Positions 1 through 64,000 of a stretch of 64,000 nucleotides of DNA are shown piece after piece. The notes beneath the pieces are model-generated. The model had not been told where the DNA came from. It searched no databases and saw only the letters and a program-made list of their open reading frames with translations. A program made the position numbers and the translations under genes. The stretch comes from Macrolepiota albuminosa (Eukaryota > Basidiomycota > Agaricomycetes > Agaricales > Agaricaceae): the NCBI GenBank assembly GCA_027475525.1, contig JAMWFC010000028.1, positions 227,161 through 291,160 on the forward strand, in the 5' to 3' direction. Within the stretch, counting starts at the first letter, position 1. Each line of letters opens with the position of its first letter.

Positions 1-3000
1 ATCAACCCAGCGTATCGCCAGCCAGCCTCGGACGAGGTGTCCGTAGCGTACTCACTTGTACGTGAGGGGAAAAGCCTCGTGGCCTATAAGGCAGCGGCAG
101 CGGGTGCTCCGCTGAGACCATATACCTGATGACAGTGTCAATCGGGTGCTCGCAATGTGTGAGCAGTATGCACCGCCGCCTCAGCCACCCTCAGAGATGG
201 TGGAAGTACTTCCCCCGGTGCGTATGAAGGGGAAGCAGAAGGCGACAAGCCTTAGTGAGGAAGATATTCCTTGGTTGTGTCAGCAATGGCAAGAAGAATT
301 TGCCGACATGGTCAACGGGACCAAGGAGGAGCTGCCGCCATGGCGGGAGGTGAACCATGAGATTAATCTCATAGACGAGAGCAAGCAGTATAAGTATCAC
401 TTGCCGCGCTGTCCGCGCGCCCTCCAGGAGCAACTACGTGATAAGACTAATCGCTATTTGAATGCTCAATGGTGGTCCCCATGCACCACCGCTCAAGCTG
501 CACCATTATTGTGCATTCCGAAGAAGGATGGAACCCTTTGAACAGCTCTTGATGCGCGTCAGCGCAATGACAATACCATAAAGGATGTGACTCCTTTACC
601 AGATCAAGAGGTGATCCGGAAAGACGTGGCTCGGGCAAAGTATCGCTCAAAGATTGACCTTACTGACGCCTATGAGCAGGTGCGCATTCGCACCAAGGAC
701 GTACCCAAGACCGTATTTGCGTCGATCATGGGTATATTCACGAGCAATATAATGCAGATTGGAGACTCAATGCTCCAGCAACTTTCCAGAGGCTAATGAC
801 CTCTATCTTCCAAGACGTAATAGGACGTTTCATGCACGTCTACTTAGATGACATATTCATCTACTCGGATACTATGGAGGAGCATGAGCAGCACCTCAGA
901 GTCGTATTTGAATGACTGCGCAAGTACAAGTTGTACTTGAAGTGGAAAAAATGTGAGCTCTACGCTCAGAGTATAGACTGCCTAGGGCATGTCATAGACG
1001 AGCGGGGTATCCACCCTGATCAGGACAAGCTCGATCGTATTCGGGAGTGGCGCACGCCCCGAAACTACAATGACATCCAACGATTCGTTGGCCTTGTCAA
1101 CTACATATCGAGCTTCTTGCCCGATGTCACAGCCTATACTGGGCCACTTATGGCCATGACGCAGAACAGATCACCGTTCAATTGGAGGCCGTTGCATCAG
1201 CGGTGCTTCGAGATGGTCAAACGGATCTGTACAAAGACTCCGGTGATTCGACCAATCGACCCTAGACGGGACGAGCCGATATGGCTCATTTGCGACGCGT
1301 CCAAGACAGGCGTCGGAGCCATGTACGGCCAGGGAAGCAGCTGGCAGACATGCCGCCCAGCAGGGTTCATGTCGAAGAAGTTCACGACGGCCCAGCAAAA
1401 CTATGCGGTGCACGAGCTGGAGACTCTTGCCATACTCAAGGCCCTCCTCAAGTGGGAGGATAAGCTGATGGGATACCCCATCCATATCATAACGGACCAC
1501 AAGGCCCTTGAGTTCTTTAAAACTCAGGTGAACTTGTCACCGCATCAGCGACGGTGGATAGACTACATGTCAAGATACCAGTTTGACATCACCTATGTTA
1601 AAGGTGAACTCAACAAAGTGGCAGACTGCTTGTCGTGCTACTTTGAGAGTGATGTAGTTGGGGAGGCTCACGAGCCTCATGAGTATGTGCAGGCAGACTG
1701 CCGCATAGACCCTGATGGAGAGGATTTACCTCTCCACCGATACCAGGAGCTCAGGGAGCATGTCCTGGAAGTACGCGCTATGCGTGACAATGAACGGAGG
1801 CGAAGCACTCGCCTCAGAGAGCAGCGTGAAGAACGGGACGTAGCCGCCCAGTTGCTCAAGGAGCATGAAGCCGTGGACCCAGCGTCCACTAGGGAGCATG
1901 AGCGCCATGATGTACCCGTTACGCTGGCGGAGATGCTCGAAGGCAAATTGCCTTCATCCCAGCCTCCTAGCCTGGTCAATGACGACTTCCGGCAGAAGGT
2001 GGTGCAGGACTATGGCGATGATTCTCTTTTCGCTGAGATAATTGCCAATCCTGACGACCATCCTCGGTTCAGGCATGAGCCTGGTGGACTCATCATGACG
2101 GAGAACCGTCAAGGGGTGGCAGTGGTATGCCTCCCCCATACGCAAACCATTGTTACGTGGGTCTTGGACCAGGCCCATGCGGACGTTGGGCTACATCCGG
2201 AGATAGTATTGGTGGCCACGTATGGCCCAAGAAGTGACTAAGTTTTGCGCGTCATGTGCAGCGTGTCAGAGGGCAAAGTTGCCCCCTGGATCCCCTCCCG
2301 GGAAGCTACACCAGCTACCCGTGCCGGTGAAACCTTGGGATTCAATCAGAATGGACTTCGTAGGTCCCTTTCCTGAGTCCAGAGGGTTTGATTACCTCTG
2401 GGTGGTCATATGTCGCATGACGAGCATGGTGCACCTCATACCGGTGCAAACTATGCTGACGGCTAAGGAGCTGTCGTGGATCTACCTGAGGGAGATCGTT
2501 AGGCTGCATGGGCTGCCTAGCACCATTGTGAGCGACCGTGACTCAAAGTTCACATCTCAATGGTGGAGAGAACTCCACAAACTGCTAGGAGTGCGACTCC
2601 TCATGTCGACGTCCTTCCATCCTCAAACGGATGGGCAGACAGAGCAGGCTAACCGCAGTATAGGTCAGATTTTGAGGGCAGTTGTTCGCCCGGACCAACG
2701 GGACTGGGTGGACTGGTGTCCACTCACTGAGTTCGCAATTAACGCGAGTATCTCGGATACCACAGGGTATGCGCCCTTTGAACTCAACGGAGGGTACTTG
2801 CCCTCCATGCTGCACGAAGTTTGTGCTGATACAGTGGCTCACCATGGAGTTGTCGAGTTCGCCAGGCAGGCCCTGGAGAACATCGTGGCGGCGCATGACG
2901 CCATCATAGAGGCACGAGTCTTCCAGGCAAAAAACGCCAATCACCGTAGGCGAGCAGACCCGCCAATAGCTGTAGGAGCGTTGGTATACCTATCAACGTG

Positions 3001-3442
3001 TAATCTGAGGCTCCCAAAGGGACGGGCGAGTAAACTCTGCCCGAAATGGGTAGGCCCATACCGCGTCCTAGACGCAGAGCCAAGTACCTCCAACTACGTG
3101 TTGGAGCTGCCTCTGGCATTACAGGAACGACGCATCGTTCCTAAGTTCCATGTGTCGCTGTTGCGACCTTATAGCGCGTCTGATGATGCGCTGTTCCCTA
3201 ACAGGGCGACCCCGGGCCCCTATGATTTTGGGGCTCGAGACGATGACGAATGGTTCGTCAAGTGCATAATTGGGCACCGGTGGACTGAGCGTAACACGCT
3301 CGAGTTTGAGGTACGATGGTCCCTGGGGGACACAACATGGGAGCCACACTCCCATTGCTCCAAGCTAGCGGCACTTGACCGTTATTTGGAGTTGAAGGGC
3401 GTTAAGCGCCCACATCAATTAAGTAAGCGTGCCGGCGCTTAA
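1..3442 (+). pseudogene. A1 pol remnant (RT, RNase H, integrase, chromodomain)
   Basis: Broken Gypsy polyprotein. RT finger and palm segments run to about 900, with the YLDD box at 841-852. RNase H follows (DASKTGVGA near 1300, TDHKALEFF near 1495). The integrase has the CxxC of its zinc finger near 2245 and the catalytic region GLPSTIVSDRD to TSFHPQTDGQTE near 2510-2645. A chromodomain (EFEVRWSLGDTTWEP) lies near 3300-3350. Lesions: TGA at 539-541, a one-base deletion in the GDC-NAPATFQ region near 764, TGA at 913-915, and a deletion of about 24 bases near 2170 that removes the first zinc-finger histidines and shifts the frame. The first three lesions are identical in A2. The terminal stop is at 3440-3442. 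Confidence 0.92.
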
Positions 3443-3544
3443 TTTGATCGGCAGTGCCGATCGCGGCTTGGCTGAGTTGGTCAGCAGCTGTGGCTGAAAC
3501 ACGTCTTAAAAGGCAAAATTTCTTTTTCGCTTTTTTCCCCAACC
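3443..3544 (+). other. A1 pol-ORF3 spacer
   Basis: A 102-base spacer between pol and ORF3, conserved in A2. It contains an 8-bp inverted repeat around one central base (GATCGGCA/TGCCGATC, 3446-3462). It ends with a pyrimidine-rich run directly before an ACCATGG start context. No AG splice acceptor is visible between that run and the ATG, so how ORF3 is translated is not evident here. Confidence 0.6.
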
Positions 3545-4749
3545 ATGGACAACATGCCCGTGGACTTGAGTGAACAGCAGCAGCAGCAGCTACAGCAGCA
3601 GCAGTTTGAGAGTACGCCGTCGGTCTTACCGTCGGCTGAAGGAGGGGGGCAGATGGCTCCCCCGCTGACCCAAAATGCGCCCCAGTAGGGACAATCACAA
3701 CCAGCTGTGGGCTTCCCACAGCAGCAGCAACCACCAGCGGCGGGCTACCTGCCGCAGCAGCCGGTGATCAGTGGCTATCCGCCACTTCAAACCATGCAGG
3801 GCAACTTCATGCCCCAGAACGCACCTGTGGGCGGCTATCAGCCCCAACAACCAGTACCGGGCGCTTATGCGCCACATCACACCGAGGGCCAATCCCAGCA
3901 ACAGGCCTACGGGGGGCTAGTCAGCCCCCAAGCAGCGTCAGCATGGAGGCAGCTTGCCCCCGTACCGGCAACAGGGCAACTGGGGACACATCCTTTTCCC
4001 CAGTTTATGGCCCCAGTGCACTACCCTGGGATGGGTGGTGTGCCCGTAATGATGCCGTACCCCCCGGCAGTTCATCGGCTGATGCGCCGACAGAGAGCTT
4101 GGCCAAGCTCTCCTTGCTACAGCGGCTGGAAATGCCGCACCAATCCGAGCCCAGCTCGGAAGAAGAGTCGCGTCCTCGACGCGACAAAGGAAAAGCACGG
4201 GCTGTCGAGCCCACTCACAGCCAGGACTTAGTCCTGGCTACCCTTCTCCAACGTCTGGGAAATAACAGGTACGATGTACCTGCAGAGTCATCATTCCTCC
4301 GCGATGCGGAGGCAGTTGTCCTCATCTGCCGGATGATGGACGACATGGATCATATGCGCGCTCAGCGCAAAACTGATCTCCTTGCCCTTTCAGCCGCTCG
4401 TAAGTGGCAGACTACACCCCCGAGTCGGGACACCGACTCCAGCAAAAGGGCACGTCGGCAAGGAGTGGAGGACGCGCCCTCCCGCTCGATTAAGTCAAGT
4501 GTTGCTGCCCCCGGCCGGGAGGCCGGCCTAGGACGGGACATCCTTCCCTATGAAGATGTCCCTGCTCTAGCCGCCCCCCGGCTTATCCAGCGCCTCGCAA
4601 GCGGCGTGTCTGAGGTCGCATCTTTGTGACCAGTATCCGTGGTTTCCACCATGTACTCTGGAGAGCAGAGTTCCAGGGGCGTGAGCACACGCCCCACCAA
4701 GGCTAAGGCCTCCATACCCCAAAAGGATCGTCGGGGTAAGCAACCAGAG

Positions 4750-4903
4750 GGGCGCGCCTACGTCAACGTGCACTTCCCTGAGGATGCCCCGAAAGGGGCC
4801 CCAGGGGCTAACATCCCCTTTTTACCGGGCGCGCCTACGTCAACGTGCACTTCCCTGAGGATGCCCCGAAAGGGGCCCCAGGGGCTAACATCCCCTTTTT
4901 ACC
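4750..4903. repeat. Exact 77-bp tandem duplication 1
   Basis: 4750-4826 equals 4827-4903. Single copy in A2 ORF3. Confidence 0.95.
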
Positions 4904-6038
4904 TGCTATACTGGTAGAGGGCCTACCAGCCCGACTCCCACGGTGTGTGTGGGCAATGGACCCACAGTCTGAGAAGTCAGAGCCGGAGAGGCTGCCATCC
5001 CCGCCCTCCGATGACGATTGGTATGAGGAGCCTGAAGAGGCTCGTATGGAATCCCCTGTGCCGCACGAGACGGCGGCACAATGTATGGCACGCAAACGGT
5101 GCAACAGCAATTGACGGGCCAAGATGGAACGTCGGGCGCAGGATAGCGCCAAGTGAGGAGCTGCCCTCCTTGAGGACCAAACCGGGCGCATCCCTGATGC
5201 ACTCGGTGTTGTGATCTATCGAGATCACACTATTGAGCGCCAAAACTCATTCTTTGGTGCGGGGTTAGCTCCCCAATTCTATTGGTCGCCAATGACCAAT
5301 ACCATCTTCGTCGGGCAAGAAGCCCGCGCAGCCAGGTCCTTTGAGGACGATAAACAGGGCAACGCCGTGGTGACGCCCCACAACAGTAAGGTGTACCAAG
5401 TGGCACCTTGCGGGTTTCCCCGCAGTCCTCAAGAAGTCTGAAGACTTCATGCACTGGTTAACAACCAGTTTACGCCACTTTGTCAGCGTCAGTTGGGCTA
5501 CCTTTTGCTCAACGAATTCAAGCGGGTGGCACTCAACTGCCACCCTACGGCCCGAGACAGAGCTATGTCTCATCTACTCGACGAGGTCGAGTATAGGACC
5601 ATCGCGGTACCCTTCACGAGTCCAGAGGAGCGGGAGAACATCCCGCAAATGATTGTGCCGTCGCGGCTCTATCGCCGCAAAGAGGGAGGGAAAATTGCCT
5701 TCGTCGGCGTCGGCCTTACCCCTCCTGATCCAAAGCAACCATTTGCTTTGGACTACCTGGGCTCATACGCCCTCCTCTACGGACGTCCGGGAACGTATGG
5801 ACCGGTCTGGCCATGGACCGAGCCATGCGCATTCATTGGCGCAGCCTCTTTGGGTTTGCGCTTGTACGCGCCCTCAGCGCCAGCCACCCTTCCAAGGCCA
5901 CGGTACACAAGTACCTGGCCTACGTCTTCGCCAGGCCAGGCCTCTACAAAGAGGCCGTGGCTGAGTACGAGGCGGCCACGGGGCAAGTCTTTGAGCCCCT
6001 CCCCGCCGACAACTCTACCTTCGAGGTTTGGGCTGTGG

Positions 6039-6192
6039 ACATCCCGGAAGCGTCAGCTTCCGTGTTCACCACTTCGGACGTGTTACGCGTCCTTCTTCAC
6101 AATCAAATTCTGGTCACATCCCGGAAGCGTCAGCTTCCGTGTTCACCACTTCGGACGTGTTACGCGTCCTTCTTCACAATCAAATTCTGGTC
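6039..6192. repeat. Exact 77-bp tandem duplication 2
   Basis: 6039-6115 equals 6116-6192. Single copy in A2 ORF3. Confidence 0.95.
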
Positions 6193-6783
6193 AGCTGGGC
6201 TGACCACGCGTATATTTATGGGGTCACCTACTTGGCCCATCTATTCTTCAGCGACAGCCGGCTCTACAACGAGGCGGCTGCTATCGACGACGAGAGGCTA
6301 CAACGCCTCGACCACTACGGTACACCCCAGTCCATCCCTCAGTGGGATGGGTGGCGCGAGGCCACCATTGGCGATCGCCAACGCCTGATGCTCCAGCAGC
6401 AGGACAGTTGTCGTGCATACGACGACGCGCTCACCAAGGGGATGTACCTCTTCATCGGGCAAGACATTCATGCCCACGAAATCTGGACGTGCCAGTACCC
6501 GTCTGACACCGGGGATCTGCCTGATCCCCAACCACCTGTCCCGGGGTCGACCATCAACCCCAATCTCACACTGTCCCCCCTCCGGGACTATGACGATTCC
6601 CTGCCAGTAGCAGGGCCTTCAGGCACTTCCTACGCGCCCGCACCTAAGGATGAACTCCTCGACTACGACATGGACGACGCGACTGCCAATCCATTCCGGG
6701 AGCCTGGGGACTCTTCCATTGCCCCCGTCCCTGACTTACCAACAGCATGACCGTCGTATTATCTCAAGACCGTAGCTCGGTCT

Positions 6784-6795
6784 GATTGGGAGGTG
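6784..6795 (+). other. A1 polypurine tract
   Basis: A purine run directly before the 3' LTR, in the position used to prime plus-strand DNA synthesis. It reads TTGGGAGGTG here against TTGGGGGGTG in A2, so one G is changed to A. Confidence 0.7.
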
Positions 6796-7031
6796 TGTAG
6801 CATAGTCCACTATGTGGCGTTGGCCACATAGCTTTACTTACTTTACAGTAGATACTATTATATTATATTTATTATAATATAATATTAATTTACATTACTA
6901 TATAAATTAGTTTACCAGCTGCTTACAAAGCAGCTTACTTTTGTGTATACTACATTGCCAATAGACCGATCTGGTCTGATTCAGTGTCGTGTGTGCACAC
7001 TAAGCTCTCTAACCTTCGTAACTTCGTTACA
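6796..7031 (+). repeat. A1 3' LTR
   Basis: LTR of 236 bp beginning TGTAGC and ending GTTACA (TG...CA). It aligns with the A2 LTRs but differs at many sites. Internal features include a 9-bp hairpin (CTATGTGGC), an AT-only block of TATA/ATAAT repeats, an AGCTGCTT hairpin and a TATATAAAT promoter-like motif. Confidence 0.93.
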
Positions 7032-7331
7032 CCAACACCACACGCGCGTTATGCGCATTTTACTAGCTGTTGAGGGTGTTTCACGCCCTGCAACTCCAGG
7101 TATCTGTCCATCGCTGCAAGGTCTTTGCAGTTCACTAGCGGTTCCCAGATAGTATCACCTAAGCTCCACCTTACCTCGAATTCGAGGTTTCCTTTTGTCC
7201 ACCGATGACTTATGAGGTCATCTACAAACCACTCCTGGTCATTGCCAGTTCCAAAGTCATACGGCTTTGGAGTCGCGTGATTAGGGAAGAGCGCATCACT
7301 ACTGGCCATATATGGTCACAATAGCAACACA
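7032..7331 (-). pseudogene. B0 fragment: Gypsy family B pol C-terminus
   Basis: Minus-strand fragment coding the chromodomain end of a family B pol (DFGTGNDQEWFVDDL, EFEVRWSLGDTIWEP, ending VKCA at 7049). It parallels the pol ends at 7823 and 48835. Its upstream side is fused to a piece of B1 ORF3 at about 7331, and its downstream side is cut by the A1 LTR at 7031. It is therefore a leftover of a different B copy trapped between two elements. Confidence 0.85.
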
Positions 7332-7592
7332 TGAAACTTGGGAACTATCCTGCACGCTGTCCTCCGGGCGCCCATAGTGCCCTTTGTCATTGACCTCCAT
7401 CTCTTGCGAGTGGAGGGGCGTCTGATATGGAAGTGGCTCATCATGGCCTGGATAGGCCACCGCTGACTGAAACTGGCTTGCCGCCGGATATGGCAGCTGC
7501 CTCTGAGTTGACATTTGTATATTTGGGGGTCTCCCCCCTCCACTAGAGCCTTGCCGGCTCTGATCACTCTTTTGCGGCCCCCAATAGGCCAT
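7332..7592 (-). pseudogene. B1 ORF3, N-terminal fragment
   Basis: The first roughly 87 codons of the family B extra gene, beginning at ATG 7592 (MAYWGPQKSDQS). It matches the start of the B2 copy at 48601 (MAYWRPQKSDQS). Reading ends where the sequence switches to pol-derived DNA at about 7331. Q/P-rich composition is visible. Function unknown. Confidence 0.8.
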
Positions 7593-7822
7593 TTTCACTA
7601 GACACGTAGACTACGTGTATTGGGACTTGAGAAAAGAAAGAAAATAAAACAATCTCCCAACTCCGCTAGTGGTGTAAACAACCACAAATACATGCCACCC
7701 GGCTTCCCACCGGCGATCATAGTCGCATAAACAGTCACAAAAAGCAGCCACAATTAGTAGCCACCTGGTTATTCACCGGCTATCAAAGTGGACTTCGTCC
7801 ACATTCCACCACCACACGCGCA
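7593..7822 (-). other. B1 pol-ORF3 spacer
   Basis: A spacer of 230 bases between the pol stop (7823) and the ORF3 start (7592), conserved in B2. On the coding strand it contains a long pyrimidine-rich run (around 7625-7655) ending in CTCAAG. That could be a splice acceptor for a spliced ORF3 message, but nothing else here proves splicing. Confidence 0.5.
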
Positions 7823-10800
7823 TTATGCACGTTTTGCTAGCTGTTGAGGGTGTTTCACGCCCTGCAACTCTAGGTACCTGTCCATTGCTACAAGGTCTTT
7901 GCAGTTCACTAGCGGTTCCCAGGTAGTATCACCTAGGCTCCACCTCACCTCGAATTCGAGGCTTCCCTTCGTCCACTGATGACCTATGAGGTCATCTACG
8001 AACCACTCCTGGTCATTGCCAGTTCCAAAGTCATATGGCTCCGGAGTTGCGCGATTAGGAAATAGCGCATCACTACTGGCCATATACGGTTGCAATAGCG
8101 ACACGTGAAACTTGGGCACTATCCTGCGTGCTTGCAGCGCCTGGGGTAGTTCCGGCATGTAGTTAGACGTGCTCGGCTCTGCCTCAAGGACCTTATATGG
8201 TCCAATACACTTCAGACACAACTTGCTCGTTCTGCCTTTCAGCAGGTTCAAGTTCTTTGTAGAAAGGTACACTAGGTTCCCTTTCTCGATGTCCAGTTCA
8301 TCACGTCTGCAATTATTCGCATGTTTGGTCTGGCATACACGCAATTCTATAATCGCATCATGGGCATCTGCCAAGTTCCCTAGCGCATTGCATGCAAACT
8401 GCTTTACTCCCACATAAATAGCTTTGTCCATACGGAGTTCACGAATCATGGATGGCATGTAGCCATTGTTGAGTTCAAAGGGTGAGTACCCTGTGGTTTC
8501 CGATATACTCACATTTATCGCGAATTCCACGAGTGGACATCTATCCACCCAGTCCTTCTGATCAGGACGTACAAATGCTTGCAATATTTGTGCGATATTT
8601 CTATTCGCACGTTCAGTTTGACCATCCATTTGCAGATGAAACGATGTCGACATGAGCAACTTTGCTCCTAGCAGTTTGTGCAGCTCCTTCCACCATTTGG
8701 AAGTGAATTTAGCATCTTGATTGCTTACGATCGAGCTTGGCAATCCATGGAGGCGCACTATCTCCTTGAGATAGATCCACGACAAGTCCGACGCTGTCAT
8801 GGTGGTCCTCACCGGAATGAGATGGACCATACTGGTCATTCTGCAGATTACTACCCAAAGGTAGTTAAAGCCTTTCGACTCAGGAAATGGACCTATAAAG
8901 TCCATCCTGATCAAATCCCAGGGTTTGACCAGTATAGGTAGCGAATAAAGCTTTCCCGGTGGCTTCAATGTTGATACTTTCGACTATTGACATAGCTCGC
9001 ATGTCAAGCAGAACTGGCTCATCTCTTTGGCCATTTGTGGCCACCAGTACCAGCATCACACATAGTCCAGCATTTTCTGAGCTCCGAAGTGGCCCACTAT
9101 TCTATGGCCCTGGTCCAGGATAGTCGTAATCAGCGACCTTTCCCGGGGAATGCAGATGACTTTGGACTCTGTGGGTCTGGTAAGGTAGACGAGCTGCTGC
9201 TCCACCTCGAAGCGTGGATGCGCTTGGATATTGTTCAGAATCTCTAAGAAGAGATTATCATCCTTGTATCCTTGCTGGATACGTGTGCGGAATTGTGCAT
9301 TGCCTAAGTCGGCAGGTGCAGGAATATGGTCCTGTGACTCCAGTGCTTGCTGGAGCGTCATATCAGTACCTCTCGTAGGCACCTCTTGCCTCGTCTCTAC
9401 ACCTGGCTGAGGGGCCTCATGTTCCACCAGCACCTGGGCTTTGATATCGTGAGTTTCTCGCTGTTTGTGCAGTCGCTTACTGCGACGTGTTTCCTGCGCT
9501 CGCATGGCACGTAACTCGACCCTATGTTCCTTGATTTTGTGGAACCAATGCAGGGGCAAATCTTTGCCCTCTGAGTCAATACGTTTGTCCGCCTGGACAT
9601 AGTCATGCGCGTCATGGACGTCCTCTTGAGTATCACTCTCAAAATATTGAGACAGGCAATCCACGACTTTGTTCAATTCACCTTTTACATAGGCGATGTC
9701 GAACTGATACCGTGACATGTAATCAATCCAGCAACGTTGTTGTGGAGATAGGTGCACCTGAGTCTTAGAGAACTCTAGTGCCTTGTGATCCGTAATGATG
9801 TGGATCTTATATCCCATCAGTTTATCCTCCCATTTTAGGAGGGCTTCCAGGATAGTGAGTGTTTTTAACTCGTGTACAGCATAATTCTGCTGAGCAGCAG
9901 TGAGTTTACGGGACATAAATCCCGCTGGTCGGCATGTCTGCCACGTTTTACCTTGGCCAAACATGGCCCCAACCCCAGTCTTTGACGCATCACATATGAG
10001 CCAGATGGGCTCGTCGATGCGTAGATCAATTGGCCGGATGACTGGCGTCTTTGCGCATATGCACTTAATCATCTCAAAACACTGCTGATGCAGCGGTCTC
10101 CAGTGAAAAGGGGACCCATTCTGGGTCATGGCCATAAGTGGCCCTGTGTATGCAGTGATGTCTGGCAAGAAGTTGCCAATATAGTTCACAAGTCTGACAA
10201 ATCGTTGGATATCATTATATGTGCGTGGAGTACGCCACTCTCGGATTCAATTGAGCTTATCTGTATCTGGGTGAATGCCCTTCTCGTCAATGACGTGACC
10301 GAGACAATCTATACTCGTTGCATACAACTCACACTTCTTCCATTTGAGATAGAGGCTGGCCTTCCATAGCCGTTCAAATATGACTCGTAGGTGCTGCTCA
10401 TGCTCCTCAATGGTGTCAGAAAATATGAATATATTGTCTAAATAGACATGCATAAACTTCCTGATTACATCTCGGAAGATTGAGGTCATTAACCTCTGAA
10501 ATGTCGCCGGTGCATTACAATCACCAATCTGCATGATGTTACTCACAAACGTCCCCATCAGGGACGAGAACAGCATCTTCGGTATATCCTCTTCGCGTAT
10601 GCAAACCTGCTCATACGCGTCTGTGAGGTCGATTTTCAACCTATACTTTGCTGTCGCGACATCTTCTCATATTACTTCCTGATCTGGAAGAGGTGTCACA
10701 TCCTTGACTGTATTATCATTGCACTGTCACGCATCCAATGCAGTCCTTAACGTCCCGTCCTTCTTGGGAATACACAATAATGGTGCAGCTTGCACCGCTG

Positions 10801-11734
10801 GTCATGGTTCCCACCACTTTGCGTTTATGTATCTATTTGTCTTTTCACGAAGTTGATCCTGTAGTGCTCGCAGACAGTGAGGCAGATGATACTTGTACTG
10901 CTTAGTATTGTCAATGAGGTTAATCTCATGGTTAACCTCCCGCCACAGAGGAAGCTCTTCCTTTGTTCCATTGACAATATCAGCAAACTCATGTTGCCAT
11001 TGCTAGCGCAGTCAAGGAATATCCTCCTCTGTAAGGCTCACAGCCTTACCTTTCCCTTTTGCTACGCGTGCTATACGCAGTTGAACCTTTGGTTCAAATC
11101 ACTCCCATAAGGCATGTACGTGCTCTTCTGTGAGATCTCCTGGGTTCAACCTTACAACAGGTTGTCTATCTCCCACTCTCATCATCTTTGACGACGACTG
11201 CACACTTCTCGCTTTCAACGAGAGTCCATCACATATGATATCCATTGTTTCGGAGATCTTGTCCTCTCATGCATGACGGTATACTTCCCCCATCTGGGTC
11301 GCCTGCACCCTTCCCATAGTCTGCGTCACCATTGATGCCACCAATTCGTTTCACTCCCATGGCATACGTGGGTCATACGCCCATTGCACTCCTGGCCAAG
11401 GCACTGGTCGATCCATTAGCAACCTAGTGCTACCCACAGTTCCCATCATACTATTCACCTCGTCCTTGACAAGATCCTCAACCTTCACTCGAGAGCTAGT
11501 CAGCTGGCATTCCAGCGACTCCACCACACATCTACCACGCTCATTCTTGCACTGTACAGCCTGTTTAGGCTTTCCATTGGTACACCCAATCACATCTGGG
11601 TGCTTCCCCTTCTTCAGAGTTCCTTGAAACTCTTCCTCAGACATCAGTATAGCTGGCGAGTCTGCCGGCAGGCTTTTTGGTGGGACCTGTTTGTCCTCCA
11701 CCTCCTGTACAGTCGCTCTCCTGCACCCATCTAG
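7823..11734 (-). pseudogene. B1 pol (RT, RNase H, integrase, chromodomain), broken
   Basis: Gypsy pol continuing in frame after the UGA at 11737-11735. RT lies around 11000-10200 with the active-site box reading YLDN instead of YLDD (Asn codon at 10435-10433), which would inactivate the polymerase. RNase H lies in 10189-9500 (DASKTGVGA, TDHKALEF). The integrase core and chromodomain are open from 8968 to 7823 (FIGPFPES, SNQDAKFTS, MDGQTERANR, EFEVRWSLGDTTWEP). Stops and shifts occur near 11350, 10730 (TGA at an Arg/Gln stretch), 10250 and 9056. The pol end is intact at QQLAKRA. Confidence 0.9.
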
Positions 11735-11737
11735 TCA
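11735..11737 (-). promoter_or_regulatory. B1 protease/pol UGA CUA G candidate readthrough stop
   Basis: Stop codon between protease and pol, with pol continuing in the same frame: TGA CTA GAT. The identical TGA CTA GAT occurs in B2 (52900-52892), and A2 has TGA CTT at the matching place. UGA CUA (G) is an established high-readthrough stop context in animals and fungi. Confidence 0.7.
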
Positions 11738-12229
11738 GTTGCGTTCATCACGCCGCTTTTCAGTTGCACGATAGCACCTCAACCAACCATCTGTGTCGTT
11801 TAACACAACTTTCTCCACCTTCAAAGGCGTACCATTCACAACGACCATGTCATTCACGAAATCCAGCGACACCTTGTTCTTACGCATGAATGGTGTACCG
11901 ATGATCATATCGTAGCGATCAAAATTCGCTATATCCACATATTCTCTCGTCGACGTCCCTGACGTCTTTATTCTCACTTCCATGCCAAACTGCATGGCAC
12001 GACTCCCTACAGTCCCCAGCTGGAGCATCAGTGGCTCCTCCAGTTCATGAACGCAAATTGCGTTGACGTGAGCAAACTGGGGCGTAATGCCTGTAGTGGT
12101 ACTCCCAGAGTCCCACAACGTCCATGCCAGATGTCCATTGACATCAACATACGTGACCAGGCACTCCTTCTCCTTGGGAGTATAGCGTGGCCTGTGCAAC
12201 TTATTAGTTGCCTTCTGCAGGGTTACGTG

Positions 12230-12383
12230 TCTCATTTGGATGCGCTGATCTCCACGGCACTCAGTCAGTGCAAACAGGTGTTCTTCCTCGTCCTCACAAG
12301 CATAATTCTCATTTGGATGCGCTGATCTCCACGGCACTCAGTCAGTGCAAACAGGTGTTCTTCCTCGTCCTCACAAGCATAAT
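12230..12383. repeat. Exact 77-bp tandem duplication 3
   Basis: 12230-12306 equals 12307-12383. Single copy in B2. Confidence 0.95.
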
Positions 12384-14388
12384 AGTCGCTGTCATACACG
12401 TCCACTGTGACATATTCATCGCCATCAATCTGGACGCTCTTGGCGTCATCCACTTCCAACCTGTCAGCCTCTACTTGCGGCTCCTTGTCCATTTTGTCGA
12501 CGATCTCATCGTCCTCGTCGTCACTGACAACATTGCTCGGTGCCGCAGCCATATGGGCTGCTCGGATGTGTGCCTTAGGAGGGGTGGGACACTCCTTAGC
12601 GAAATGTCCGCTCCTGCCACAATTGTAGCACGCTGAGGGATCCCTTGCAGGCCTTCTCTGGGCCGCTCCTGGAACCCCAGCAGTTTTGCCCGCCATATGC
12701 GCTGCAGGCGCCACCACTCCTCTCGGTGCTACTTGATTCTGACCTGAAAAGGGTCGACTATCCTTTGCTGGCAATTGTCCAGCAGGCTTCAATCGAGGCC
12801 GCTGGCCTCCAGGGATTGTCTTACGAACAACGAATCACGGATTGCGATTGTTCTCCATCTCCATCCGTTTGGCCAGGAAGGTTCCCACCTTCACTGCCTG
12901 ATGGTTCACAGTTCCTTGGTGGGAACTCCGCTGCTCATAATGGTTGCCGTCCGTGTCGACTGCTCATACCGGATGGCATACGCCAAAAATTCGGTCACAG
13001 TATTGACCTCTGAAGACAAATTGTTGTCGCGTATCAACGCTCTCTTCATGTCTGCAGGTATTCCATCCAGGAATGTCTCGCGAATAGTGTATTCGTCTGG
13101 ATAGATGGCCATATTCTGTGCATGACCCACCAGGTCATCATAAAAGGTCTGGACACCAGTCTTAGCGTCATACACTGCCTTTCTAAAGGCATCACGGGCT
13201 TCCTGCATCATAGCAGCGTTGACAAAACGATTGTACAGTCCTATGAGGACTCCTTTAAATGTCCAATGCGGCTTGTTGCGATTAATGTGGAGAACATGGC
13301 AACGGAACCAATTCCGAGCCTCTCCCTCCATAAATTCGTGTAGCACGAATATCCTCTCCTGGTCCATGTTGTCTCCACCATAGCAGCAGGCTGCGAGGTG
13401 GTAGCACATGTCCATGGCCCAGTCCTCCAGTTGAGAGAACCTATGTTCTCCAGCGTAAGCACGTATGTGCTTACCATTGGATTTACGGGGACTTACCCCA
13501 GCAGGAAACTTAAATCTGACTCCAAGGGAGTCATCCACCAGACGAGTGAGACGGTCATGCATATGATCCATATGGATCCTGACCGCTTCATTCATTCCCG
13601 GCGTAGTTTCACGCAATTCATGAGGTGCGGGCATCAAAAATGCCCAGGGACTGCAAAACAGGTGTTCATTGGCCATTTGTTCTGGCCGTGGGGTGGGCTG
13701 TTGCCCTACTTGTGGCTCTGCTGGTACTCCACCAGCCTGCCTGCTACTATCACGATGATTATTATCGTCTTGATCGTTATTTTTGCGATCACAACCTCCA
13801 CCGTCATTATTGCAACGACTTGGCTCCCTCCGTTCGTAGTGACCACTACTATCATCACTACCACCTGAACCTCTGTCCAGTTCAGCCGTCTGAGCCGCGA
13901 ATTGTCGCCGCATATCATCAACAGGCGTTACACCCTCACGCCCTTCAAAGGCTACCCCCTGGTCATCAATTAACGGCTTACCATGATCGCGCAAGTCCTG
14001 GTTGCGTATCCTCTGGTAATTGACGCGTTCATTCCAGTCGTCCACTAGGTGGACGCGTTGCACTATGCATTGTGGTCGCGTTCGCTCCTCAAGAATGTGG
14101 ACTTTGTCCACCTCTTCCTTGATTGTAACTTGCTTACGAGGTGTTTTAACCTCCTGCACTGCAAGTAGTGCCTCTGGCTCTGCCGGAGTCGTCGTCACAG
14201 TCTCCACCTCATACAATGCGTTGATGGTTTGCGGCGTTCTGACGCTGAACGTAGTCTTGCTGAGACTCATTAGCCTGACGAGGTGCATTGAGCAATTCCA
14301 TCGCGTCCACGATTAATGGCGCTCGTCAGCGCACACTCATCTCACATTCTACTGAGTTGGCTGGAGTAGCCGTTGAGACTGCTGACCC

Positions 14389-15282
14389 TCACGCCGCTTT
14401 GCGCTTAAGGTATTCCACTACTTCGAGTTCGAAGATGTGCACAAACAATTCAATATATTCATTCGAATCTGCACGGGGTACATTGTGGCTCCTAGCAGCC
14501 AGCAACTGTAAGTGCTTTACTACATAAAGCTGCAGACGCTTTCACGTCAATTCCTTCGTGACCGCTGGATATCGCTCCAACACCAGCTGTAACTGGATAG
14601 ACAAGGTCGAATGCGACCTTTTGCTTTCCTCATCATCTGAGGATTCCAGCTCAGACTCTAAGTCCATAACTCTCCTGAGGCCGTCATGCCTCACTTGCGG
14701 CTGTTTGCCGGCCCGTCTGTGCAACTCTGGAATTCCAGGTGCTGTTGACGCCTTTTCCAACCTTACAACATTGTCGTCCTCCCTACTGACCACTATTGCT
14801 GGTCCTTGCGCCTGTCCTTGTGTCGTCAGTGACAACGGTCCCAGTTCAGTAGCCGCATCGGCCACATATTCCAAAAGCCGTTCAGTAGGTGCAGTCCGGA
14901 AGGAAGTACTATGCACAAACGTGCTGCCTTGTACCATTTCCGAGTACTGGGTAATATCCGGTTGACCCTCAGAATGAGCTGACGAGCTCTCGGGCAATAC
15001 CAGATACATCAATGAAGGCATTTGGCTCGCTGGCAGCGACACTCCTGAGACCGCGGATCTTTCTCCTGGTTTACCACCAGGTCGTACAATGGACATCATC
15101 CGTGATATGGATAGCCCACCAGGCATTCCAAAGCTCACGCTGACATCGCGAGGAATCTTTTTGTCCCGCTTTGGCAGAGGTTGGTATGCTGACGCAGATT
15201 GCGTCTTCACAGCTTGAAGTGCAGGTAGGTTACCTGTGTCTGCAGCTGGGAACGGAGGATCCGGATCAAGAGAGCCAGTCAT
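14389..15282 (-). pseudogene. B1 ORF1, one internal stop
   Basis: First gene of the element, 298 codons including stop from ATG 15282 to TGA 14391-14389. This is exactly the length of the B2 copy. It is interrupted by one TGA at 14544-14542, where B2 has Gln. It has an S/P-rich N-terminus (MPGGLSISRM), an acidic serine stretch (ELESSDDEE) and a C-terminal segment rich in Leu and basic residues (KRLQLYVVKHLQLL ... VVEYLKRKAA) that is shared in pattern with A2 ORF1. No domain recognised. The position suggests a Gag-associated structural protein. Confidence 0.75.
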
Positions 15283-15393
15283 GGAAGCACGTTTTCAATG
15301 TGATGCCAACAGAGAATTGAGAGGTTTTGATGATAGTTGCCTAGTCGGTAACAAGCCTAGAGTTTAAAGCCGATAGCAGAAGATTTAAAAAAA

Positions 15394-15567
15394 TGTAACC
15401 TGAGTTACGAGTTAGAACTATCTTGTGTGTATCACACAAGTGCTAAATCAGACCGCAGTATTGGATTTGACTAGTACTTAGAGTGAAAACAAGATGTTAT
15501 CTTACATAATACTCTATTAAACAATTATAGCGTCGTTGACGCTTGTAACACGGATGACTCCGTTACA
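15394..15567 (-). repeat. B1 5' LTR
   Basis: LTR of 174 bp, TG...CA ended, same length as the B2 LTRs. It contains hairpins CTTGTGTG/CACACAAG, GCGTC/GACGC and GTAAC/GTTAC. Confidence 0.92.
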
Positions 15568-16520
15568 TCGCAGTTCTCCTCAGATTAGATCTCGTGCCGC
15601 ACGTTTGCATCCCCACCCACCATCCCTACTTCATTACATTTGATCTACTTACAAATTCCTACTTGTACTCACTAGTCTCTCATAGTTAGCTTGAGTTTCG
15701 GCCTCTCTCTCTCGGGAGGTCAGCTCGACAACTCACCAGACTCAGAAATAAACTCATTTCTCACGCATTGTCATGCGGGCCTGAATCAACGCCTAATTAT
15801 TCAACCCGCTCAAATATTCATTCTCCTCGCTCAAATTTGCCCACTCATTCAAGGACAAATTAATCATGATTTACACCAGCATTTTTACTTTCTGTTAGCA
15901 GCACTCTTACAGCCACCCAAAATTTCACCTGATTACAGATTCATCCATGGCTGGCAAGCGCACACATGTTCCTTCAAGTTGACCACCTGAAAATTCTTTA
16001 ACATCGGACCACCTTCCCATGGCACCTGCCTCACCAGTGCCTGCAACTATTGACAAATCTGATCATGAGACTATTGTTAATGAGCCACGATGCCAAACTA
16101 TGCAGAAGACTCAAGATATTGACAAATTTTTTGATTTACCACAAAAGCATGATGGAAAGACTCTTTGACTACCTATACTTACTACAGGTTGCGGCTTGGG
16201 CCCAAGCTGAGCTAGGCCAGGCCTGAGCCCCTCCTAAAGCCTGGCTTTGAATATGTACAAGCCTAAGCTTCATCAGGCCGAGCCCAAGCCACAGCTTTCA
16301 TGCAGAGCCAGGCCCTGCACAACACTAGGAGTGACTCCGCTACTGTAAAGGAGGCAGTTGGTACAATTAACAAGACTTGAGTGTTGCTGAAACTTGGAAT
16401 GACCATAACACTCATCAGCTTGTGTGAATGAAGCATGCTAACAGAAGGTGCACATATCATGAGAAACCAACATCACTGCATTTAGCAAAATAGAGAAATT
16501 GTTGGCCTGCAAGTCATGAG
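15568..16520. other. Degraded intergenic DNA
   Basis: No supported gene. A short open frame on the plus strand starts at a good ATG context at 16020 (MAPASPVPATIDKSDHE) and runs about 49 codons to a TGA near 16168. Its DIDKFFDLP motif is faintly like the N-terminus of hAT-type transposases, but too short to call. 16190-16330 is a low-complexity run of CCAAGC/GAGCC/AGGCC words. Confidence 0.4.
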
Positions 16521-16723
16521 GAACGAGTGATCAGCAGAGTGTGGTCTTTGAGTGAGGTGGCTGTGTTGGTCACAGAAAATTTTCCTTCCTCTGTGACCAC
16601 CACTCACCGTGGTCTTCACCGCGTCTGGCATACTAGTCTGGCCTTCAGCCAAAAGTTTTTTGCTATTTTTCAGAGAACCTGTCTAAGTTCTTTCTTTCCT
16701 CTTGCAGTAAAGAATACACCACT

Positions 16724-17525
16724 ATGATTACCCTTACCATCAACCCGAGTACAGAAGTCAGGCCTAATTTCAATTTGAATGAATATCAGTTCACTAGAGA
16801 CACTGTGAAACACGGTAGAAATGACATGTCAGACGAGCAGGTGGCCGAGACTTTGGTTGGCATGTGGAATGCCAACTTAGAACGGAAAAGAGCCATATGG
16901 GAAGCAGAGAGGGAAGAGTGAGAAGCTGCTGAGAGAGAATTAGACCAGCAGGATCGAGGTAATGCAGTTAGACCCGCTGCAGATGATGACACCTTGCAGT
17001 CCAGGTACTCCAGAGAGCACTCTCCGGATGATGAGGAACACGCTCCCAATCTAGTAGCCGGAGTGCCAGTCCCCAATGTAATCAAGTACCCACCAGCATG
17101 CCTCGCTATTAAGAAACTGAGGGAGCATGAGTACATCAAACTGAGCTACTTCACGCCTGAAGGGCATGCCAAAGCAGCCAAAAGCGAGTCTGTGTCTTCA
17201 AATGAAATATTCACCTTAGCTAAGGACAATGATGTGTTGTCGCTGAAGCCCGTAATCAATTTCAAAGGGCCAAAGGTAAAGCAACACAAGACAAAGACTT
17301 AGCCTAGGACCAGCTTTGTATCACCTCCACTAATTTTCTGGAACACATAGTTCAGGAGACGTGGCCTAATAACATGATAGACGTGATGCATACCTTTTTC
17401 TTTTGTCTCACTAATCACAAGTTGTGCAACGAGGGAACGGACGGACTAAAGGTGCTCATGCTCTACCAAGCGAGAGTAAGAAGGGAATGGCATTGCCAGC
17501 TGAAGAACTCCCCCGAAGAGTAGTA
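16724..17525 (+). pseudogene. Degraded repeat-associated protein (possible DIRS-locus gag-like gene)
   Basis: Two open pieces (16724-16921 and 16994-17302, ORF starts) belong to one frame broken by TGA near 16919. The decayed frame continues to about 17525 (LMLYQARVRREWH). The pattern is an Asn/Glu-rich N-terminus, a charged coiled stretch (NLERKRAIWEAEREE), acidic residues, then PPACLAIKKLREHEYIKLSYFTPEG. From memory it resembles proteins that accompany DIRS-like RT genes in agaricomycetes. The target-site duplication of A2 shows this side was once contiguous with the RT gene at 32508, so it may be the 5' gene of that same element. Confidence 0.5.
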
Positions 17526-18107
17526 TTTTTGATATCGGTCTTATCGATGATAGGGTCCTTCAAATGTTAAAAGACCAAGTATACAATGCAAAATGGAATA
17601 CAGTCATTTCCAGTGAGCCCAATTGATTGGACAGCAAACCACACAAAAGCTAATTAGAGTTCCAACGTTATTTTCATTGATCCTTTCAGTTTTTCTTGCC
17701 AAATCTCACAAATCACATTTAAACCCCGTCAATGACACTGTGGCATCGCTTAATACCATACCTTGACATCCATACTTTTGTCATGACCCTCCACCATATG
17801 CTGATGCAGATGCGCTATTGCTTTAAACTTGCTTTACTGTTGGGCGAAATGGGTTGTGTCGAATTGCTCTACAGCCACCCACCCTGACTTGCGTTATTCA
17901 TTTGCTATAATTCGGGAATATCACTGAATGCCTACCATGTCATGGCTCTTCCGCCCCATGCTTTAACCCCTGCCTAATTGCGCAGCAATAAACTTACATC
18001 ACCCTAAAATAAATAATGATATATTTATTTCACATCTGCATATCACGCTGATCAATCTGTATTGAACCTATGTGTGGGCGCTAAAGATCTAAACACCATA
18101 AAAGAGG
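17526..18107. other. No gene seen
   Basis: Mixed-composition DNA with no open frame of note. It is the left flank of the A2 insertion and continues logically at 32508. Confidence 0.6.
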
Positions 18108-18112
18108 AAATG
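18108..18112. other. A2 target-site duplication, left (AAATG)
   Basis: Five bases AAATG directly before the left LTR. The same five bases follow the right LTR at 32503-32507. Confidence 0.9.
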
Positions 18113-18346
18113 TGTAACGAAGTTACGAAGTTTATAGAGCTTAGTGTGCACACAACACTGAATCAGACCAGACCGGTCTATTGACAATGTAGTATACAAC
18201 AAAATTAAGCTGCTTTGTAAGCAGCTGGTAAACTATTTATATAGTAATGTAAATTAATATTATATTATAATAAATATAATATAATAGTGTCTACTATACA
18301 GTAAGCAAAGCTATGTGGCCAACGCCACATAGCGGACTACGCTACA
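18113..18346 (-). repeat. A2 3' outer LTR
   Basis: 234 bp, identical base for base to 32269-32502. Hairpins: GTAAC/GTTAC (18114-18126), AGCTGCTT/AAGCAGCT (18208-18226), CTATGTGGC/GCCACATAG (18311-18332). Confidence 0.95.
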
Positions 18347-18375
18347 CACCCCCCAATCAGACCGAGCTACGGTCT
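18347..18375 (-). other. A2 polypurine tract at outer 3' LTR
   Basis: On the coding strand this reads GGTCTGATTGGGGGGTG directly before the LTR. The same tract precedes the internal LTR (21382-21398), and a close form occurs in B2 (near 45289). Confidence 0.75.
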
Positions 18376-18391
18376 TGAGATAATACAACGG

Positions 18392-21148
18392 TCATGCCGT
18401 CGGTAAGTCAGGGACGGGGGCAATGGGAGAGTCCCCAGGCTCCCGGAATGGATCGGCAGTCGCGTCGTCCATGTCGTAGTCGAGGAGTTCATCCTCGGGT
18501 GCGGGCGCGTAAGAAGTGCCCGAAGGCCCTGCTACTGGCAGGGAATTGTCATAGTCCCGGAGGGGGGACAGTGTGAGATTGGGGTCGATGGTCGACCCCA
18601 GGACAGGTGGTTGGGGATCAGGCAGATCCCCGGTGTTGGATGGGTACTGGCGCGTCCAGATTTTGCGGGCATGAATGTCTTGCCTGATGAGGAGGTACAT
18701 CCTCTTGGCGAGTGCGTCGTCGTATGCACGACGACTGTCCTGCTGCTGGAGCATCAGGTGTTGGCGATCGCCAATGGTGGCCTCGCGCCACCCATCCCAC
18801 TGAGCAATGGACTGGGGTGTACCGTAATGGTCGAGGCGTTGTAGCCTCTCGTTGTTGATAGCGGCCGCCTCATTGTAGAGCCGGCTGTTGCTGAAGAATA
18901 AATGGGCCAAGTAGGTGACCCCATAAGTATACGCGTGGTCAGCCCAGCTTTGTAGAGCCGGCTGTTGCTGAAGAATAAATGGGCCAAGTAGGTGACCCCA
19001 TAAGTATACGCGTGGTCAGCCCAGCTGACCGGAATTTGATTATGAAAAAGGATGCGTAATGCGTCCGAAGTGGTGAACACGGAAGCTGACGTTTCTGGGA
19101 TGTCCACAGCCCGAGCCTCGAAGTTAGGGTCGTCAGCGTGGAGGGGCACAAAGACTTGCCCCGTGGCCGCCTCGTACTCAGCCACGGCCTCTTTGTAGAG
19201 GCCTGGCCTTGCAAAGACATAGGCCAGGTACTTGTGTACCGTGGACTTGGAGGGGCGGCTGGCGCTGAGGGCGCGTACAAGCGCAAACCCAAAGAGGCTG
19301 CACCAATGAATGCGCATGGCACGGTCCATGGCCAGACCGGTCCATACGTTGGACGTCCCAGGACGTCCATAGAGGAGGGCATATGAGCCCAGGTAGTCCA
19401 AAGCAAATGGTTGCTTTGGATCAGGGGGGGTAAGGCCGACGAAGGCAATTTTCCCTCCCTCTTTGCGGCGATAGAGCTGCGATGGCACAATCATTTGCGG
19501 AACGTTCTCCCGCTCCTCTGGACTCGCGAAGGGTACCGCAATGGTCCTATACTCGACCTCATTGAGTAAATGAGACATAGCTCTGTCTTGGGCCGTAGGG
19601 TGGCAGTTGAGCGCCACCCGCTTGAATTCGTTGAGCAAGAGGTAGCCCAACTGAAGCTGACGAATCGGCGTAAACTGGTTGTTAACCAGTGCATGAAGTC
19701 TGCAGACTTCTTGAGGACTGCGGGGAAACCCGCAAGGTGCCACTTGGTACACCTTACTGTTGTGGGGCGTTGCTGCAGCATTGCCCTCTTTATCGGTCTC
19801 GAAGGACCTGGCTGCACGGGCTTCTTGCCTGACAAAGATGGTATTGGTCACTGGCGACCAATAGAATTGGGGAGCTAACCCCGCGCCAAAGAATGAGTTC
19901 TGGCGCTCAATAGTGTGATCACGATAGATCACAACACCGAGTGCATCAGGAATGCGCCTGGTTTGGTCCTGGAGGAGGGCAGCTCCTCGCTTGACGCTAT
20001 CCTGCGCCCGACGCTCCATCTTGGCTCGTTGATTGCTGTTGTGCCGTTTGCGTGCCATACGTTGTGCCGCCGTCTTGTGCGGCACAGGGGATTCCATACG
20101 AGCCTCTTCAGGCTCCTCATACCAATCGTCGTCGGAGGGCGGGGATGGCAGCCTCTCTGGCTTCGACTTCTCAGACCGTGGGTCCATTGCCCACACACAC
20201 CGCGGGAGTCGGGCTGGCGGGCCCTCTACCAATATGGCGGGTAAAAAGGGGATGTTAGCCCCTGGGGCCCCTTTTGGGGCATCCTTGGAGAAGTGCTCAT
20301 CCGGCAGATGAGGACGACTGCCTCCGCATTGCGGAGGAATTATGACTCTGTGGGTACATCTTACCTGTTATCTCCCAGACGTTGGAGAAGGGTAGCCAGG
20401 ACTAAGTCCTGGTTGTGACTGGGCTCGACAGCCCGTGCTTTTCCTTTGTTGCATCGAGGACGTGACTCTTCTTCCGAGCTGGGCTCGGATTGGTGCGGCA
20501 TTTTCAGCCGCTGTAGCAAGGAGAGCTTGGCCAAGCTCTTTGTCGGCGCATCAGCCGATGAACTGATGCTCCGTCCTGGACTGAGAGTTTCTGTGCTCTC
20601 GATGGCCGTGGTGGCCTGCACGAGAGATGCTTTGCGTCCCTCTAGATTGTCGATTGGTGCTGTGGTTGACAGGGAAATCGACTGGCCTCCCTTGGCTTGC
20701 GACTCATGCAAGTCGCTGTACTGGGGCATTGCGCCCCAAGCCCCCATCCAAGCCAGGGGGTACAGCATCATTATGGGCACACCACCCATCCCAGGGTAGT
20801 GCGCTGGGGCGGTAAACTGGTGCAAAGGATGTGCGCCCATAGCCCCTCTCGCCATAGCGAGGGCAAACTGCCCCCATCCTGGCGCTGCTTGGGGGCTGAC
20901 TAGCCCCCCGTAGGCCTGTTGTTGGGATTGGCCCTTGGTGTGATGTGGCGCATAAGCGCCCGATACTGGTTGTTGAGGCTGATAGCTGCCCACAGGTGCG
21001 TTCTGGGGCATGAAGTTGCCCTGCATGGGTTGAAGTGGCGGATAGCCACTGATCACTGGCTGCTGCGGCAGGTAGCCCGCCGCTGGTGGTTGCTGCTGCT
21101 GTGGGAAGCCCACAGCTGGTTGCGATTGTCCCCACTGGGGCGCATTTT
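18392..21148 (-). pseudogene. Second, 5'-truncated ORF3 inside A2
   Basis: A second ORF3 copy lacking its first roughly 45 codons, where the internal LTR begins at 21149. Relative to the intact copy it has an internal deletion of about 430 bases (junction near 20295), removing much of the low-complexity middle. A 77-bp tandem duplication (18873-19026) appears to break the frame, but removing it makes 20232 to 18392 one open frame of about 590 codons. The conserved blocks (RIPDALGVV, HWCSLFGFAL, YGTPQSIAQWDGW) are kept. It belongs to the A element carrying the outer LTRs. Confidence 0.85.
18873..19026. repeat. Exact 77-bp tandem duplication 4
   Basis: 18873-18949 equals 18950-19026. Single copy in the intact ORF3. 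Confidence 0.95.
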
Positions 21149-21381
21149 TGTAACGAAGTTACGAATTTGAGAGAGCTTAGTGTGCACACAACACTGAATC
21201 AGACCAGACCGGTCTATTGACAATGTAGTTTACAACAAAATAAGCTGCTTTGTAAGCAGCTGAGTAACTAATTATATACGAATGTAAATAAATATTATAT
21301 TATAATAAATATAATATAATATGTACTAATATACAGTAAGTAAAGCTATGTGGCCAACGCCACATAGCGGACTACGCTACA
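21149..21381 (-). repeat. A2 internal LTR
   Basis: 233-bp A-family LTR differing from the two outer LTRs at many positions, mostly in the AT-rich middle. It follows the intact ORF3 and its polypurine tract, and it interrupts the second ORF3 after CGCATTTT. Confidence 0.93.
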
Positions 21382-21426
21382 CACCCCCCAATCAGACCGA
21401 GCTACGGTCTCGAGATAATACGACGG

Positions 21427-24400
21427 TCATGCCGTCGGTAAGTCTGGGACGGGGGCAATGGGAGAGTCCCCAGGCTCCCGGAATGGATCGGCAGTCGCGT
21501 CGTCCATGTCGTAGTCGAGGAGTTCATCCTCGGGTGCGGGCGCGTAAGAAGTACCCGAAGGCCCTGCCACAGGCAGGGAATCGTCATAGTCCCGGAGGGG
21601 GGACAGTGTGAGATTGGGGTCGATGGTCGACCCCGAGACGGTTGGTTGGGGATCAGGCAGATCCCCGGTGTCGGACGGGTACTGGCGCGTCCAGATTTCG
21701 CGGGCATGAATGTCTTGCCCGATAGAGAGGTACATCCCCTTGGCGAGCGCGTCGTCGTATGCACGACGACTGTCCTGCTGCTGGAGCATCAGGCGTTGAC
21801 GATCGCCGATGGTGCCCTCGCGCCACCCATCCCACTGAGGGATGGACTGGGGTGTACCGTAGTGATCGAGGCGTTGTAGCCTCTCGTCGTCGATAGCAGC
21901 CGCCTCGTTGTAGAGCCGGCTGTCGCTGAAGAATAGGTGGGCCAAGTAGGTGACCCCATAAGTGTACGCGTGGTCAGCCCAGCTGACCGGGATTTGATTG
22001 TGGAGAAGGACGCGTAACGCGTCCGAAGTGGAGAACACGGAAGCTGACGCTTCCGGAATGTCCACAGCCCGAACCTCGAAGGTAGGGTCGTCGGCGTGGA
22101 TGGGCTCAAAGACTCGCCCCGTGGCCGCCTCGTACTCAGCCACGGCCTCTTTATAGAGGCCTGGCCTGGCAAAGACGTAGGCCAGGTACTTGTGTACCGT
22201 GGCCTTAGAGGGGCGGCTGGCGCTGAGGGCACGTACAAGCGCAAACCCAAAGAGGCTGCGCCAATGAATGCGCATGGCTCGGTCCATGGCCAGACCGGTC
22301 CACACATTGGACGTCCCAGGACGTCCATAGAGGAGGGCGTATGAGCCCAGGTAGTCCAAAGCAAATGGCTGCTTTGGATCAGGGGGGGTAAGGCCGACGA
22401 AGGCAATCTTCCCTCCCTCTTTGCGGCGATAGAGCCGCGACGGCACAATCATTCGCGGGAAGCTCTCCCGCTCCTCTGGACTCGCGAAGGGTACCGCGAT
22501 AGTCCTATACTCGACCTCGTTGAGTAAATGAGACATAGCTCTGTCTCGGGCCGTAGGGTGGCAGTTGAGCGCCACCCGCTTGAATTCGTTGAGCAAGAGG
22601 TAGCCCAACTGACGCTGCCGAAGCGGCGTAAACTGGTTGTTGACCAGTGCGTGAAGTCTGCGGACTTCTCGAGGACTGCGGGGAAACCCGCGAGGTGCAA
22701 CTTGGTACACCTTACTGTTGTGGGGCGTCGCGGCGGCGTTGCCCGGTTTGTCGTCCTCGAAGGACCTGGCTGCGCGGGCTTCTTGCCCGACGAAGATGGT
22801 ATTGGTCCTTGGCGACCAATAGAATTGGGGAGCCAACCCCGCGCCAAAGAATGAGTTTTGGCGCTCAATAGTGTGATCACGGTAGATCACCACACCGAGC
22901 GCATCAGGGATGCGCCCGGTTTCGTCCTCAAGGAGGGCGGCCCCTCGTTTGGCGCTGTTCTGCGCCCGACGCTCCATCTTGGCTCGTCGATTGCTGTTGC
23001 GCCGTTCGCGCGCCATACGCTGTGCCGCCGTCTCGTGCGGCACTGGGGATTCCATACGAGCCTCTTCAGGCTCCTCATACCAATCGTCGTCGGAGGGAGG
23101 GGAAGGCAGCCTCTCCGGCTCCGACTTCTCAGATCGTGGGTCCATTGCCCACACACACCGCGGGAGTCGGGCTGGCGGGCCCTCTACCAGTATAGCGGGT
23201 AAAAAGGGGATGTTAGCCCCTGGGGCCCCTTTTGGGGCATCCTCGGGGAAGTGCACGTTGACGTAGGCGCGCACGTCCGGTTGCTTACCCCGACGATCCT
23301 TTCGGGGTTGTGAGGCCTTGGCCTCAGTGGGGCGTGTGCTCACACCCCTGGAACTCTGCTCCCCAGAGTGCGTGGTGGATACCACGGATACTGGTCGCGA
23401 AGACGCGACCTCAGACGCGCCGCTGGCGAGGCGCTGGATAAGCCGGGGGGCGGCTGGAGCAGGAACATCTTCATAAGGGAGGATGTCCCGTCCTAGACCG
23501 GCCTCCCGGCCGGGGGCAGCAACGCTCGACTTAATCGAGCGGGAGGGCGCGTCCTCCACTCCTTGCCGACGCGCCCTTTTGCTGGAGTCGGTGTCCCGAC
23601 TCGGGGGTGTAGTCTGCCGCTTACGAGCGGCCGAAATGGCAAGGAGATCAGTTTTGCGCTGAGCGCGCATATGATCCATGTCGTCCATCATCCGGCAGAT
23701 GAGGACGACTGCCTCCGCATCGCGGAGGAATGACGACTCTGCGGGTACATCGTACCCGTTATCTCCAAGACGTTGGAGAAGGGTAGCCAGGACTAAGTCC
23801 TGGTTGTGACTGGGCTCGACAGCCCGTGCTTTTCCTTTGTTGCATCGAGGACGTGACTCTTCTTCCGAGCTGGGCTTGGATTGGTGCGGCATTTTCAGCC
23901 GCTGTAGCAAGGAGAGCTTGGCCAAGCTCTCCGTCGGCGCATCGGACGATGATCCGACGCTTCGTTCTGTATTGAGAGTTTCTGCTCTCTCAATGGCCGC
24001 GGTGGCCTGCACGAGGGATGCTTGGCGTCCCTCTAGATTATCGGTTGGTACTGTGGTCGACAGGGAAATCGACCGGCCTCCCTTGGCTTGCGACTCATGC
24101 GAGTCGCTGTACTGGGGCATTGCGCCCCAAGCCCCCATCCAAGCCGGGGGGTACGGCATCATTACGGGCACACCACCCATCCCAGGGTAGTGCGCCGGGG
24201 CGGTAAACTGGGGAAAAGGATGTGTCCCCAGTTGCCCTGTTGCCGGTACAGGGGCAAGCTGCCTCCATGCCGGCGCTGCTTGGGGGCTGACTAGCCCCCC
24301 GTAGGCCTGTTGCTGGAATTGGCCCTCGGTGTGATGTGGCGCATAAGCGCCCGGTGCTGGTTGTTGGGGCTGATAGCCGCCCACAGGTGCGTTCTGGGGC

Positions 24401-24666
24401 ATGAAGTTGCCCTGCATGGTTTGAAGTGGCGGATAGCCACTGATCACCGGCTGCTGCGGCGGGTAGCCCGCCGCTGGTTGTTGCTGCTGCTGTGGGAAGC
24501 CCACAGCCTGTTGCGATTGTCCCCACTGGGGCGCATTTTGGGTCAGCGGGGGAGCCATCTGCCCCCCCCCTTCAGCCGACGGTAAGACCGACGGCGTACT
24601 CTCAAATTGCTGCTGCTGTAGCTGCTGCTGCTGCTGGTCACTTATGTCCACGGGCATGCTGTCCAT
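21427..24666 (-). CDS. ORF3 of family A, intact 1079-residue accessory protein
   Basis: Uninterrupted frame from ATG 24666 (ACCATGG context on the coding strand) to the stop at 21427. Residues 1-180 are low complexity: a Gln run near residues 12-20, then P/Q/G/Y-rich repeats (GYPPQQP, GGYQPQQP) like prion-type or condensate-forming segments. Residues about 200-560 are charged and Ser/Pro-rich. From about 580 the chain looks folded: RIPDALGVVIYRDHTIERQ, then MRIHWRSLFGFALVR near 795, LLHNQIPVSWADHAYTYG near 890, HYGTPQSIPQWDGW near 935. The end is acidic. No signal peptide, transmembrane segment or catalytic motif is evident, so env seems unlikely. The C-terminal blocks are conserved in family B, implying a function for the element. 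Confidence 0.85.
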   Translation of the reverse strand: MDSMPVDISDQQQQQLQQQQFESTPSVLPSAEGGGQMAPPLTQNAPQWGQSQQAVGFPQQQQQPAAGYPPQQPVISGYPPLQTMQGNFMPQNAPVGGYQPQQPAPGAYAPHHTEGQFQQQAYGGLVSPQAAPAWRQLAPVPATGQLGTHPFPQFTAPAHYPGMGGVPVMMPYPPAWMGAWGAMPQYSDSHESQAKGGRSISLSTTVPTDNLEGRQASLVQATAAIERAETLNTERSVGSSSDAPTESLAKLSLLQRLKMPHQSKPSSEEESRPRCNKGKARAVEPSHNQDLVLATLLQRLGDNGYDVPAESSFLRDAEAVVLICRMMDDMDHMRAQRKTDLLAISAARKRQTTPPSRDTDSSKRARRQGVEDAPSRSIKSSVAAPGREAGLGRDILPYEDVPAPAAPRLIQRLASGASEVASSRPVSVVSTTHSGEQSSRGVSTRPTEAKASQPRKDRRGKQPDVRAYVNVHFPEDAPKGAPGANIPFLPAILVEGPPARLPRCVWAMDPRSEKSEPERLPSPPSDDDWYEEPEEARMESPVPHETAAQRMARERRNSNRRAKMERRAQNSAKRGAALLEDETGRIPDALGVVIYRDHTIERQNSFFGAGLAPQFYWSPRTNTIFVGQEARAARSFEDDKPGNAAATPHNSKVYQVAPRGFPRSPREVRRLHALVNNQFTPLRQRQLGYLLLNEFKRVALNCHPTARDRAMSHLLNEVEYRTIAVPFASPEERESFPRMIVPSRLYRRKEGGKIAFVGLTPPDPKQPFALDYLGSYALLYGRPGTSNVWTGLAMDRAMRIHWRSLFGFALVRALSASRPSKATVHKYLAYVFARPGLYKEAVAEYEAATGRVFEPIHADDPTFEVRAVDIPEASASVFSTSDALRVLLHNQIPVSWADHAYTYGVTYLAHLFFSDSRLYNEAAAIDDERLQRLDHYGTPQSIPQWDGWREGTIGDRQRLMLQQQDSRRAYDDALAKGMYLSIGQDIHAREIWTRQYPSDTGDLPDPQPTVSGSTIDPNLTLSPLRDYDDSLPVAGPSGTSYAPAPEDELLDYDMDDATADPFREPGDSPIAPVPDLPTA

Positions 24667-24769
24667 GGTTGGGGAAAAAAGGCGAAAAAGAAATTTCGCC
24701 TTTTAAGACGTGTTTCAGCCACAGCTGCTGACCAACTCAGCCAAGCCGCGATCGGCACTGCCGATCAAA
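24667..24769 (-). other. A2 pol-ORF3 spacer
   Basis: Same spacer as in A1: palindromic GATCGGCA/TGCCGATC and a pyrimidine tract before the ORF3 start. Confidence 0.6.
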
Positions 24770-27700
24770 TTAAGCGCCGGCACGCTTACTTAATTGATGT
24801 GGGCGCTTAACGCCCTTCAACTCCAAATAACGGTCAAGTGCCGCTAGCTTGGAGCAATGGGAGTGTGGCTCCCATGTTGTGTCCCCCAGGGACCATCGTA
24901 CCTCAAACTCGAGCGTGTTACGCTCAGTCCACCGGTGCCCAATTATGCACTTGACGAACCATTTGTCATCGTCTCGAGCCCCAAAATCATAGGGGCCCGG
25001 GGTCGCCCTGTTAGGGAACAGTGCATCATCAGACGCGCTATAAGGTCGCAACAGCGACACATGGAACTTAGGAACGATGCGTCGTTCCTGTAATGCCAGA
25101 GGCAGCTCCAACACGTAGTTGGAGGTACTTGGCTCTGCGTCTAGGACGCGGTATGGGCCTACCCATTTCGGGCAGAGTTTACTCGCCCGTCCCTTTGGGA
25201 GCCTCAGATTACGCGTTGATAAGTATACCAACGCTCCTACAGCTATTGGCGGGTCTGTTCGCCTACGGTGATTGGCGTTCTTCGCCTGAAAGACTCGCGC
25301 CTCTATGATGGCGTCATGCGCCGCCACGATGTTCTCCAGGGCCTGCCTGGCGAACTCGACAACTCCACGGTGAGCTACCGTATCAGCACGAAGTTCGTGC
25401 AGCATGGAGGGCAAGTACCCTCCGTTGAGTTCAAAGGGCGCATACCCTGTGGTCTCCGAGATACTCGCGTTAATCGCGAACTCAGTGAGTGGACACCAGT
25501 CCACCCAGTCCCGTTGGTCAGGGCGAACAACTGCCCTCAAAATCTGACCTATACTGCGGTTAACCCGCTCTGTCTGCCCATCCGTCTGAGGATGGAAGGA
25601 CGTCGACATGAGGAGTCGCGCTCCTAGCAGTTTGTGGAGTTCTCTCCACCATTGAGACGTGAACTTTGAGTCACGATCGCTCACAATGGTGCTAGGCAGC
25701 CCATGCAGCCTAACGATCTCCCTCAGGTAGATCCACGACAGCTCCTTAGCCGTCAGCGTAGTTCGCACCGGTATGAGGTGCACCATGCTTGTCATACGAC
25801 ATATGACTACCCAGAGGTAATCGAACCCTCTGGACTCGGGAAAGGGACCTACGAAGTCCATTCCAATTGAGTCCCAGGGTTTCACCGGCACGGGTAGCTG
25901 GTGTAGCTTCCCAAGAGGGGATCCAGGGGGCAACTTTGCCCTCTGGCACGCTGCGCAGGACGCGCAAAACTTAGTCACTTCTTGGGCCATACGTGGCCAC
26001 CAATACCATCGCCGGATGTAGCCCAATGTCCGGGCGGCACCAAAGTGCCCCACCAGGGCATGGGCCTGGTCCAAGACCCGCGTAACAATGGTACGCGTAC
26101 GGGGGAGGCATACCACTGCCACCCCTTGACGGTTCTCCGTCGTGATGAGTCCACCAGGCTCATGCCTGAACCGAGGATGGTCGGCAGGATTGGCGATTAT
26201 CTCGGCGAAGAGAGGATCATCGCCATAGTCCTGCACCACCTCCTGCCGGAAGTCGTCATTGACCAGGCTAGGAGGCTGGGATGAAGGCAATTCGCCTTCG
26301 AGCATCTCCGCAAGCGTAACGGGTACATCGTGGCGCTCGTGCTCCCTAGTGGATGCTGGGTCCACGGTTTCATGCTCCTTGAGCAACTGGGCGGCTACGT
26401 CCCGTTCTTCATGCTGCTCTCTGAGGCGAGTGCTTCGCCTCCGTTCATCGTCACGCATAGCGCGTACTTCCAGGACATGCTCCCTGAGCTCCTGGTATCG
26501 GTGGAGAGGTAAATCCTCTCCATCAGGGTCTATGCGGCAGTCCGCCTGCACATACTCATGAGGCTCGTGAGCCTCCCCGACTACATCACTCTCAAAGTAG
26601 CGTGACAAGCAGTCTGCCACTTTGTTGAGTTCACCTTTAACATAGGTGATGTCGAACTGGTATCTCGACATGTAGTCTATCCACCGTCGCTGACGCGGCG
26701 ACAAGTTCACCTGAGTTTTAAAGAACTCAAGGGCCTTGTGGTCCGTTATGATGTGGATGGGGTATCCCATCAGCTTATCCTCCCACTTGAGGAGAGCCTC
26801 GAGTATGGCAAGAGTCTCCAACTCGTGCACTGCATAGTTTTGCTGGGCCGTCGTAAACTTCTTCGACATGAACCCTGCTGGGCGGCACGTCTGCCAGCTG
26901 CTTCCCTGGCCATACATGGCCCCGACGCCTGTCTTGGACGCGTCGCAAATGAGCCATATTGGCTCGTCCCGTCTAGGGTCGATTGGTCAAATCACCGGAG
27001 TCTTTGTACAGATCCGTTTGACCATCTCGAAGCACCGCTGGTGCAACGGCCTCCAATTGAACGGTGACCCGTTCTGCGTCATGGCCATAAGTGGCCCAGT
27101 ATAGGCTGTGACATCGGGCAAGAAGCTCGATATGTAGTTGACAAGGCCAACGAATCGTTGGATGTCATTGTAGTTTCGGGGCGTGCGCCACTCCCGAATA
27201 CGATCGAGCTTGTCCTGATCAGGGTGGATACCCCGCTCGTCTATGACATGCCCTAGGCAGTCTATACTCTGAGCGTAGAGCTCACATTTTTTCCACTTCA
27301 AGTACAACTTGTACTTGCGCAGTCATTCAAATACGACTCTGAGGTGCTGCTCATGCTCCTCCATAGTATCCGAGTAGATGAATATGTCATCTAAGTAGAC
27401 GTGCATGAAACGTCCTATTACGTCTTGGAAGATAGAGGTCATTAGCCTCTGGAAAGTTGCTGGAGCATTGAGTCTCCAATCTGCATTATATTGCTCGTGA
27501 ATATACCCATGATCGACGCAAATACGGTCTTGGGTACGTCCTTGGTGCGAATGCGCACCTGCTTGTAGGCGTCAGTAAGGTCAATCTTTGAGCGATACTT
27601 TGCCCGAGCCACGTCTTCCCGGATCACCTCTTGATCTGGTAAAGGAGTCACATCCTTTATGGTATTGTCATTGCGCTGACGCGCATCAAGAGCTGTTCAA

Positions 27701-28671
27701 AGGGTTCCATCCTTCTTCGGAATGCACAATAATGGTGCAGCTTGAGCGGTGGTGCATGGGGACCACCATTGAGCATTCAAATAGCGATTAGTCTTATCAC
27801 GTAGTTGCTCCTGGAGGGCACGCGGACAGCGCGGCAAGTGATACTTATACTGCTTGCTCTCGTCTATGAGATTAATCTCATGGTTCACCTCCCGCCATGG
27901 CGGCAGCTCCTCCTTGGTCCCGTTGACCATGTCGGCAAATTCTTCTTGCCATTGCTGACACAACCAAGGAATATCTTCTTCACTAAGGCTTGTCGCCTTC
28001 TGCTTCCCCTTCATACGTACCGGGGGAAGTACTTCCACCATCTCTGAGGGTGGGCGAGGTGGCGGTGCATACTGCTTGCGCATTGCGAGCACCCAATTGA
28101 CACTGTCATCGGGTATATGTAGTCTCAGCAGAGCACCCGCTGCCGCTGCCTTATAAGCCACGAGGCTTCTTCCCTCACGTACAAGTGAGTACGCTACGGA
28201 TACCTCGTCCGGGACTGGCTGGCGATACACTGGTTTGACGGTCATCTGTCTCTGGTGTGCATTTTGTGCACACGTGGCTGCCACCAGCTCGTTCCACTCT
28301 TGCGGCATTCGGGGGTCGTATGCCTAGTCGTATTCCGGCAGGGGGGCTGATTGCTCCCATAGGGACCGTGTGTCCTCCTCTCCTGAGGCTTCCGCCTCTC
28401 GGATGCTGTCTTTCAAGTCTTCCAACTGGACTCGTGAGGACGTAGGTGGACATACATCCACTGAGTCCTCCCGTTGTCTCGCCTTTCGATGGCGTTTGTC
28501 TGGAGGCTTTGCACCTCGAGTCTCAGGAGCGGTTATTCGCTCGTTGCTCCTCTTGGAGGCTTGATACTCCTCCTCGCTCATCATTACCACATTGTGGTCT
28601 GCGCTCAGTCCAGGCATAGCCTGCACTTCCTCCTCCACATCCTCCATGGCCGGCACTCTGCGCCGGCCAAG
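24770..28671 (-). pseudogene. A2 pol (RT, RNase H, integrase, chromodomain), broken
   Basis: Pol continues in frame from the UGA at 28674-28672. Lesions: TAG near 28326 (Trp in B), TGA 27699-27697, a one-base deletion near 27470, TGA 27325-27323 and TGA near 26988. The second, third and fourth are identical to lesions in A1. From 26917 to 24770 the frame is open for 715 codons: RNase H (TDHKALEFF), the H-H-C-C zinc finger of integrase (HALVGHFGAARTLGY, CASCAAC near 25960), the DDE core (MDFVGPFPES, SDRDSKFTSQWW, HPQTDGQTERVNR) and the chromodomain (EFEVRWSLGDTTWEP). So integrase and chromodomain look intact while RT is not. Confidence 0.92.
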
Positions 28672-28674
28672 TCA
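28672..28674 (-). promoter_or_regulatory. A2 protease/pol UGA, candidate readthrough stop
   Basis: TGA CTT GGC at the position matching TGA CTA GAT in B1 and B2, with pol open in the same frame afterwards. The CUU context is one base away from the strong CUA context. Confidence 0.5.
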
Positions 28675-28984
28675 TGGAGAGTCCTTGCGTTTCTCCGTAG
28701 TGCGATGACGTCGCAGACGATTATCAGTGTCGTCTGCTGTAGCTCGTTTGGCTGGGATCACTTTCCCATTCACTAGTACCTGACAGTGGTCAAAGTCTAG
28801 TATGACTTTGTTACGCTGCATGAATGGCGTTCCCAGTATCATATCGTAGCGATCGAAGTTCACTACATCCATGTATTCCCAGTGATGTGAGCCCGGCGTT
28901 TGGACATTCACATTTGTCCCATACTGCACCATGGCTCGGCTCCCTACGGTGCCCAGCTGTAATGCCAATGGCATATCCAACTCC

Positions 28985-29141
28985 TGCACGGATATTCCGT
29001 ACACATGGGCGAACTGGGGTGTTATGCCCAATGTAGTACTCCCAGAGTCCCATAGGGTCCATGCACGGATATTCCGTACACATGGGCGAACTGGGGTGTT
29101 ATGCCCAATGTAGTACTCCCAGAGTCCCATAGGGTCCATGC
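28985..29141. repeat. Exact 77-bp tandem duplication 5
   Basis: Period 77; matching extends three bases beyond one unit. Splits the A2 protease. Confidence 0.95.
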
Positions 29142-30021
29142 CTTGTGGCCGTCTATGTCCACATACGAGACCAGGCACTCCTTGTCTGCTCGTTTCAATG
29201 TAGGGTGCTGCAAAGTGCCCTCTGCACGACGAAGAGTCACCTTCTTCATTCGAACCACGTTATTCCATTCAGGATCATTTGTGGACGGCCAATCTGTCAT
29301 CGCCGCTAGGCACTCAGAGTCGCTGTCGCGACTGTAATACTCATTGTCGTAGACGTCGTCATATACGTCGACTGTGACGTACTCCTCCCCCTCCACAACC
29401 ACACTCTCGGGCTCGGCGCCTGATGCCTCCTCTGGGGGCTCCTGGTCGTTTGTGGGGTGCTCTGCCTCAGACTCGGCAGATACATCTCCGTCACTCCCAC
29501 TTGCGGCTGCAGTATGTGCAGCTCGAAGGTGGCCACAGGGTGTATACCCCTTCCTCGGGGCTCCTGGCTTTGCGGGGCAGTTGGTAGCATAGTGGCCTGG
29601 TTGGCCACATGCGAAACAAGTCCCCGTCTGACCTGGTGGGTTGGCCGGTTTGAACTCCGGCCTTGGTTTAGGACGTTCTCCATCCGGCGCCCGCTCTGGG
29701 CATGGGCGGCTCCGCCCTCAGTTCGCAGCAGGGGTTCTGCGTACAACAAACCACGTGTTGCGGTCACGGTCCAAATCGGTCTTTTTGGCCAGGAAGGTCC
29801 CCACATGCTGACCCCGTGAGGGTGTCCCACCAGGCGGTAGTCGCCTGGGTCCCCCTTTGTGTCCACTCCGATGTTCATAGTGGTTAGCAGTCTTCAGAGA
29901 CTGCTCATACTGGATGGCATATGCCACAAATTCTTCCACATCATTGACTTCTGGGGACAATCCGTCCTCACGTATCAAATAGCGGCGCATGTCCGCTGGA
30001 ATGCCATCCAAGAACGTTTTG

Positions 30022-30175
30022 AGCATTGTATACCTGTCCGGGTATACTGCCATGTTCTGGGCATGGTCATTAAGGGTATCATAGAACCCTTGTACTCCAG
30101 CATTGTATACCTGTCCGGGTATACTGCCATGTTCTGGGCATGGTCATTAAGGGTATCATAGAACCCTTGTACTCC
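30022..30175. repeat. Exact 77-bp tandem duplication 6
   Basis: 30022-30098 equals 30099-30175. Splits A2 gag. Confidence 0.95.
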
Positions 30176-31237
30176 CAACTTCTTGGTGTACTTGGCGGAC
30201 TGGAAGTCCCGCCTTGCATCCTGGAGCGTTGAGGGGTGTACAAATCGATCGTACAGTCCTGTAAGGACTCCTTTGAATGTCCAGTCATATTGGACACGGT
30301 TGACGTGCAGTACTGCCCGTCGAAACCATCCCATGGCCTCTCCGGCCAAGAACTCAGGAAGAACAAAGATTTGTTCTCGTTCCATATGGTCGCCTCCGTA
30401 TAAGCACATGGCGAGATGGGTGCATACATCCATCGCCCAATCTTCCAGGTCGCTGAACTTGGATGCGCCTGTATAGGCGCAAATGTGCCTACTGTCTGCT
30501 TTACGCAGCTTCACTCCATCTGGTAACCGTAAGGTTACGCCCAGGGCATCATCGACTACTCAATGCAGGCGATCGTGCATGGCTTCACAATGCATTCGAA
30601 TGGCTTCCCGCTGACCCGGGGATCTAGTCGCCAAATCAGCGGCATGGGGAAGTGACTTCCCCCGTCCACCTTGCGGGGGACGTCCCGAGCCTCCTCGACT
30701 GTGGGCATAATTGCCCTCGTCTCGAGGAATCGACCTAGGGCCGTCATCCTGGCCGTTACCAGGGACATCACGTCTCGTGGCACCATCTCGATTGAGGAAG
30801 TCTCCTCGATCATGATCGTTGCGCCGCCCTGGAACTGGAGAAGCTTGATTCTCCTGACCCTGCGTGACAAATTGACGACACATCTCGTCAATGGGCTTAG
30901 TGCCCTCAAATACAATGCCCTGATTGTCGATAAGGGACTGTCCCTTAGTCCTGAGGTCGCCATTGCACATACGTTGATACGCGACTCTGTTGCTCAACAT
31001 TTCGGCCATGGGCACGCGTGGCATCACAGATGCCTCGCTCTCCACCTTGAGCACGGTACTATTGTGCCCATCTGGACCTGACATATCTGTCCTACGGTTG
31101 TGGTTACGCATGTGTGGGGGCTCCTCACGCCACCCTTGTCTTGCTGGAGTATAAAAAGTACTCACCGGTCTTACTTTGGGCACTTCCTGCGCCTGTGCTA
31201 GTGCCTCCACTAGCTCGACTCTGACGTCTTGATTGCA

Positions 31238-32137
31238 TCATGCCGAGCATTCCTCGGACGTGTGGCTCCAGGGGGTTGAGACCCCCGATTGCCATGTGGC
31301 CTTCCGCTGCACATACATTTGCAGCTCCATCGTGAGCACTCTCACCGTCAAATCAGTATATTTTGTACTGAATACATTGGGCACTTCGTGCCCTTGTCGC
31401 CTAAGTGCTACTATATGGGCTGACGCGTAGTGCTCGAGTTGCGCTTGGGTGGTGTATTTCATCACCTCTGGGTGCAAGTCCCAGAACACCCGCAAGCGCA
31501 CGGTGTACGTGGTTTTCAGCCGCTGTTCCTCTGCTCCGGCGTCATCGTCACTTGATGACTCCATCACCTCCTCTGGAAGCTCTACAACCTCCGGAGCTTC
31601 CTCCACTGCTGGTGTGCATGGGAATCGGTTTTCTGTGCAGGATACTTCAGGCCTTGCAGCCTCCTCTGGTACCTCCTCTATGTGGGCTTCCACCATTTGA
31701 AAAGGCATTGAGCCCGTGGTGGACCACCTGGTCCCACTACTCCGGCTCGGAGGGAGGGCTCTCCCAGTCCGTACTGACAACTCGGCATCTCCTGGGGCGC
31801 CATAGGCACCGATTGACTGTCGGCCGTCCTCCAGGGGTCCTTTGGAAGCCAATCGGCTAGACCGTCGTGGTCCTCCTGGCAGCTGCATAACTGGGGGCAT
31901 TAATCCCCCAGGCATCTTGTCCTGGAGGCGTTATGGACCGTCCTGCTGTGAGCTTTCAGCTCTCCAGGCCTCGCTCTCATTCCCGGCCAGGTCGGTACTC
32001 TGACCTTGGTCTCGAGCCTTGGGTCTTACCTGACCCGCATTGGATGCTGACATGTCCTGGGTGTCTGCTGGGTCTCCCCGTAGGTCGTGGGCATTTCGCC
32101 CACCGTCAGTGGGCACTGCAGGTATGGGATTACTCAT
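31238..32137 (-). pseudogene. A2 ORF1
   Basis: First gene of the element from ATG 32137 to TGA 31240-31238, with one TAA at about 31931. The pattern follows B ORF1: MPGGL motif, acidic serine patch (VMESSSDDDAGAEE) and a C-terminal Leu/basic segment (LRVFWDLHPEVMKYTTQAQ ... ELQMYVQRKA). The next codon after the UGA is in frame with gag, as in B. Function unknown, probably Gag-associated. Confidence 0.7.
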
Positions 32138-32250
32138 CGATCCCCTGTTTGAAATTTGCACGGTGTGGCTGTGCAAGAAGCTCGAAAAGCTGATAGAGTT
32201 CTGTCAACGAACTCAGCGACTGATGTCGGATGCTAGGCAATAGATCCTAG

Positions 32251-32268
32251 CTGGCGGATTCAAAAAAA
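32251..32268 (-). other. A2 primer-binding region, non-canonical
   Basis: On the coding strand the 5' LTR is followed by seven T and then GAATCCGCC. No TGG expected from a tRNA 3' end is seen. B1 and B2 have seven T and then AAATC at the same place. Confidence 0.5.
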
Positions 32269-32502
32269 TGTAACGAAGTTACGAAGTTTATAGAGCTTAG
32301 TGTGCACACAACACTGAATCAGACCAGACCGGTCTATTGACAATGTAGTATACAACAAAATTAAGCTGCTTTGTAAGCAGCTGGTAAACTATTTATATAG
32401 TAATGTAAATTAATATTATATTATAATAAATATAATATAATAGTGTCTACTATACAGTAAGCAAAGCTATGTGGCCAACGCCACATAGCGGACTACGCTA
32501 CA
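32269..32502 (-). repeat. A2 5' outer LTR
   Basis: 234 bp, identical to 18113-18346. A TATATAAAT motif within it is a plausible promoter. Confidence 0.95.
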
Positions 32503-32507
32503 AAATG
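32503..32507. other. A2 target-site duplication, right (AAATG)
   Basis: Matches 18108-18112. Confidence 0.9.
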
Positions 32508-34953
32508 TTGGCATGGTCGAGCCAAAACAAAAGAAAAAGATCGCCATCACCGAGCCAAGACAAAAGTGCAGAAAGCTCCCACTCCTCTCGCGCACATCGA
32601 GAGAGATGGTCAATCCGGGTCAACCAATGCAGCCTGCACAGTATGCCTTGGTCAACACACGCATGATATCTGGCATTGCTCGGCCAGAGACCTGTGGAGC
32701 GGTCAAAAAGCCTACGTGTACAGGAACAAAAATGGATGGCTCATCAATCCGGAAGGAAGAGAGTTATGTACCAACTGGCAGAAGCCAAAGAGATGTCGAA
32801 CTCTATCCCATGACCACAAGCATGAGTGCTCTGGGTGCAGAAAAAAAATCACAGAGCTCAAAAGTGCAATCTCGCACAGCTCCTTTGAGTTTGCAACACC
32901 CTATAACTCTAATGCATGGGAGGTCGAGATCAGCAAAGCCAATCTTGCTGACCAGTTCCCCACTTTGGTGCACGATCTCAAGTTCAGGTTCAACGTCAGA
33001 ATCAGAACAATATCGCGCATGTTCATTCCTGAAAACAAAGAATCAACACATCTGTTGGCGAGTCAGTTTGACGAGATCGTGGCTTTGGAGCTGTCCAAAG
33101 GTCGCTATATTGGGCCTTTCACTCAGGAACAGGTTGAGGAAGCTGTTGGACCTTTTCAGACCTCACCGCTCAGCATTATCCCCAAACCAAACAAACCTGG
33201 CAAATACAGGCTCATCCAGAACCTCTCTTTCCCCTATGAATCAGCTCGATCCAGTGGCATCAGTTCCATCAACAACAGCATTGACTTGTCCATGTTTTCT
33301 TGCACCTGGGACACCTTCAACAGTGTATTTCTACTCATCTCTAGACTCCCACCCAGGTCTCAAGCTGCAATACGAGACGTCAAAGAAGCCTATCAAACAG
33401 TCCCAATCAGGCCAACTCAATGGCCTGGCATCGTGGTCAGATTGCATGGCCCAGACTTGTATGCAATCGACACAATGGACTGTTTTGGACTCGGATCTGG
33501 GTGCAGATGTTACGGGATCATGGGAGATGCTGGAGCACAAATCATCAGAGCCAACGGGATGGGTCTGCTGTCTAAATGGGTGTATGACCACATATTTTTC
33601 CGCATTAAGCAAGAATTTCTATCAGAATATAATGCATCTTGTAAAAGGTGGCAGAAGGATGTTGACGAGAATGGGGGGAGAATGCAAAAAGGGGGTCAAT
33701 TGTGGTACCGAGGAGAGAAGAATTATGATGACGAATGGGATGAGTATGATGAAGACTTGTCCACTTTAATTATCAATCTGTCAGACAGTAGCAGCCAGTC
33801 TGACTCCAAGAAACAATTCACCTACTCCATGCAGGACATCGACGTCGTCTCTGAAAAACTCAGGATCCCCTGGGAGAAATCCAAGAATATTCAGTTCAGA
33901 AGTGCCGTTCCTTACATCGCTTTTTGGTAGGACATCAAGAATTGACAAGTCTGCATGGCCACAGAAAAAAGAGGCAAGTATGCACAAGCAATTGCAGACT
34001 GGGAAAAATCCTGAACGCATACTCTCAAAGAAGCCCAGAGCTTGTATGGAAAGCTCCTTCACGCATGCTACATGGTCCCAAGAGGGAGAGCTTTTCTCAC
34101 CAGCCTGGAGACCTTCATGGGGGTCTTCCATCACAGTCTGTTCATGCCATGCACTCCACCTAAACGAACCTCAGAAGACTTACGTTGGTGGAAGCGAATG
34201 CTTTCTTTACCAATGGAGAGAACGATTTTGGAACCCCAGCCTATCATCAACATACAGGCATACTCCAACGCCAGCTCAGCCACCAGCATTGGCATCATCA
34301 TCAGAGAGAAGTGGAGAGCATGGAAGCTTGCACCAAGATGGAGAGGCCAAGGCAGAGACATTGGTTGGGCAGAAGCAGTGGGTTTCCTGTTCCTGGTCAC
34401 CACCATCGCAAAATTCAAATGCAAAGAAAGGTGTATCAAGGTCTTCAGAGATAACCAAGGCGTTGTGGAGGGCTGGTGGACAGGAAGAAGCAGGAATAGA
34501 TGCGTCAATAAAATATTCAAGCTTGTCCACAAAGTGTACAGTCAACACAAGCTCACTGTGCACACTCGCTATGTACCGAGTGAGTTTAACCCAGTGGACG
34601 GTACCCACCAAAAGCTCAACTCTTACCAGCAATACTCATCCCCCCATCCATTGCAACCCTTGTGGAAAACTTTGATGCATCGGGCAGCGCACACAGCAGC
34701 AGCAACAGAATCGAGTGAGAGCATTCTATGGACAAAAACCCAAGAATGGCTGTCCCAACAGGAGAGGGCCCCAAAGACGTCCGTCAAAACCAAGCTGATG
34801 AATGGCATCTTTACGCAGAGTGCTGGGCAGACCAGTGAGACACAAGAAGGGAACTTGAGTTTGAGACTCCAAACCAAAAAACAAAAGCCAATGCTCTATC
34901 CCAAAGGTTTGACACCAGCATCCTCACCTCTGCACCCACACATAATGGCATGA
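32508..34953 (+). pseudogene. DIRS-like reverse transcriptase and RNase H, degraded
   Basis: Open from 32508 to 33930, then continuing in the same frame through a few stops to about 34600. Near the start is a Cys/His-rich region (CTVCLGQHTHDIWHC, CRTLSHDHKHECSGC), then RT motifs: SPLSIIPKPNKPGKYRLIQNLS, RDVKEAYQTVPIRPTQWPG and DCFGLGSG. The polymerase box reads KWVYDHIFF where I expect VDD (Tyr codon 33583-33585), so it is probably inactive. The stop at 33928-33930 follows YIAFW. RNase H-like sequence follows (IQAYSNASSATSIGI, VFRDNQGVVEGWW, HTRYVPSEFNPVDGT to about 34600). The assignment to the DIRS group rests on the downstream tyrosine recombinase. Confidence 0.8.
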
Positions 34954-34989
34954 GAGCGGCTTCATTTATGGTTACCCCTCAGCACTCAA

Positions 34990-36045
34990 CTAAGCTCCGC
35001 TGCACACAGCAGAGTAAGCATGGTCTCAGAAGACGACGTGAAGAGAGTCTTTGTGGTCATAGACACTGCATGGGCTGAGTCCACTACGGAGACATATGGA
35101 ATGGGTTTACTCCTATATCACGTGTTCTGCAATTTCTGAAATGTGCCAGAAGAGTCCAGAGCACCGGCTACTCACACCTTGCTGGAGGCCTTTGTAGCTG
35201 CCACCGTGGGAGCATACTGAAAATCTACCATAGAAAACTTCCTGGCCAGAATCAGAGCATGGCACCTTTTACATAACGTCGAGTGGAGGGTTGACGACTC
35301 TCAAATGCAAACTCTACTAAAAGCAGCTGATAGACTCGCACCACCGTCTTCGAAGAGGAAAAAAAGGCGCCCTTGCACGCCGAGTTTCCTAAAAGCCATT
35401 CACAAGCAGCTAGGACTTGACTCTTTGAACCCAGACCTGCTAGAGACAGCGGTGTTTGCATGTGCCACTACTTGTTTTTACAGTGCTGCACGCTTAGGAG
35501 AATTTACAGTGCCAACCCTAACATCATTTGACCTGCTTATACATGTCAAGCCCTCAGATGTCTCAAACTCAACAGACCAATCAGAGCTCACCACCATGGC
35601 CTTTTTCCTCCCGAGAACTAAGTCAGCTGCACACCACAAAAAGGTATCCTGGGCTGCTCAAAATGGGCTATCAGACCCAAAAGAAGCCCTAGCAAAACAC
35701 TTCAGGGTGAATGACCCACCGCCAAAAGGCCCTTTATTTGCATACAGAGACAAGAAGGGAAGATCAGTCCCTCTAACCAGAAAGAAATTCCTGGCAGTTC
35801 TAACCAGGGCAGCCAAAGCAGCCAACCTGGAGCCTCTACAAGGCCACAGCATCCACATAGGAGCCACTTTGGAGTATTTGATGAGGGGCATACCCTTCAA
35901 GGCTATGAAAGCCATTGGTTGCTGGACCAGCGATGCGTTCTATGGTTATCTTTCCAAACACAAACAAATTCTTGCTCCTTATTTACAGGCCGTGCCCTCC
36001 TTGCACGAGTTGATCTTGAGGTTAACACTTGCTTTTCAAAGGTAG
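34990..36045 (+). pseudogene. DIRS-like tyrosine recombinase, degraded
   Basis: Tyrosine recombinase in the same frame as the RT, with TGA codons near 35139 and 35218 in its N-terminal half and an open 246-codon C-terminal half (35305-36045). The first catalytic Arg is present (ARLGEF, 35491-35493). The box that should read HxxR reads HSIH, with His (CAC) at 35854-35856 where Arg is expected, a CG-to-CA transition. The region with the Tyr nucleophile follows (CWTSDAFYGYLSKH). It would integrate the element by recombination instead of DDE integrase. The HxxR loss and stops suggest it is dead. Confidence 0.8.
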
Positions 36046-36984
36046 TGAGGCATTATCCCAGGTGAGTTCCACAATTTTGCAGTCCACCGAGGAGCCACAC
36101 TAGATCATCAGGGAGATCGCAAGGGTCACCCATGCAATGCGTCGTGGACTCCTAAAATCTCAATCAGGGGAATCATGTACTTACTCCCTTGCTTCATAGG
36201 CTATTTGTCTTGAAAAACCTTCTCATTCTGTTGTGAGGGTTTGAAGCCCTTCATCATCGAAGGGTCTCACCCATTCCCCGTTTTAAACATCATATCAGCT
36301 TTATTGTTAATTATTGTATCACTAATACTGTCATATATATAACAAAATAAAACCACACGTGGTGAAGTCAAAGAGATAACATTGTAAGGCTAAGGGAAGG
36401 CAGATGATGATGAAAAGCCAGCATTTGCAATGCAACTCTTTTGCTTCTAATAAACATACCCAAGGCCAAGGTTCAACAGCATTTCCAACATGACATGCCA
36501 GACCAAACGTTCAGATGGGATGCCTAAGGGCTGCACAATTGTTCCCATCCACCAATGACATGCCAAAAATTGAGGAGCTGACTCAGTTTATTGAGTTGAC
36601 AGATATAAACCTCATTTAAAAACGCCATGCTAATCTGTATCCAAAATGGGAACAAATAGATTTCACCTGTTTCCTGCTTTGTTATGCTTTTAGAAAGAAG
36701 AGAAAAAAGACATGCCTTGATAGGTCAACACTGCTTTGAATGGGAAGACTTGTGTGGATAACGTGCCTTGTGTAGTTATGAACAAGAAGGATTATCAGGC
36801 AAAGGTTATTTCATTTCCAGATCATGAGAAGCAGGGTAAAGTGCTTGTCAGGCCGAAATGGGTCACAGTCTACTCTCAATGTGAATTTGTCAATTGTTCC
36901 TGCTGAAAAGTCTCAGGCACAAAAGCATAGAGAATTGCAATTGATGTTCCTCCAAAGTGACAGCTAAGTATTGTATTGTTGAGT
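36046..36984. other. No gene seen, possible 3' part of DIRS-like locus
   Basis: AT-moderate sequence without long open frames. Terminal repeats of the DIRS element were not identified. Confidence 0.5.
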
Positions 36985-37800
36985 TTTAAATGAATGAATG
37001 AATGAAATTTATTTTTACTGCTAGCAAGCCGCTATGCAGGGCTAAAAAGCGGGGGTAGGGCTATAATGTGCTCTACACCTAGTAAGTAATCTGATGGTCT
37101 ATCTATCTGTGGCATGGGTTACATTGCAGACTCCTCTGAGTGGAACATGTAGTTGATGGGGGTGGTCAGGTGTCCGTGGTAGGGGGGGGGGGGTTCATTA
37201 CTTGTGTTCTCCTGGTGTGTCTGCATACACAGGGTGTCTTGACCTCCCATGGTGTGTGGCCCCAGTTCTGCTATTACTGTTTCTTTTTATGCTGTGGACT
37301 TTTCTCTCCCCCTAATCCTCTCTTCCATCCCCTCATTCACCCTCGACTAGTCCATAATCTGTCTTCTATCCCCTTCCATTCTCCTCCACCAGCTCTCCTC
37401 CTCCTTGTTGTTCTTGTTGTTGTCTAATGTTGGCATTTCTTGTTGTACTCTTTTCTCTCCCATTTTTGTGAATGTGACTGTTTTGGTTAGGAACTTGACC
37501 ATTACTTTGAGCCTGTCCTTTGTGCCCAGCAGTACTCTCAATTTCATCTGCTCATCCGCTTCCCTCAATATGTACCAGTGTTCTTTGTATCTTGGACAGT
37601 CCTGGATGATGTGTTCCTGCATTTGGAATCAATGTCCACATGGGCAACCTATTGGTTTGTTAGGTACAAACTTGGCATAGTACTCACCAATAAATGCATG
37701 TTTTGTTCAACACTGTGTGAGTCTCCCAAACACTTCTCTCAGGGTGTGTGTGACATGTTCTCATAGTTTCCATCTCAGACTCAGTCTATTTGCTATGGTT
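36985..37800 (-). pseudogene. LINE 3' end: RNase H-side C-terminus
   Basis: Minus-strand 3' part of a non-LTR retrotransposon. The decayed frame reads TKHAFIGEYYAKFVPNKPIG, then CPCGH (37648-37630 region), then EHIIQDCPRYKEH and LLGTKDRLKVMVKFLTK. This is the zinc-binding tail typical of fungal LINE ORF2. Its 3' end is a short CATT repeat on the coding strand (about 36988-37010), a usual LINE tail. It may be the displaced end of the LINE at 43278-59470. Confidence 0.7.
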
Positions 37801-38444
37801 GTTGAATTTTGAGATTCAAATACCTGCTTATTCCACCAGCACCAATCAATGCAGACATGATGAATATAGATATCATCACCAAGGCAACAGGATAATCCTA
37901 CCAAAGATAGGCCGGTGAGATGTAATCTCCAAGTAGATCACAAAGATGAAGTTTTGATTGATTGCCTACAGTCAAAGAATGACTATGCATTGCCACAAAT
38001 GAATTAGAATGAGCAGTAATGCAGGACTGGGAGAGTACTGTTCAATTGGGCTATATCTACTCCATTGCAGCTCATACTTGGACAATAATTGGGAATATTA
38101 AAAGCATTACAAGAGTCAAGATTGAGGTGTAGTGAACAACCCCACCACTTGGTTGTCTGGTTCGATGGAGTTGAAGATCCTGCCACAGTGGCAACAGTTG
38201 TTGTAGCTGTGGATGTATGAACAAATGTTGGCTGGACAATGAATGCAGAATGTCATTGATTCAAGTTGAGATCCCACCAGACACTGTTGTAATAGAAAGG
38301 ACAACTCCTTCCCAGGTCTCACAGCAGTCAACATAGACTTTGAAATTGAGTAAATATATACTTTGAGAAACAGGGGAGTGAACATTGCTTACAGTCAACT
38401 TAACGTTGATACATATCTATCTTTTGTTGACTTGGCAGTCTGCC
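37801..38444 (-). other. Unrecognised decayed reading frame
   Basis: A minus-strand frame at about 38186-37860 gives a Cys/Ser/Asn/Thr-rich stretch (WWGCSLHLNLDSCNAF, NYCPSMSCNG) with several stops. No family recognised. Confidence 0.3.
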
Positions 38445-41400
38445 AACGTTAAGGAGGACTATCCTGGCTATGGAAAGCAAACCCTGACATCAACTGGAGG
38501 ATGCTAACCATGATGTTCCTGGGACCTGAGGACCACCTGACAACTGCTGTACACCTCCAGGCCCTTGGAAGTGATCTGACACCCAAAACCCCAAGCTCCA
38601 GAACCAGTCCCATGCCCTCTAGCCCAATGCCCTCAACCACACCCCCAATGCCCACCCAAGTCTGCAAGGCCCCTGACTGACCCCTCAACATCCCTTGGAA
38701 CAAGTACAAGGAATTGAATTACCTGACCCAGTCTCAGATATACACTCCTCCCATTCCAACTTGTGGCCTGACATCTCCAATTGACCTGGAGGTGCTCAAC
38801 ATCAAGATCATCAGAGCTGCCCTCTTCACCTGTCTCATGCAGAAAGGGACCCCCACATTCCAGTTGCACACCTTGCCCTCTCTCTTCTGGAAGAACACTT
38901 ACAAGTAGATGCTGTCCCCTCAGAAAAAAAGACTGAGGAACAAATCTTACAAGAAGTAGTTCCCCCAAAGTACCATGAATTTGCTAACATGTTCTCCAAA
39001 GGAGATGCCAAGGAGATTCCCCCTCACTGCTCCTACAACTATACAAGGAAGGGGCCTGCCCACCCTTTGGCAAAGTATACAACATGTTGGAAGTCAAACT
39101 ACATGCTCTCAAGGACTATCTTGACAAAATGCTTGAAAAAGGGTTCATCTGCCCCTTGGCTTCCACTGCCAGAGCCCTAGTTCTATTTGCCAAAAAGAAG
39201 GATGGCTTGCTTCAACTCTGTGTTGACTACAGAGGACTCAACAAGATCACCAAGAAGAACCACTACCCACTCCCACTCATTGGTGATCTGGTCAACTGAC
39301 TCCACAGCACTAAGGTTTACACAAAGATTGATCTTTGCTCTAGTTACAATAATGTCTGCATTGCCCTGGGACATGAGTGGAAGACCATGTTCTATATATG
39401 GTATGGTCTGTTCAGGTATCTTGTAATGCCTTTCAGAATGACTAACTCCCCTGCCACATTCCAATACTTCATGAACAACATCTTCCACAACATGAGCAAC
39501 ATCTTTGTCATTGTCTACCTGGACAACATCCTCATTTACTCTGACTCAAAGGAAGATCACCAGAAGCACATCTGGCAAGTCCTCAAACACCTCCAGGAGC
39601 ACAACCTCCATGCCAAGCCTGAGAAGTGCTTGTTCTACACCAACAAGGTTGAGTATCTCAGTGTTATAGTATCTCTGAACGGCGTTCACATGGACCCCCA
39701 CAAGGTTGAGGCCATTGTCAACTGGCCATAGCCTCAGAACATCAAGGAAGTACAGTCTTTCCTGGGTTTTGCTAACTTCTACCAGAGGTTTATAGATAAC
39801 TACTCTGGTATCACAAAACTCCTCAACTGGCTCACATGCAAGGACATTGCATGGAACTGGGACAGTAAGTGCCAGAGTGTCTTTAACTTGCTCAAGGAGG
39901 CCTTCACAGTCATCCCCATACTCTGGCACTACAACTCCACCCTCCTGATCATCCTGGAATGTGATGCCTCCAACTATGCCATTGCCAGGATTCTCTCGTA
40001 AATGGAATCTGACAGCAGTAAACCCTGGCCAGTTGCCTTCTACACCCAGTCCATGATCAATGCCAAGCTCAACTATGACATCTATGACAAGGAACTCCTC
40101 ACCATCATTGAAGCTTTCAAGCAGTGGCAAGCCTACCTCAAAGAGGCCCAACACCAGATTCAGGTCTACTTGGATCAGAATAACCTGCAGTACTTTACCA
40201 TGACCAAGCAACTGAGTCAATATCAGACCTAGTGGTCCAAGATCCTCTTGGAATACAACTTCACAATCTAGTACTGCCCAGGATGACTTGGAGCTAAACC
40301 CAATGCACTCACTTAACAACCTGATGTCTACTCCAAGAAGTCATTTGAAGCAGAACCCAATGCATTCAATCATTGTGTGGTGATCCCTCTCAAACATCTA
40401 AATGCTGTACTGATCCTAAACAATGAAGGAACTGTGAGCCAGATCTGCCATGCCCCCCGAGACAAGTACTTCACCAATCATGATCTCCACAATTCCCTCA
40501 ACAGAACTAACCTGGATCCTGCCTTCTCCCCATCCCCTGACAAAAAGCTTCTCCTCTGGGATGGCCGCATCTATGTCCCATATCATGCCTGACTTTGATA
40601 CAACATTCTTCACCAGCACCATGACCACAAGCTCTGGGGACACCCCAGGATACATAAGACCCTTCAGCTTGTCTCTCAAACTTACTTCTGGCCAGGACTG
40701 AAGAAGGACATAACCTGCTACATTTGATCATGCAAACCCTGCCTTTGAGCCAAGGTCTCCTGACACTGGCCCTACAGACTCCTGAAACCCTTGCTGGTCA
40801 GATGACACCTCTGGTCCTCAATATCCATGGATCACATTATCAAACTCCCAGAATCAGGTCTTTGCCAAACAAAGACTCCCAGACAACATTGTCTTTGACT
40901 GTGGCCCACTTTTTATATCCAAGTTTTAGACCTCCCTGTATAAGGCCCTCAAAGTAGAGACTAACCTCTCTACCACCTACTACCTGGAAACTGACAGCCA
41001 AACCAAAAGGGTCAACCAGTCCCTCAAACAGTACCTCTGGCTATACGTCAACTACTTGCAGGATGACTGGCATGCTGAGCTTCTCCTAGCTGAGTTCACC
41101 TACAACAACATACTGCACTCCACCACCAGGGTATTGCCCTTCTTTGCCAATAAAGGGTACTACTCTCGACTGACCCTCTTGCTCTAGGACATCCTGTCAC
41201 ATACTGTCCACAAGGTTGCCCAGGATCTCTGGTCTCTTCACAAGTTCCTCTGGGAAGAGATTGACATTGCAAACCAGGTCTATGTGAAATACACTGACTG
41301 AAAATGAGAAGACACCCCTGACTGGGTCCCTGGAACAAAGGTATGGTTAGATCAATGCCACCTCTGCACCTGTCAGCCCTCTCTAAAACTTGATCACAAG

Positions 41401-41830
41401 TGCCTCTGCCTATTCAAGATCTTGAAGAAAGTCTCATCCCACACCTACAAGCTCAACCTCCCTCCAGGACTCAAAGGTCTGCACCTGGTCTTCCACATCT
41501 GCCTCCTAGAACAACCCCCAGACCCCTTTCCTAAACAACACCCTGAATGCCTTCCCCCAGTCAGGATTGAAGACAAATACCACTACAAGGTTGAAGACAT
41601 CCTCAACTCCTGGGACATCTGCAGACAACTCCACTTCCTCATATGATGGAAGAAATATGGCCTGGAAAATAACACTTGGGAGCTGTGCTGCAACCTTGAA
41701 GGGGCCCTCAACAAGCTTCAGGACTTTGAACAATGATGCCCAGGAAACACTCCCTCCAGGCACAGGATTCACAGATGGCAGTAGTAGGCGTAACCCCTGC
41801 CTCTGGACTCAATAAAGATTCAACTCCCAC
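38445..41830 (+). pseudogene. Gypsy element C (marY1-like) pol remnant
   Basis: Plus-strand degraded Gypsy pol, 5'-truncated in the protease region (LSWLWKANPDINW at 38450). RT starts near 38950 ([14 protein letters not shown]), then [26 protein letters not shown]-type box and FVIVYLDNILIYSD, where the active-site second Asp is Asn (39525-39527). RNase H is near 39950-40200 (ECDASNYAIA, VYLDQNNLQYF). Integrase is decayed (40600-41300: ETDSQTKRVNQSL). A chromodomain lies at 41575-41740 (YKVEDILNS, ENNTWELCCNLE). There are stops and shifts throughout. It resembles the marY1 type known from agaricomycetes and is distinct from A and B. LTRs were not found. Confidence 0.85.
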
Positions 41831-42009
41831 ATATATTTCCTGTTTTTTTTTGTGTTTTTTCTATTCTACCCTTTCTAATACTTCAAAAGGCCCAGGAGTT
41901 TTCCTCTCCAGAATAAAGCCCAGAGAAGTCTCCTAGTCCTACAGCCCATCTTCTTTATACTACTTATTCAACCCCAAGTCCCAAATGAGCAAGTATATAC
42001 ATTTTATTT
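41831..42009. other. AT-rich gap
   Basis: Poly-T tracts and short AT repeats; nothing coding seen. Confidence 0.5.
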
Positions 42010-42996
42010 TTAGCTACTGTTACAATATTTTACAGTACACATCAAAAAATAAAAGGATCTGTGAAACAAGAAAGATTGACTAGTAGGGGGCCTCCAGACC
42101 CCCCTCTCCCTCCCCACCTTCCCCAGGACCTGCCAGCCATCCATGGAATCCCTCCTCCCCCTTCTGGACATGCTTCTATGAGGCCTCTTCCACCAGTTTG
42201 GTTCCAGAAAGGGAGCTATTCCCTCTTGTCCAGAACCCATTTGAACCATGTCTTCAGGGCCGGGACATTCCTCTGCTAACAAGCTGCCACTACTCTCCCC
42301 AACAGGTCTAAACTCCACTCTACCCTGGGAGTCATCAATTTGGGCCATTGCCTCTCCTGCAGCAACCCAAGCACTGTGGCCACCCTGTCCAGAAGCAGCC
42401 GGTGCTCCTGAGCCCAGCCTGGAGATGTCAGTAGAGGTATATCTGGAGAGGGAGGACACTCATTTAGAGAAGCCATACAGGCAACCACAATATCCCATAG
42501 CAAGATCCCCAGGGGCCCCTGATTTGGGGAGACCTGCTCCAGCCTGGCCTGCAGCGCATTCTGCTAGCTTCCAGGCAACTTGTGCTGCCTCCAAATCCTG
42601 AAGCACTGCTTCTCAATCCTCCTCCATCCATCTCCAAGCAGCCACTTCCTGCCTCACTCACTCCTTGCTGCATGCCAGGGAAGTCTGAATCCCCCAGAGG
42701 TGCACTGCCATTGCCTGGTGACAATCTGTGAGGTCTCTGCACTCCCACTTGGCCTGCTCTAGGCACTCCTGGAGAGCCCCCACATCAACACCTAGCAGCT
42801 GCCCTGACAAGGGCAAAAATGCCATCAGGGACAGATGCAGTGGGGAGGCCAGTGGCAGGGTCTCAGAGGACAAGCACACCCTCTTTGATGGTCCAGAGAA
42901 GGGCTGGATGACACCTGTTGCTTCCCCTTGTCTAGGTATACACCCCACTCTCTGCTGACTCCAGCCCAAGTCACCTTGGCGTGTGACTAAGACCAT
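42010..42996 (-). pseudogene. Unrecognised minus-strand open frame, decayed
   Basis: Three overlapping open pieces on the minus strand read as one decayed protein. It begins near 42996 (GDLGWSQQR), with a helical Gln/Glu/Ala/Leu-rich centre (VGALQECLEQAKWECRDL, EAAQVAWKLAECAAGQAG) that looks like a coiled coil. The C-terminus is Gly/Ser/Pro-rich (SRLGSGAPAASGQGG), then basic (SMSRRGRRD). Base composition is GC-rich against AT-rich neighbours. It might be a gag-type or structural gene of another element inserted in the LINE. Function not assigned. Confidence 0.4.
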
Positions 42997-43277
42997 AGGC
43001 CAAGCTCACCCCCCTCCTGCAGGTGCCGCTGGTGGGGCCCCACTGACCAGCACTACCCAACTAGATTCCCCCAGACCCTCCAGATGACCCTACCTCTAGC
43101 TCCACAACCTAATTCATCTCCTCCACCCCTATCCTTCAGATCACCCCTTTCAAAGGCCACTCCTGCTCTTGCAACAAGCAACATGCCCTCTACAGAGCCA
43201 ACATGGAGCACCGCTTGTGGTTGAGCTGGTAAGTGTCACAGACCAAAGTATCCTTCCAGAATGAAGGACTCAGAGCC

Positions 43278-45109
43278 TCAAAAAGACAAGGCACTACCTG
43301 GCAAGCACAGTGTACATACTGAGACCAATGTCAGCAGAAAGCCCAGAGGTACAGAATTGCTTACCAGCCCATTGCTAACACACCACTTATGAGTGGGAAC
43401 AATGGGGTGGAACATTATGTTGTGCTTTTTTGCTACTTGCAGCATTCTCTGTATAGATGTGGAGAGGCCTTTTGCCATAGCTCTAGTGTTCACTGTTATG
43501 TTCTGTAGTATTAGATTTGTTAGGATTTTACTATTGTTTCTGTGCATTTTTGCTATCTTTATATTTATTATTTTATTAGCTAGTATTGCTCATTTTCGAT
43601 GTTCATTATTAAGTGCCAGGAATCTTTATGCTTTCATTAACTCAATTGCCTCATTTCTTATCTTTAGGTTGAAGACCTTTCTTCCACCAACTTCCAGCAG
43701 TAGTTATAAAGTATTTATACTAATCATCTGTTGTGACTCACTGTTCCACAGGAATTTGTTCATCATTCTTGTCAGTAGACTTTTTATTTGTTTAGGCATA
43801 CTCTGCACTCATGTCTGGTATTGAGTACATCTTCCTATCACCATATTTATTATTAACCTCCTTCCTTTAATTGTTGATTTCTCTTTATTCTATTTTTTAG
43901 GTCTCTTAATACTACTTCTATAGTTGGTGTCTACATGCTCACATTTTTCACTTTGTTTCCAATAAATGTTCTTAGCAATCACATTGCTTCACCATCTCTT
44001 GCTTATCTGAGATGATCTAGCTGGCATTTTTTGTTCTCCATATTGTTAGTATATTATTTCTGTGTTCTTCTGTCCTCACTGGGACAATTACTGTTTTTGA
44101 GATATTAAACCTTGCTCTTGATGCTGAACACCATTCTCTGAGCAACTCTTATAGTTTCTTGAAACCATCTTCCTCACTGCGGTAGACAGTAGTGTCATCT
44201 GCAAAAAGAGTTGTGATCAGTCTTTCTGCATTCACATCCAACTCAATCCTCTTCAGGTTTGATGATCTGAGCATCTGGGCAAGAGATCTGATTGCAATGT
44301 TGAAAAAAAGGCAGAATAGGGGGTCTCCCTGTCATACCCTTCTTGTTATCTTATAGCTATTACTTACTTCACTATTCAATATAATCCTTGTGTAGGCGTC
44401 ACTGTATAGTGCTTTGACAATGTTAATAAATCCTTTTGGTACTCCAAACTTTCTCATAGCTCTCCAGAAGAAAGTGTGAAGGATTCTATTATATGTCTTT
44501 TCTTGATCTAGGCACACAATTATCCCATTCTTTTCTGTTATTTTACACCATTCTATTACTGTATGGGCTAGCTCTGTTTGGTTCTTGATTCTCCTTCCTT
44601 TCATGAAATCAGCTTGATTACTGTGAATTATGCTTGGGGCTACTTTGCCTAGCTTCATCAACAGAGCTTTAGTCATTATTTTATAGTTAGCATTTAGCAC
44701 TGTGATTGGGCAATAATTCCCAATGTCTATTTTATCTTCCTTTTTATATAAGAGACATATCTATCTCTTAGCAAATCACATCTCCTCTTTCATTTAATTC
44801 TCTTGTATGTCCCAGAAGACTACTGCTAGGGCTTCTGCTATGTCAAAATCTAGTTTCTTATCTTCCTGAGCTGTTTCATAGTGTATCACTGGTTCTTTCC
44901 ACAATTCATGTATGATGCCATCCAGGCCTGCCACTTTTCCATTTTGAAGCTTATCTATTGTATCTTTTACATCACCTCTTATAATCTTCATGCTTAATAG
45001 TTCTCTCTCTTCTCTGTTCAGTCTTGTCTTAATCTTTTCCAGAATTTTTTTTCATTTTTTCCTTATGGTCTCTATGATTTGTAGGGACATCTTTCTTCTG
45101 GAGTGATTC
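43278..45109 (-). pseudogene. LINE ORF2, RT half (3' of B2 insertion)
   Basis: Non-LTR retrotransposon RT on the minus strand. The finger motif LQNGKVAGLDGIIHELWK lies near 44950, then SNQADFMKGRRIKNQ and VCLDQEKTYNRI near 44600-44500, QGDPLFCLFFNIAI near 44330, and the catalytic box FADDT at 44205-44191. The thumb region follows (MPKQIKSLLTRMMNKFLWN, NEAIELMKA at 43800-43600). Stops include TGA at the RR(V)-RQGDP site, fitting CGA to TGA. Sequence ends near 43278, where it is replaced by other DNA. It continues upstream across the B2 insertion at 56648. Confidence 0.82.
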
Positions 45110-45114
45110 ATGAT
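45110..45114. other. B2 target-site duplication, left (ATGAT)
   Basis: ATGAT directly before the left LTR; the same bases follow the right LTR at 56643-56647. Confidence 0.9.
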
Positions 45115-45288
45115 TGTAACTGGAGGTTACAAGCTAGAACTATCTTGTGTGTATCACACAGTGCTAAATCAGACCGCAGTATTGGATTTGACTAGTACTA
45201 GAGTGAAAACAAGATGTTGTTCTTATGTAATACTCTACTGAATGATTATAGCGTTGTTGACGCTAGTTACAAGTGTGACTCCATTAAA
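45115..45288 (-). repeat. B2 3' LTR
   Basis: 174 bp, aligned without gaps to 56469-56642. Its coding-strand start is mutated (TTTAAT for TGTAAC). The polypurine tract TTGGGGGGTA lies just outside (about 45289-45298). Confidence 0.92.
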
Positions 45289-45657
45289 TACCCCCCAATG
45301 AGACCAAATTCTTGGTCTTAGGAAGGGAGTTGGAGCAAAATGAAAGATGCACGGTAGTGCAAGCAACAGACAAATAAAGACGAGTAACATGTGTATCACG
45401 TTGTTGCAAAACGTTAGCATTTGTTTGCAGTGTAAATGTGTCATCTGGACACAATAGAAAGCAGTCCTTATTAGACGGGTGTGCAGGTTGTGCCAGCAGT
45501 AGAGAAGATATGAGTATATATATACAAAAAAAACAAAAAACAAATTAGAGTGACCCCTCCTCTGGGTCCGCTGTATCTACACATGACTCTGGAGTGCGTA
45601 TCAGCTGGAAAATTTTGAGTGAATTATTCGGAGGTACCTACACAACAAAATATGGGT

Positions 45658-48601
45658 CTAGGACCTGTCCGACAATGCTCCCACACCCACGCCTGTCTCA
45701 GTCACCATTGACTCCTCCTCCAGTGCAACGTTAATCATGGGAGGGGGAGGCGCTGATTCTGTCCTTGGTGGGGTGATAGGCCCCTCGACTACAGGTGTGT
45801 CTACCACCATAGACTCAGTTAGTGCGACGTTAATCGCTGAAGCATTGGTGGGTAGCATACCATATGCTGCCATGAGTGTTAGGAGATTGACCCGGTTTGG
45901 GTCCATGTCAGCTGCAGGCATGTCATGCGCTGCCGTGCGTTTTAGGAGGCTGACCTGGTTTGGGTCCATGCCAATGAGATAGTAGAGGCCATTGGCCTCG
46001 GGGTTTTTGGGAAGACAACTTTCCTTGTTGTGCTTGAACATAAGATGATAATGATCGTCTTCGGTCATCTCCTGCCATCCATCCCATTGTGGGATTGCGG
46101 GAGGGGTACCGTATCCGTTCAAGTGCTCCATGCGCTTGTCGTCGATTTGGTGGAAGATGTCCATAGACATCGTGGGGGCGTGGAACTGCTGTTCCAGGAA
46201 GACCACTCCATAGGTATATGTGTGGTCCACCCAGTCGGCAGGTATCCAGTTGTGTAATAAGACGCATAACGTGTTGTCGTCCAAGTTCCATGCAAAGTTG
46301 TCTGGTATGTGCACGGGGTGAAGTTCCAGCTGGGGCCCTCTCTGGGGCTCAAACGGCTGGTCTGGGAACATGGCATTATAGGAGGCAATAGCCTCACGGT
46401 ACAGACCCAGGCGGCCCATGATGAGGGTCATGCGCTGCACAATCACAGGCTTGGCTGCGCTGTTAGTACAAAGAGCTCAGCATAAGGCAAACCCAAAGAG
46501 GGTTCGCCAGTGCATGCGGTAGGCATGATTGACCGCAATGCCCTGATAAGTATTTTCCAAACCAGAACAACCAAAGATCAGCACGTACTGCGCAAGCTGA
46601 TCCAGGTCAAACGGTGTGGCTGGGTCTTGAGCATGCATTATGTGCAGCATGGTTAAGCCGTCTTCTTTCATGCACAGAAAGCGCCCTGGAATATGTCGGC
46701 GCTCAACGAGCGCAAGGTCGTCAGCCTCCTGGATTGAGCTGACGAGGTTCTGGTATTGAGGGTCCTTCATCAGGAGCATCATTGTTTGGTCATGTAGTGA
46801 CTCATCAGTTTGCTGAGCGAACATCTGAAGCTCTGTGATGAGGAGGTAGGTGGTAATTTGTTCATGACAGGGAGCATGGTCATTCGAATAGTATTTGTAG
46901 AGCCAATCCAGCTCTAATGGAGTGCAGGGGAGACCGCGAGGGGAATACTTGTAAATAACGCTGGTGGGAATGCCAGCACGGTGCCCAGAAGAGAACTCAT
47001 ATGCTGCTGCCCAATTGGCCTCGGCTCCCAACAGCACGGTATTCAAATGATACGAATAATAAGTGCAGTGGCTGAGTGCTCCTCTGAAGCACGAGTTTGT
47101 TCGCTCAATATCAAGTGGTCCCTACACCTTCACCCCCAATCCATCGGGGATTCTCCCTGAGAACTCATCCTCAGACCTCTGTTTGAGGGCCTGCAGCTCC
47201 TTGGCGTGAATCACCTTCTTCTTTGCAATGCGCTTATTGCGCAATACTCGCTGGAATTGGTCCGCTGCTGATTCCCCTTCCTCTGCCTCCTACTCATGCT
47301 CCAAGCTCAACTCTCCATAGTCGCTCTTGTTGGATAAGGAGGCCACAGGTGCTTTGCCTTTTCCAGGCATGGGCTGATTCCTTGGGGTTGCCACCAGACT
47401 GTCATATTGCTCTGGGGAGCAAGGGTCAGTGGTCAAGATGACCACGGGAAAGTGTGCCCATGGTGCAGGCATGGTAATGGGCAATAGAAACAACATCGAT
47501 ACTTTCCCAGCCTGTGTGGAAATGCCAGCCAGGAACTCTATCACCTCCAGCTTGGAGGCATCAAGAGGAGGCTTATGGCCTCGACATTGACATGCAGACC
47601 CCAACTTGGCTGGGGTGGGTGATTTGAATGGTGGCTGAGCCATCAGAGGGGCAGGCACATTTTGCGCCAGAGTTCTCCCTCCAGGCTCAGCGCAAGGAAT
47701 GATGGTAACGGGCACTCTTGGTGCCACAGCAACAGTTTTGGGCCCCATAGGTGGAGCCCGAGATGATGTGGTTTCCCGCTGACTCAGGGACAGACCTGCC
47801 AAGGGTTCACTGACTGCAACCAGCAACTCTGAGGAGGCCTGAGAGCCCGGACCGGATAACCGTGATGACGAGGCAACAGGCTGAGCAGGCTGCTCAAGGC
47901 ATGAATTGCACAGCTGATGGCATCCTTGCCCATGGAGGTTTGACCAGTCGACTGGGCTGATATTTAGCCCTCTTGACCTTGGCGGTCGGTTTCTCAAGCG
48001 TGGAAACTTTGCGCTTAGATGTGCATTTGATCTGTTCCAGCACTGTGATGCACTGCCTCTTCATCAGCTCAATCTGGTCGAGCAATCCCTCCATCACCAT
48101 TATGGCCAGACTGTTCTGCAGGAAGGACGCAGTTGCAGGGACTGGCTGTCCCACTGCTTCCAATCTGCCCAACAGTAGGTCTGGCACTGCTAACTTCTGC
48201 ACTTGTGGTGCAGGCTCCACATATGACTCTGCCATGGGCCGATGCACCCATGGTACTGATGGCGGCCCCATCACCACACCCGCATACATCAGATTTGACG
48301 CAGACGAGTGTGACAATGGTTCCTGGTAATAGCGCTCACGGCACGTGCTGTCCTCCAGGCGTCCATAGCGCCCTTTGTCATCAACCTCCATCTCTTGCAA
48401 GTGGAGGGGTGTCTGGTATGGAAGCGGCTCCTCGCAGCCTGGATAGGCCACGCCCGCTGACTGAAACTGGCTTGCCACCGGATATGGCAGCTGCCTCTGG
48501 TATTGAGTAGAATAATCTTGTGTTTGTATATTCAGGGGTCTCCCCCCTCCACTAGAGCCTTGCCAGCTCTGATCACTCTTTTGTGGCCTCCAATAGGCCA
48601 T
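45658..48601 (-). pseudogene. B2 ORF3, env-position accessory gene
   Basis: About 981 codons from ATG 48601 to the stop at 45658, one frameshift between 47997 and 47894, and stops near 47290, 47120 and 46477. The N-terminus is Q/Y/P-rich, followed by a region with a basic stretch (KRKVSTLEKPTAKVKRAK). The C-terminal half matches A ORF3 block by block: RIPDGLGVKV near 47150, IYKYSPRGLPCTPLELDWL near 46940, YRMHWRTLFGFAL near 46500, LLHNWIPADWVDHTYTYG near 46240, GYGTPPAIPQWDGW near 46100. It ends in a T/P/E-rich tail. Conservation of these blocks between the two families supports a real gene of unknown role. Confidence 0.8.
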
Positions 48602-48834
48602 TATAATGTGACACATAAGCTATGTGTATTGAGACTGAGGAAAGAAAGAAAAAAAAAAACACAATCTCCCAACTCCGCTAATGGTGTAAATAACCACAAA
48701 TACATGCCACCCAGCCTCTCACTGGCGATCATAGTCACATAAACAGTCACAATCAATAGCCACAATTAGTAGCCACCCAGTTAGTCACCAGCTATCAAAG
48801 TGGACTTCGTCCACATTCCACCACCATACGCGCA
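48602..48834 (-). other. B2 pol-ORF3 spacer
   Basis: Matches the B1 spacer, including the pyrimidine-rich run before ORF3 (around 48640-48660 on the complementary strand). Confidence 0.5.
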
Positions 48835-49687
48835 TTATGCATGTTTTGCTAGCTGTTGAGGGTGTTTCACACCCTGCAACTCTAGGTACCTGTCCATCGC
48901 TGCAAGGTCTTTGCAGTTCACTAGCGGTTCCCAGGTAGTATCATCTAAGCTCCACCTTACCTCGAATTCGAGGTTTTCCTTCGTCCACCGATGACTTATG
49001 AGGTCATCTATGAACCACTCCTGGTCATTGCCAGTTCCAAAGTCATACGGCTCCAGAGTCACGTGATTAGGGAAGAGCGCATCACTACTGGCCATATACG
49101 GTCGCAATAGCGACACATGGAACTTGGGAACTATCCTGCACACTTGCAGTGCCTGGGGTAGTTCCAGCACGTAGTTAGACGTGCTCGGCTCCGCCTCAAG
49201 GACCTTATATGGTTCAATCCACTTCGGACACAACTTACTCGCCCTGTCTTTCGGCAGGTTCAAGTTCTTTGTTGAAAGGTACACTAGGTCCCCTTTCTCG
49301 ATGTCCGGCTCATCACATCTGCAATTATTCACATGTTTGGCCTGCCATACGTGCGATTCTATAATTGCATCATGGGCATCTGCCAAGTTCCCTAGCGCAT
49401 TGCATGCAAACTGCTTTACTCCCACATGAATAGCTGCGTCAGTAAAAAGTTTACGAATCATGGATGGCATATAGCCATTGTTGAGTTCAAAGGGTGAATA
49501 CCCTGTGGTTTCTGATATGCTCGTGTTTATTGCAAATTCCATGAGTGGACATCTATCCACCCAGTCCTTCTGATCAGGACATATGAACGCTTGCAGTATT
49601 TGCGTGATATTTCTATTTGCACGTTCAGTTTGACCATCCATTTGTGGATGAAACAACGTCGACATGAGCAACTTTGCTTCTAGCAGT

Positions 49688-49841
49688 TTGTGCAGCTCCT
49701 TCCACCATTTGGAAGTGAATTTAGCATCTCGATCGCTTACGATTGAGCTTGGCAATCCATGGAGTTGTGCAGCTCCTTCCACCATTTGGAAGTGAATTTA
49801 GCATCTCGATCGCTTACGATTGAGCTTGGCAATCCATGGAG
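49688..49841. repeat. Exact 77-bp tandem duplication 7
   Basis: 49688-49764 equals 49765-49841. Splits the B2 integrase; single copy in B1. Confidence 0.95.
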
Positions 49842-51212
49842 GTGCACTATCTCCTTGAGATAGATCCACGACAAGTCCGACGCTGTCATGGTGGTTCTCA
49901 CTGGAATGAGATGGACCATACTGGTCATTCTGCAGATCACTATCCAAAGGTAGTTAAAGCCTTTCGACTCAGGAAATGGACCTATAAAGTCCATCCTGAT
50001 CAAATCCCAGGGTTTGACTGGTATAGGTAGCGAATAAAGCTTTCCCGGTGGCTTCAATGTTGATACTTTCGACTATTGACATAGCTCGCATGTCGAGCAG
50101 AACTGGCTCGTCTCTTTGGCCATTTGTGGCCACCAGTACCAGCGTTGCACATAGTCCAGCATTTTCTGAGTTCTGAAGTGGCCCACTATTCTATGGGCCT
50201 GGTCCAGGATAGTCATAATCAACGACCTCTCCCGGAGAATGCAAATGACTTTGGACCCCATGGATCTGGTAAGGTCAACAAGCTGCTGCTCCACCTTGAA
50301 GCGTGGATGTGCCTGGATATTGTTCAGAATCTCTAAGAAGAGATTATCACCCTTGTATCCATGCTGGATACGTGTACAGAATTGTGCATTGCCTAAGTCG
50401 GCTGGTGCAGGAATATGGTTTTGTGACTCCAGCACCTGCTGGAGTGTCATATCTGTACCTCTCGTAGGCACCCCTTGCCTCGTCTCTTCACTTGGCTGAG
50501 GAACCTCATGATCCACCAGCACCTGGGCTTTGATATTGCGAGCTTCTTGCTGTTCATGCAGTTGCTTACTGCGACATGTTTCCTGTGCTCGCATGGCACG
50601 TAGCTTGACTCTATGTTCCTTGATTTCAGAACCTATGCAGGGGCAAATCTTCGCCCTCTGGGTCAATACGTTTGTCCGCCTGGACATAGTCATGCACATC
50701 ATGGACTTCATCTCGAGTATCACTCTCAAAATATCGAGACAGGCAATCTGCAACTTTGTTCAATTCACCTTTTACATAGGTGATGTCAAACTGACACCGT
50801 GACATGTAGTCAATCCAGCAACGTTGTCACGGAGATAGGTGCACCTGAGTCTTGAAAAACTCTAGTGCTTTGTGATCCGTAATGATGTGGATCTTATATC
50901 CCATCAGTTTATCCTCCCATTTTAGGAGGGCTTCCAGGATAGCGAGTGTTCCTAACTGGTGTACAGCATAATTCTGCTGAGCAGCAGTGAATTTACGGGA
51001 CATAAATCCCACTGGTCGGCAAGTCTGCCATGTTTTACCTTGGCCAAACATGGCCCCAACCCCAGTCTTCAATGTGTCACATATGAGCCATATGGGCTTG
51101 TTGATGTGTGGATCAATCGGCCAGATGACTGGCGTCTTTGCACAAATGCGCTTAATCATCTCAAAGCACCGCTGATGCAGCGGTCTCCAGTGAAAAGGGG
51201 ACCCATTCTGGG

Positions 51213-51366
51213 TCATGGCCATAAGTGGCCCTGTATATGCAGTGATGTCTGGCAAAAAGTTGCCAATATAGTTTACAAGTCCAACAAATTCATGGCCATA
51301 AGTGGCCCTGTATATGCAGTGATGTCTGGCAAAAAGTTGCCAATATAGTTTACAAGTCCAACAAAT
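51213..51366. repeat. Exact 77-bp tandem duplication 8
   Basis: 51213-51289 equals 51290-51366. Splits B2 RT/RNase H; single copy in B1. Confidence 0.95.
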
Positions 51367-52897
51367 CGTTGGATATCATTATATGTGCATGGAGTATGCT
51401 ACTCTCGAATTTGGTTGAGCTTATCCGTGTCCAGGTGAATACCCTTCTCATCAATGATGTGACCGAGACAGTCAATACTAGTTGCATACAACTCGCACTT
51501 CTTCCATTTGAGATAGAGGCTGGCCTTACATAGTCGTTCAAATACTACTCATAGGTGCTGCTCATGCTCCTCAATGGAGTCAGAAAAGATGAATATATCG
51601 TCTAAATAGACGTGCATAAACTTCCCAATTACATCTCAGAAGATTGAGGTCATTAACCTCTGAAATGTCGCTGGTGCATTGCAATCACCAATTTGCATGA
51701 TGTTGCTCACGAACGTCCCCATCAGGGATGAAAACAGCGTCTTTGGTATATTCTCTTTGCATATGCAAACTTGTTCATACGTGTCTGTTAGGTCAATTTT
51801 CGACCTATACTTTGCTGTCGCGACATCTTTGGGTATTACTTCCTGATCTGGAAGAGGTGTTACATCCTTGACTGTGTTATCATTTGCACTGTCGCGCATC
51901 CAACGCAGTCCTCAACATTCCATCCTTCTTGGGAATACAAAGTAAGGGTGCAGCTTGCACTGCTGGTTGTGGTTTGCACCACTTTGCATTTATGTATCTA
52001 TTTGTCTTTTCAAGAAGTTGATTCTGTAGTGCTCACGGGCAGCGAGGCAAATGATATTTGTACTGCTTGTTATTGTTGATGAGGTTAATCTCATGATTAA
52101 CCTCCCCATGGAGGAAGCTCTTCCTTCGTTCCGTTGACAATATCAGCAAACTCTTGTTGCCATTGCTGGCGCAATCAAGGAATATCCTCCTCTGTAAAAC
52201 TCACAGCCTTACCTTTCCCTTTTACTACGCATGCTATACGTGGCTGAACCTTTGGTTCAAATTGCTCCCATAAGGCATGTACGTGCTCCTCTGTGAGATC
52301 TCCTAGGTTCAACCTTATGACAGGTTGTTTCTCCAACACTCTTGTCATACTCGACAATGACTGCACGCTTCTCGCTTTCAGCGAGAGTCCATTGAGTACG
52401 ATATCCAATGTTTTGGAAATCTCGTCCTCTCATGCATGACAGTACACTTCTCCTGTCTGGGTCACCTGCACCCTTCCCATAGTCTGCATCACCATTGACG
52501 CCACCAACTTGTTCTACTCCCATGGCATTTGTGGGTTATATGACCATTGCACTCCTGGCCAAGGCACTGGTCAATCCATTAGCAACCTTGTGCTACCCAC
52601 AGTTCCCATTGTACTGTATACCTTGTCCTTGATGAGATCCTCAACCTTCACTCGAGAGCTAGTCAGCTGACATTCCAGCAACTCCACCATGCATTTACCA
52701 TGCTCATTCTTGCACCATACAGCCTGTTTAGGCTTTCTATTGGTACACCCAATCACATTCGGGTGCTTCCCCTTCTTCAGAGTTCCTTGAAACTCTTACT
52801 CAGACATCAGTATAGCTGGCAAATCTGCCGGCAGGCTTTTTGGTGGGACCTGTTTGTCCTCCACCTCCTGTACAGTTGCTCCCTTGCAACCATCTAG

Positions 52898-52900
52898 TCA
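52898..52900 (-). promoter_or_regulatory. B2 protease/pol UGA CUA G candidate readthrough stop
   Basis: TGA CTA GAT, identical to B1 11737-11729, with pol open in the same frame. Confidence 0.7.
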
Positions 52901-55448
52901 GTTGTGTTCATCACGCTGCTTTTCAGTTGCGCAATAGCGCCTCAGATGACCATCTGTGTCGTTTAGCACGACTCTCTCCGCCTTCAAAGGCGTACCATTT
53001 ACAACGACCATGTCGTTCACAAAATCCAGCGACACCTTGTTCTTATGCATGAACGGCGTACCAATGATCATGTCGTAGCGATCAAAATTTGCTATATCCA
53101 CATATTCTTTCATTGACGTCCCTGACATCTTTATTCTCACTTCCGCACCAAACTGCACCATGGCGTGACTCCCTACAGTCCCCAGCTGGAGCATCAATGG
53201 CTCCTCCAGTTCATGAATGCAAATTGCATTGACGTGGGCAAACTGGGGCATAATGTCCGTAGTGGTACTCCCTGAGTCCCACAACGTCCATTCCGGATGT
53301 CCATTGACATCAACATATGTGACCAGGCACTCCTTCTCCTCAGGAGTATAGCGTGGCCTCTGCAACTTATTAGTTGCCTTTTGCAGGGTTACGCGTCTCA
53401 TTTGGATGCGCTGATCTCCACGGCACTCAGTCAGTGCAAACAGGTGTTCTTTCTCGTCATCATGAGCATAATAGTTGCTGTTGTACACGTCCACTGCGAT
53501 GTATTTGTCACCATCAATCTGGACGCTCTCAGTGTCATCCACTTCCAAACCGTCAGCCTCTACTTGCAGCTCTTCCTCCGCTTCTTCAACAATCTCATCG
53601 CTCTTGTCGTCACTGACGACATCGCTAGGTGCCGCAGCCATATGGGCCGCTTGGATGTGTGCCTTAGGAGGGGCAGGACATTCCTTAGCAAAATTCCTGC
53701 TCCTGCCACAATTGTAGCACGCTGAGGGATCTCCGGCAGGCCTCCTCTGGGCCGCTCCTGGGGCCCCAGTGGGTTTGCTCGCCAGACGTGCTGCAGGCAC
53801 TACTACCCCTCTTGCCGCTACTTAGTTCTGATCCAAAAAGGGTCAACTATCCTTTGCTGGCAATTGTCCAGCATGCTTTGATCGAGGCCATTGGCCTCCA
53901 GGGATTGTCTTGCAGACAACGAATTGCAGATTGCAATTGTTCTCCGTCTCTGTCCGTTTGGCCAGGAAGGTCCCCACCTTCACTGCCTGACGGTTCACAG
54001 TTCCTTGGCGTGAACTACGCTGCTCATAATGGTTCGCAGTCCGTGTCAACTGCTCATAATGGATGGCATACGCCAAAAGTTTGGTCACAGTATTGACCTC
54101 CAGAGACAAATTGTCGTTGCGTATTAACGCCCTCCTCATGTCTGCGGGTATTCCATCCAGGAATGTCTCACAAATGGTGTATTCATCTGGATAGACGGCC
54201 ATATTCTGTGCATGACCCACCAGGTCATCATAAAAGGTCTGGACGCCAGTCTTAGCATCATACACTGCCTTTCTAAAGGCATCACGAGCTTCCTGCATCA
54301 TAGCAGCGTTGACAAAACGATTATACAGTCCTATCAGGACTTCTTTAAATGTCCAATGCAGTTTGTCACGATTAATGTGGAGAACATGGCAACAGAACCA
54401 ATTCCAAGCCTCTCCCTCCATGAATTTGTGTAGCACAAATATCCTTTCCTGGTCCATGTCATCTCCACCATAGCAGCAGGCTGCCAGGTGGTAGCAAACG
54501 TCCATGGCCCAGTCCTCCAGCTGGGAGAACCTATGTCCTCTGGCATATGCACATATGTGCTTACCATTGGATTTGCGGGGACTTACTCCAGCAGGGAATT
54601 TAAACCTGACTCCAAGGGAGTCATCCACCAGACAAGTGAGACGGTCATGCATATGATCCATATGGATCCTGACCGCTTCATTCATTCCCAGCATAGTTTC
54701 ACCCAACATGAGGTGCGGGCATCAAAAATGCCTGGGGACTGCGAAACAGGTGCTCATTGGCCGCTCTTTCTGGCCGTGGGGTGGGCTGTTGCCTCATTTG
54801 TTGCTCTGCTGGTAATCCACCAGCCTGCCTGCCACTATCATGATGATTATTATCGTCTCAATTGTTATTTCTGCAATCATGATCTCCACTGTCGTTATTG
54901 CGACAACTTGGCTCCCTCCGTTCATAGTGATCACTACTATTATCACTACCACCCGGATCTCTATCCGGTTCAGCTGTTCAAGCCGCAAATTGTCACCGCA
55001 TCTCATTGACAGGCGTTACACCCTCACGCCCTTCAAAGGCTACCCCCTGGTCGTCAATTAACGACTCACCATGATCGCGCAAGTCCTGGTTGCGTATCCT
55101 CTGGTAATTGACATGTTCATTCCAGTTGTCCACTAGGTGGACGCGTTGCACTACGTGTTGTGGTCGCATTTGCTCCTCAAAAATGTGGACTTCATCCACC
55201 TCTTCCTTGATAGTAACTTGCTTGTGAGGTGTCTTAACCTCCTGCACTGTCTCTACCTCAGACAATGCCTGCTGAGGCACTCCGCTAACAATGCATTGAC
55301 AGTTTGCGGCGTTCTGACACCGAACTTAGTCTTGCTGAGACTCATTGGCCTGACAAGGCGCATTGAGCAATTCCATTGCATCCACGATTAATGGTGCTTG
55401 TTGGCGCACACTCATCTCACATTCTACTGAGTCGGCCAGAGTGGCCAT
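52898..55448 (-). pseudogene. B2 gag-protease, broken
   Basis: Likely start ATG 55448 (MATLADSVECEM), five codons after the ORF1 UGA and in the same frame. TAA at about 55331 and TGA at 54993, then a frame change before 54709. The capsid-like region, the CCHC knuckle (CYNCGRSRNFAKEC, with the knuckle His replaced: N-F where G-H-F occurs in B1) and the protease (LWDSGSTTTD, MIIGTPFMHKNKV) are in one open frame from 53800 to TGA 52900-52898, followed by CTA GAT. Confidence 0.87.
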
Positions 55449-55463
55449 TGAGACTGCTGACCC

Positions 55464-56357
55464 TCACGCCGCTTTGCGCTTAAGGTATTCAACCACTTCG
55501 AGTTCAAAGATATGCACAAACAATTTGATATATTCATTCGAATCTGCACGGGGTACATTGTGGCTCCTAGCAGCCAGCAACTGTAAGTGCTTTACTACAT
55601 AAAGCTGCAGACGCTTCTGCGTCGATTCCTTTGCGATTGACGGATATTGGTCCAACATCAGCTGTAACTGGATAGACAAGGTCAAGTGCGACCTTTTGCT
55701 TTTCTCATCATCTGAGGATTCCAGCTCAGACTCTAAGTCCATAACTCTCCTGAGGCCTTCATGCCTCACCTGCGGCTGTTTGCTGGCCATTCTGTGCAAC
55801 TCTGGAATTCCAGGCACTGTCAACGCCTTTTCCAACCTTACGACATCGTCGTCCTCCCTACTGACCACTATTGCTGGTCCTTGCTTCTGTCCTTGTGTCG
55901 TCAGCGACAACGGTCCCGGTTCAGTGGCAGCATTGGCCACATATTCCAAATGCCGTTCAGTAGGTGCAGTCCAGAATAGGGTACTATGCACAAACATGCT
56001 GCCTTGTACCATTTCTGAGTACTGGGTAATGTCTGGTTGACCCTCAGAATGAGCTGACGAGCTCTCGGGCAATACCAGATACATCAATGAAGGCATTTGG
56101 CTCGCTGGCAGCGACACTCCTGAGACCGCGGATCTCTCTCCTGGTTTACTACCAGGTCGTACAATGGACATCATCCGTGATACGGATAGCCCACCAGGCA
56201 TTCCAAAGCTCATGCTGATATCGCAAGGTATCTTCTTGTCCCGCTTTGGTGGGGGTTGATATGCAGACGCGGATTGCGTCTTCTCCGCTTGAAGCACAGG
56301 TGGATCACCTGTGTCTGCAGCTGGAAAAGGGGGGTCTGGATCAAGAGAACCAGTCAT
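55464..56357 (-). CDS. B2 ORF1, intact
   Basis: 297 residues from ATG 56357 to TGA 55466-55464, no internal stop. N-terminus Pro/Asp/Ser-rich (MTGSLDPDPPFPAADTG), MPGGLSVSRMMS motif, long Ser/Glu linker with ELESSDDEK, and a C-terminal helical Leu/Lys-rich segment ending EYLKRKAA. Exactly the same length as B1 ORF1 and similar in pattern to A2 ORF1. The UGA is followed in frame by gag. No known domain. It could be the N-terminal part of a Gag precursor made by readthrough, or a separate protein. Confidence 0.72.
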   Translation of the reverse strand: MTGSLDPDPPFPAADTGDPPVLQAEKTQSASAYQPPPKRDKKIPCDISMSFGMPGGLSVSRMMSIVRPGSKPGERSAVSGVSLPASQMPSLMYLVLPESSSAHSEGQPDITQYSEMVQGSMFVHSTLFWTAPTERHLEYVANAATEPGPLSLTTQGQKQGPAIVVSREDDDVVRLEKALTVPGIPELHRMASKQPQVRHEGLRRVMDLESELESSDDEKSKRSHLTLSIQLQLMLDQYPSIAKESTQKRLQLYVVKHLQLLAARSHNVPRADSNEYIKLFVHIFELEVVEYLKRKAA

Positions 56358-56468
56358 GGAAGCACATTTTTGATGTGATGCCAACAGAAAATTGAGAGGT
56401 TTTGATGAAAGTTGCCTAGTCGGTAACAAGCCTAGAGTCTAAAGCCAATAGCAGAAGATTTAAAAAAA

Positions 56469-56642
56469 TATAACTGGAGGTTATGAGCTGGAACTATCTT
56501 GTGTGTATCACACAGTGCTAAATCAGACCGCAGTATCGGATTTGACTAGTACTAGAGTGAAAACAACATGTTGTTCTTATGTAATACTCTACTGAATGAT
56601 TATAGCGTTGTTGACGCTAGTTACAAGTGTGACTCCGTTACA
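56469..56642 (-). repeat. B2 5' LTR
   Basis: 174 bp. Its 3' side (coding strand) begins the primer-binding region of seven T and AAATC, as in B1. The plus-strand start reads TATAAC instead of TGTAAC. Confidence 0.92.
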
Positions 56643-56647
56643 ATGAT
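56643..56647. other. B2 target-site duplication, right (ATGAT)
   Basis: Matches 45110-45114. Confidence 0.9.
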
Positions 56648-57560
56648 AGGATTTTGCTATCTCAGCCATTCTCTCAGATCTTTGTTCTAATATGTTCTTG
56701 CATGGAATTGGTCTTTGTAATGCATATATGCTATCTTTTGTCTTTTTCTCTTTGTTTATATTTATCCAAGGCCTCATGGGTTCATCAGTGCCATTGAGAT
56801 TAGTACATGGTCAGTGTTTATGCCTGATCTTTCTATTCTCCAATTCCAGCTGAATTTTAGAAAGTTTTTCTCAAGGTATATTTGATTTATTTGTGATTGT
56901 ATTAGTCTATTGATTATCTGATATGAAAAGTCTACTGTAGTGGGATTTTTTCTTTGCCAATCATCAGCTAGTTTAAGATGACCTTTTAGAGCTACTAAGG
57001 CTCTTGTTGCTTTGTTAGAGTCTGTGTGAATTGGCAATTGGTCTATAGCTTCTTCTACAATGTTCATGTTCTCTAAGATTATATTTGATTTTAAAATACA
57101 TGGTTATGCTATCCAGTGTAATTTCAAGTCTCACCAAAATTTCTCATTTTCTCCTGGTCTATTAGGCATGTAGACATTGAGGCAGCTCATGATTCAGTTT
57201 TTGAACCAGAGAAACTCCAGTATTATTGCCCTGCCTGGGATTAGTTCTCTGGATCTGGCCTCCTGCTACTTTGTAGTACATTTGTTCAGGATAAACACTA
57301 CTCCCATAGCATTTGGGTGTTCTGAATTGGAACTCACAAATATTTTCATTTGTCTTTGAAATAGGTCTTTAATTTTCTCTCTCCAATTATTATTTATGTG
57401 AGATTTTTGTACTGCTTGTATATTAATTCTGTTTTCTCTCATTAATTGACACATTTCATTCTACTTTGTCATGGTGGATGCAAAGCCCCCACTCTTCATA
57501 TTTAGTGATATAAACCTCACTGCACCTCTTCTATTTTTTTTTCTTCTGAGTTCCAGGGTC
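56648..57560 (-). pseudogene. LINE ORF2, endonuclease half (5' of B2 insertion)
   Basis: Start of LINE ORF2 on the minus strand: GAVRFISLNMKSGG near 57530, then MCQLMRENRINIQAVQKSHI and a GVVFILNK segment (57454-57266), then DDWQRKNPTTVDFSYQ and INTDHVLIS near 56950-56780. This is the order of an APE-type endonuclease (N-terminal LN, then QxxH, then the SDH-like TDH box). It cuts target DNA to prime reverse transcription. B2 interrupts it at 56647, and it resumes at 45109. Confidence 0.75.
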
Positions 57561-59470
57561 TATATCTTCTCTGTCCAAATTTGTGTTTAGCCTCTCCTCT
57601 GCAGGACACTGCATCACAGGATTCTCTGTTGGGGGCTAACTTTGCTATGATCTGTTGCCAATCCCTTCCAGGCTGTCCTCAAGGTTGTGGATGATAATAT
57701 AGCTGCAGTCCCCTCCTGCCTGGGTAGGGAGTTGTCCATCATTGTAAGTTATTCCCTGTGTGTGTGTTTTATCTCTATTTCTGACAGATGGTAAAGTTTG
57801 AGTAGTATTCTGGTATGTTATATCTTCTCTTAAGCAGAATTGCTGCATAGCACTACCCATCATAAATATGACTGCTGCCTGAGCCTTGACTTTGCTCAGC
57901 AAGGAGATCCAGTTAGAATTACCTGTCATCCAAAGACCTAGTAAATTTATCCTAGCTTCCTGACTCTAAAAAGCCAGTTATATTTTCTCATGTCTGATTT
58001 GATATGGACATGAAAGCTTTGTATTTCTTTACTCAATAGAGGGTGGGCTATTTACATTCACATCTGTTGCTATTGGGACTAGTGGCCTGGCTACTATTTC
58101 TCCAGATTTCTGCATGATGTTTGTTCCTACCTCTGTCATTGCTAAACTCTCTATCACTTCTACTCAAAGTCATGAATTCCACTGTTTCTTCAATCTTCTT
58201 GGCTGCCTTGTTCTCATATCAACCTTATATCAACATGTATGCACAATGCAAGGGGTTGTGGTCAGCATCTTTATAGTAGTAGCAATGTAATCTAATTTTT
58301 TTATTGACAAGGGTTGCATTGCCACAGTCCATGTCCAAAAACTTTATTTCTTTTATGTGTTGTATAAGCATGAAGTAGCTTGTCCATGTGATCAGTGGGG
58401 ATTGTTTAAAAAAATGTTTCAGATCAGCTTCCTAGGTCTACTCATGGCTATTCAGTCAACTGAGTCCTTGCCTTTGACCAACCTCACTTTCTAAGATTTG
58501 TAGAATCTCTTTTACTAGCCCCATGTTGTGCTGCAATGTCTCATTACTAATGATTTTGCCTTTAAGTAAGTCCACTATAAATTTGTCATTTGACAGGGTT
58601 CTTTTAATGATATCTGTTGCTATTTTTTTCAATTCCTATGTAGTCTCCTAGAATTTGATGCTGAGGGTAAAACCCTTAATTGTACACAGAAAGCATGGAG
58701 TTGGTAGATTGTAAAGAAAGAAGAAGGCTGTGGTATTGGACATTGATATAGTGGGATGTGTGGCTAAAATATTATAAGTGGCCCCCAAGATGTCTGAGAG
58801 TAGAAAGTAATATGGTGGCTTGTATCTATCATTTCTCTTTTTTTTTGTGTTTATTTCCTTCTTCTGCTGGAGGATGAAAAGCTTGGCCCTCTTGCCTGTC
58901 ATTGTTACCTGCTCTGGGTAGGCATCAAAATGCACTCATTATTCTAGTAATAAATTATACCAGGTGAAGTCAAGATGTGGATGACTGGAAAACGTCCTAG
59001 TAGCATTGGTGTAAGCTCTAAATTGTTGGGAAGCTGAGGTGGTTGATTAAGGGAGTTGGGCTTTCTATCGGTAATATAGATGGCATTTGTGTCATCTCCA
59101 CAGTCTGTCTGAAAATACATTAGACAATCCATGCCAGGTCAGCTTTTTCCCTTCATGTCAGGGTGCTGGGTATCTGTGGAGTAGATTTTCTCTCTGTAGT
59201 GGCAGCCAAGGCTAGGGACAAGGGGATGTATGGGTCAACCAGAATGTCCTGTATTTTCTTGTTTGTCAGAGTTTGTTCCACAATATTAAGTTGTGTTAAG
59301 ATTTCCATAGGAAAAAGACTCTGTATTTCCCCCTCTGATTTGTTCATATCTGAGACCAATGGAAAGCTAGTTAGAAATTGTCTCTTCTTGTTGTGGCTCT
59401 TTACTCTCTTTTGTTTCTGCAGGCTTGCAGATGGTATGCATTTCTGCTGGTTGTTGATGATGCCCAAATC
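57561..59470 (-). pseudogene. LINE ORF1 region, decayed
   Basis: Decayed minus-strand frames upstream of the endonuclease. A zinc-knuckle-like stretch (LHCYYYKDADHNPLHC, near 58310-58260) fits a CCHC knuckle with the second Cys changed. Open pieces lie at 59467-59153, 59132-58944, 58935-58648 and 57929-57645, separated by stops and shifts. The position before ORF2 fits a LINE ORF1 nucleic-acid-binding protein. Exact boundaries uncertain. Confidence 0.5.
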
Positions 59471-59477
59471 AAGCTAG

Positions 59478-60621
59478 ACGATGCACTATCACTAGTACAG
59501 CCTAGTCAATATAGCTTTGGGCATGCTAAGTGTGTGTGTGAGTCCCAGACAGGTCTCAGAGAATACATGGTAGGCAAGAGGTTGGTGGCAAAAAAAGTAG
59601 GTAATTGGAGGTACTTGTATAAAGCTCTAAAATGTGGCTACAAGGTGCTAAGAGTCACTAAGAAAAAGTGCTGAGAAACATGGGTGACTTACTGAGGAAA
59701 GGCACTAAGAGGTGGAGAAAAGAGTCATTACTAAGGAATCTAAGCCACAAATGCCAAGCTATAGTTGCAAGGCATTAGAGAGAGAGAAAAAAAACTAAAG
59801 CAAAGTCCTCTTGCTGACATGATAAACAAAAGGTAGTCTGTTGCATATAGTGACCAAAATGTTGGAATACAATCTCTACTGCAAAATTGATACACAATGT
59901 GCTACTAATAAAAAATAAGTATTTATAGTAAAGAAAGTTAGCTGATGCTAAGAGCTAAATGCTGCTAAAGAATAAACTGATAAAAATGTAAGTAAATGCT
60001 GTGAATTGAATTGTATAGTAAAAAGGTCTATAATCATGCTGTCAGCTATCTGTCATAGAAATACTTCATTATTCCATTCTGTAAGTGCTGCCACTGGCTA
60101 AGAGCATTATTCTGGATTGACTGATGTCAAGTATCTGTGTAAATGTATAGCTTTGGAGTGCAAGTGGCAAGGTGTGGCAAGGTGTCAACAGTAGTGCTAA
60201 GAATAAGTGGTGCCATAAAAAGTGGTCCTGAAGTAATTGGAGGCTGTAGCTGTGAGTTATTAGTATAAAAATATGGAAAAATTAGGGCTGAAAGCACTAG
60301 TGTATGCCACTTCTGATAGTATCAGTGGGCTAATATGAGGTGTGGATATTGGTGCTATCTGTAGCCAGCTGTAATAGGAGCTCATCATTGTTTTCTTTGT
60401 TGATGTGCTGGTTTGTTGTGACCCCCATATTTATCTCTACAGTGATTGTCTATATACTGCTTTCTGGACCTTGCTACTTTGCATCACTTGTTGAAAGCTT
60501 ATAGGCATTTATCAATTTTATTAATTCTTATATGAGTAAATACATAAAAGTTCATCTTCTGATGTCTTGGCATATTCATGTAAGTGGCAGTCCATCTACC
60601 CATAGTTCTGAGATCCTCTAC
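59478..60621. other. AT-rich gap, no gene seen
   Basis: Only short fragments, plus a small local repeat (GTGGCAAG twice near 60165-60185). No coding pattern or RNA gene recognised. Confidence 0.5.
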
Positions 60622-60627
60622 ACTGGC

Positions 60628-60828
60628 TCAAAAAACTGCCTCAATGTTTGGCCTTTTTGAAAAGATTCACATGGTGTGTAACAATTACCTAAGCAGAAAA
60701 TCATAGAAAATCACATGACATACAACTGCATTCTGGCTTTATAATGATGTATAGATTGTGTGATTTGAACAAGAACTCGCTTATTAATAAATCAAACAAA
60801 ATATTCAATCATTGGGGCAGTTTTTTGA
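60628..60828. repeat. Imperfect inverted repeat, possible Tc1 terminal repeat remnant
   Basis: 19-bp arms TCAAAAAACTGCCTCAATG (60628-60646) and its near reverse complement (60810-60828, one mismatch), about 160 bp apart and just before a Tc1 transposase remnant. Could be an IR/DR-style terminal region or a small MITE. Confidence 0.4.
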
Positions 60829-60980
60829 CTTACTTTAATTGTCATATTTTCTCAATACTTTTCAGCAGTAGAAGATGGAATCACCTTGTGGGAAGTATAA
60901 ACAATGTCATGTGACCTTGTTTGTACTAATTTAACATATTCAACTTCAATCAATCACCTTCTTGTCACTCTACCACCATC

Positions 60981-61600
60981 ATGCAACCTGTTTCTGCTGC
61001 CAATTGCTCTTCTGTTGCTTCTCTCCTTAATGAGGGGTATTCTCAGCATCAAATACAAGCAAAAACTGGCCTGGAAAATGGCACTGTGGGGAGGATCAGC
61101 AAAGAACTGGAGAGCAACAAAGAGAATCATCCTGGAAGTTGTCCTTTCAAGCTTACAGCATGTGACAAACAGTCTATTATTCATCAATCATAGAAGTTCA
61201 GAGGAAGATGGATACTGCACAGTATTGTCAGATTTTGGATGAAAAAGTAGTGGAAAGCTTTGAGAAGTTGGACATAGGAGGAAGGACAATATTTTCAGCA
61301 AGACAACAACCCAAAACACACCTTCAAACAGGCAACAACCTAATTTTCTGATAACAACATCATTGTGATATCCTGGCCTGCTCAATCCCCTGACCTCAAT
61401 CCCATTGAACACCTCTGGGTTTACAATCAAGCACAAACTTTTGGAGTATGAGATATCCTCTAAAGGAGTGCATAAGTTGTGGGAGAGAGTGGTCAAAGAG
61501 TGGAATGAAATACTACCAAATGTATGTCAAAGCTTCATAGAAAGCATGCCTAGAAAGATCAAAGCAGTTATAAAGGCAAATGGAGGCTATACCAAGTAGT
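60981..61600 (+). pseudogene. Tc1-type transposase remnant with internal deletion
   Basis: The N-terminal helix-turn-helix is open (60981-61193: VASLLNEGYSQHQIQAKTG, GTVGRISKELESNKENHPG). The catalytic C-terminus follows in shifted frames: DNNPKHTFKQ near 61303, SWPAQSPDLNPIEHLW near 61375-61420, and KGVHKLWERVVKEWNE to KIKAVIKANGGYTK at 61470-61597. The block between the DNA-binding domain and the second catalytic Asp is largely missing (near 61195), including the first catalytic Asp, so it is a dead or non-autonomous copy. Family membership is clear from the DDE signature; the right terminal repeat was not found. Confidence 0.82.
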
Positions 61601-61619
61601 AGATATGAAAATTAGACAG

Positions 61620-62400
61620 GGTAGGGCATTACAACGGTACGTGTCATACGTTGTATGGGAGCCCGCTTTGTGCCATACCATACGTGTCCAGCAGAGTCCG
61701 CTACACTGGAGCGGAGCAGTCCCCACAATGCCGCGGACGTGTCACAATGTGCTGTATGACACGTTCCAGTGGATCGATAAAAGGCAGGCACACACATGCG
61801 CATGCAGGCCCGGCGGATGCCAGCGGACACTAGCAGATGTCAATGTGCGTCAGCGGCCGCCAGCAGGCATCAGCACACAAGTGAAAACCTCCTCCATTGG
61901 TGGACTTCATGGCATGAATAAACCCTCCTCGAGGTTCCCCACTTCCCTCCCCTCTCCATTCCTCCTTGTAATAACTCGAGGCTGCGCATCTCCCCTTCCA
62001 TCCTTTTCCCACCCCTGATGCAAGCCTACGTCCATGAAAGGGCCCTGCAAATCTACACAGGCCTACGCAAGCCACCAGCGGACATCCACGCAGACGTACG
62101 TCAACGGACTCAAACCTACACAGGCCCATGCAGGCCTGTGCAGGGCACCAGCAGACATCTACAGAGGCCTACACAGGTCCACGGAGTCTGGTTGGACCAA
62201 GGAAAAAGGTAACTTTGTCTTGCCCGCCGTATGCCTGTGGGGGGAAATCGAACTTGTGGGAAGTGGAGAGGATGGCACTGGGGAGAAAGAGGGGGAAGGG
62301 CGGAAGAGGGTGCATGAGTGTCTGCTGTCCGCTGGCATGCCAGCAGACGGTAGCGGACAGTAGCTGATGTCAGCATGTGAGCCAGCTGACATCAGCGGTG
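61620..62400. repeat. GC-rich degenerate minisatellite-like region
   Basis: Recurring words such as CAGCGGACA, CAGCAGACA, CACAGGCCTAC and CGCAGACGT at irregular spacing (about 61790-61870, 62020-62190, 62330-62400). Composition differs sharply from the AT-rich flank. No supported coding frame. Confidence 0.45.
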
Positions 62401-62550
62401 CAATCAGTCCCAGTGGTTCAGTGGAATATTTGTTTATTGATATTCAATATTGTGTACAGCGGTGGGTTCTACTCCCCCTACTCCACCTTAATGGGGTCTA
62501 ATGGTGACAATGGAATATTGAGAGGCGGGTTGGACTCCTGCTAGTGACAA

Positions 62551-62586
62551 ATATTTTAATAGGGCCTGTAAGCCCTAATAAAATAT
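62551..62586. other. Hairpin with 15-bp stem
   Basis: Arms 62551-62565 and 62572-62586 pair with one mismatch around a CTGTAA loop; the core is AGGGC/GCCCT. No adjacent gene. Confidence 0.6.
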
Positions 62587-62785
62587 CCATTCATCACTCG
62601 CTAGCATCATCAAGTTGATCCGTTAAAAACGCTAGAAATTACTGAAGCAGGTATGGGTTGGACGAAGTTGCGCATAGTCATGAGATCTGGAATGACCACA
62701 TGCGCAAAGACAACCAAGCCATGCCACTGCAGAAATCTCTGGAGTTTTAAACAGATCACATTAATGATGCTAGCGGACATCAGCA

Positions 62786-62921
62786 GTAGTCAATGGCAAC
62801 AGTAGGACCATTGCTAATGATGGAGCCGCTGATGGCAGATCCGCTTTAGTCACTGGATCTGTGGTAGTTGATGGCAACAGTAGGATCATTGCTAATGATG
62901 GAGCCGCTGATGGCAGATCTG
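62786..62921. repeat. Imperfect tandem repeat, 78-bp period
   Basis: About 58 bp recur (62786-62843 and 62864-62921) with a few differences and then diverge. Unlike the exact 77-bp duplications this one carries mutations, so it is a genuine older duplication. Confidence 0.7.
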
Positions 62922-63338
62922 CAGCCAACTTGGAATGGCAACTGGGGCCTACACTTCCCTTGTCACCTAGCGTACCACACACACCACTGCCTGACTTACA
63001 GGAGGAACCTCCTGTCTTGCGCTCACCACACACTCCCCAGCCTTAGCGCCACAACAGATCCACGGTTCACAATGAATCCCAACCAAATGTATTAGCTTCC
63101 ACTCATGACGAGTCCGCTCTTGACGAATCCGTTCATGACGGATGTGGTGATGATACAGCAGTGGTAGATGCCACTACCATCCACCTCTTACAACAAAGAG
63201 GATGGAGCCATCCAGACCCTCCAATTAATGGCCCTAGTGATGGTTCCCCTAGATATAGAGTGTCAAGAAGGGTGCTCGACATTCTTCAAGATGAGGACAA
63301 TGACCAATTTGAAGGTGAGGGAAGGCCGGCATTACAAA

Positions 63339-63492
63339 ACCAAAAGAAGCGCAAGGCATTGCCTAACCAATTGTCAACAAATTCCAAGTGACCCCGCAAG
63401 TCTCAAGCACAAATGACCAAAAGAAGCGCAAGGCATTGCCTAACCAATTGTCAACAAATTCCAAGTGACCCCGCAAGTCTCAAGCACAAATG
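63339..63492. repeat. Exact 77-bp tandem duplication 9
   Basis: 63339-63415 equals 63416-63492, outside any A or B element. Confidence 0.95.
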
Positions 63493-63613
63493 CTATAGGA
63501 AGATGCAGCTCGATACATTGATATGTCTACACCAGCCAAAAGGAGTAGCAGCCACACTAAGGTCATTTGACCAGTCTGCCGTCATTGATGTGGGAAAGGG
63601 GGAAATGTTACAT

Positions 63614-63648
63614 TACATTTTTGTAAACTATAGTATTACAAAAATGTA
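63614..63648. other. Perfect 13-bp inverted repeat
   Basis: Arms TACATTTTTGTAA (63614-63626) and its exact complement (63636-63648) around a nine-base centre that is itself ACTATAGT-like. Possibly the terminus of a small element or a cruciform-forming site. Confidence 0.7.
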
Positions 63649-63659
63649 GCAATGTCTGT

Positions 63660-64000
63660 CATAGCAAAAAAAAGCAATGCAATAATAAGCCGTCCATCTT
63701 CACTTGACTTCTGTTGCCTTCCATCTCTCAGTAAGCCGGCTGGATGATTGGGTCCGTTGCATCAGCGGCTGACTACTTCAGGAGTTGCTGCAAGCCCGTC
63801 CCCTTGGGCCAGGGAGAGGGTCCTCGGCAGAGACTGGCGGAGGGATGGAAGATGGTTGAGGGGGTGATGGAGATGTTTGTGCGGGAGACGTCCCTGAGGA
63901 TGTTTGAGTGGGGACAGAGCGACGGTGAGAGTGGATAAGTCAGCGGCGTGATGGGATTGGTCAGTGGCGAGGGCAGAGGTGTCACCAGTGGGAACGGATA
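63660..64000. other. No gene seen
   Basis: Mixed sequence to the window edge with only short open frames on both strands. Confidence 0.4.

Follow-up and report, generated by a model that had tools for sequence, protein, structure and literature searches.

A constrained third reading frame downstream of pol in Ty3/Gypsy retrotransposons from Lyophyllaceae-type mushrooms

What is a long open frame doing behind pol in a fungal retrotransposon whose gag and pol are themselves broken? In the stretch of 64,000 nucleotides analyzed here (the window), an element designated A2 carries such a frame of 1079 codons, ORF3, between pol and the 3' LTR and on the same strand as pol (Table 1). Together with related broken copies and a fragment, this frame had been predicted from the sequence alone, and all of them are present. 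All four elements that the window contains of families A and B carry ORF3 (A1, A2 and B2, plus the fragment in B1), only one of its four long copies, that of A2, being open. As it lies within insertions bounded by target duplications in both families, ORF3 is part of the mobile unit. The insertion carrying A2 spans 32502 to 18113 and has CATTT at both ends; its outer LTRs agree at all 234 nt. It represents a composite 14.4-kb element: since an internal LTR and a second, deleted ORF3 lie inside, two of the predicted copies belong to one composite element.

Table 1 Features of the ORF3-carrying elements in the window.
Feature	Positions	Strand	Remarks
ORF3 of A2	21427..24666	-	1079 aa, open; ATG at 24666
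ORF3 of A1	3545..6750	+	broken
A1 3' LTR	6796-7031		
ORF3 of B2	45658..48601	-	broken by stops and frame changes
B1 ORF3, 5' fragment	about 7356..7592	-	ATG at 7592
A2 5' LTR	32269..32502	-	identical to 18113-18346; CATTT flank 32503-32507
A2 3' LTR	18113..18346	-	CATTT flank 18108-18112
Internal LTR after A2 ORF3	21149..21381	-	93%
Second ORF3 in A2 insertion	18392..21148	-	start truncated; deletion (about residues 326-472); broken
A2 pol, 3' part	24770..26986	-	RNase H, integrase, SH3_Tf2-1, weak chromodomain match
Element B2, LTR to LTR	45115..56642	-	TG...CA ends, ATCAT at both flanks (read by eye)
Pyrimidine tract, A2	24667..24693	-	24/27; abuts ORF3 ATG
Pyrimidine tract, B2	48631..48657	-	25/27; 30 nt upstream of ORF3 ATG (48601)
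A2 residues 1-280	23827..24666	-	Q/P-rich, low-complexity, near-neutral
A2 residues 280-380	23527..23829	-	block common to A and B
A2 residues 348-367	23566..23625	-	bipartite NLS-like motif; counterparts in B2, P0001
A2 residues about 520-575	22942..23109	-	acidic patch, then basic stretch
A2 residues 575-1000	21667..22944	-	conserved C-terminal helical domain

Pfam scans along A2 revealed aspartyl protease, RVT_1 (E 1e-10; 7e-23 in B1), RNase H and integrase in this order, the 3' part of pol matching RT_RNaseH, Integrase_H2C2, rve and SH3_Tf2-1. With their LTRs and target duplications, the host elements are thus Ty3/Gypsy LTR retrotransposons. SH3_Tf2-1 exceeds the Pfam cut-off in A1, A2, B1 and B2, and Chromo matches in the same elements (E 0.0009-0.0054, 17.1-19.5 bits) lie below the curated cut-off of 25.1. 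As predicted, gag and pol of A2 are not open, their pieces being split by eight stops (seven TGA, one TAG) plus frame changes. B1 and B2 also have a TGA corresponding to the one at 28672, which separates the protease piece from pol and may therefore be a natural boundary, so that not all eight stops need be lesions. Within RT/RNase H lie a frame change and three stops, at 27697, 27323 and 26987; where A has the first of these, B1 and B2 carry a sense codon. RT lesions common to A1 and A2 might imply that the lineage was dead while its ORF3 was selected. This reading was rejected: the two copies differ at only 6 of 707 sites in the patch 26990-27696, against 79 of 2188 in RH-IN, so that the common lesions can be put down to local recombination or gene conversion.

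Comparison of the A and B ORF3 proteins gave 180 identical residues out of 561 (32%, E 5e-72). The original prediction of shared C-terminal blocks held, with all five named motifs in both A2 and B2, while its picture of widely differing N-termini had missed one further common block (A2 residues 296-379, E 2e-6). A profile search listed 27 homologous protein clusters, 24 from Termitomyces (two of them in the query), one from Arthromyces and two without an organism name, all 25 named clusters thus belonging to Lyophyllaceae. A Pfam domain is listed for none of the 27, and ORF3 matched no known family above a curated cut-off in Pfam, NCBIfam, PHROGs or PDB sequences; the match to a host gene family alone that would have spoken against the prediction did not appear. 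Pfam scans also gave no transposase 28 domain in ORF3 and no dUTPase match in ORF3 or in those gag and pol pieces that were scanned. An alignment of 27 rows combined 25 proteins with A2 and a B2 piece; P0026, too short, and P0011 were dropped, and one short B2 piece that misaligned was excluded from several further analyses. Here the relatives form several long-branched lineages.

These data support the predicted accessory module of a basidiomycete Gypsy lineage, while "previously unnamed" applies only to ORF3's own family, as far as the literature was searched, and not to extra ORFs in general. In the open-licence literature searched, none of the titles and abstract openings listed describes ORF3. 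Additional ORFs of fungal Gypsy elements ("add. ORF", function not assigned) were drawn already in 2010 (PMC2864245, Figure 3 legend); like ORF3 they are extra frames in full-length elements, and the available text gives no sequence, family, selection test or position for them. In plants, according to the available text of PMC7264820, it is well known that elements may hold additional genes between pol and the 3' LTR. Grande gene23, for example, has its own promoter and a protein localizing to the nucleus (PMC7264820, PMC11963269, in the portions available). Compared by description, gene23 and the Retand-type aORFs share with ORF3 the place in the element and conservation across copies, but are antisense to gag-pol (PMC7264820), whereas ORF3 is sense. 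The candidate parallels in ORF3 to an own promoter and a nuclear protein are a pyrimidine tract and an NLS-like motif, both described below. The env-like aORFs of plant Athila and Bagy2 are, like ORF3, sense and located after pol (PMC7264820); unlike them, ORF3 has no transmembrane or signal-like segment.

Selection was assessed in three copies of one family (A), with 5000 simulations under a null that reproduces the base and CpG/TpG context of the changes. Between A2 and A1, ORF3 shows 94 synonymous and 72 nonsynonymous changes versus 54.8 and 109.6 expected, and none of the 5000 simulations was as extreme. Changes private to A2 amount to 42 synonymous and 24 nonsynonymous, with no stops (20.0/43.8 expected), and fall 11/13/42 on the three codon positions; non-CpG changes alone gave 55/36 (26.9/61.2 expected), and the pol RH-IN control 49/28 (24.4/51.0 expected). 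The two wrong frames of the A2-A1 ORF3 comparison gave no such signal. The value near 1 that would have spoken for neutrality was thus not obtained: dN/dS was 0.38 for ORF3 against the CpG-matched null, 0.26 for the private changes of the open copy and 0.27 for pol. Constraint is modular, with residues 280-575 and the helical domain 575-1000 constrained and residues 1-280 drifting near neutrality (matched dN/dS 0.84 and 1.26). Purifying selection keeps ORF3 during the element's lifetime, and we are highly confident that it is a selected accessory gene. The earlier argument, that an open ORF3 beside broken gag and pol hints at selection, reached the right conclusion by weak means, since the chance of ORF3 being without lesions is 0.03 (Poisson; eight lesions, about 7.2 kb) or 0.07 (six lesions); the real evidence is the substitution pattern.

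Within the C-terminal domain, HW, LLHNxIPxxWxDHAYTYG, YGTPxxIxxWDGW and GxYxxIGxD are near-invariant, and N890, I892, H899, Y901, G904, L908, P939, I942, W945, G947 and W948 are invariant across the 27 rows. Ahead of the IPD motif, net charge switches from -8 to +9 in A2, -8 to +8 in P0001 and -9 to +9 in P0003 (windows chosen after inspection), and a basic stretch before the C-terminal domain also occurs in B2. NLS-like matches occupy corresponding places in A2, B2 and P0001, so that both families and one Termitomyces lineage have the motif; when the 60-mers are shuffled, a match arises at any position with a chance of 0.18, 0.21 and 0.016, respectively. The consensus applied is the generally known bipartite one. 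From these features, a nuclear location of the protein appears somewhat more likely than not. The suggested structure prediction gave a helical domain in a model of moderate confidence, while a fold match was not obtained at E <= 0.001.

In both A2 and B2, the tract preceding ORF3 ranks first in pyrimidine content among the 27-mers on the sense strand of the element. With a threshold set after inspection, the fraction of positions that have an equally rich tract in the 60 nt upstream is 0.0043 and 0.0061. This suggests a transcription start or splice acceptor belonging to ORF3 itself, as judged from sequence. A splice acceptor ending directly before the ATG was rejected for A, where the sequence has no AG. 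Strict splice signals comprise one AGGTAAGA donor at 32031 in A2, without a pyrimidine-rich acceptor, and acceptor-like places at 48652-48653 (before ORF3) and 56333 in B2, without such a donor. A "CT box plus CAAG" arrangement is known from fungi. In the available text, replacement of the pyrimidine tract near the transcription start of fungal xylP left 22% activity (PMC9703631), and a pyrimidine tract occurs at DAO1 of a basidiomycete yeast (PMC4624585).

The explanation we favor, to which we give an even chance, regards ORF3 as a genuine third gene that belongs to a chromovirus-like Ty3/Gypsy lineage in Lyophyllaceae-type mushrooms and encodes an accessory protein of the nucleus. In this protein, a disordered N-terminus would be followed by a helical, possibly oligomerizing block and the bipartite NLS; the acidic patch and basic stretch could permit RNA or DNA binding, and the 400-residue helical domain would engage a specific partner. 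Expression would be separate from gag-pol, from a start site at the pyrimidine box or a spliced mRNA, and the protein would serve the element's nuclear phase in transcription, RNA export, or import and targeting of the integration complex. That it acts as a nucleic-acid-binding regulator or RNP factor is a serious candidate role, held at slightly below even confidence. The more ambitious version, a new family with its own fold, transcribed as a separate unit from an internal promoter and acting as nuclear regulator of a fungal LTR retrotransposon, is tentative and on balance doubtful. Having evolved independently in mushroom chromoviruses, it would be the fungal equivalent of the genes that foamy viruses express from internal promoters, of Rev/Tat-like factors or of VANC. 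A model for possible action is the CERV protein of Cer1 in C. elegans, an LTR-retrotransposon protein acting in the nucleus in genomic RNA export (PMC10309623, available part), although this is an animal element compared by description.

VANDAL transposons of plants, which are not LTR elements, provide the model for an alternative in which ORF3 is a nuclear DNA-binding factor that prevents CpG methylation on copies of its element. In Arabidopsis, the VANC proteins encoded by VANDAL transposons counteract silencing, according to the available text (PMC10398659, PMC5735166); they were compared with ORF3 by description. CpG decay at the locus is heavy: observed/expected is 0.93 in A2 ORF3 but falls to 0.08 between 36.2 and 45 kb and to 0.27 between 57 and 64 kb, and CpG<->TpG/CpA changes account for 55 of 96 A1/A2 transitions in pol and 80 of 147 in ORF3, so that there is probably silencing to fight at this locus. 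The NLS-like motif and basic stretch would suit such a factor, but no DNA-binding domain was recognized in ORF3 and young elements are CpG-high simply by youth; we consider anti-silencing unlikely. A virion or RNP structural protein, second gag-like or capsid-associated, is quite unlikely. The helical C-terminal domain fits it, as does A/B divergence, ORF3 identity (32%) resembling that of gag N-terminal pieces (31-33%) and not of RT pieces (75-89%). In its favor is also a weak similarity, 18 columns long, that the N-terminal block of gag shows to the helical block of ORF3 (hhalign P 0.012, 0/300 column shuffles as good). The hhalign probability of that pair, picked by eye, is however 3.6%; when ORF3 was compared with gag pieces by BLASTP, none of the matches listed fell below E 0.15; and the model of moderate confidence matched no capsid fold, HIV capsid rows appearing only at Foldseek E above 1.

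Capture of a host gene by recent transduction, with subsequent hitch-hiking, is known from LTR elements (PMC7264820, available text), yet the presence of ORF3 in two families of the window and in several long-branched lineages, the lack of listed Pfam domains in all clusters, the restriction of named clusters to Termitomyces and Arthromyces and a constraint comparable to pol render it improbable here, as judged from the window and the protein clusters. An env-like gene diverged beyond recognition could account for the splice-acceptor-like tract in B2, but the expected absence of an env-like segment was borne out by hydropathy (no signal peptide-like or transmembrane segment, highest 19-residue Kyte-Doolittle mean 0.82), residues 575-1000 of A2 hold one cysteine, and the fungal cell wall argues against it, leaving this reading very improbable. 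Equally remote is a functionless chance survivor, for which the single open copy and a possibly recent composite element could speak: the codon-position pattern, the simulations and conservation across genera refute it for residues 280-1000, although residues 1-280 do drift.

Descriptions of fungal LTR retrotransposons usually present them as gag-pol machines. Here selection preserves a long extra gene with a strictness similar to that for pol, so the element needs something further in its host. The ORF3 family is also a likely origin for a set of Termitomyces "hypothetical proteins". Because ORF3 is sense-oriented, lacks env features and is apparently nuclear, perhaps with expression of its own, it could reveal the way in which a retroelement governs its expression, RNA export, integration or silencing in mushrooms that lose CpG heavily from their repeats.

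The window consists of transposons stacked on one another. In A2 and B2 (elements of families A and B), ORF3, a third gene downstream of pol, sits ahead of the 3' LTR and is therefore part of the mobile unit.

Terminal repeats, insertions and internal duplications; LTRs were located by comparing the window with itself
Feature	Position	Strand	Remark
Family A LTR (n = 4), Ty3/Gypsy	6796-7031	plus	234 bp
Family A LTR	18113-18346	minus
Family A LTR	21149-21381	minus
Family A LTR	32269-32502	minus
Family B LTR (n = 3), Ty3/Gypsy	about 15396-15567		about 170 bp
Family B LTR	45117-45286
Family B LTR	56471-56640
A2 insertion	32502 to 18113	minus	CATTT at both ends; outer LTRs identical (234 nt)
B2 insertion	56642 to 45115	minus	ATCAT at both ends, LTRs read as TG...CA, both judged by eye from the flanks
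Duplicated end of B1 pol	7032-7331 and 7806-8105		90%; beside the A1 insertion point
Short duplications in A2 gag/protease	28930-29141 and 29975-30143

Downstream, A2 continues through ORF3, a purine-rich end, an LTR (93% identical), a second ORF3, truncated to begin near codon 43 and missing roughly residues 326-472, and the outer LTR. Because the outer LTRs are identical and there is one target duplication, this 14.4-kb composite unit seems to have transposed as a single piece. Its gag-pol stretch carries eight stops between the pieces, seven of them TGA, and some of the eight, together with a frame change, fall in RT, so that A2 was probably mobilised in trans. One of the eight, the TGA after the protease piece (28672-28674), which may be a natural boundary, has counterparts in B1 (11735-11737) and B2 (52898-52900), and a second, after the gag N-terminal block, is common to B1 and B2; these matching codons could represent a natural boundary, a readthrough site or a CpG hot spot. 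Over an RT patch (A2 26990-27696, A1 542-1248) the two elements differ at 6 of 707 sites, compared with 79 of 2188 in the RNase H-integrase part of pol (RH-IN), and they share the frame change and stops within it; recent gene conversion or recombination of the patch is likely.

The CpG observed/expected ratio is 0.93 in the A2 ORF3, 0.08 at 36200-45100 and 0.27 at 57000-64000, the latter two being old repeats with very strong CpG decay. Frames at 32461-36045, beside the A2 5' LTR, resemble a tyrosine-recombinase (DIRS/Ngaro-like) element; a Phage_integrase match at 35221-36042 (E 0.0036) was below the cut-off. Another pol remnant lies at 39444-41682 on the plus strand (51% and 28% identical to the A2 RT and integrase pieces, respectively), and a reverse transcriptase fragment at 44335-44760 (RVT_1, E 1.4e-13) looks LINE-like.

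Piece-by-piece tblastn comparison of families A and B gave identities of 75-89% for RT, 53-82% for the RNase H-integrase piece, 59% for the capsid region, 38-48% for NC-protease, 31-33% for the gag N-terminal pieces and 32% for ORF3, the last two values pointing to a gag-like pace of ORF3 divergence. The colinear ORF3 match spans residues 446 to 985 (A2 numbering), with an additional block at 296-379. The gag N-terminal block (31241-31480) and the ORF3 helical block (23620-23800), a pair chosen by eye, show a short similarity of GxxVPxxxS type (hhalign P 0.012), which may be due to chance or could represent a shared partner-binding module.

ORF3 is under selection. As CpG transitions form a large share of A1/A2 differences (55 of 106 in pol, 80 of 184 in ORF3), we used a null that redistributes each observed change randomly among sites matched for base and CpG/TpG context, applied to three copies of one family (A). 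Between A2 and A1, 94 synonymous, 72 nonsynonymous and 4 stop changes were found among 170, with 54.8 synonymous and 109.6 nonsynonymous expected; the observed value was reached in 0 of 5000 simulations (matched dN/dS 0.38). Comparison of A2 with its internal copy gave 85 synonymous and 88 nonsynonymous changes of 175 (0.48). Non-CpG changes alone yielded 0.29 and 0.39, respectively, and simple Nei-Gojobori estimates agreed (0.23 and 0.31; pol 0.16); the matched value for the pol RH-IN control was 0.27, and the two wrong frames of the A2-A1 pair carried no signal (1.44, 1.81). By region, the two comparisons gave 0.84 and 1.26 over residues 1-280, 0.26 and 0.30 over 280-575, and 0.41 and 0.39 over 575-1000. 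Changes private to the open A2 copy (42 synonymous, 24 nonsynonymous, no stops) had a dN/dS of 0.26, and changes confined to one or the other broken copy gave 0.60 and 0.67, each set including two stop changes; this is the pattern of a gene selected while its element is active and drifting once the copy is dead.

A first protein search with ORF3 returned no relatives among the 7988 candidates scored from a capped list, and narrowing the query to residues 575-1000 retrieved two Termitomyces proteins (35-36%). A profile built from A, B and these two proteins gave 27 clusters at E <= 0.001 among 7997 candidates scored, again from a capped list. Termitomyces accounts for 24 of the 27 listed (P0001-P0021 and P0023-P0025, with P0001 and P0002 being query members) and Arthromyces matolae, likewise of the Lyophyllaceae, for one (P0022); the others are a 120-aa ENA fragment 90% identical to A2 (P0026) and a 176-aa JGI protein (P0027). 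The listing showed a Pfam domain for none of the 27. In a tree of 27 rows and 262 columns (node support 0.07 to 0.996), B2 falls among Termitomyces sequences, A2 stands separately near the Arthromyces and JGI proteins (support of the A2/JGI node only 0.28), and P0001 forms a further long branch; several ORF3 lineages seem to exist side by side, as A and B do in the window.

In A2, the stop codon of pol is at 24770-24772, and ORF3 opens in a different frame with its start at 24666. The richest pyrimidine 27-mer of the entire sense strand abuts this ATG (24693-24667, context CAACCATGG); that of B2 (48657-48631) lies 30 nt upstream of the ATG at 48601, whose counterpart, and not that of 48616, is shared by B1. 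Under a threshold fixed after the tracts had been seen, only 0.43% and 0.61% of positions have an equally rich tract within 60 nt upstream. Outside the tract, the sequence between pol and ORF3 aligns poorly between A and B. Fungal pyrimidine tracts sit near transcription starts, according to two reports (PMC9703631, PMC4624585), and the B tract could be a splice acceptor; either reading would imply separate expression of ORF3.

Residues 1-200 are rich in Q (19%) and P (16%). The original observation of a non-env protein lacking a visible transmembrane segment was borne out, as no 19-residue segment exceeds a Kyte-Doolittle value of 0.82, the maximum; ORF3 is not env-like. A bipartite NLS-like pattern, which arises in 25% of A2 shuffles, begins 18-19 residues into an anchored 60-mer in A2, B2 and P0001 with differing spacers, the register in P0001 depending on the alignment since its gene model starts at the anchor; the sole match in P0002 is 15 residues upstream, and the partial model P0003 has none. 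Ahead of the IPD motif in A2, P0001 and P0003, a patch of net acidic charge (-8 to -9) gives way to a basic stretch (+8 to +9). Invariant residues, judged over rows having a letter (20-27 of 27), are W802, L814, N890, I892, H899, Y901, G904, L908, P939, I942, W945, G947, W948, G977, Y979, G983 and D985. An AlphaFold model of P0004, made with 32 rows, is predominantly helical. Its pLDDT averages 59 and reaches 80-93 across much of residues 181-270, and it gave no confident match in a structure library.

These motifs suggest that ORF3 is nuclear, nucleic-acid-binding and separately expressed, and its best reading is that of a nuclear accessory protein, the chief rival reading being a structural one. 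As a nuclear accessory protein, ORF3 may serve RNA export in a CERV-like manner, transcription, VANC-like anti-silencing, or import and targeting.
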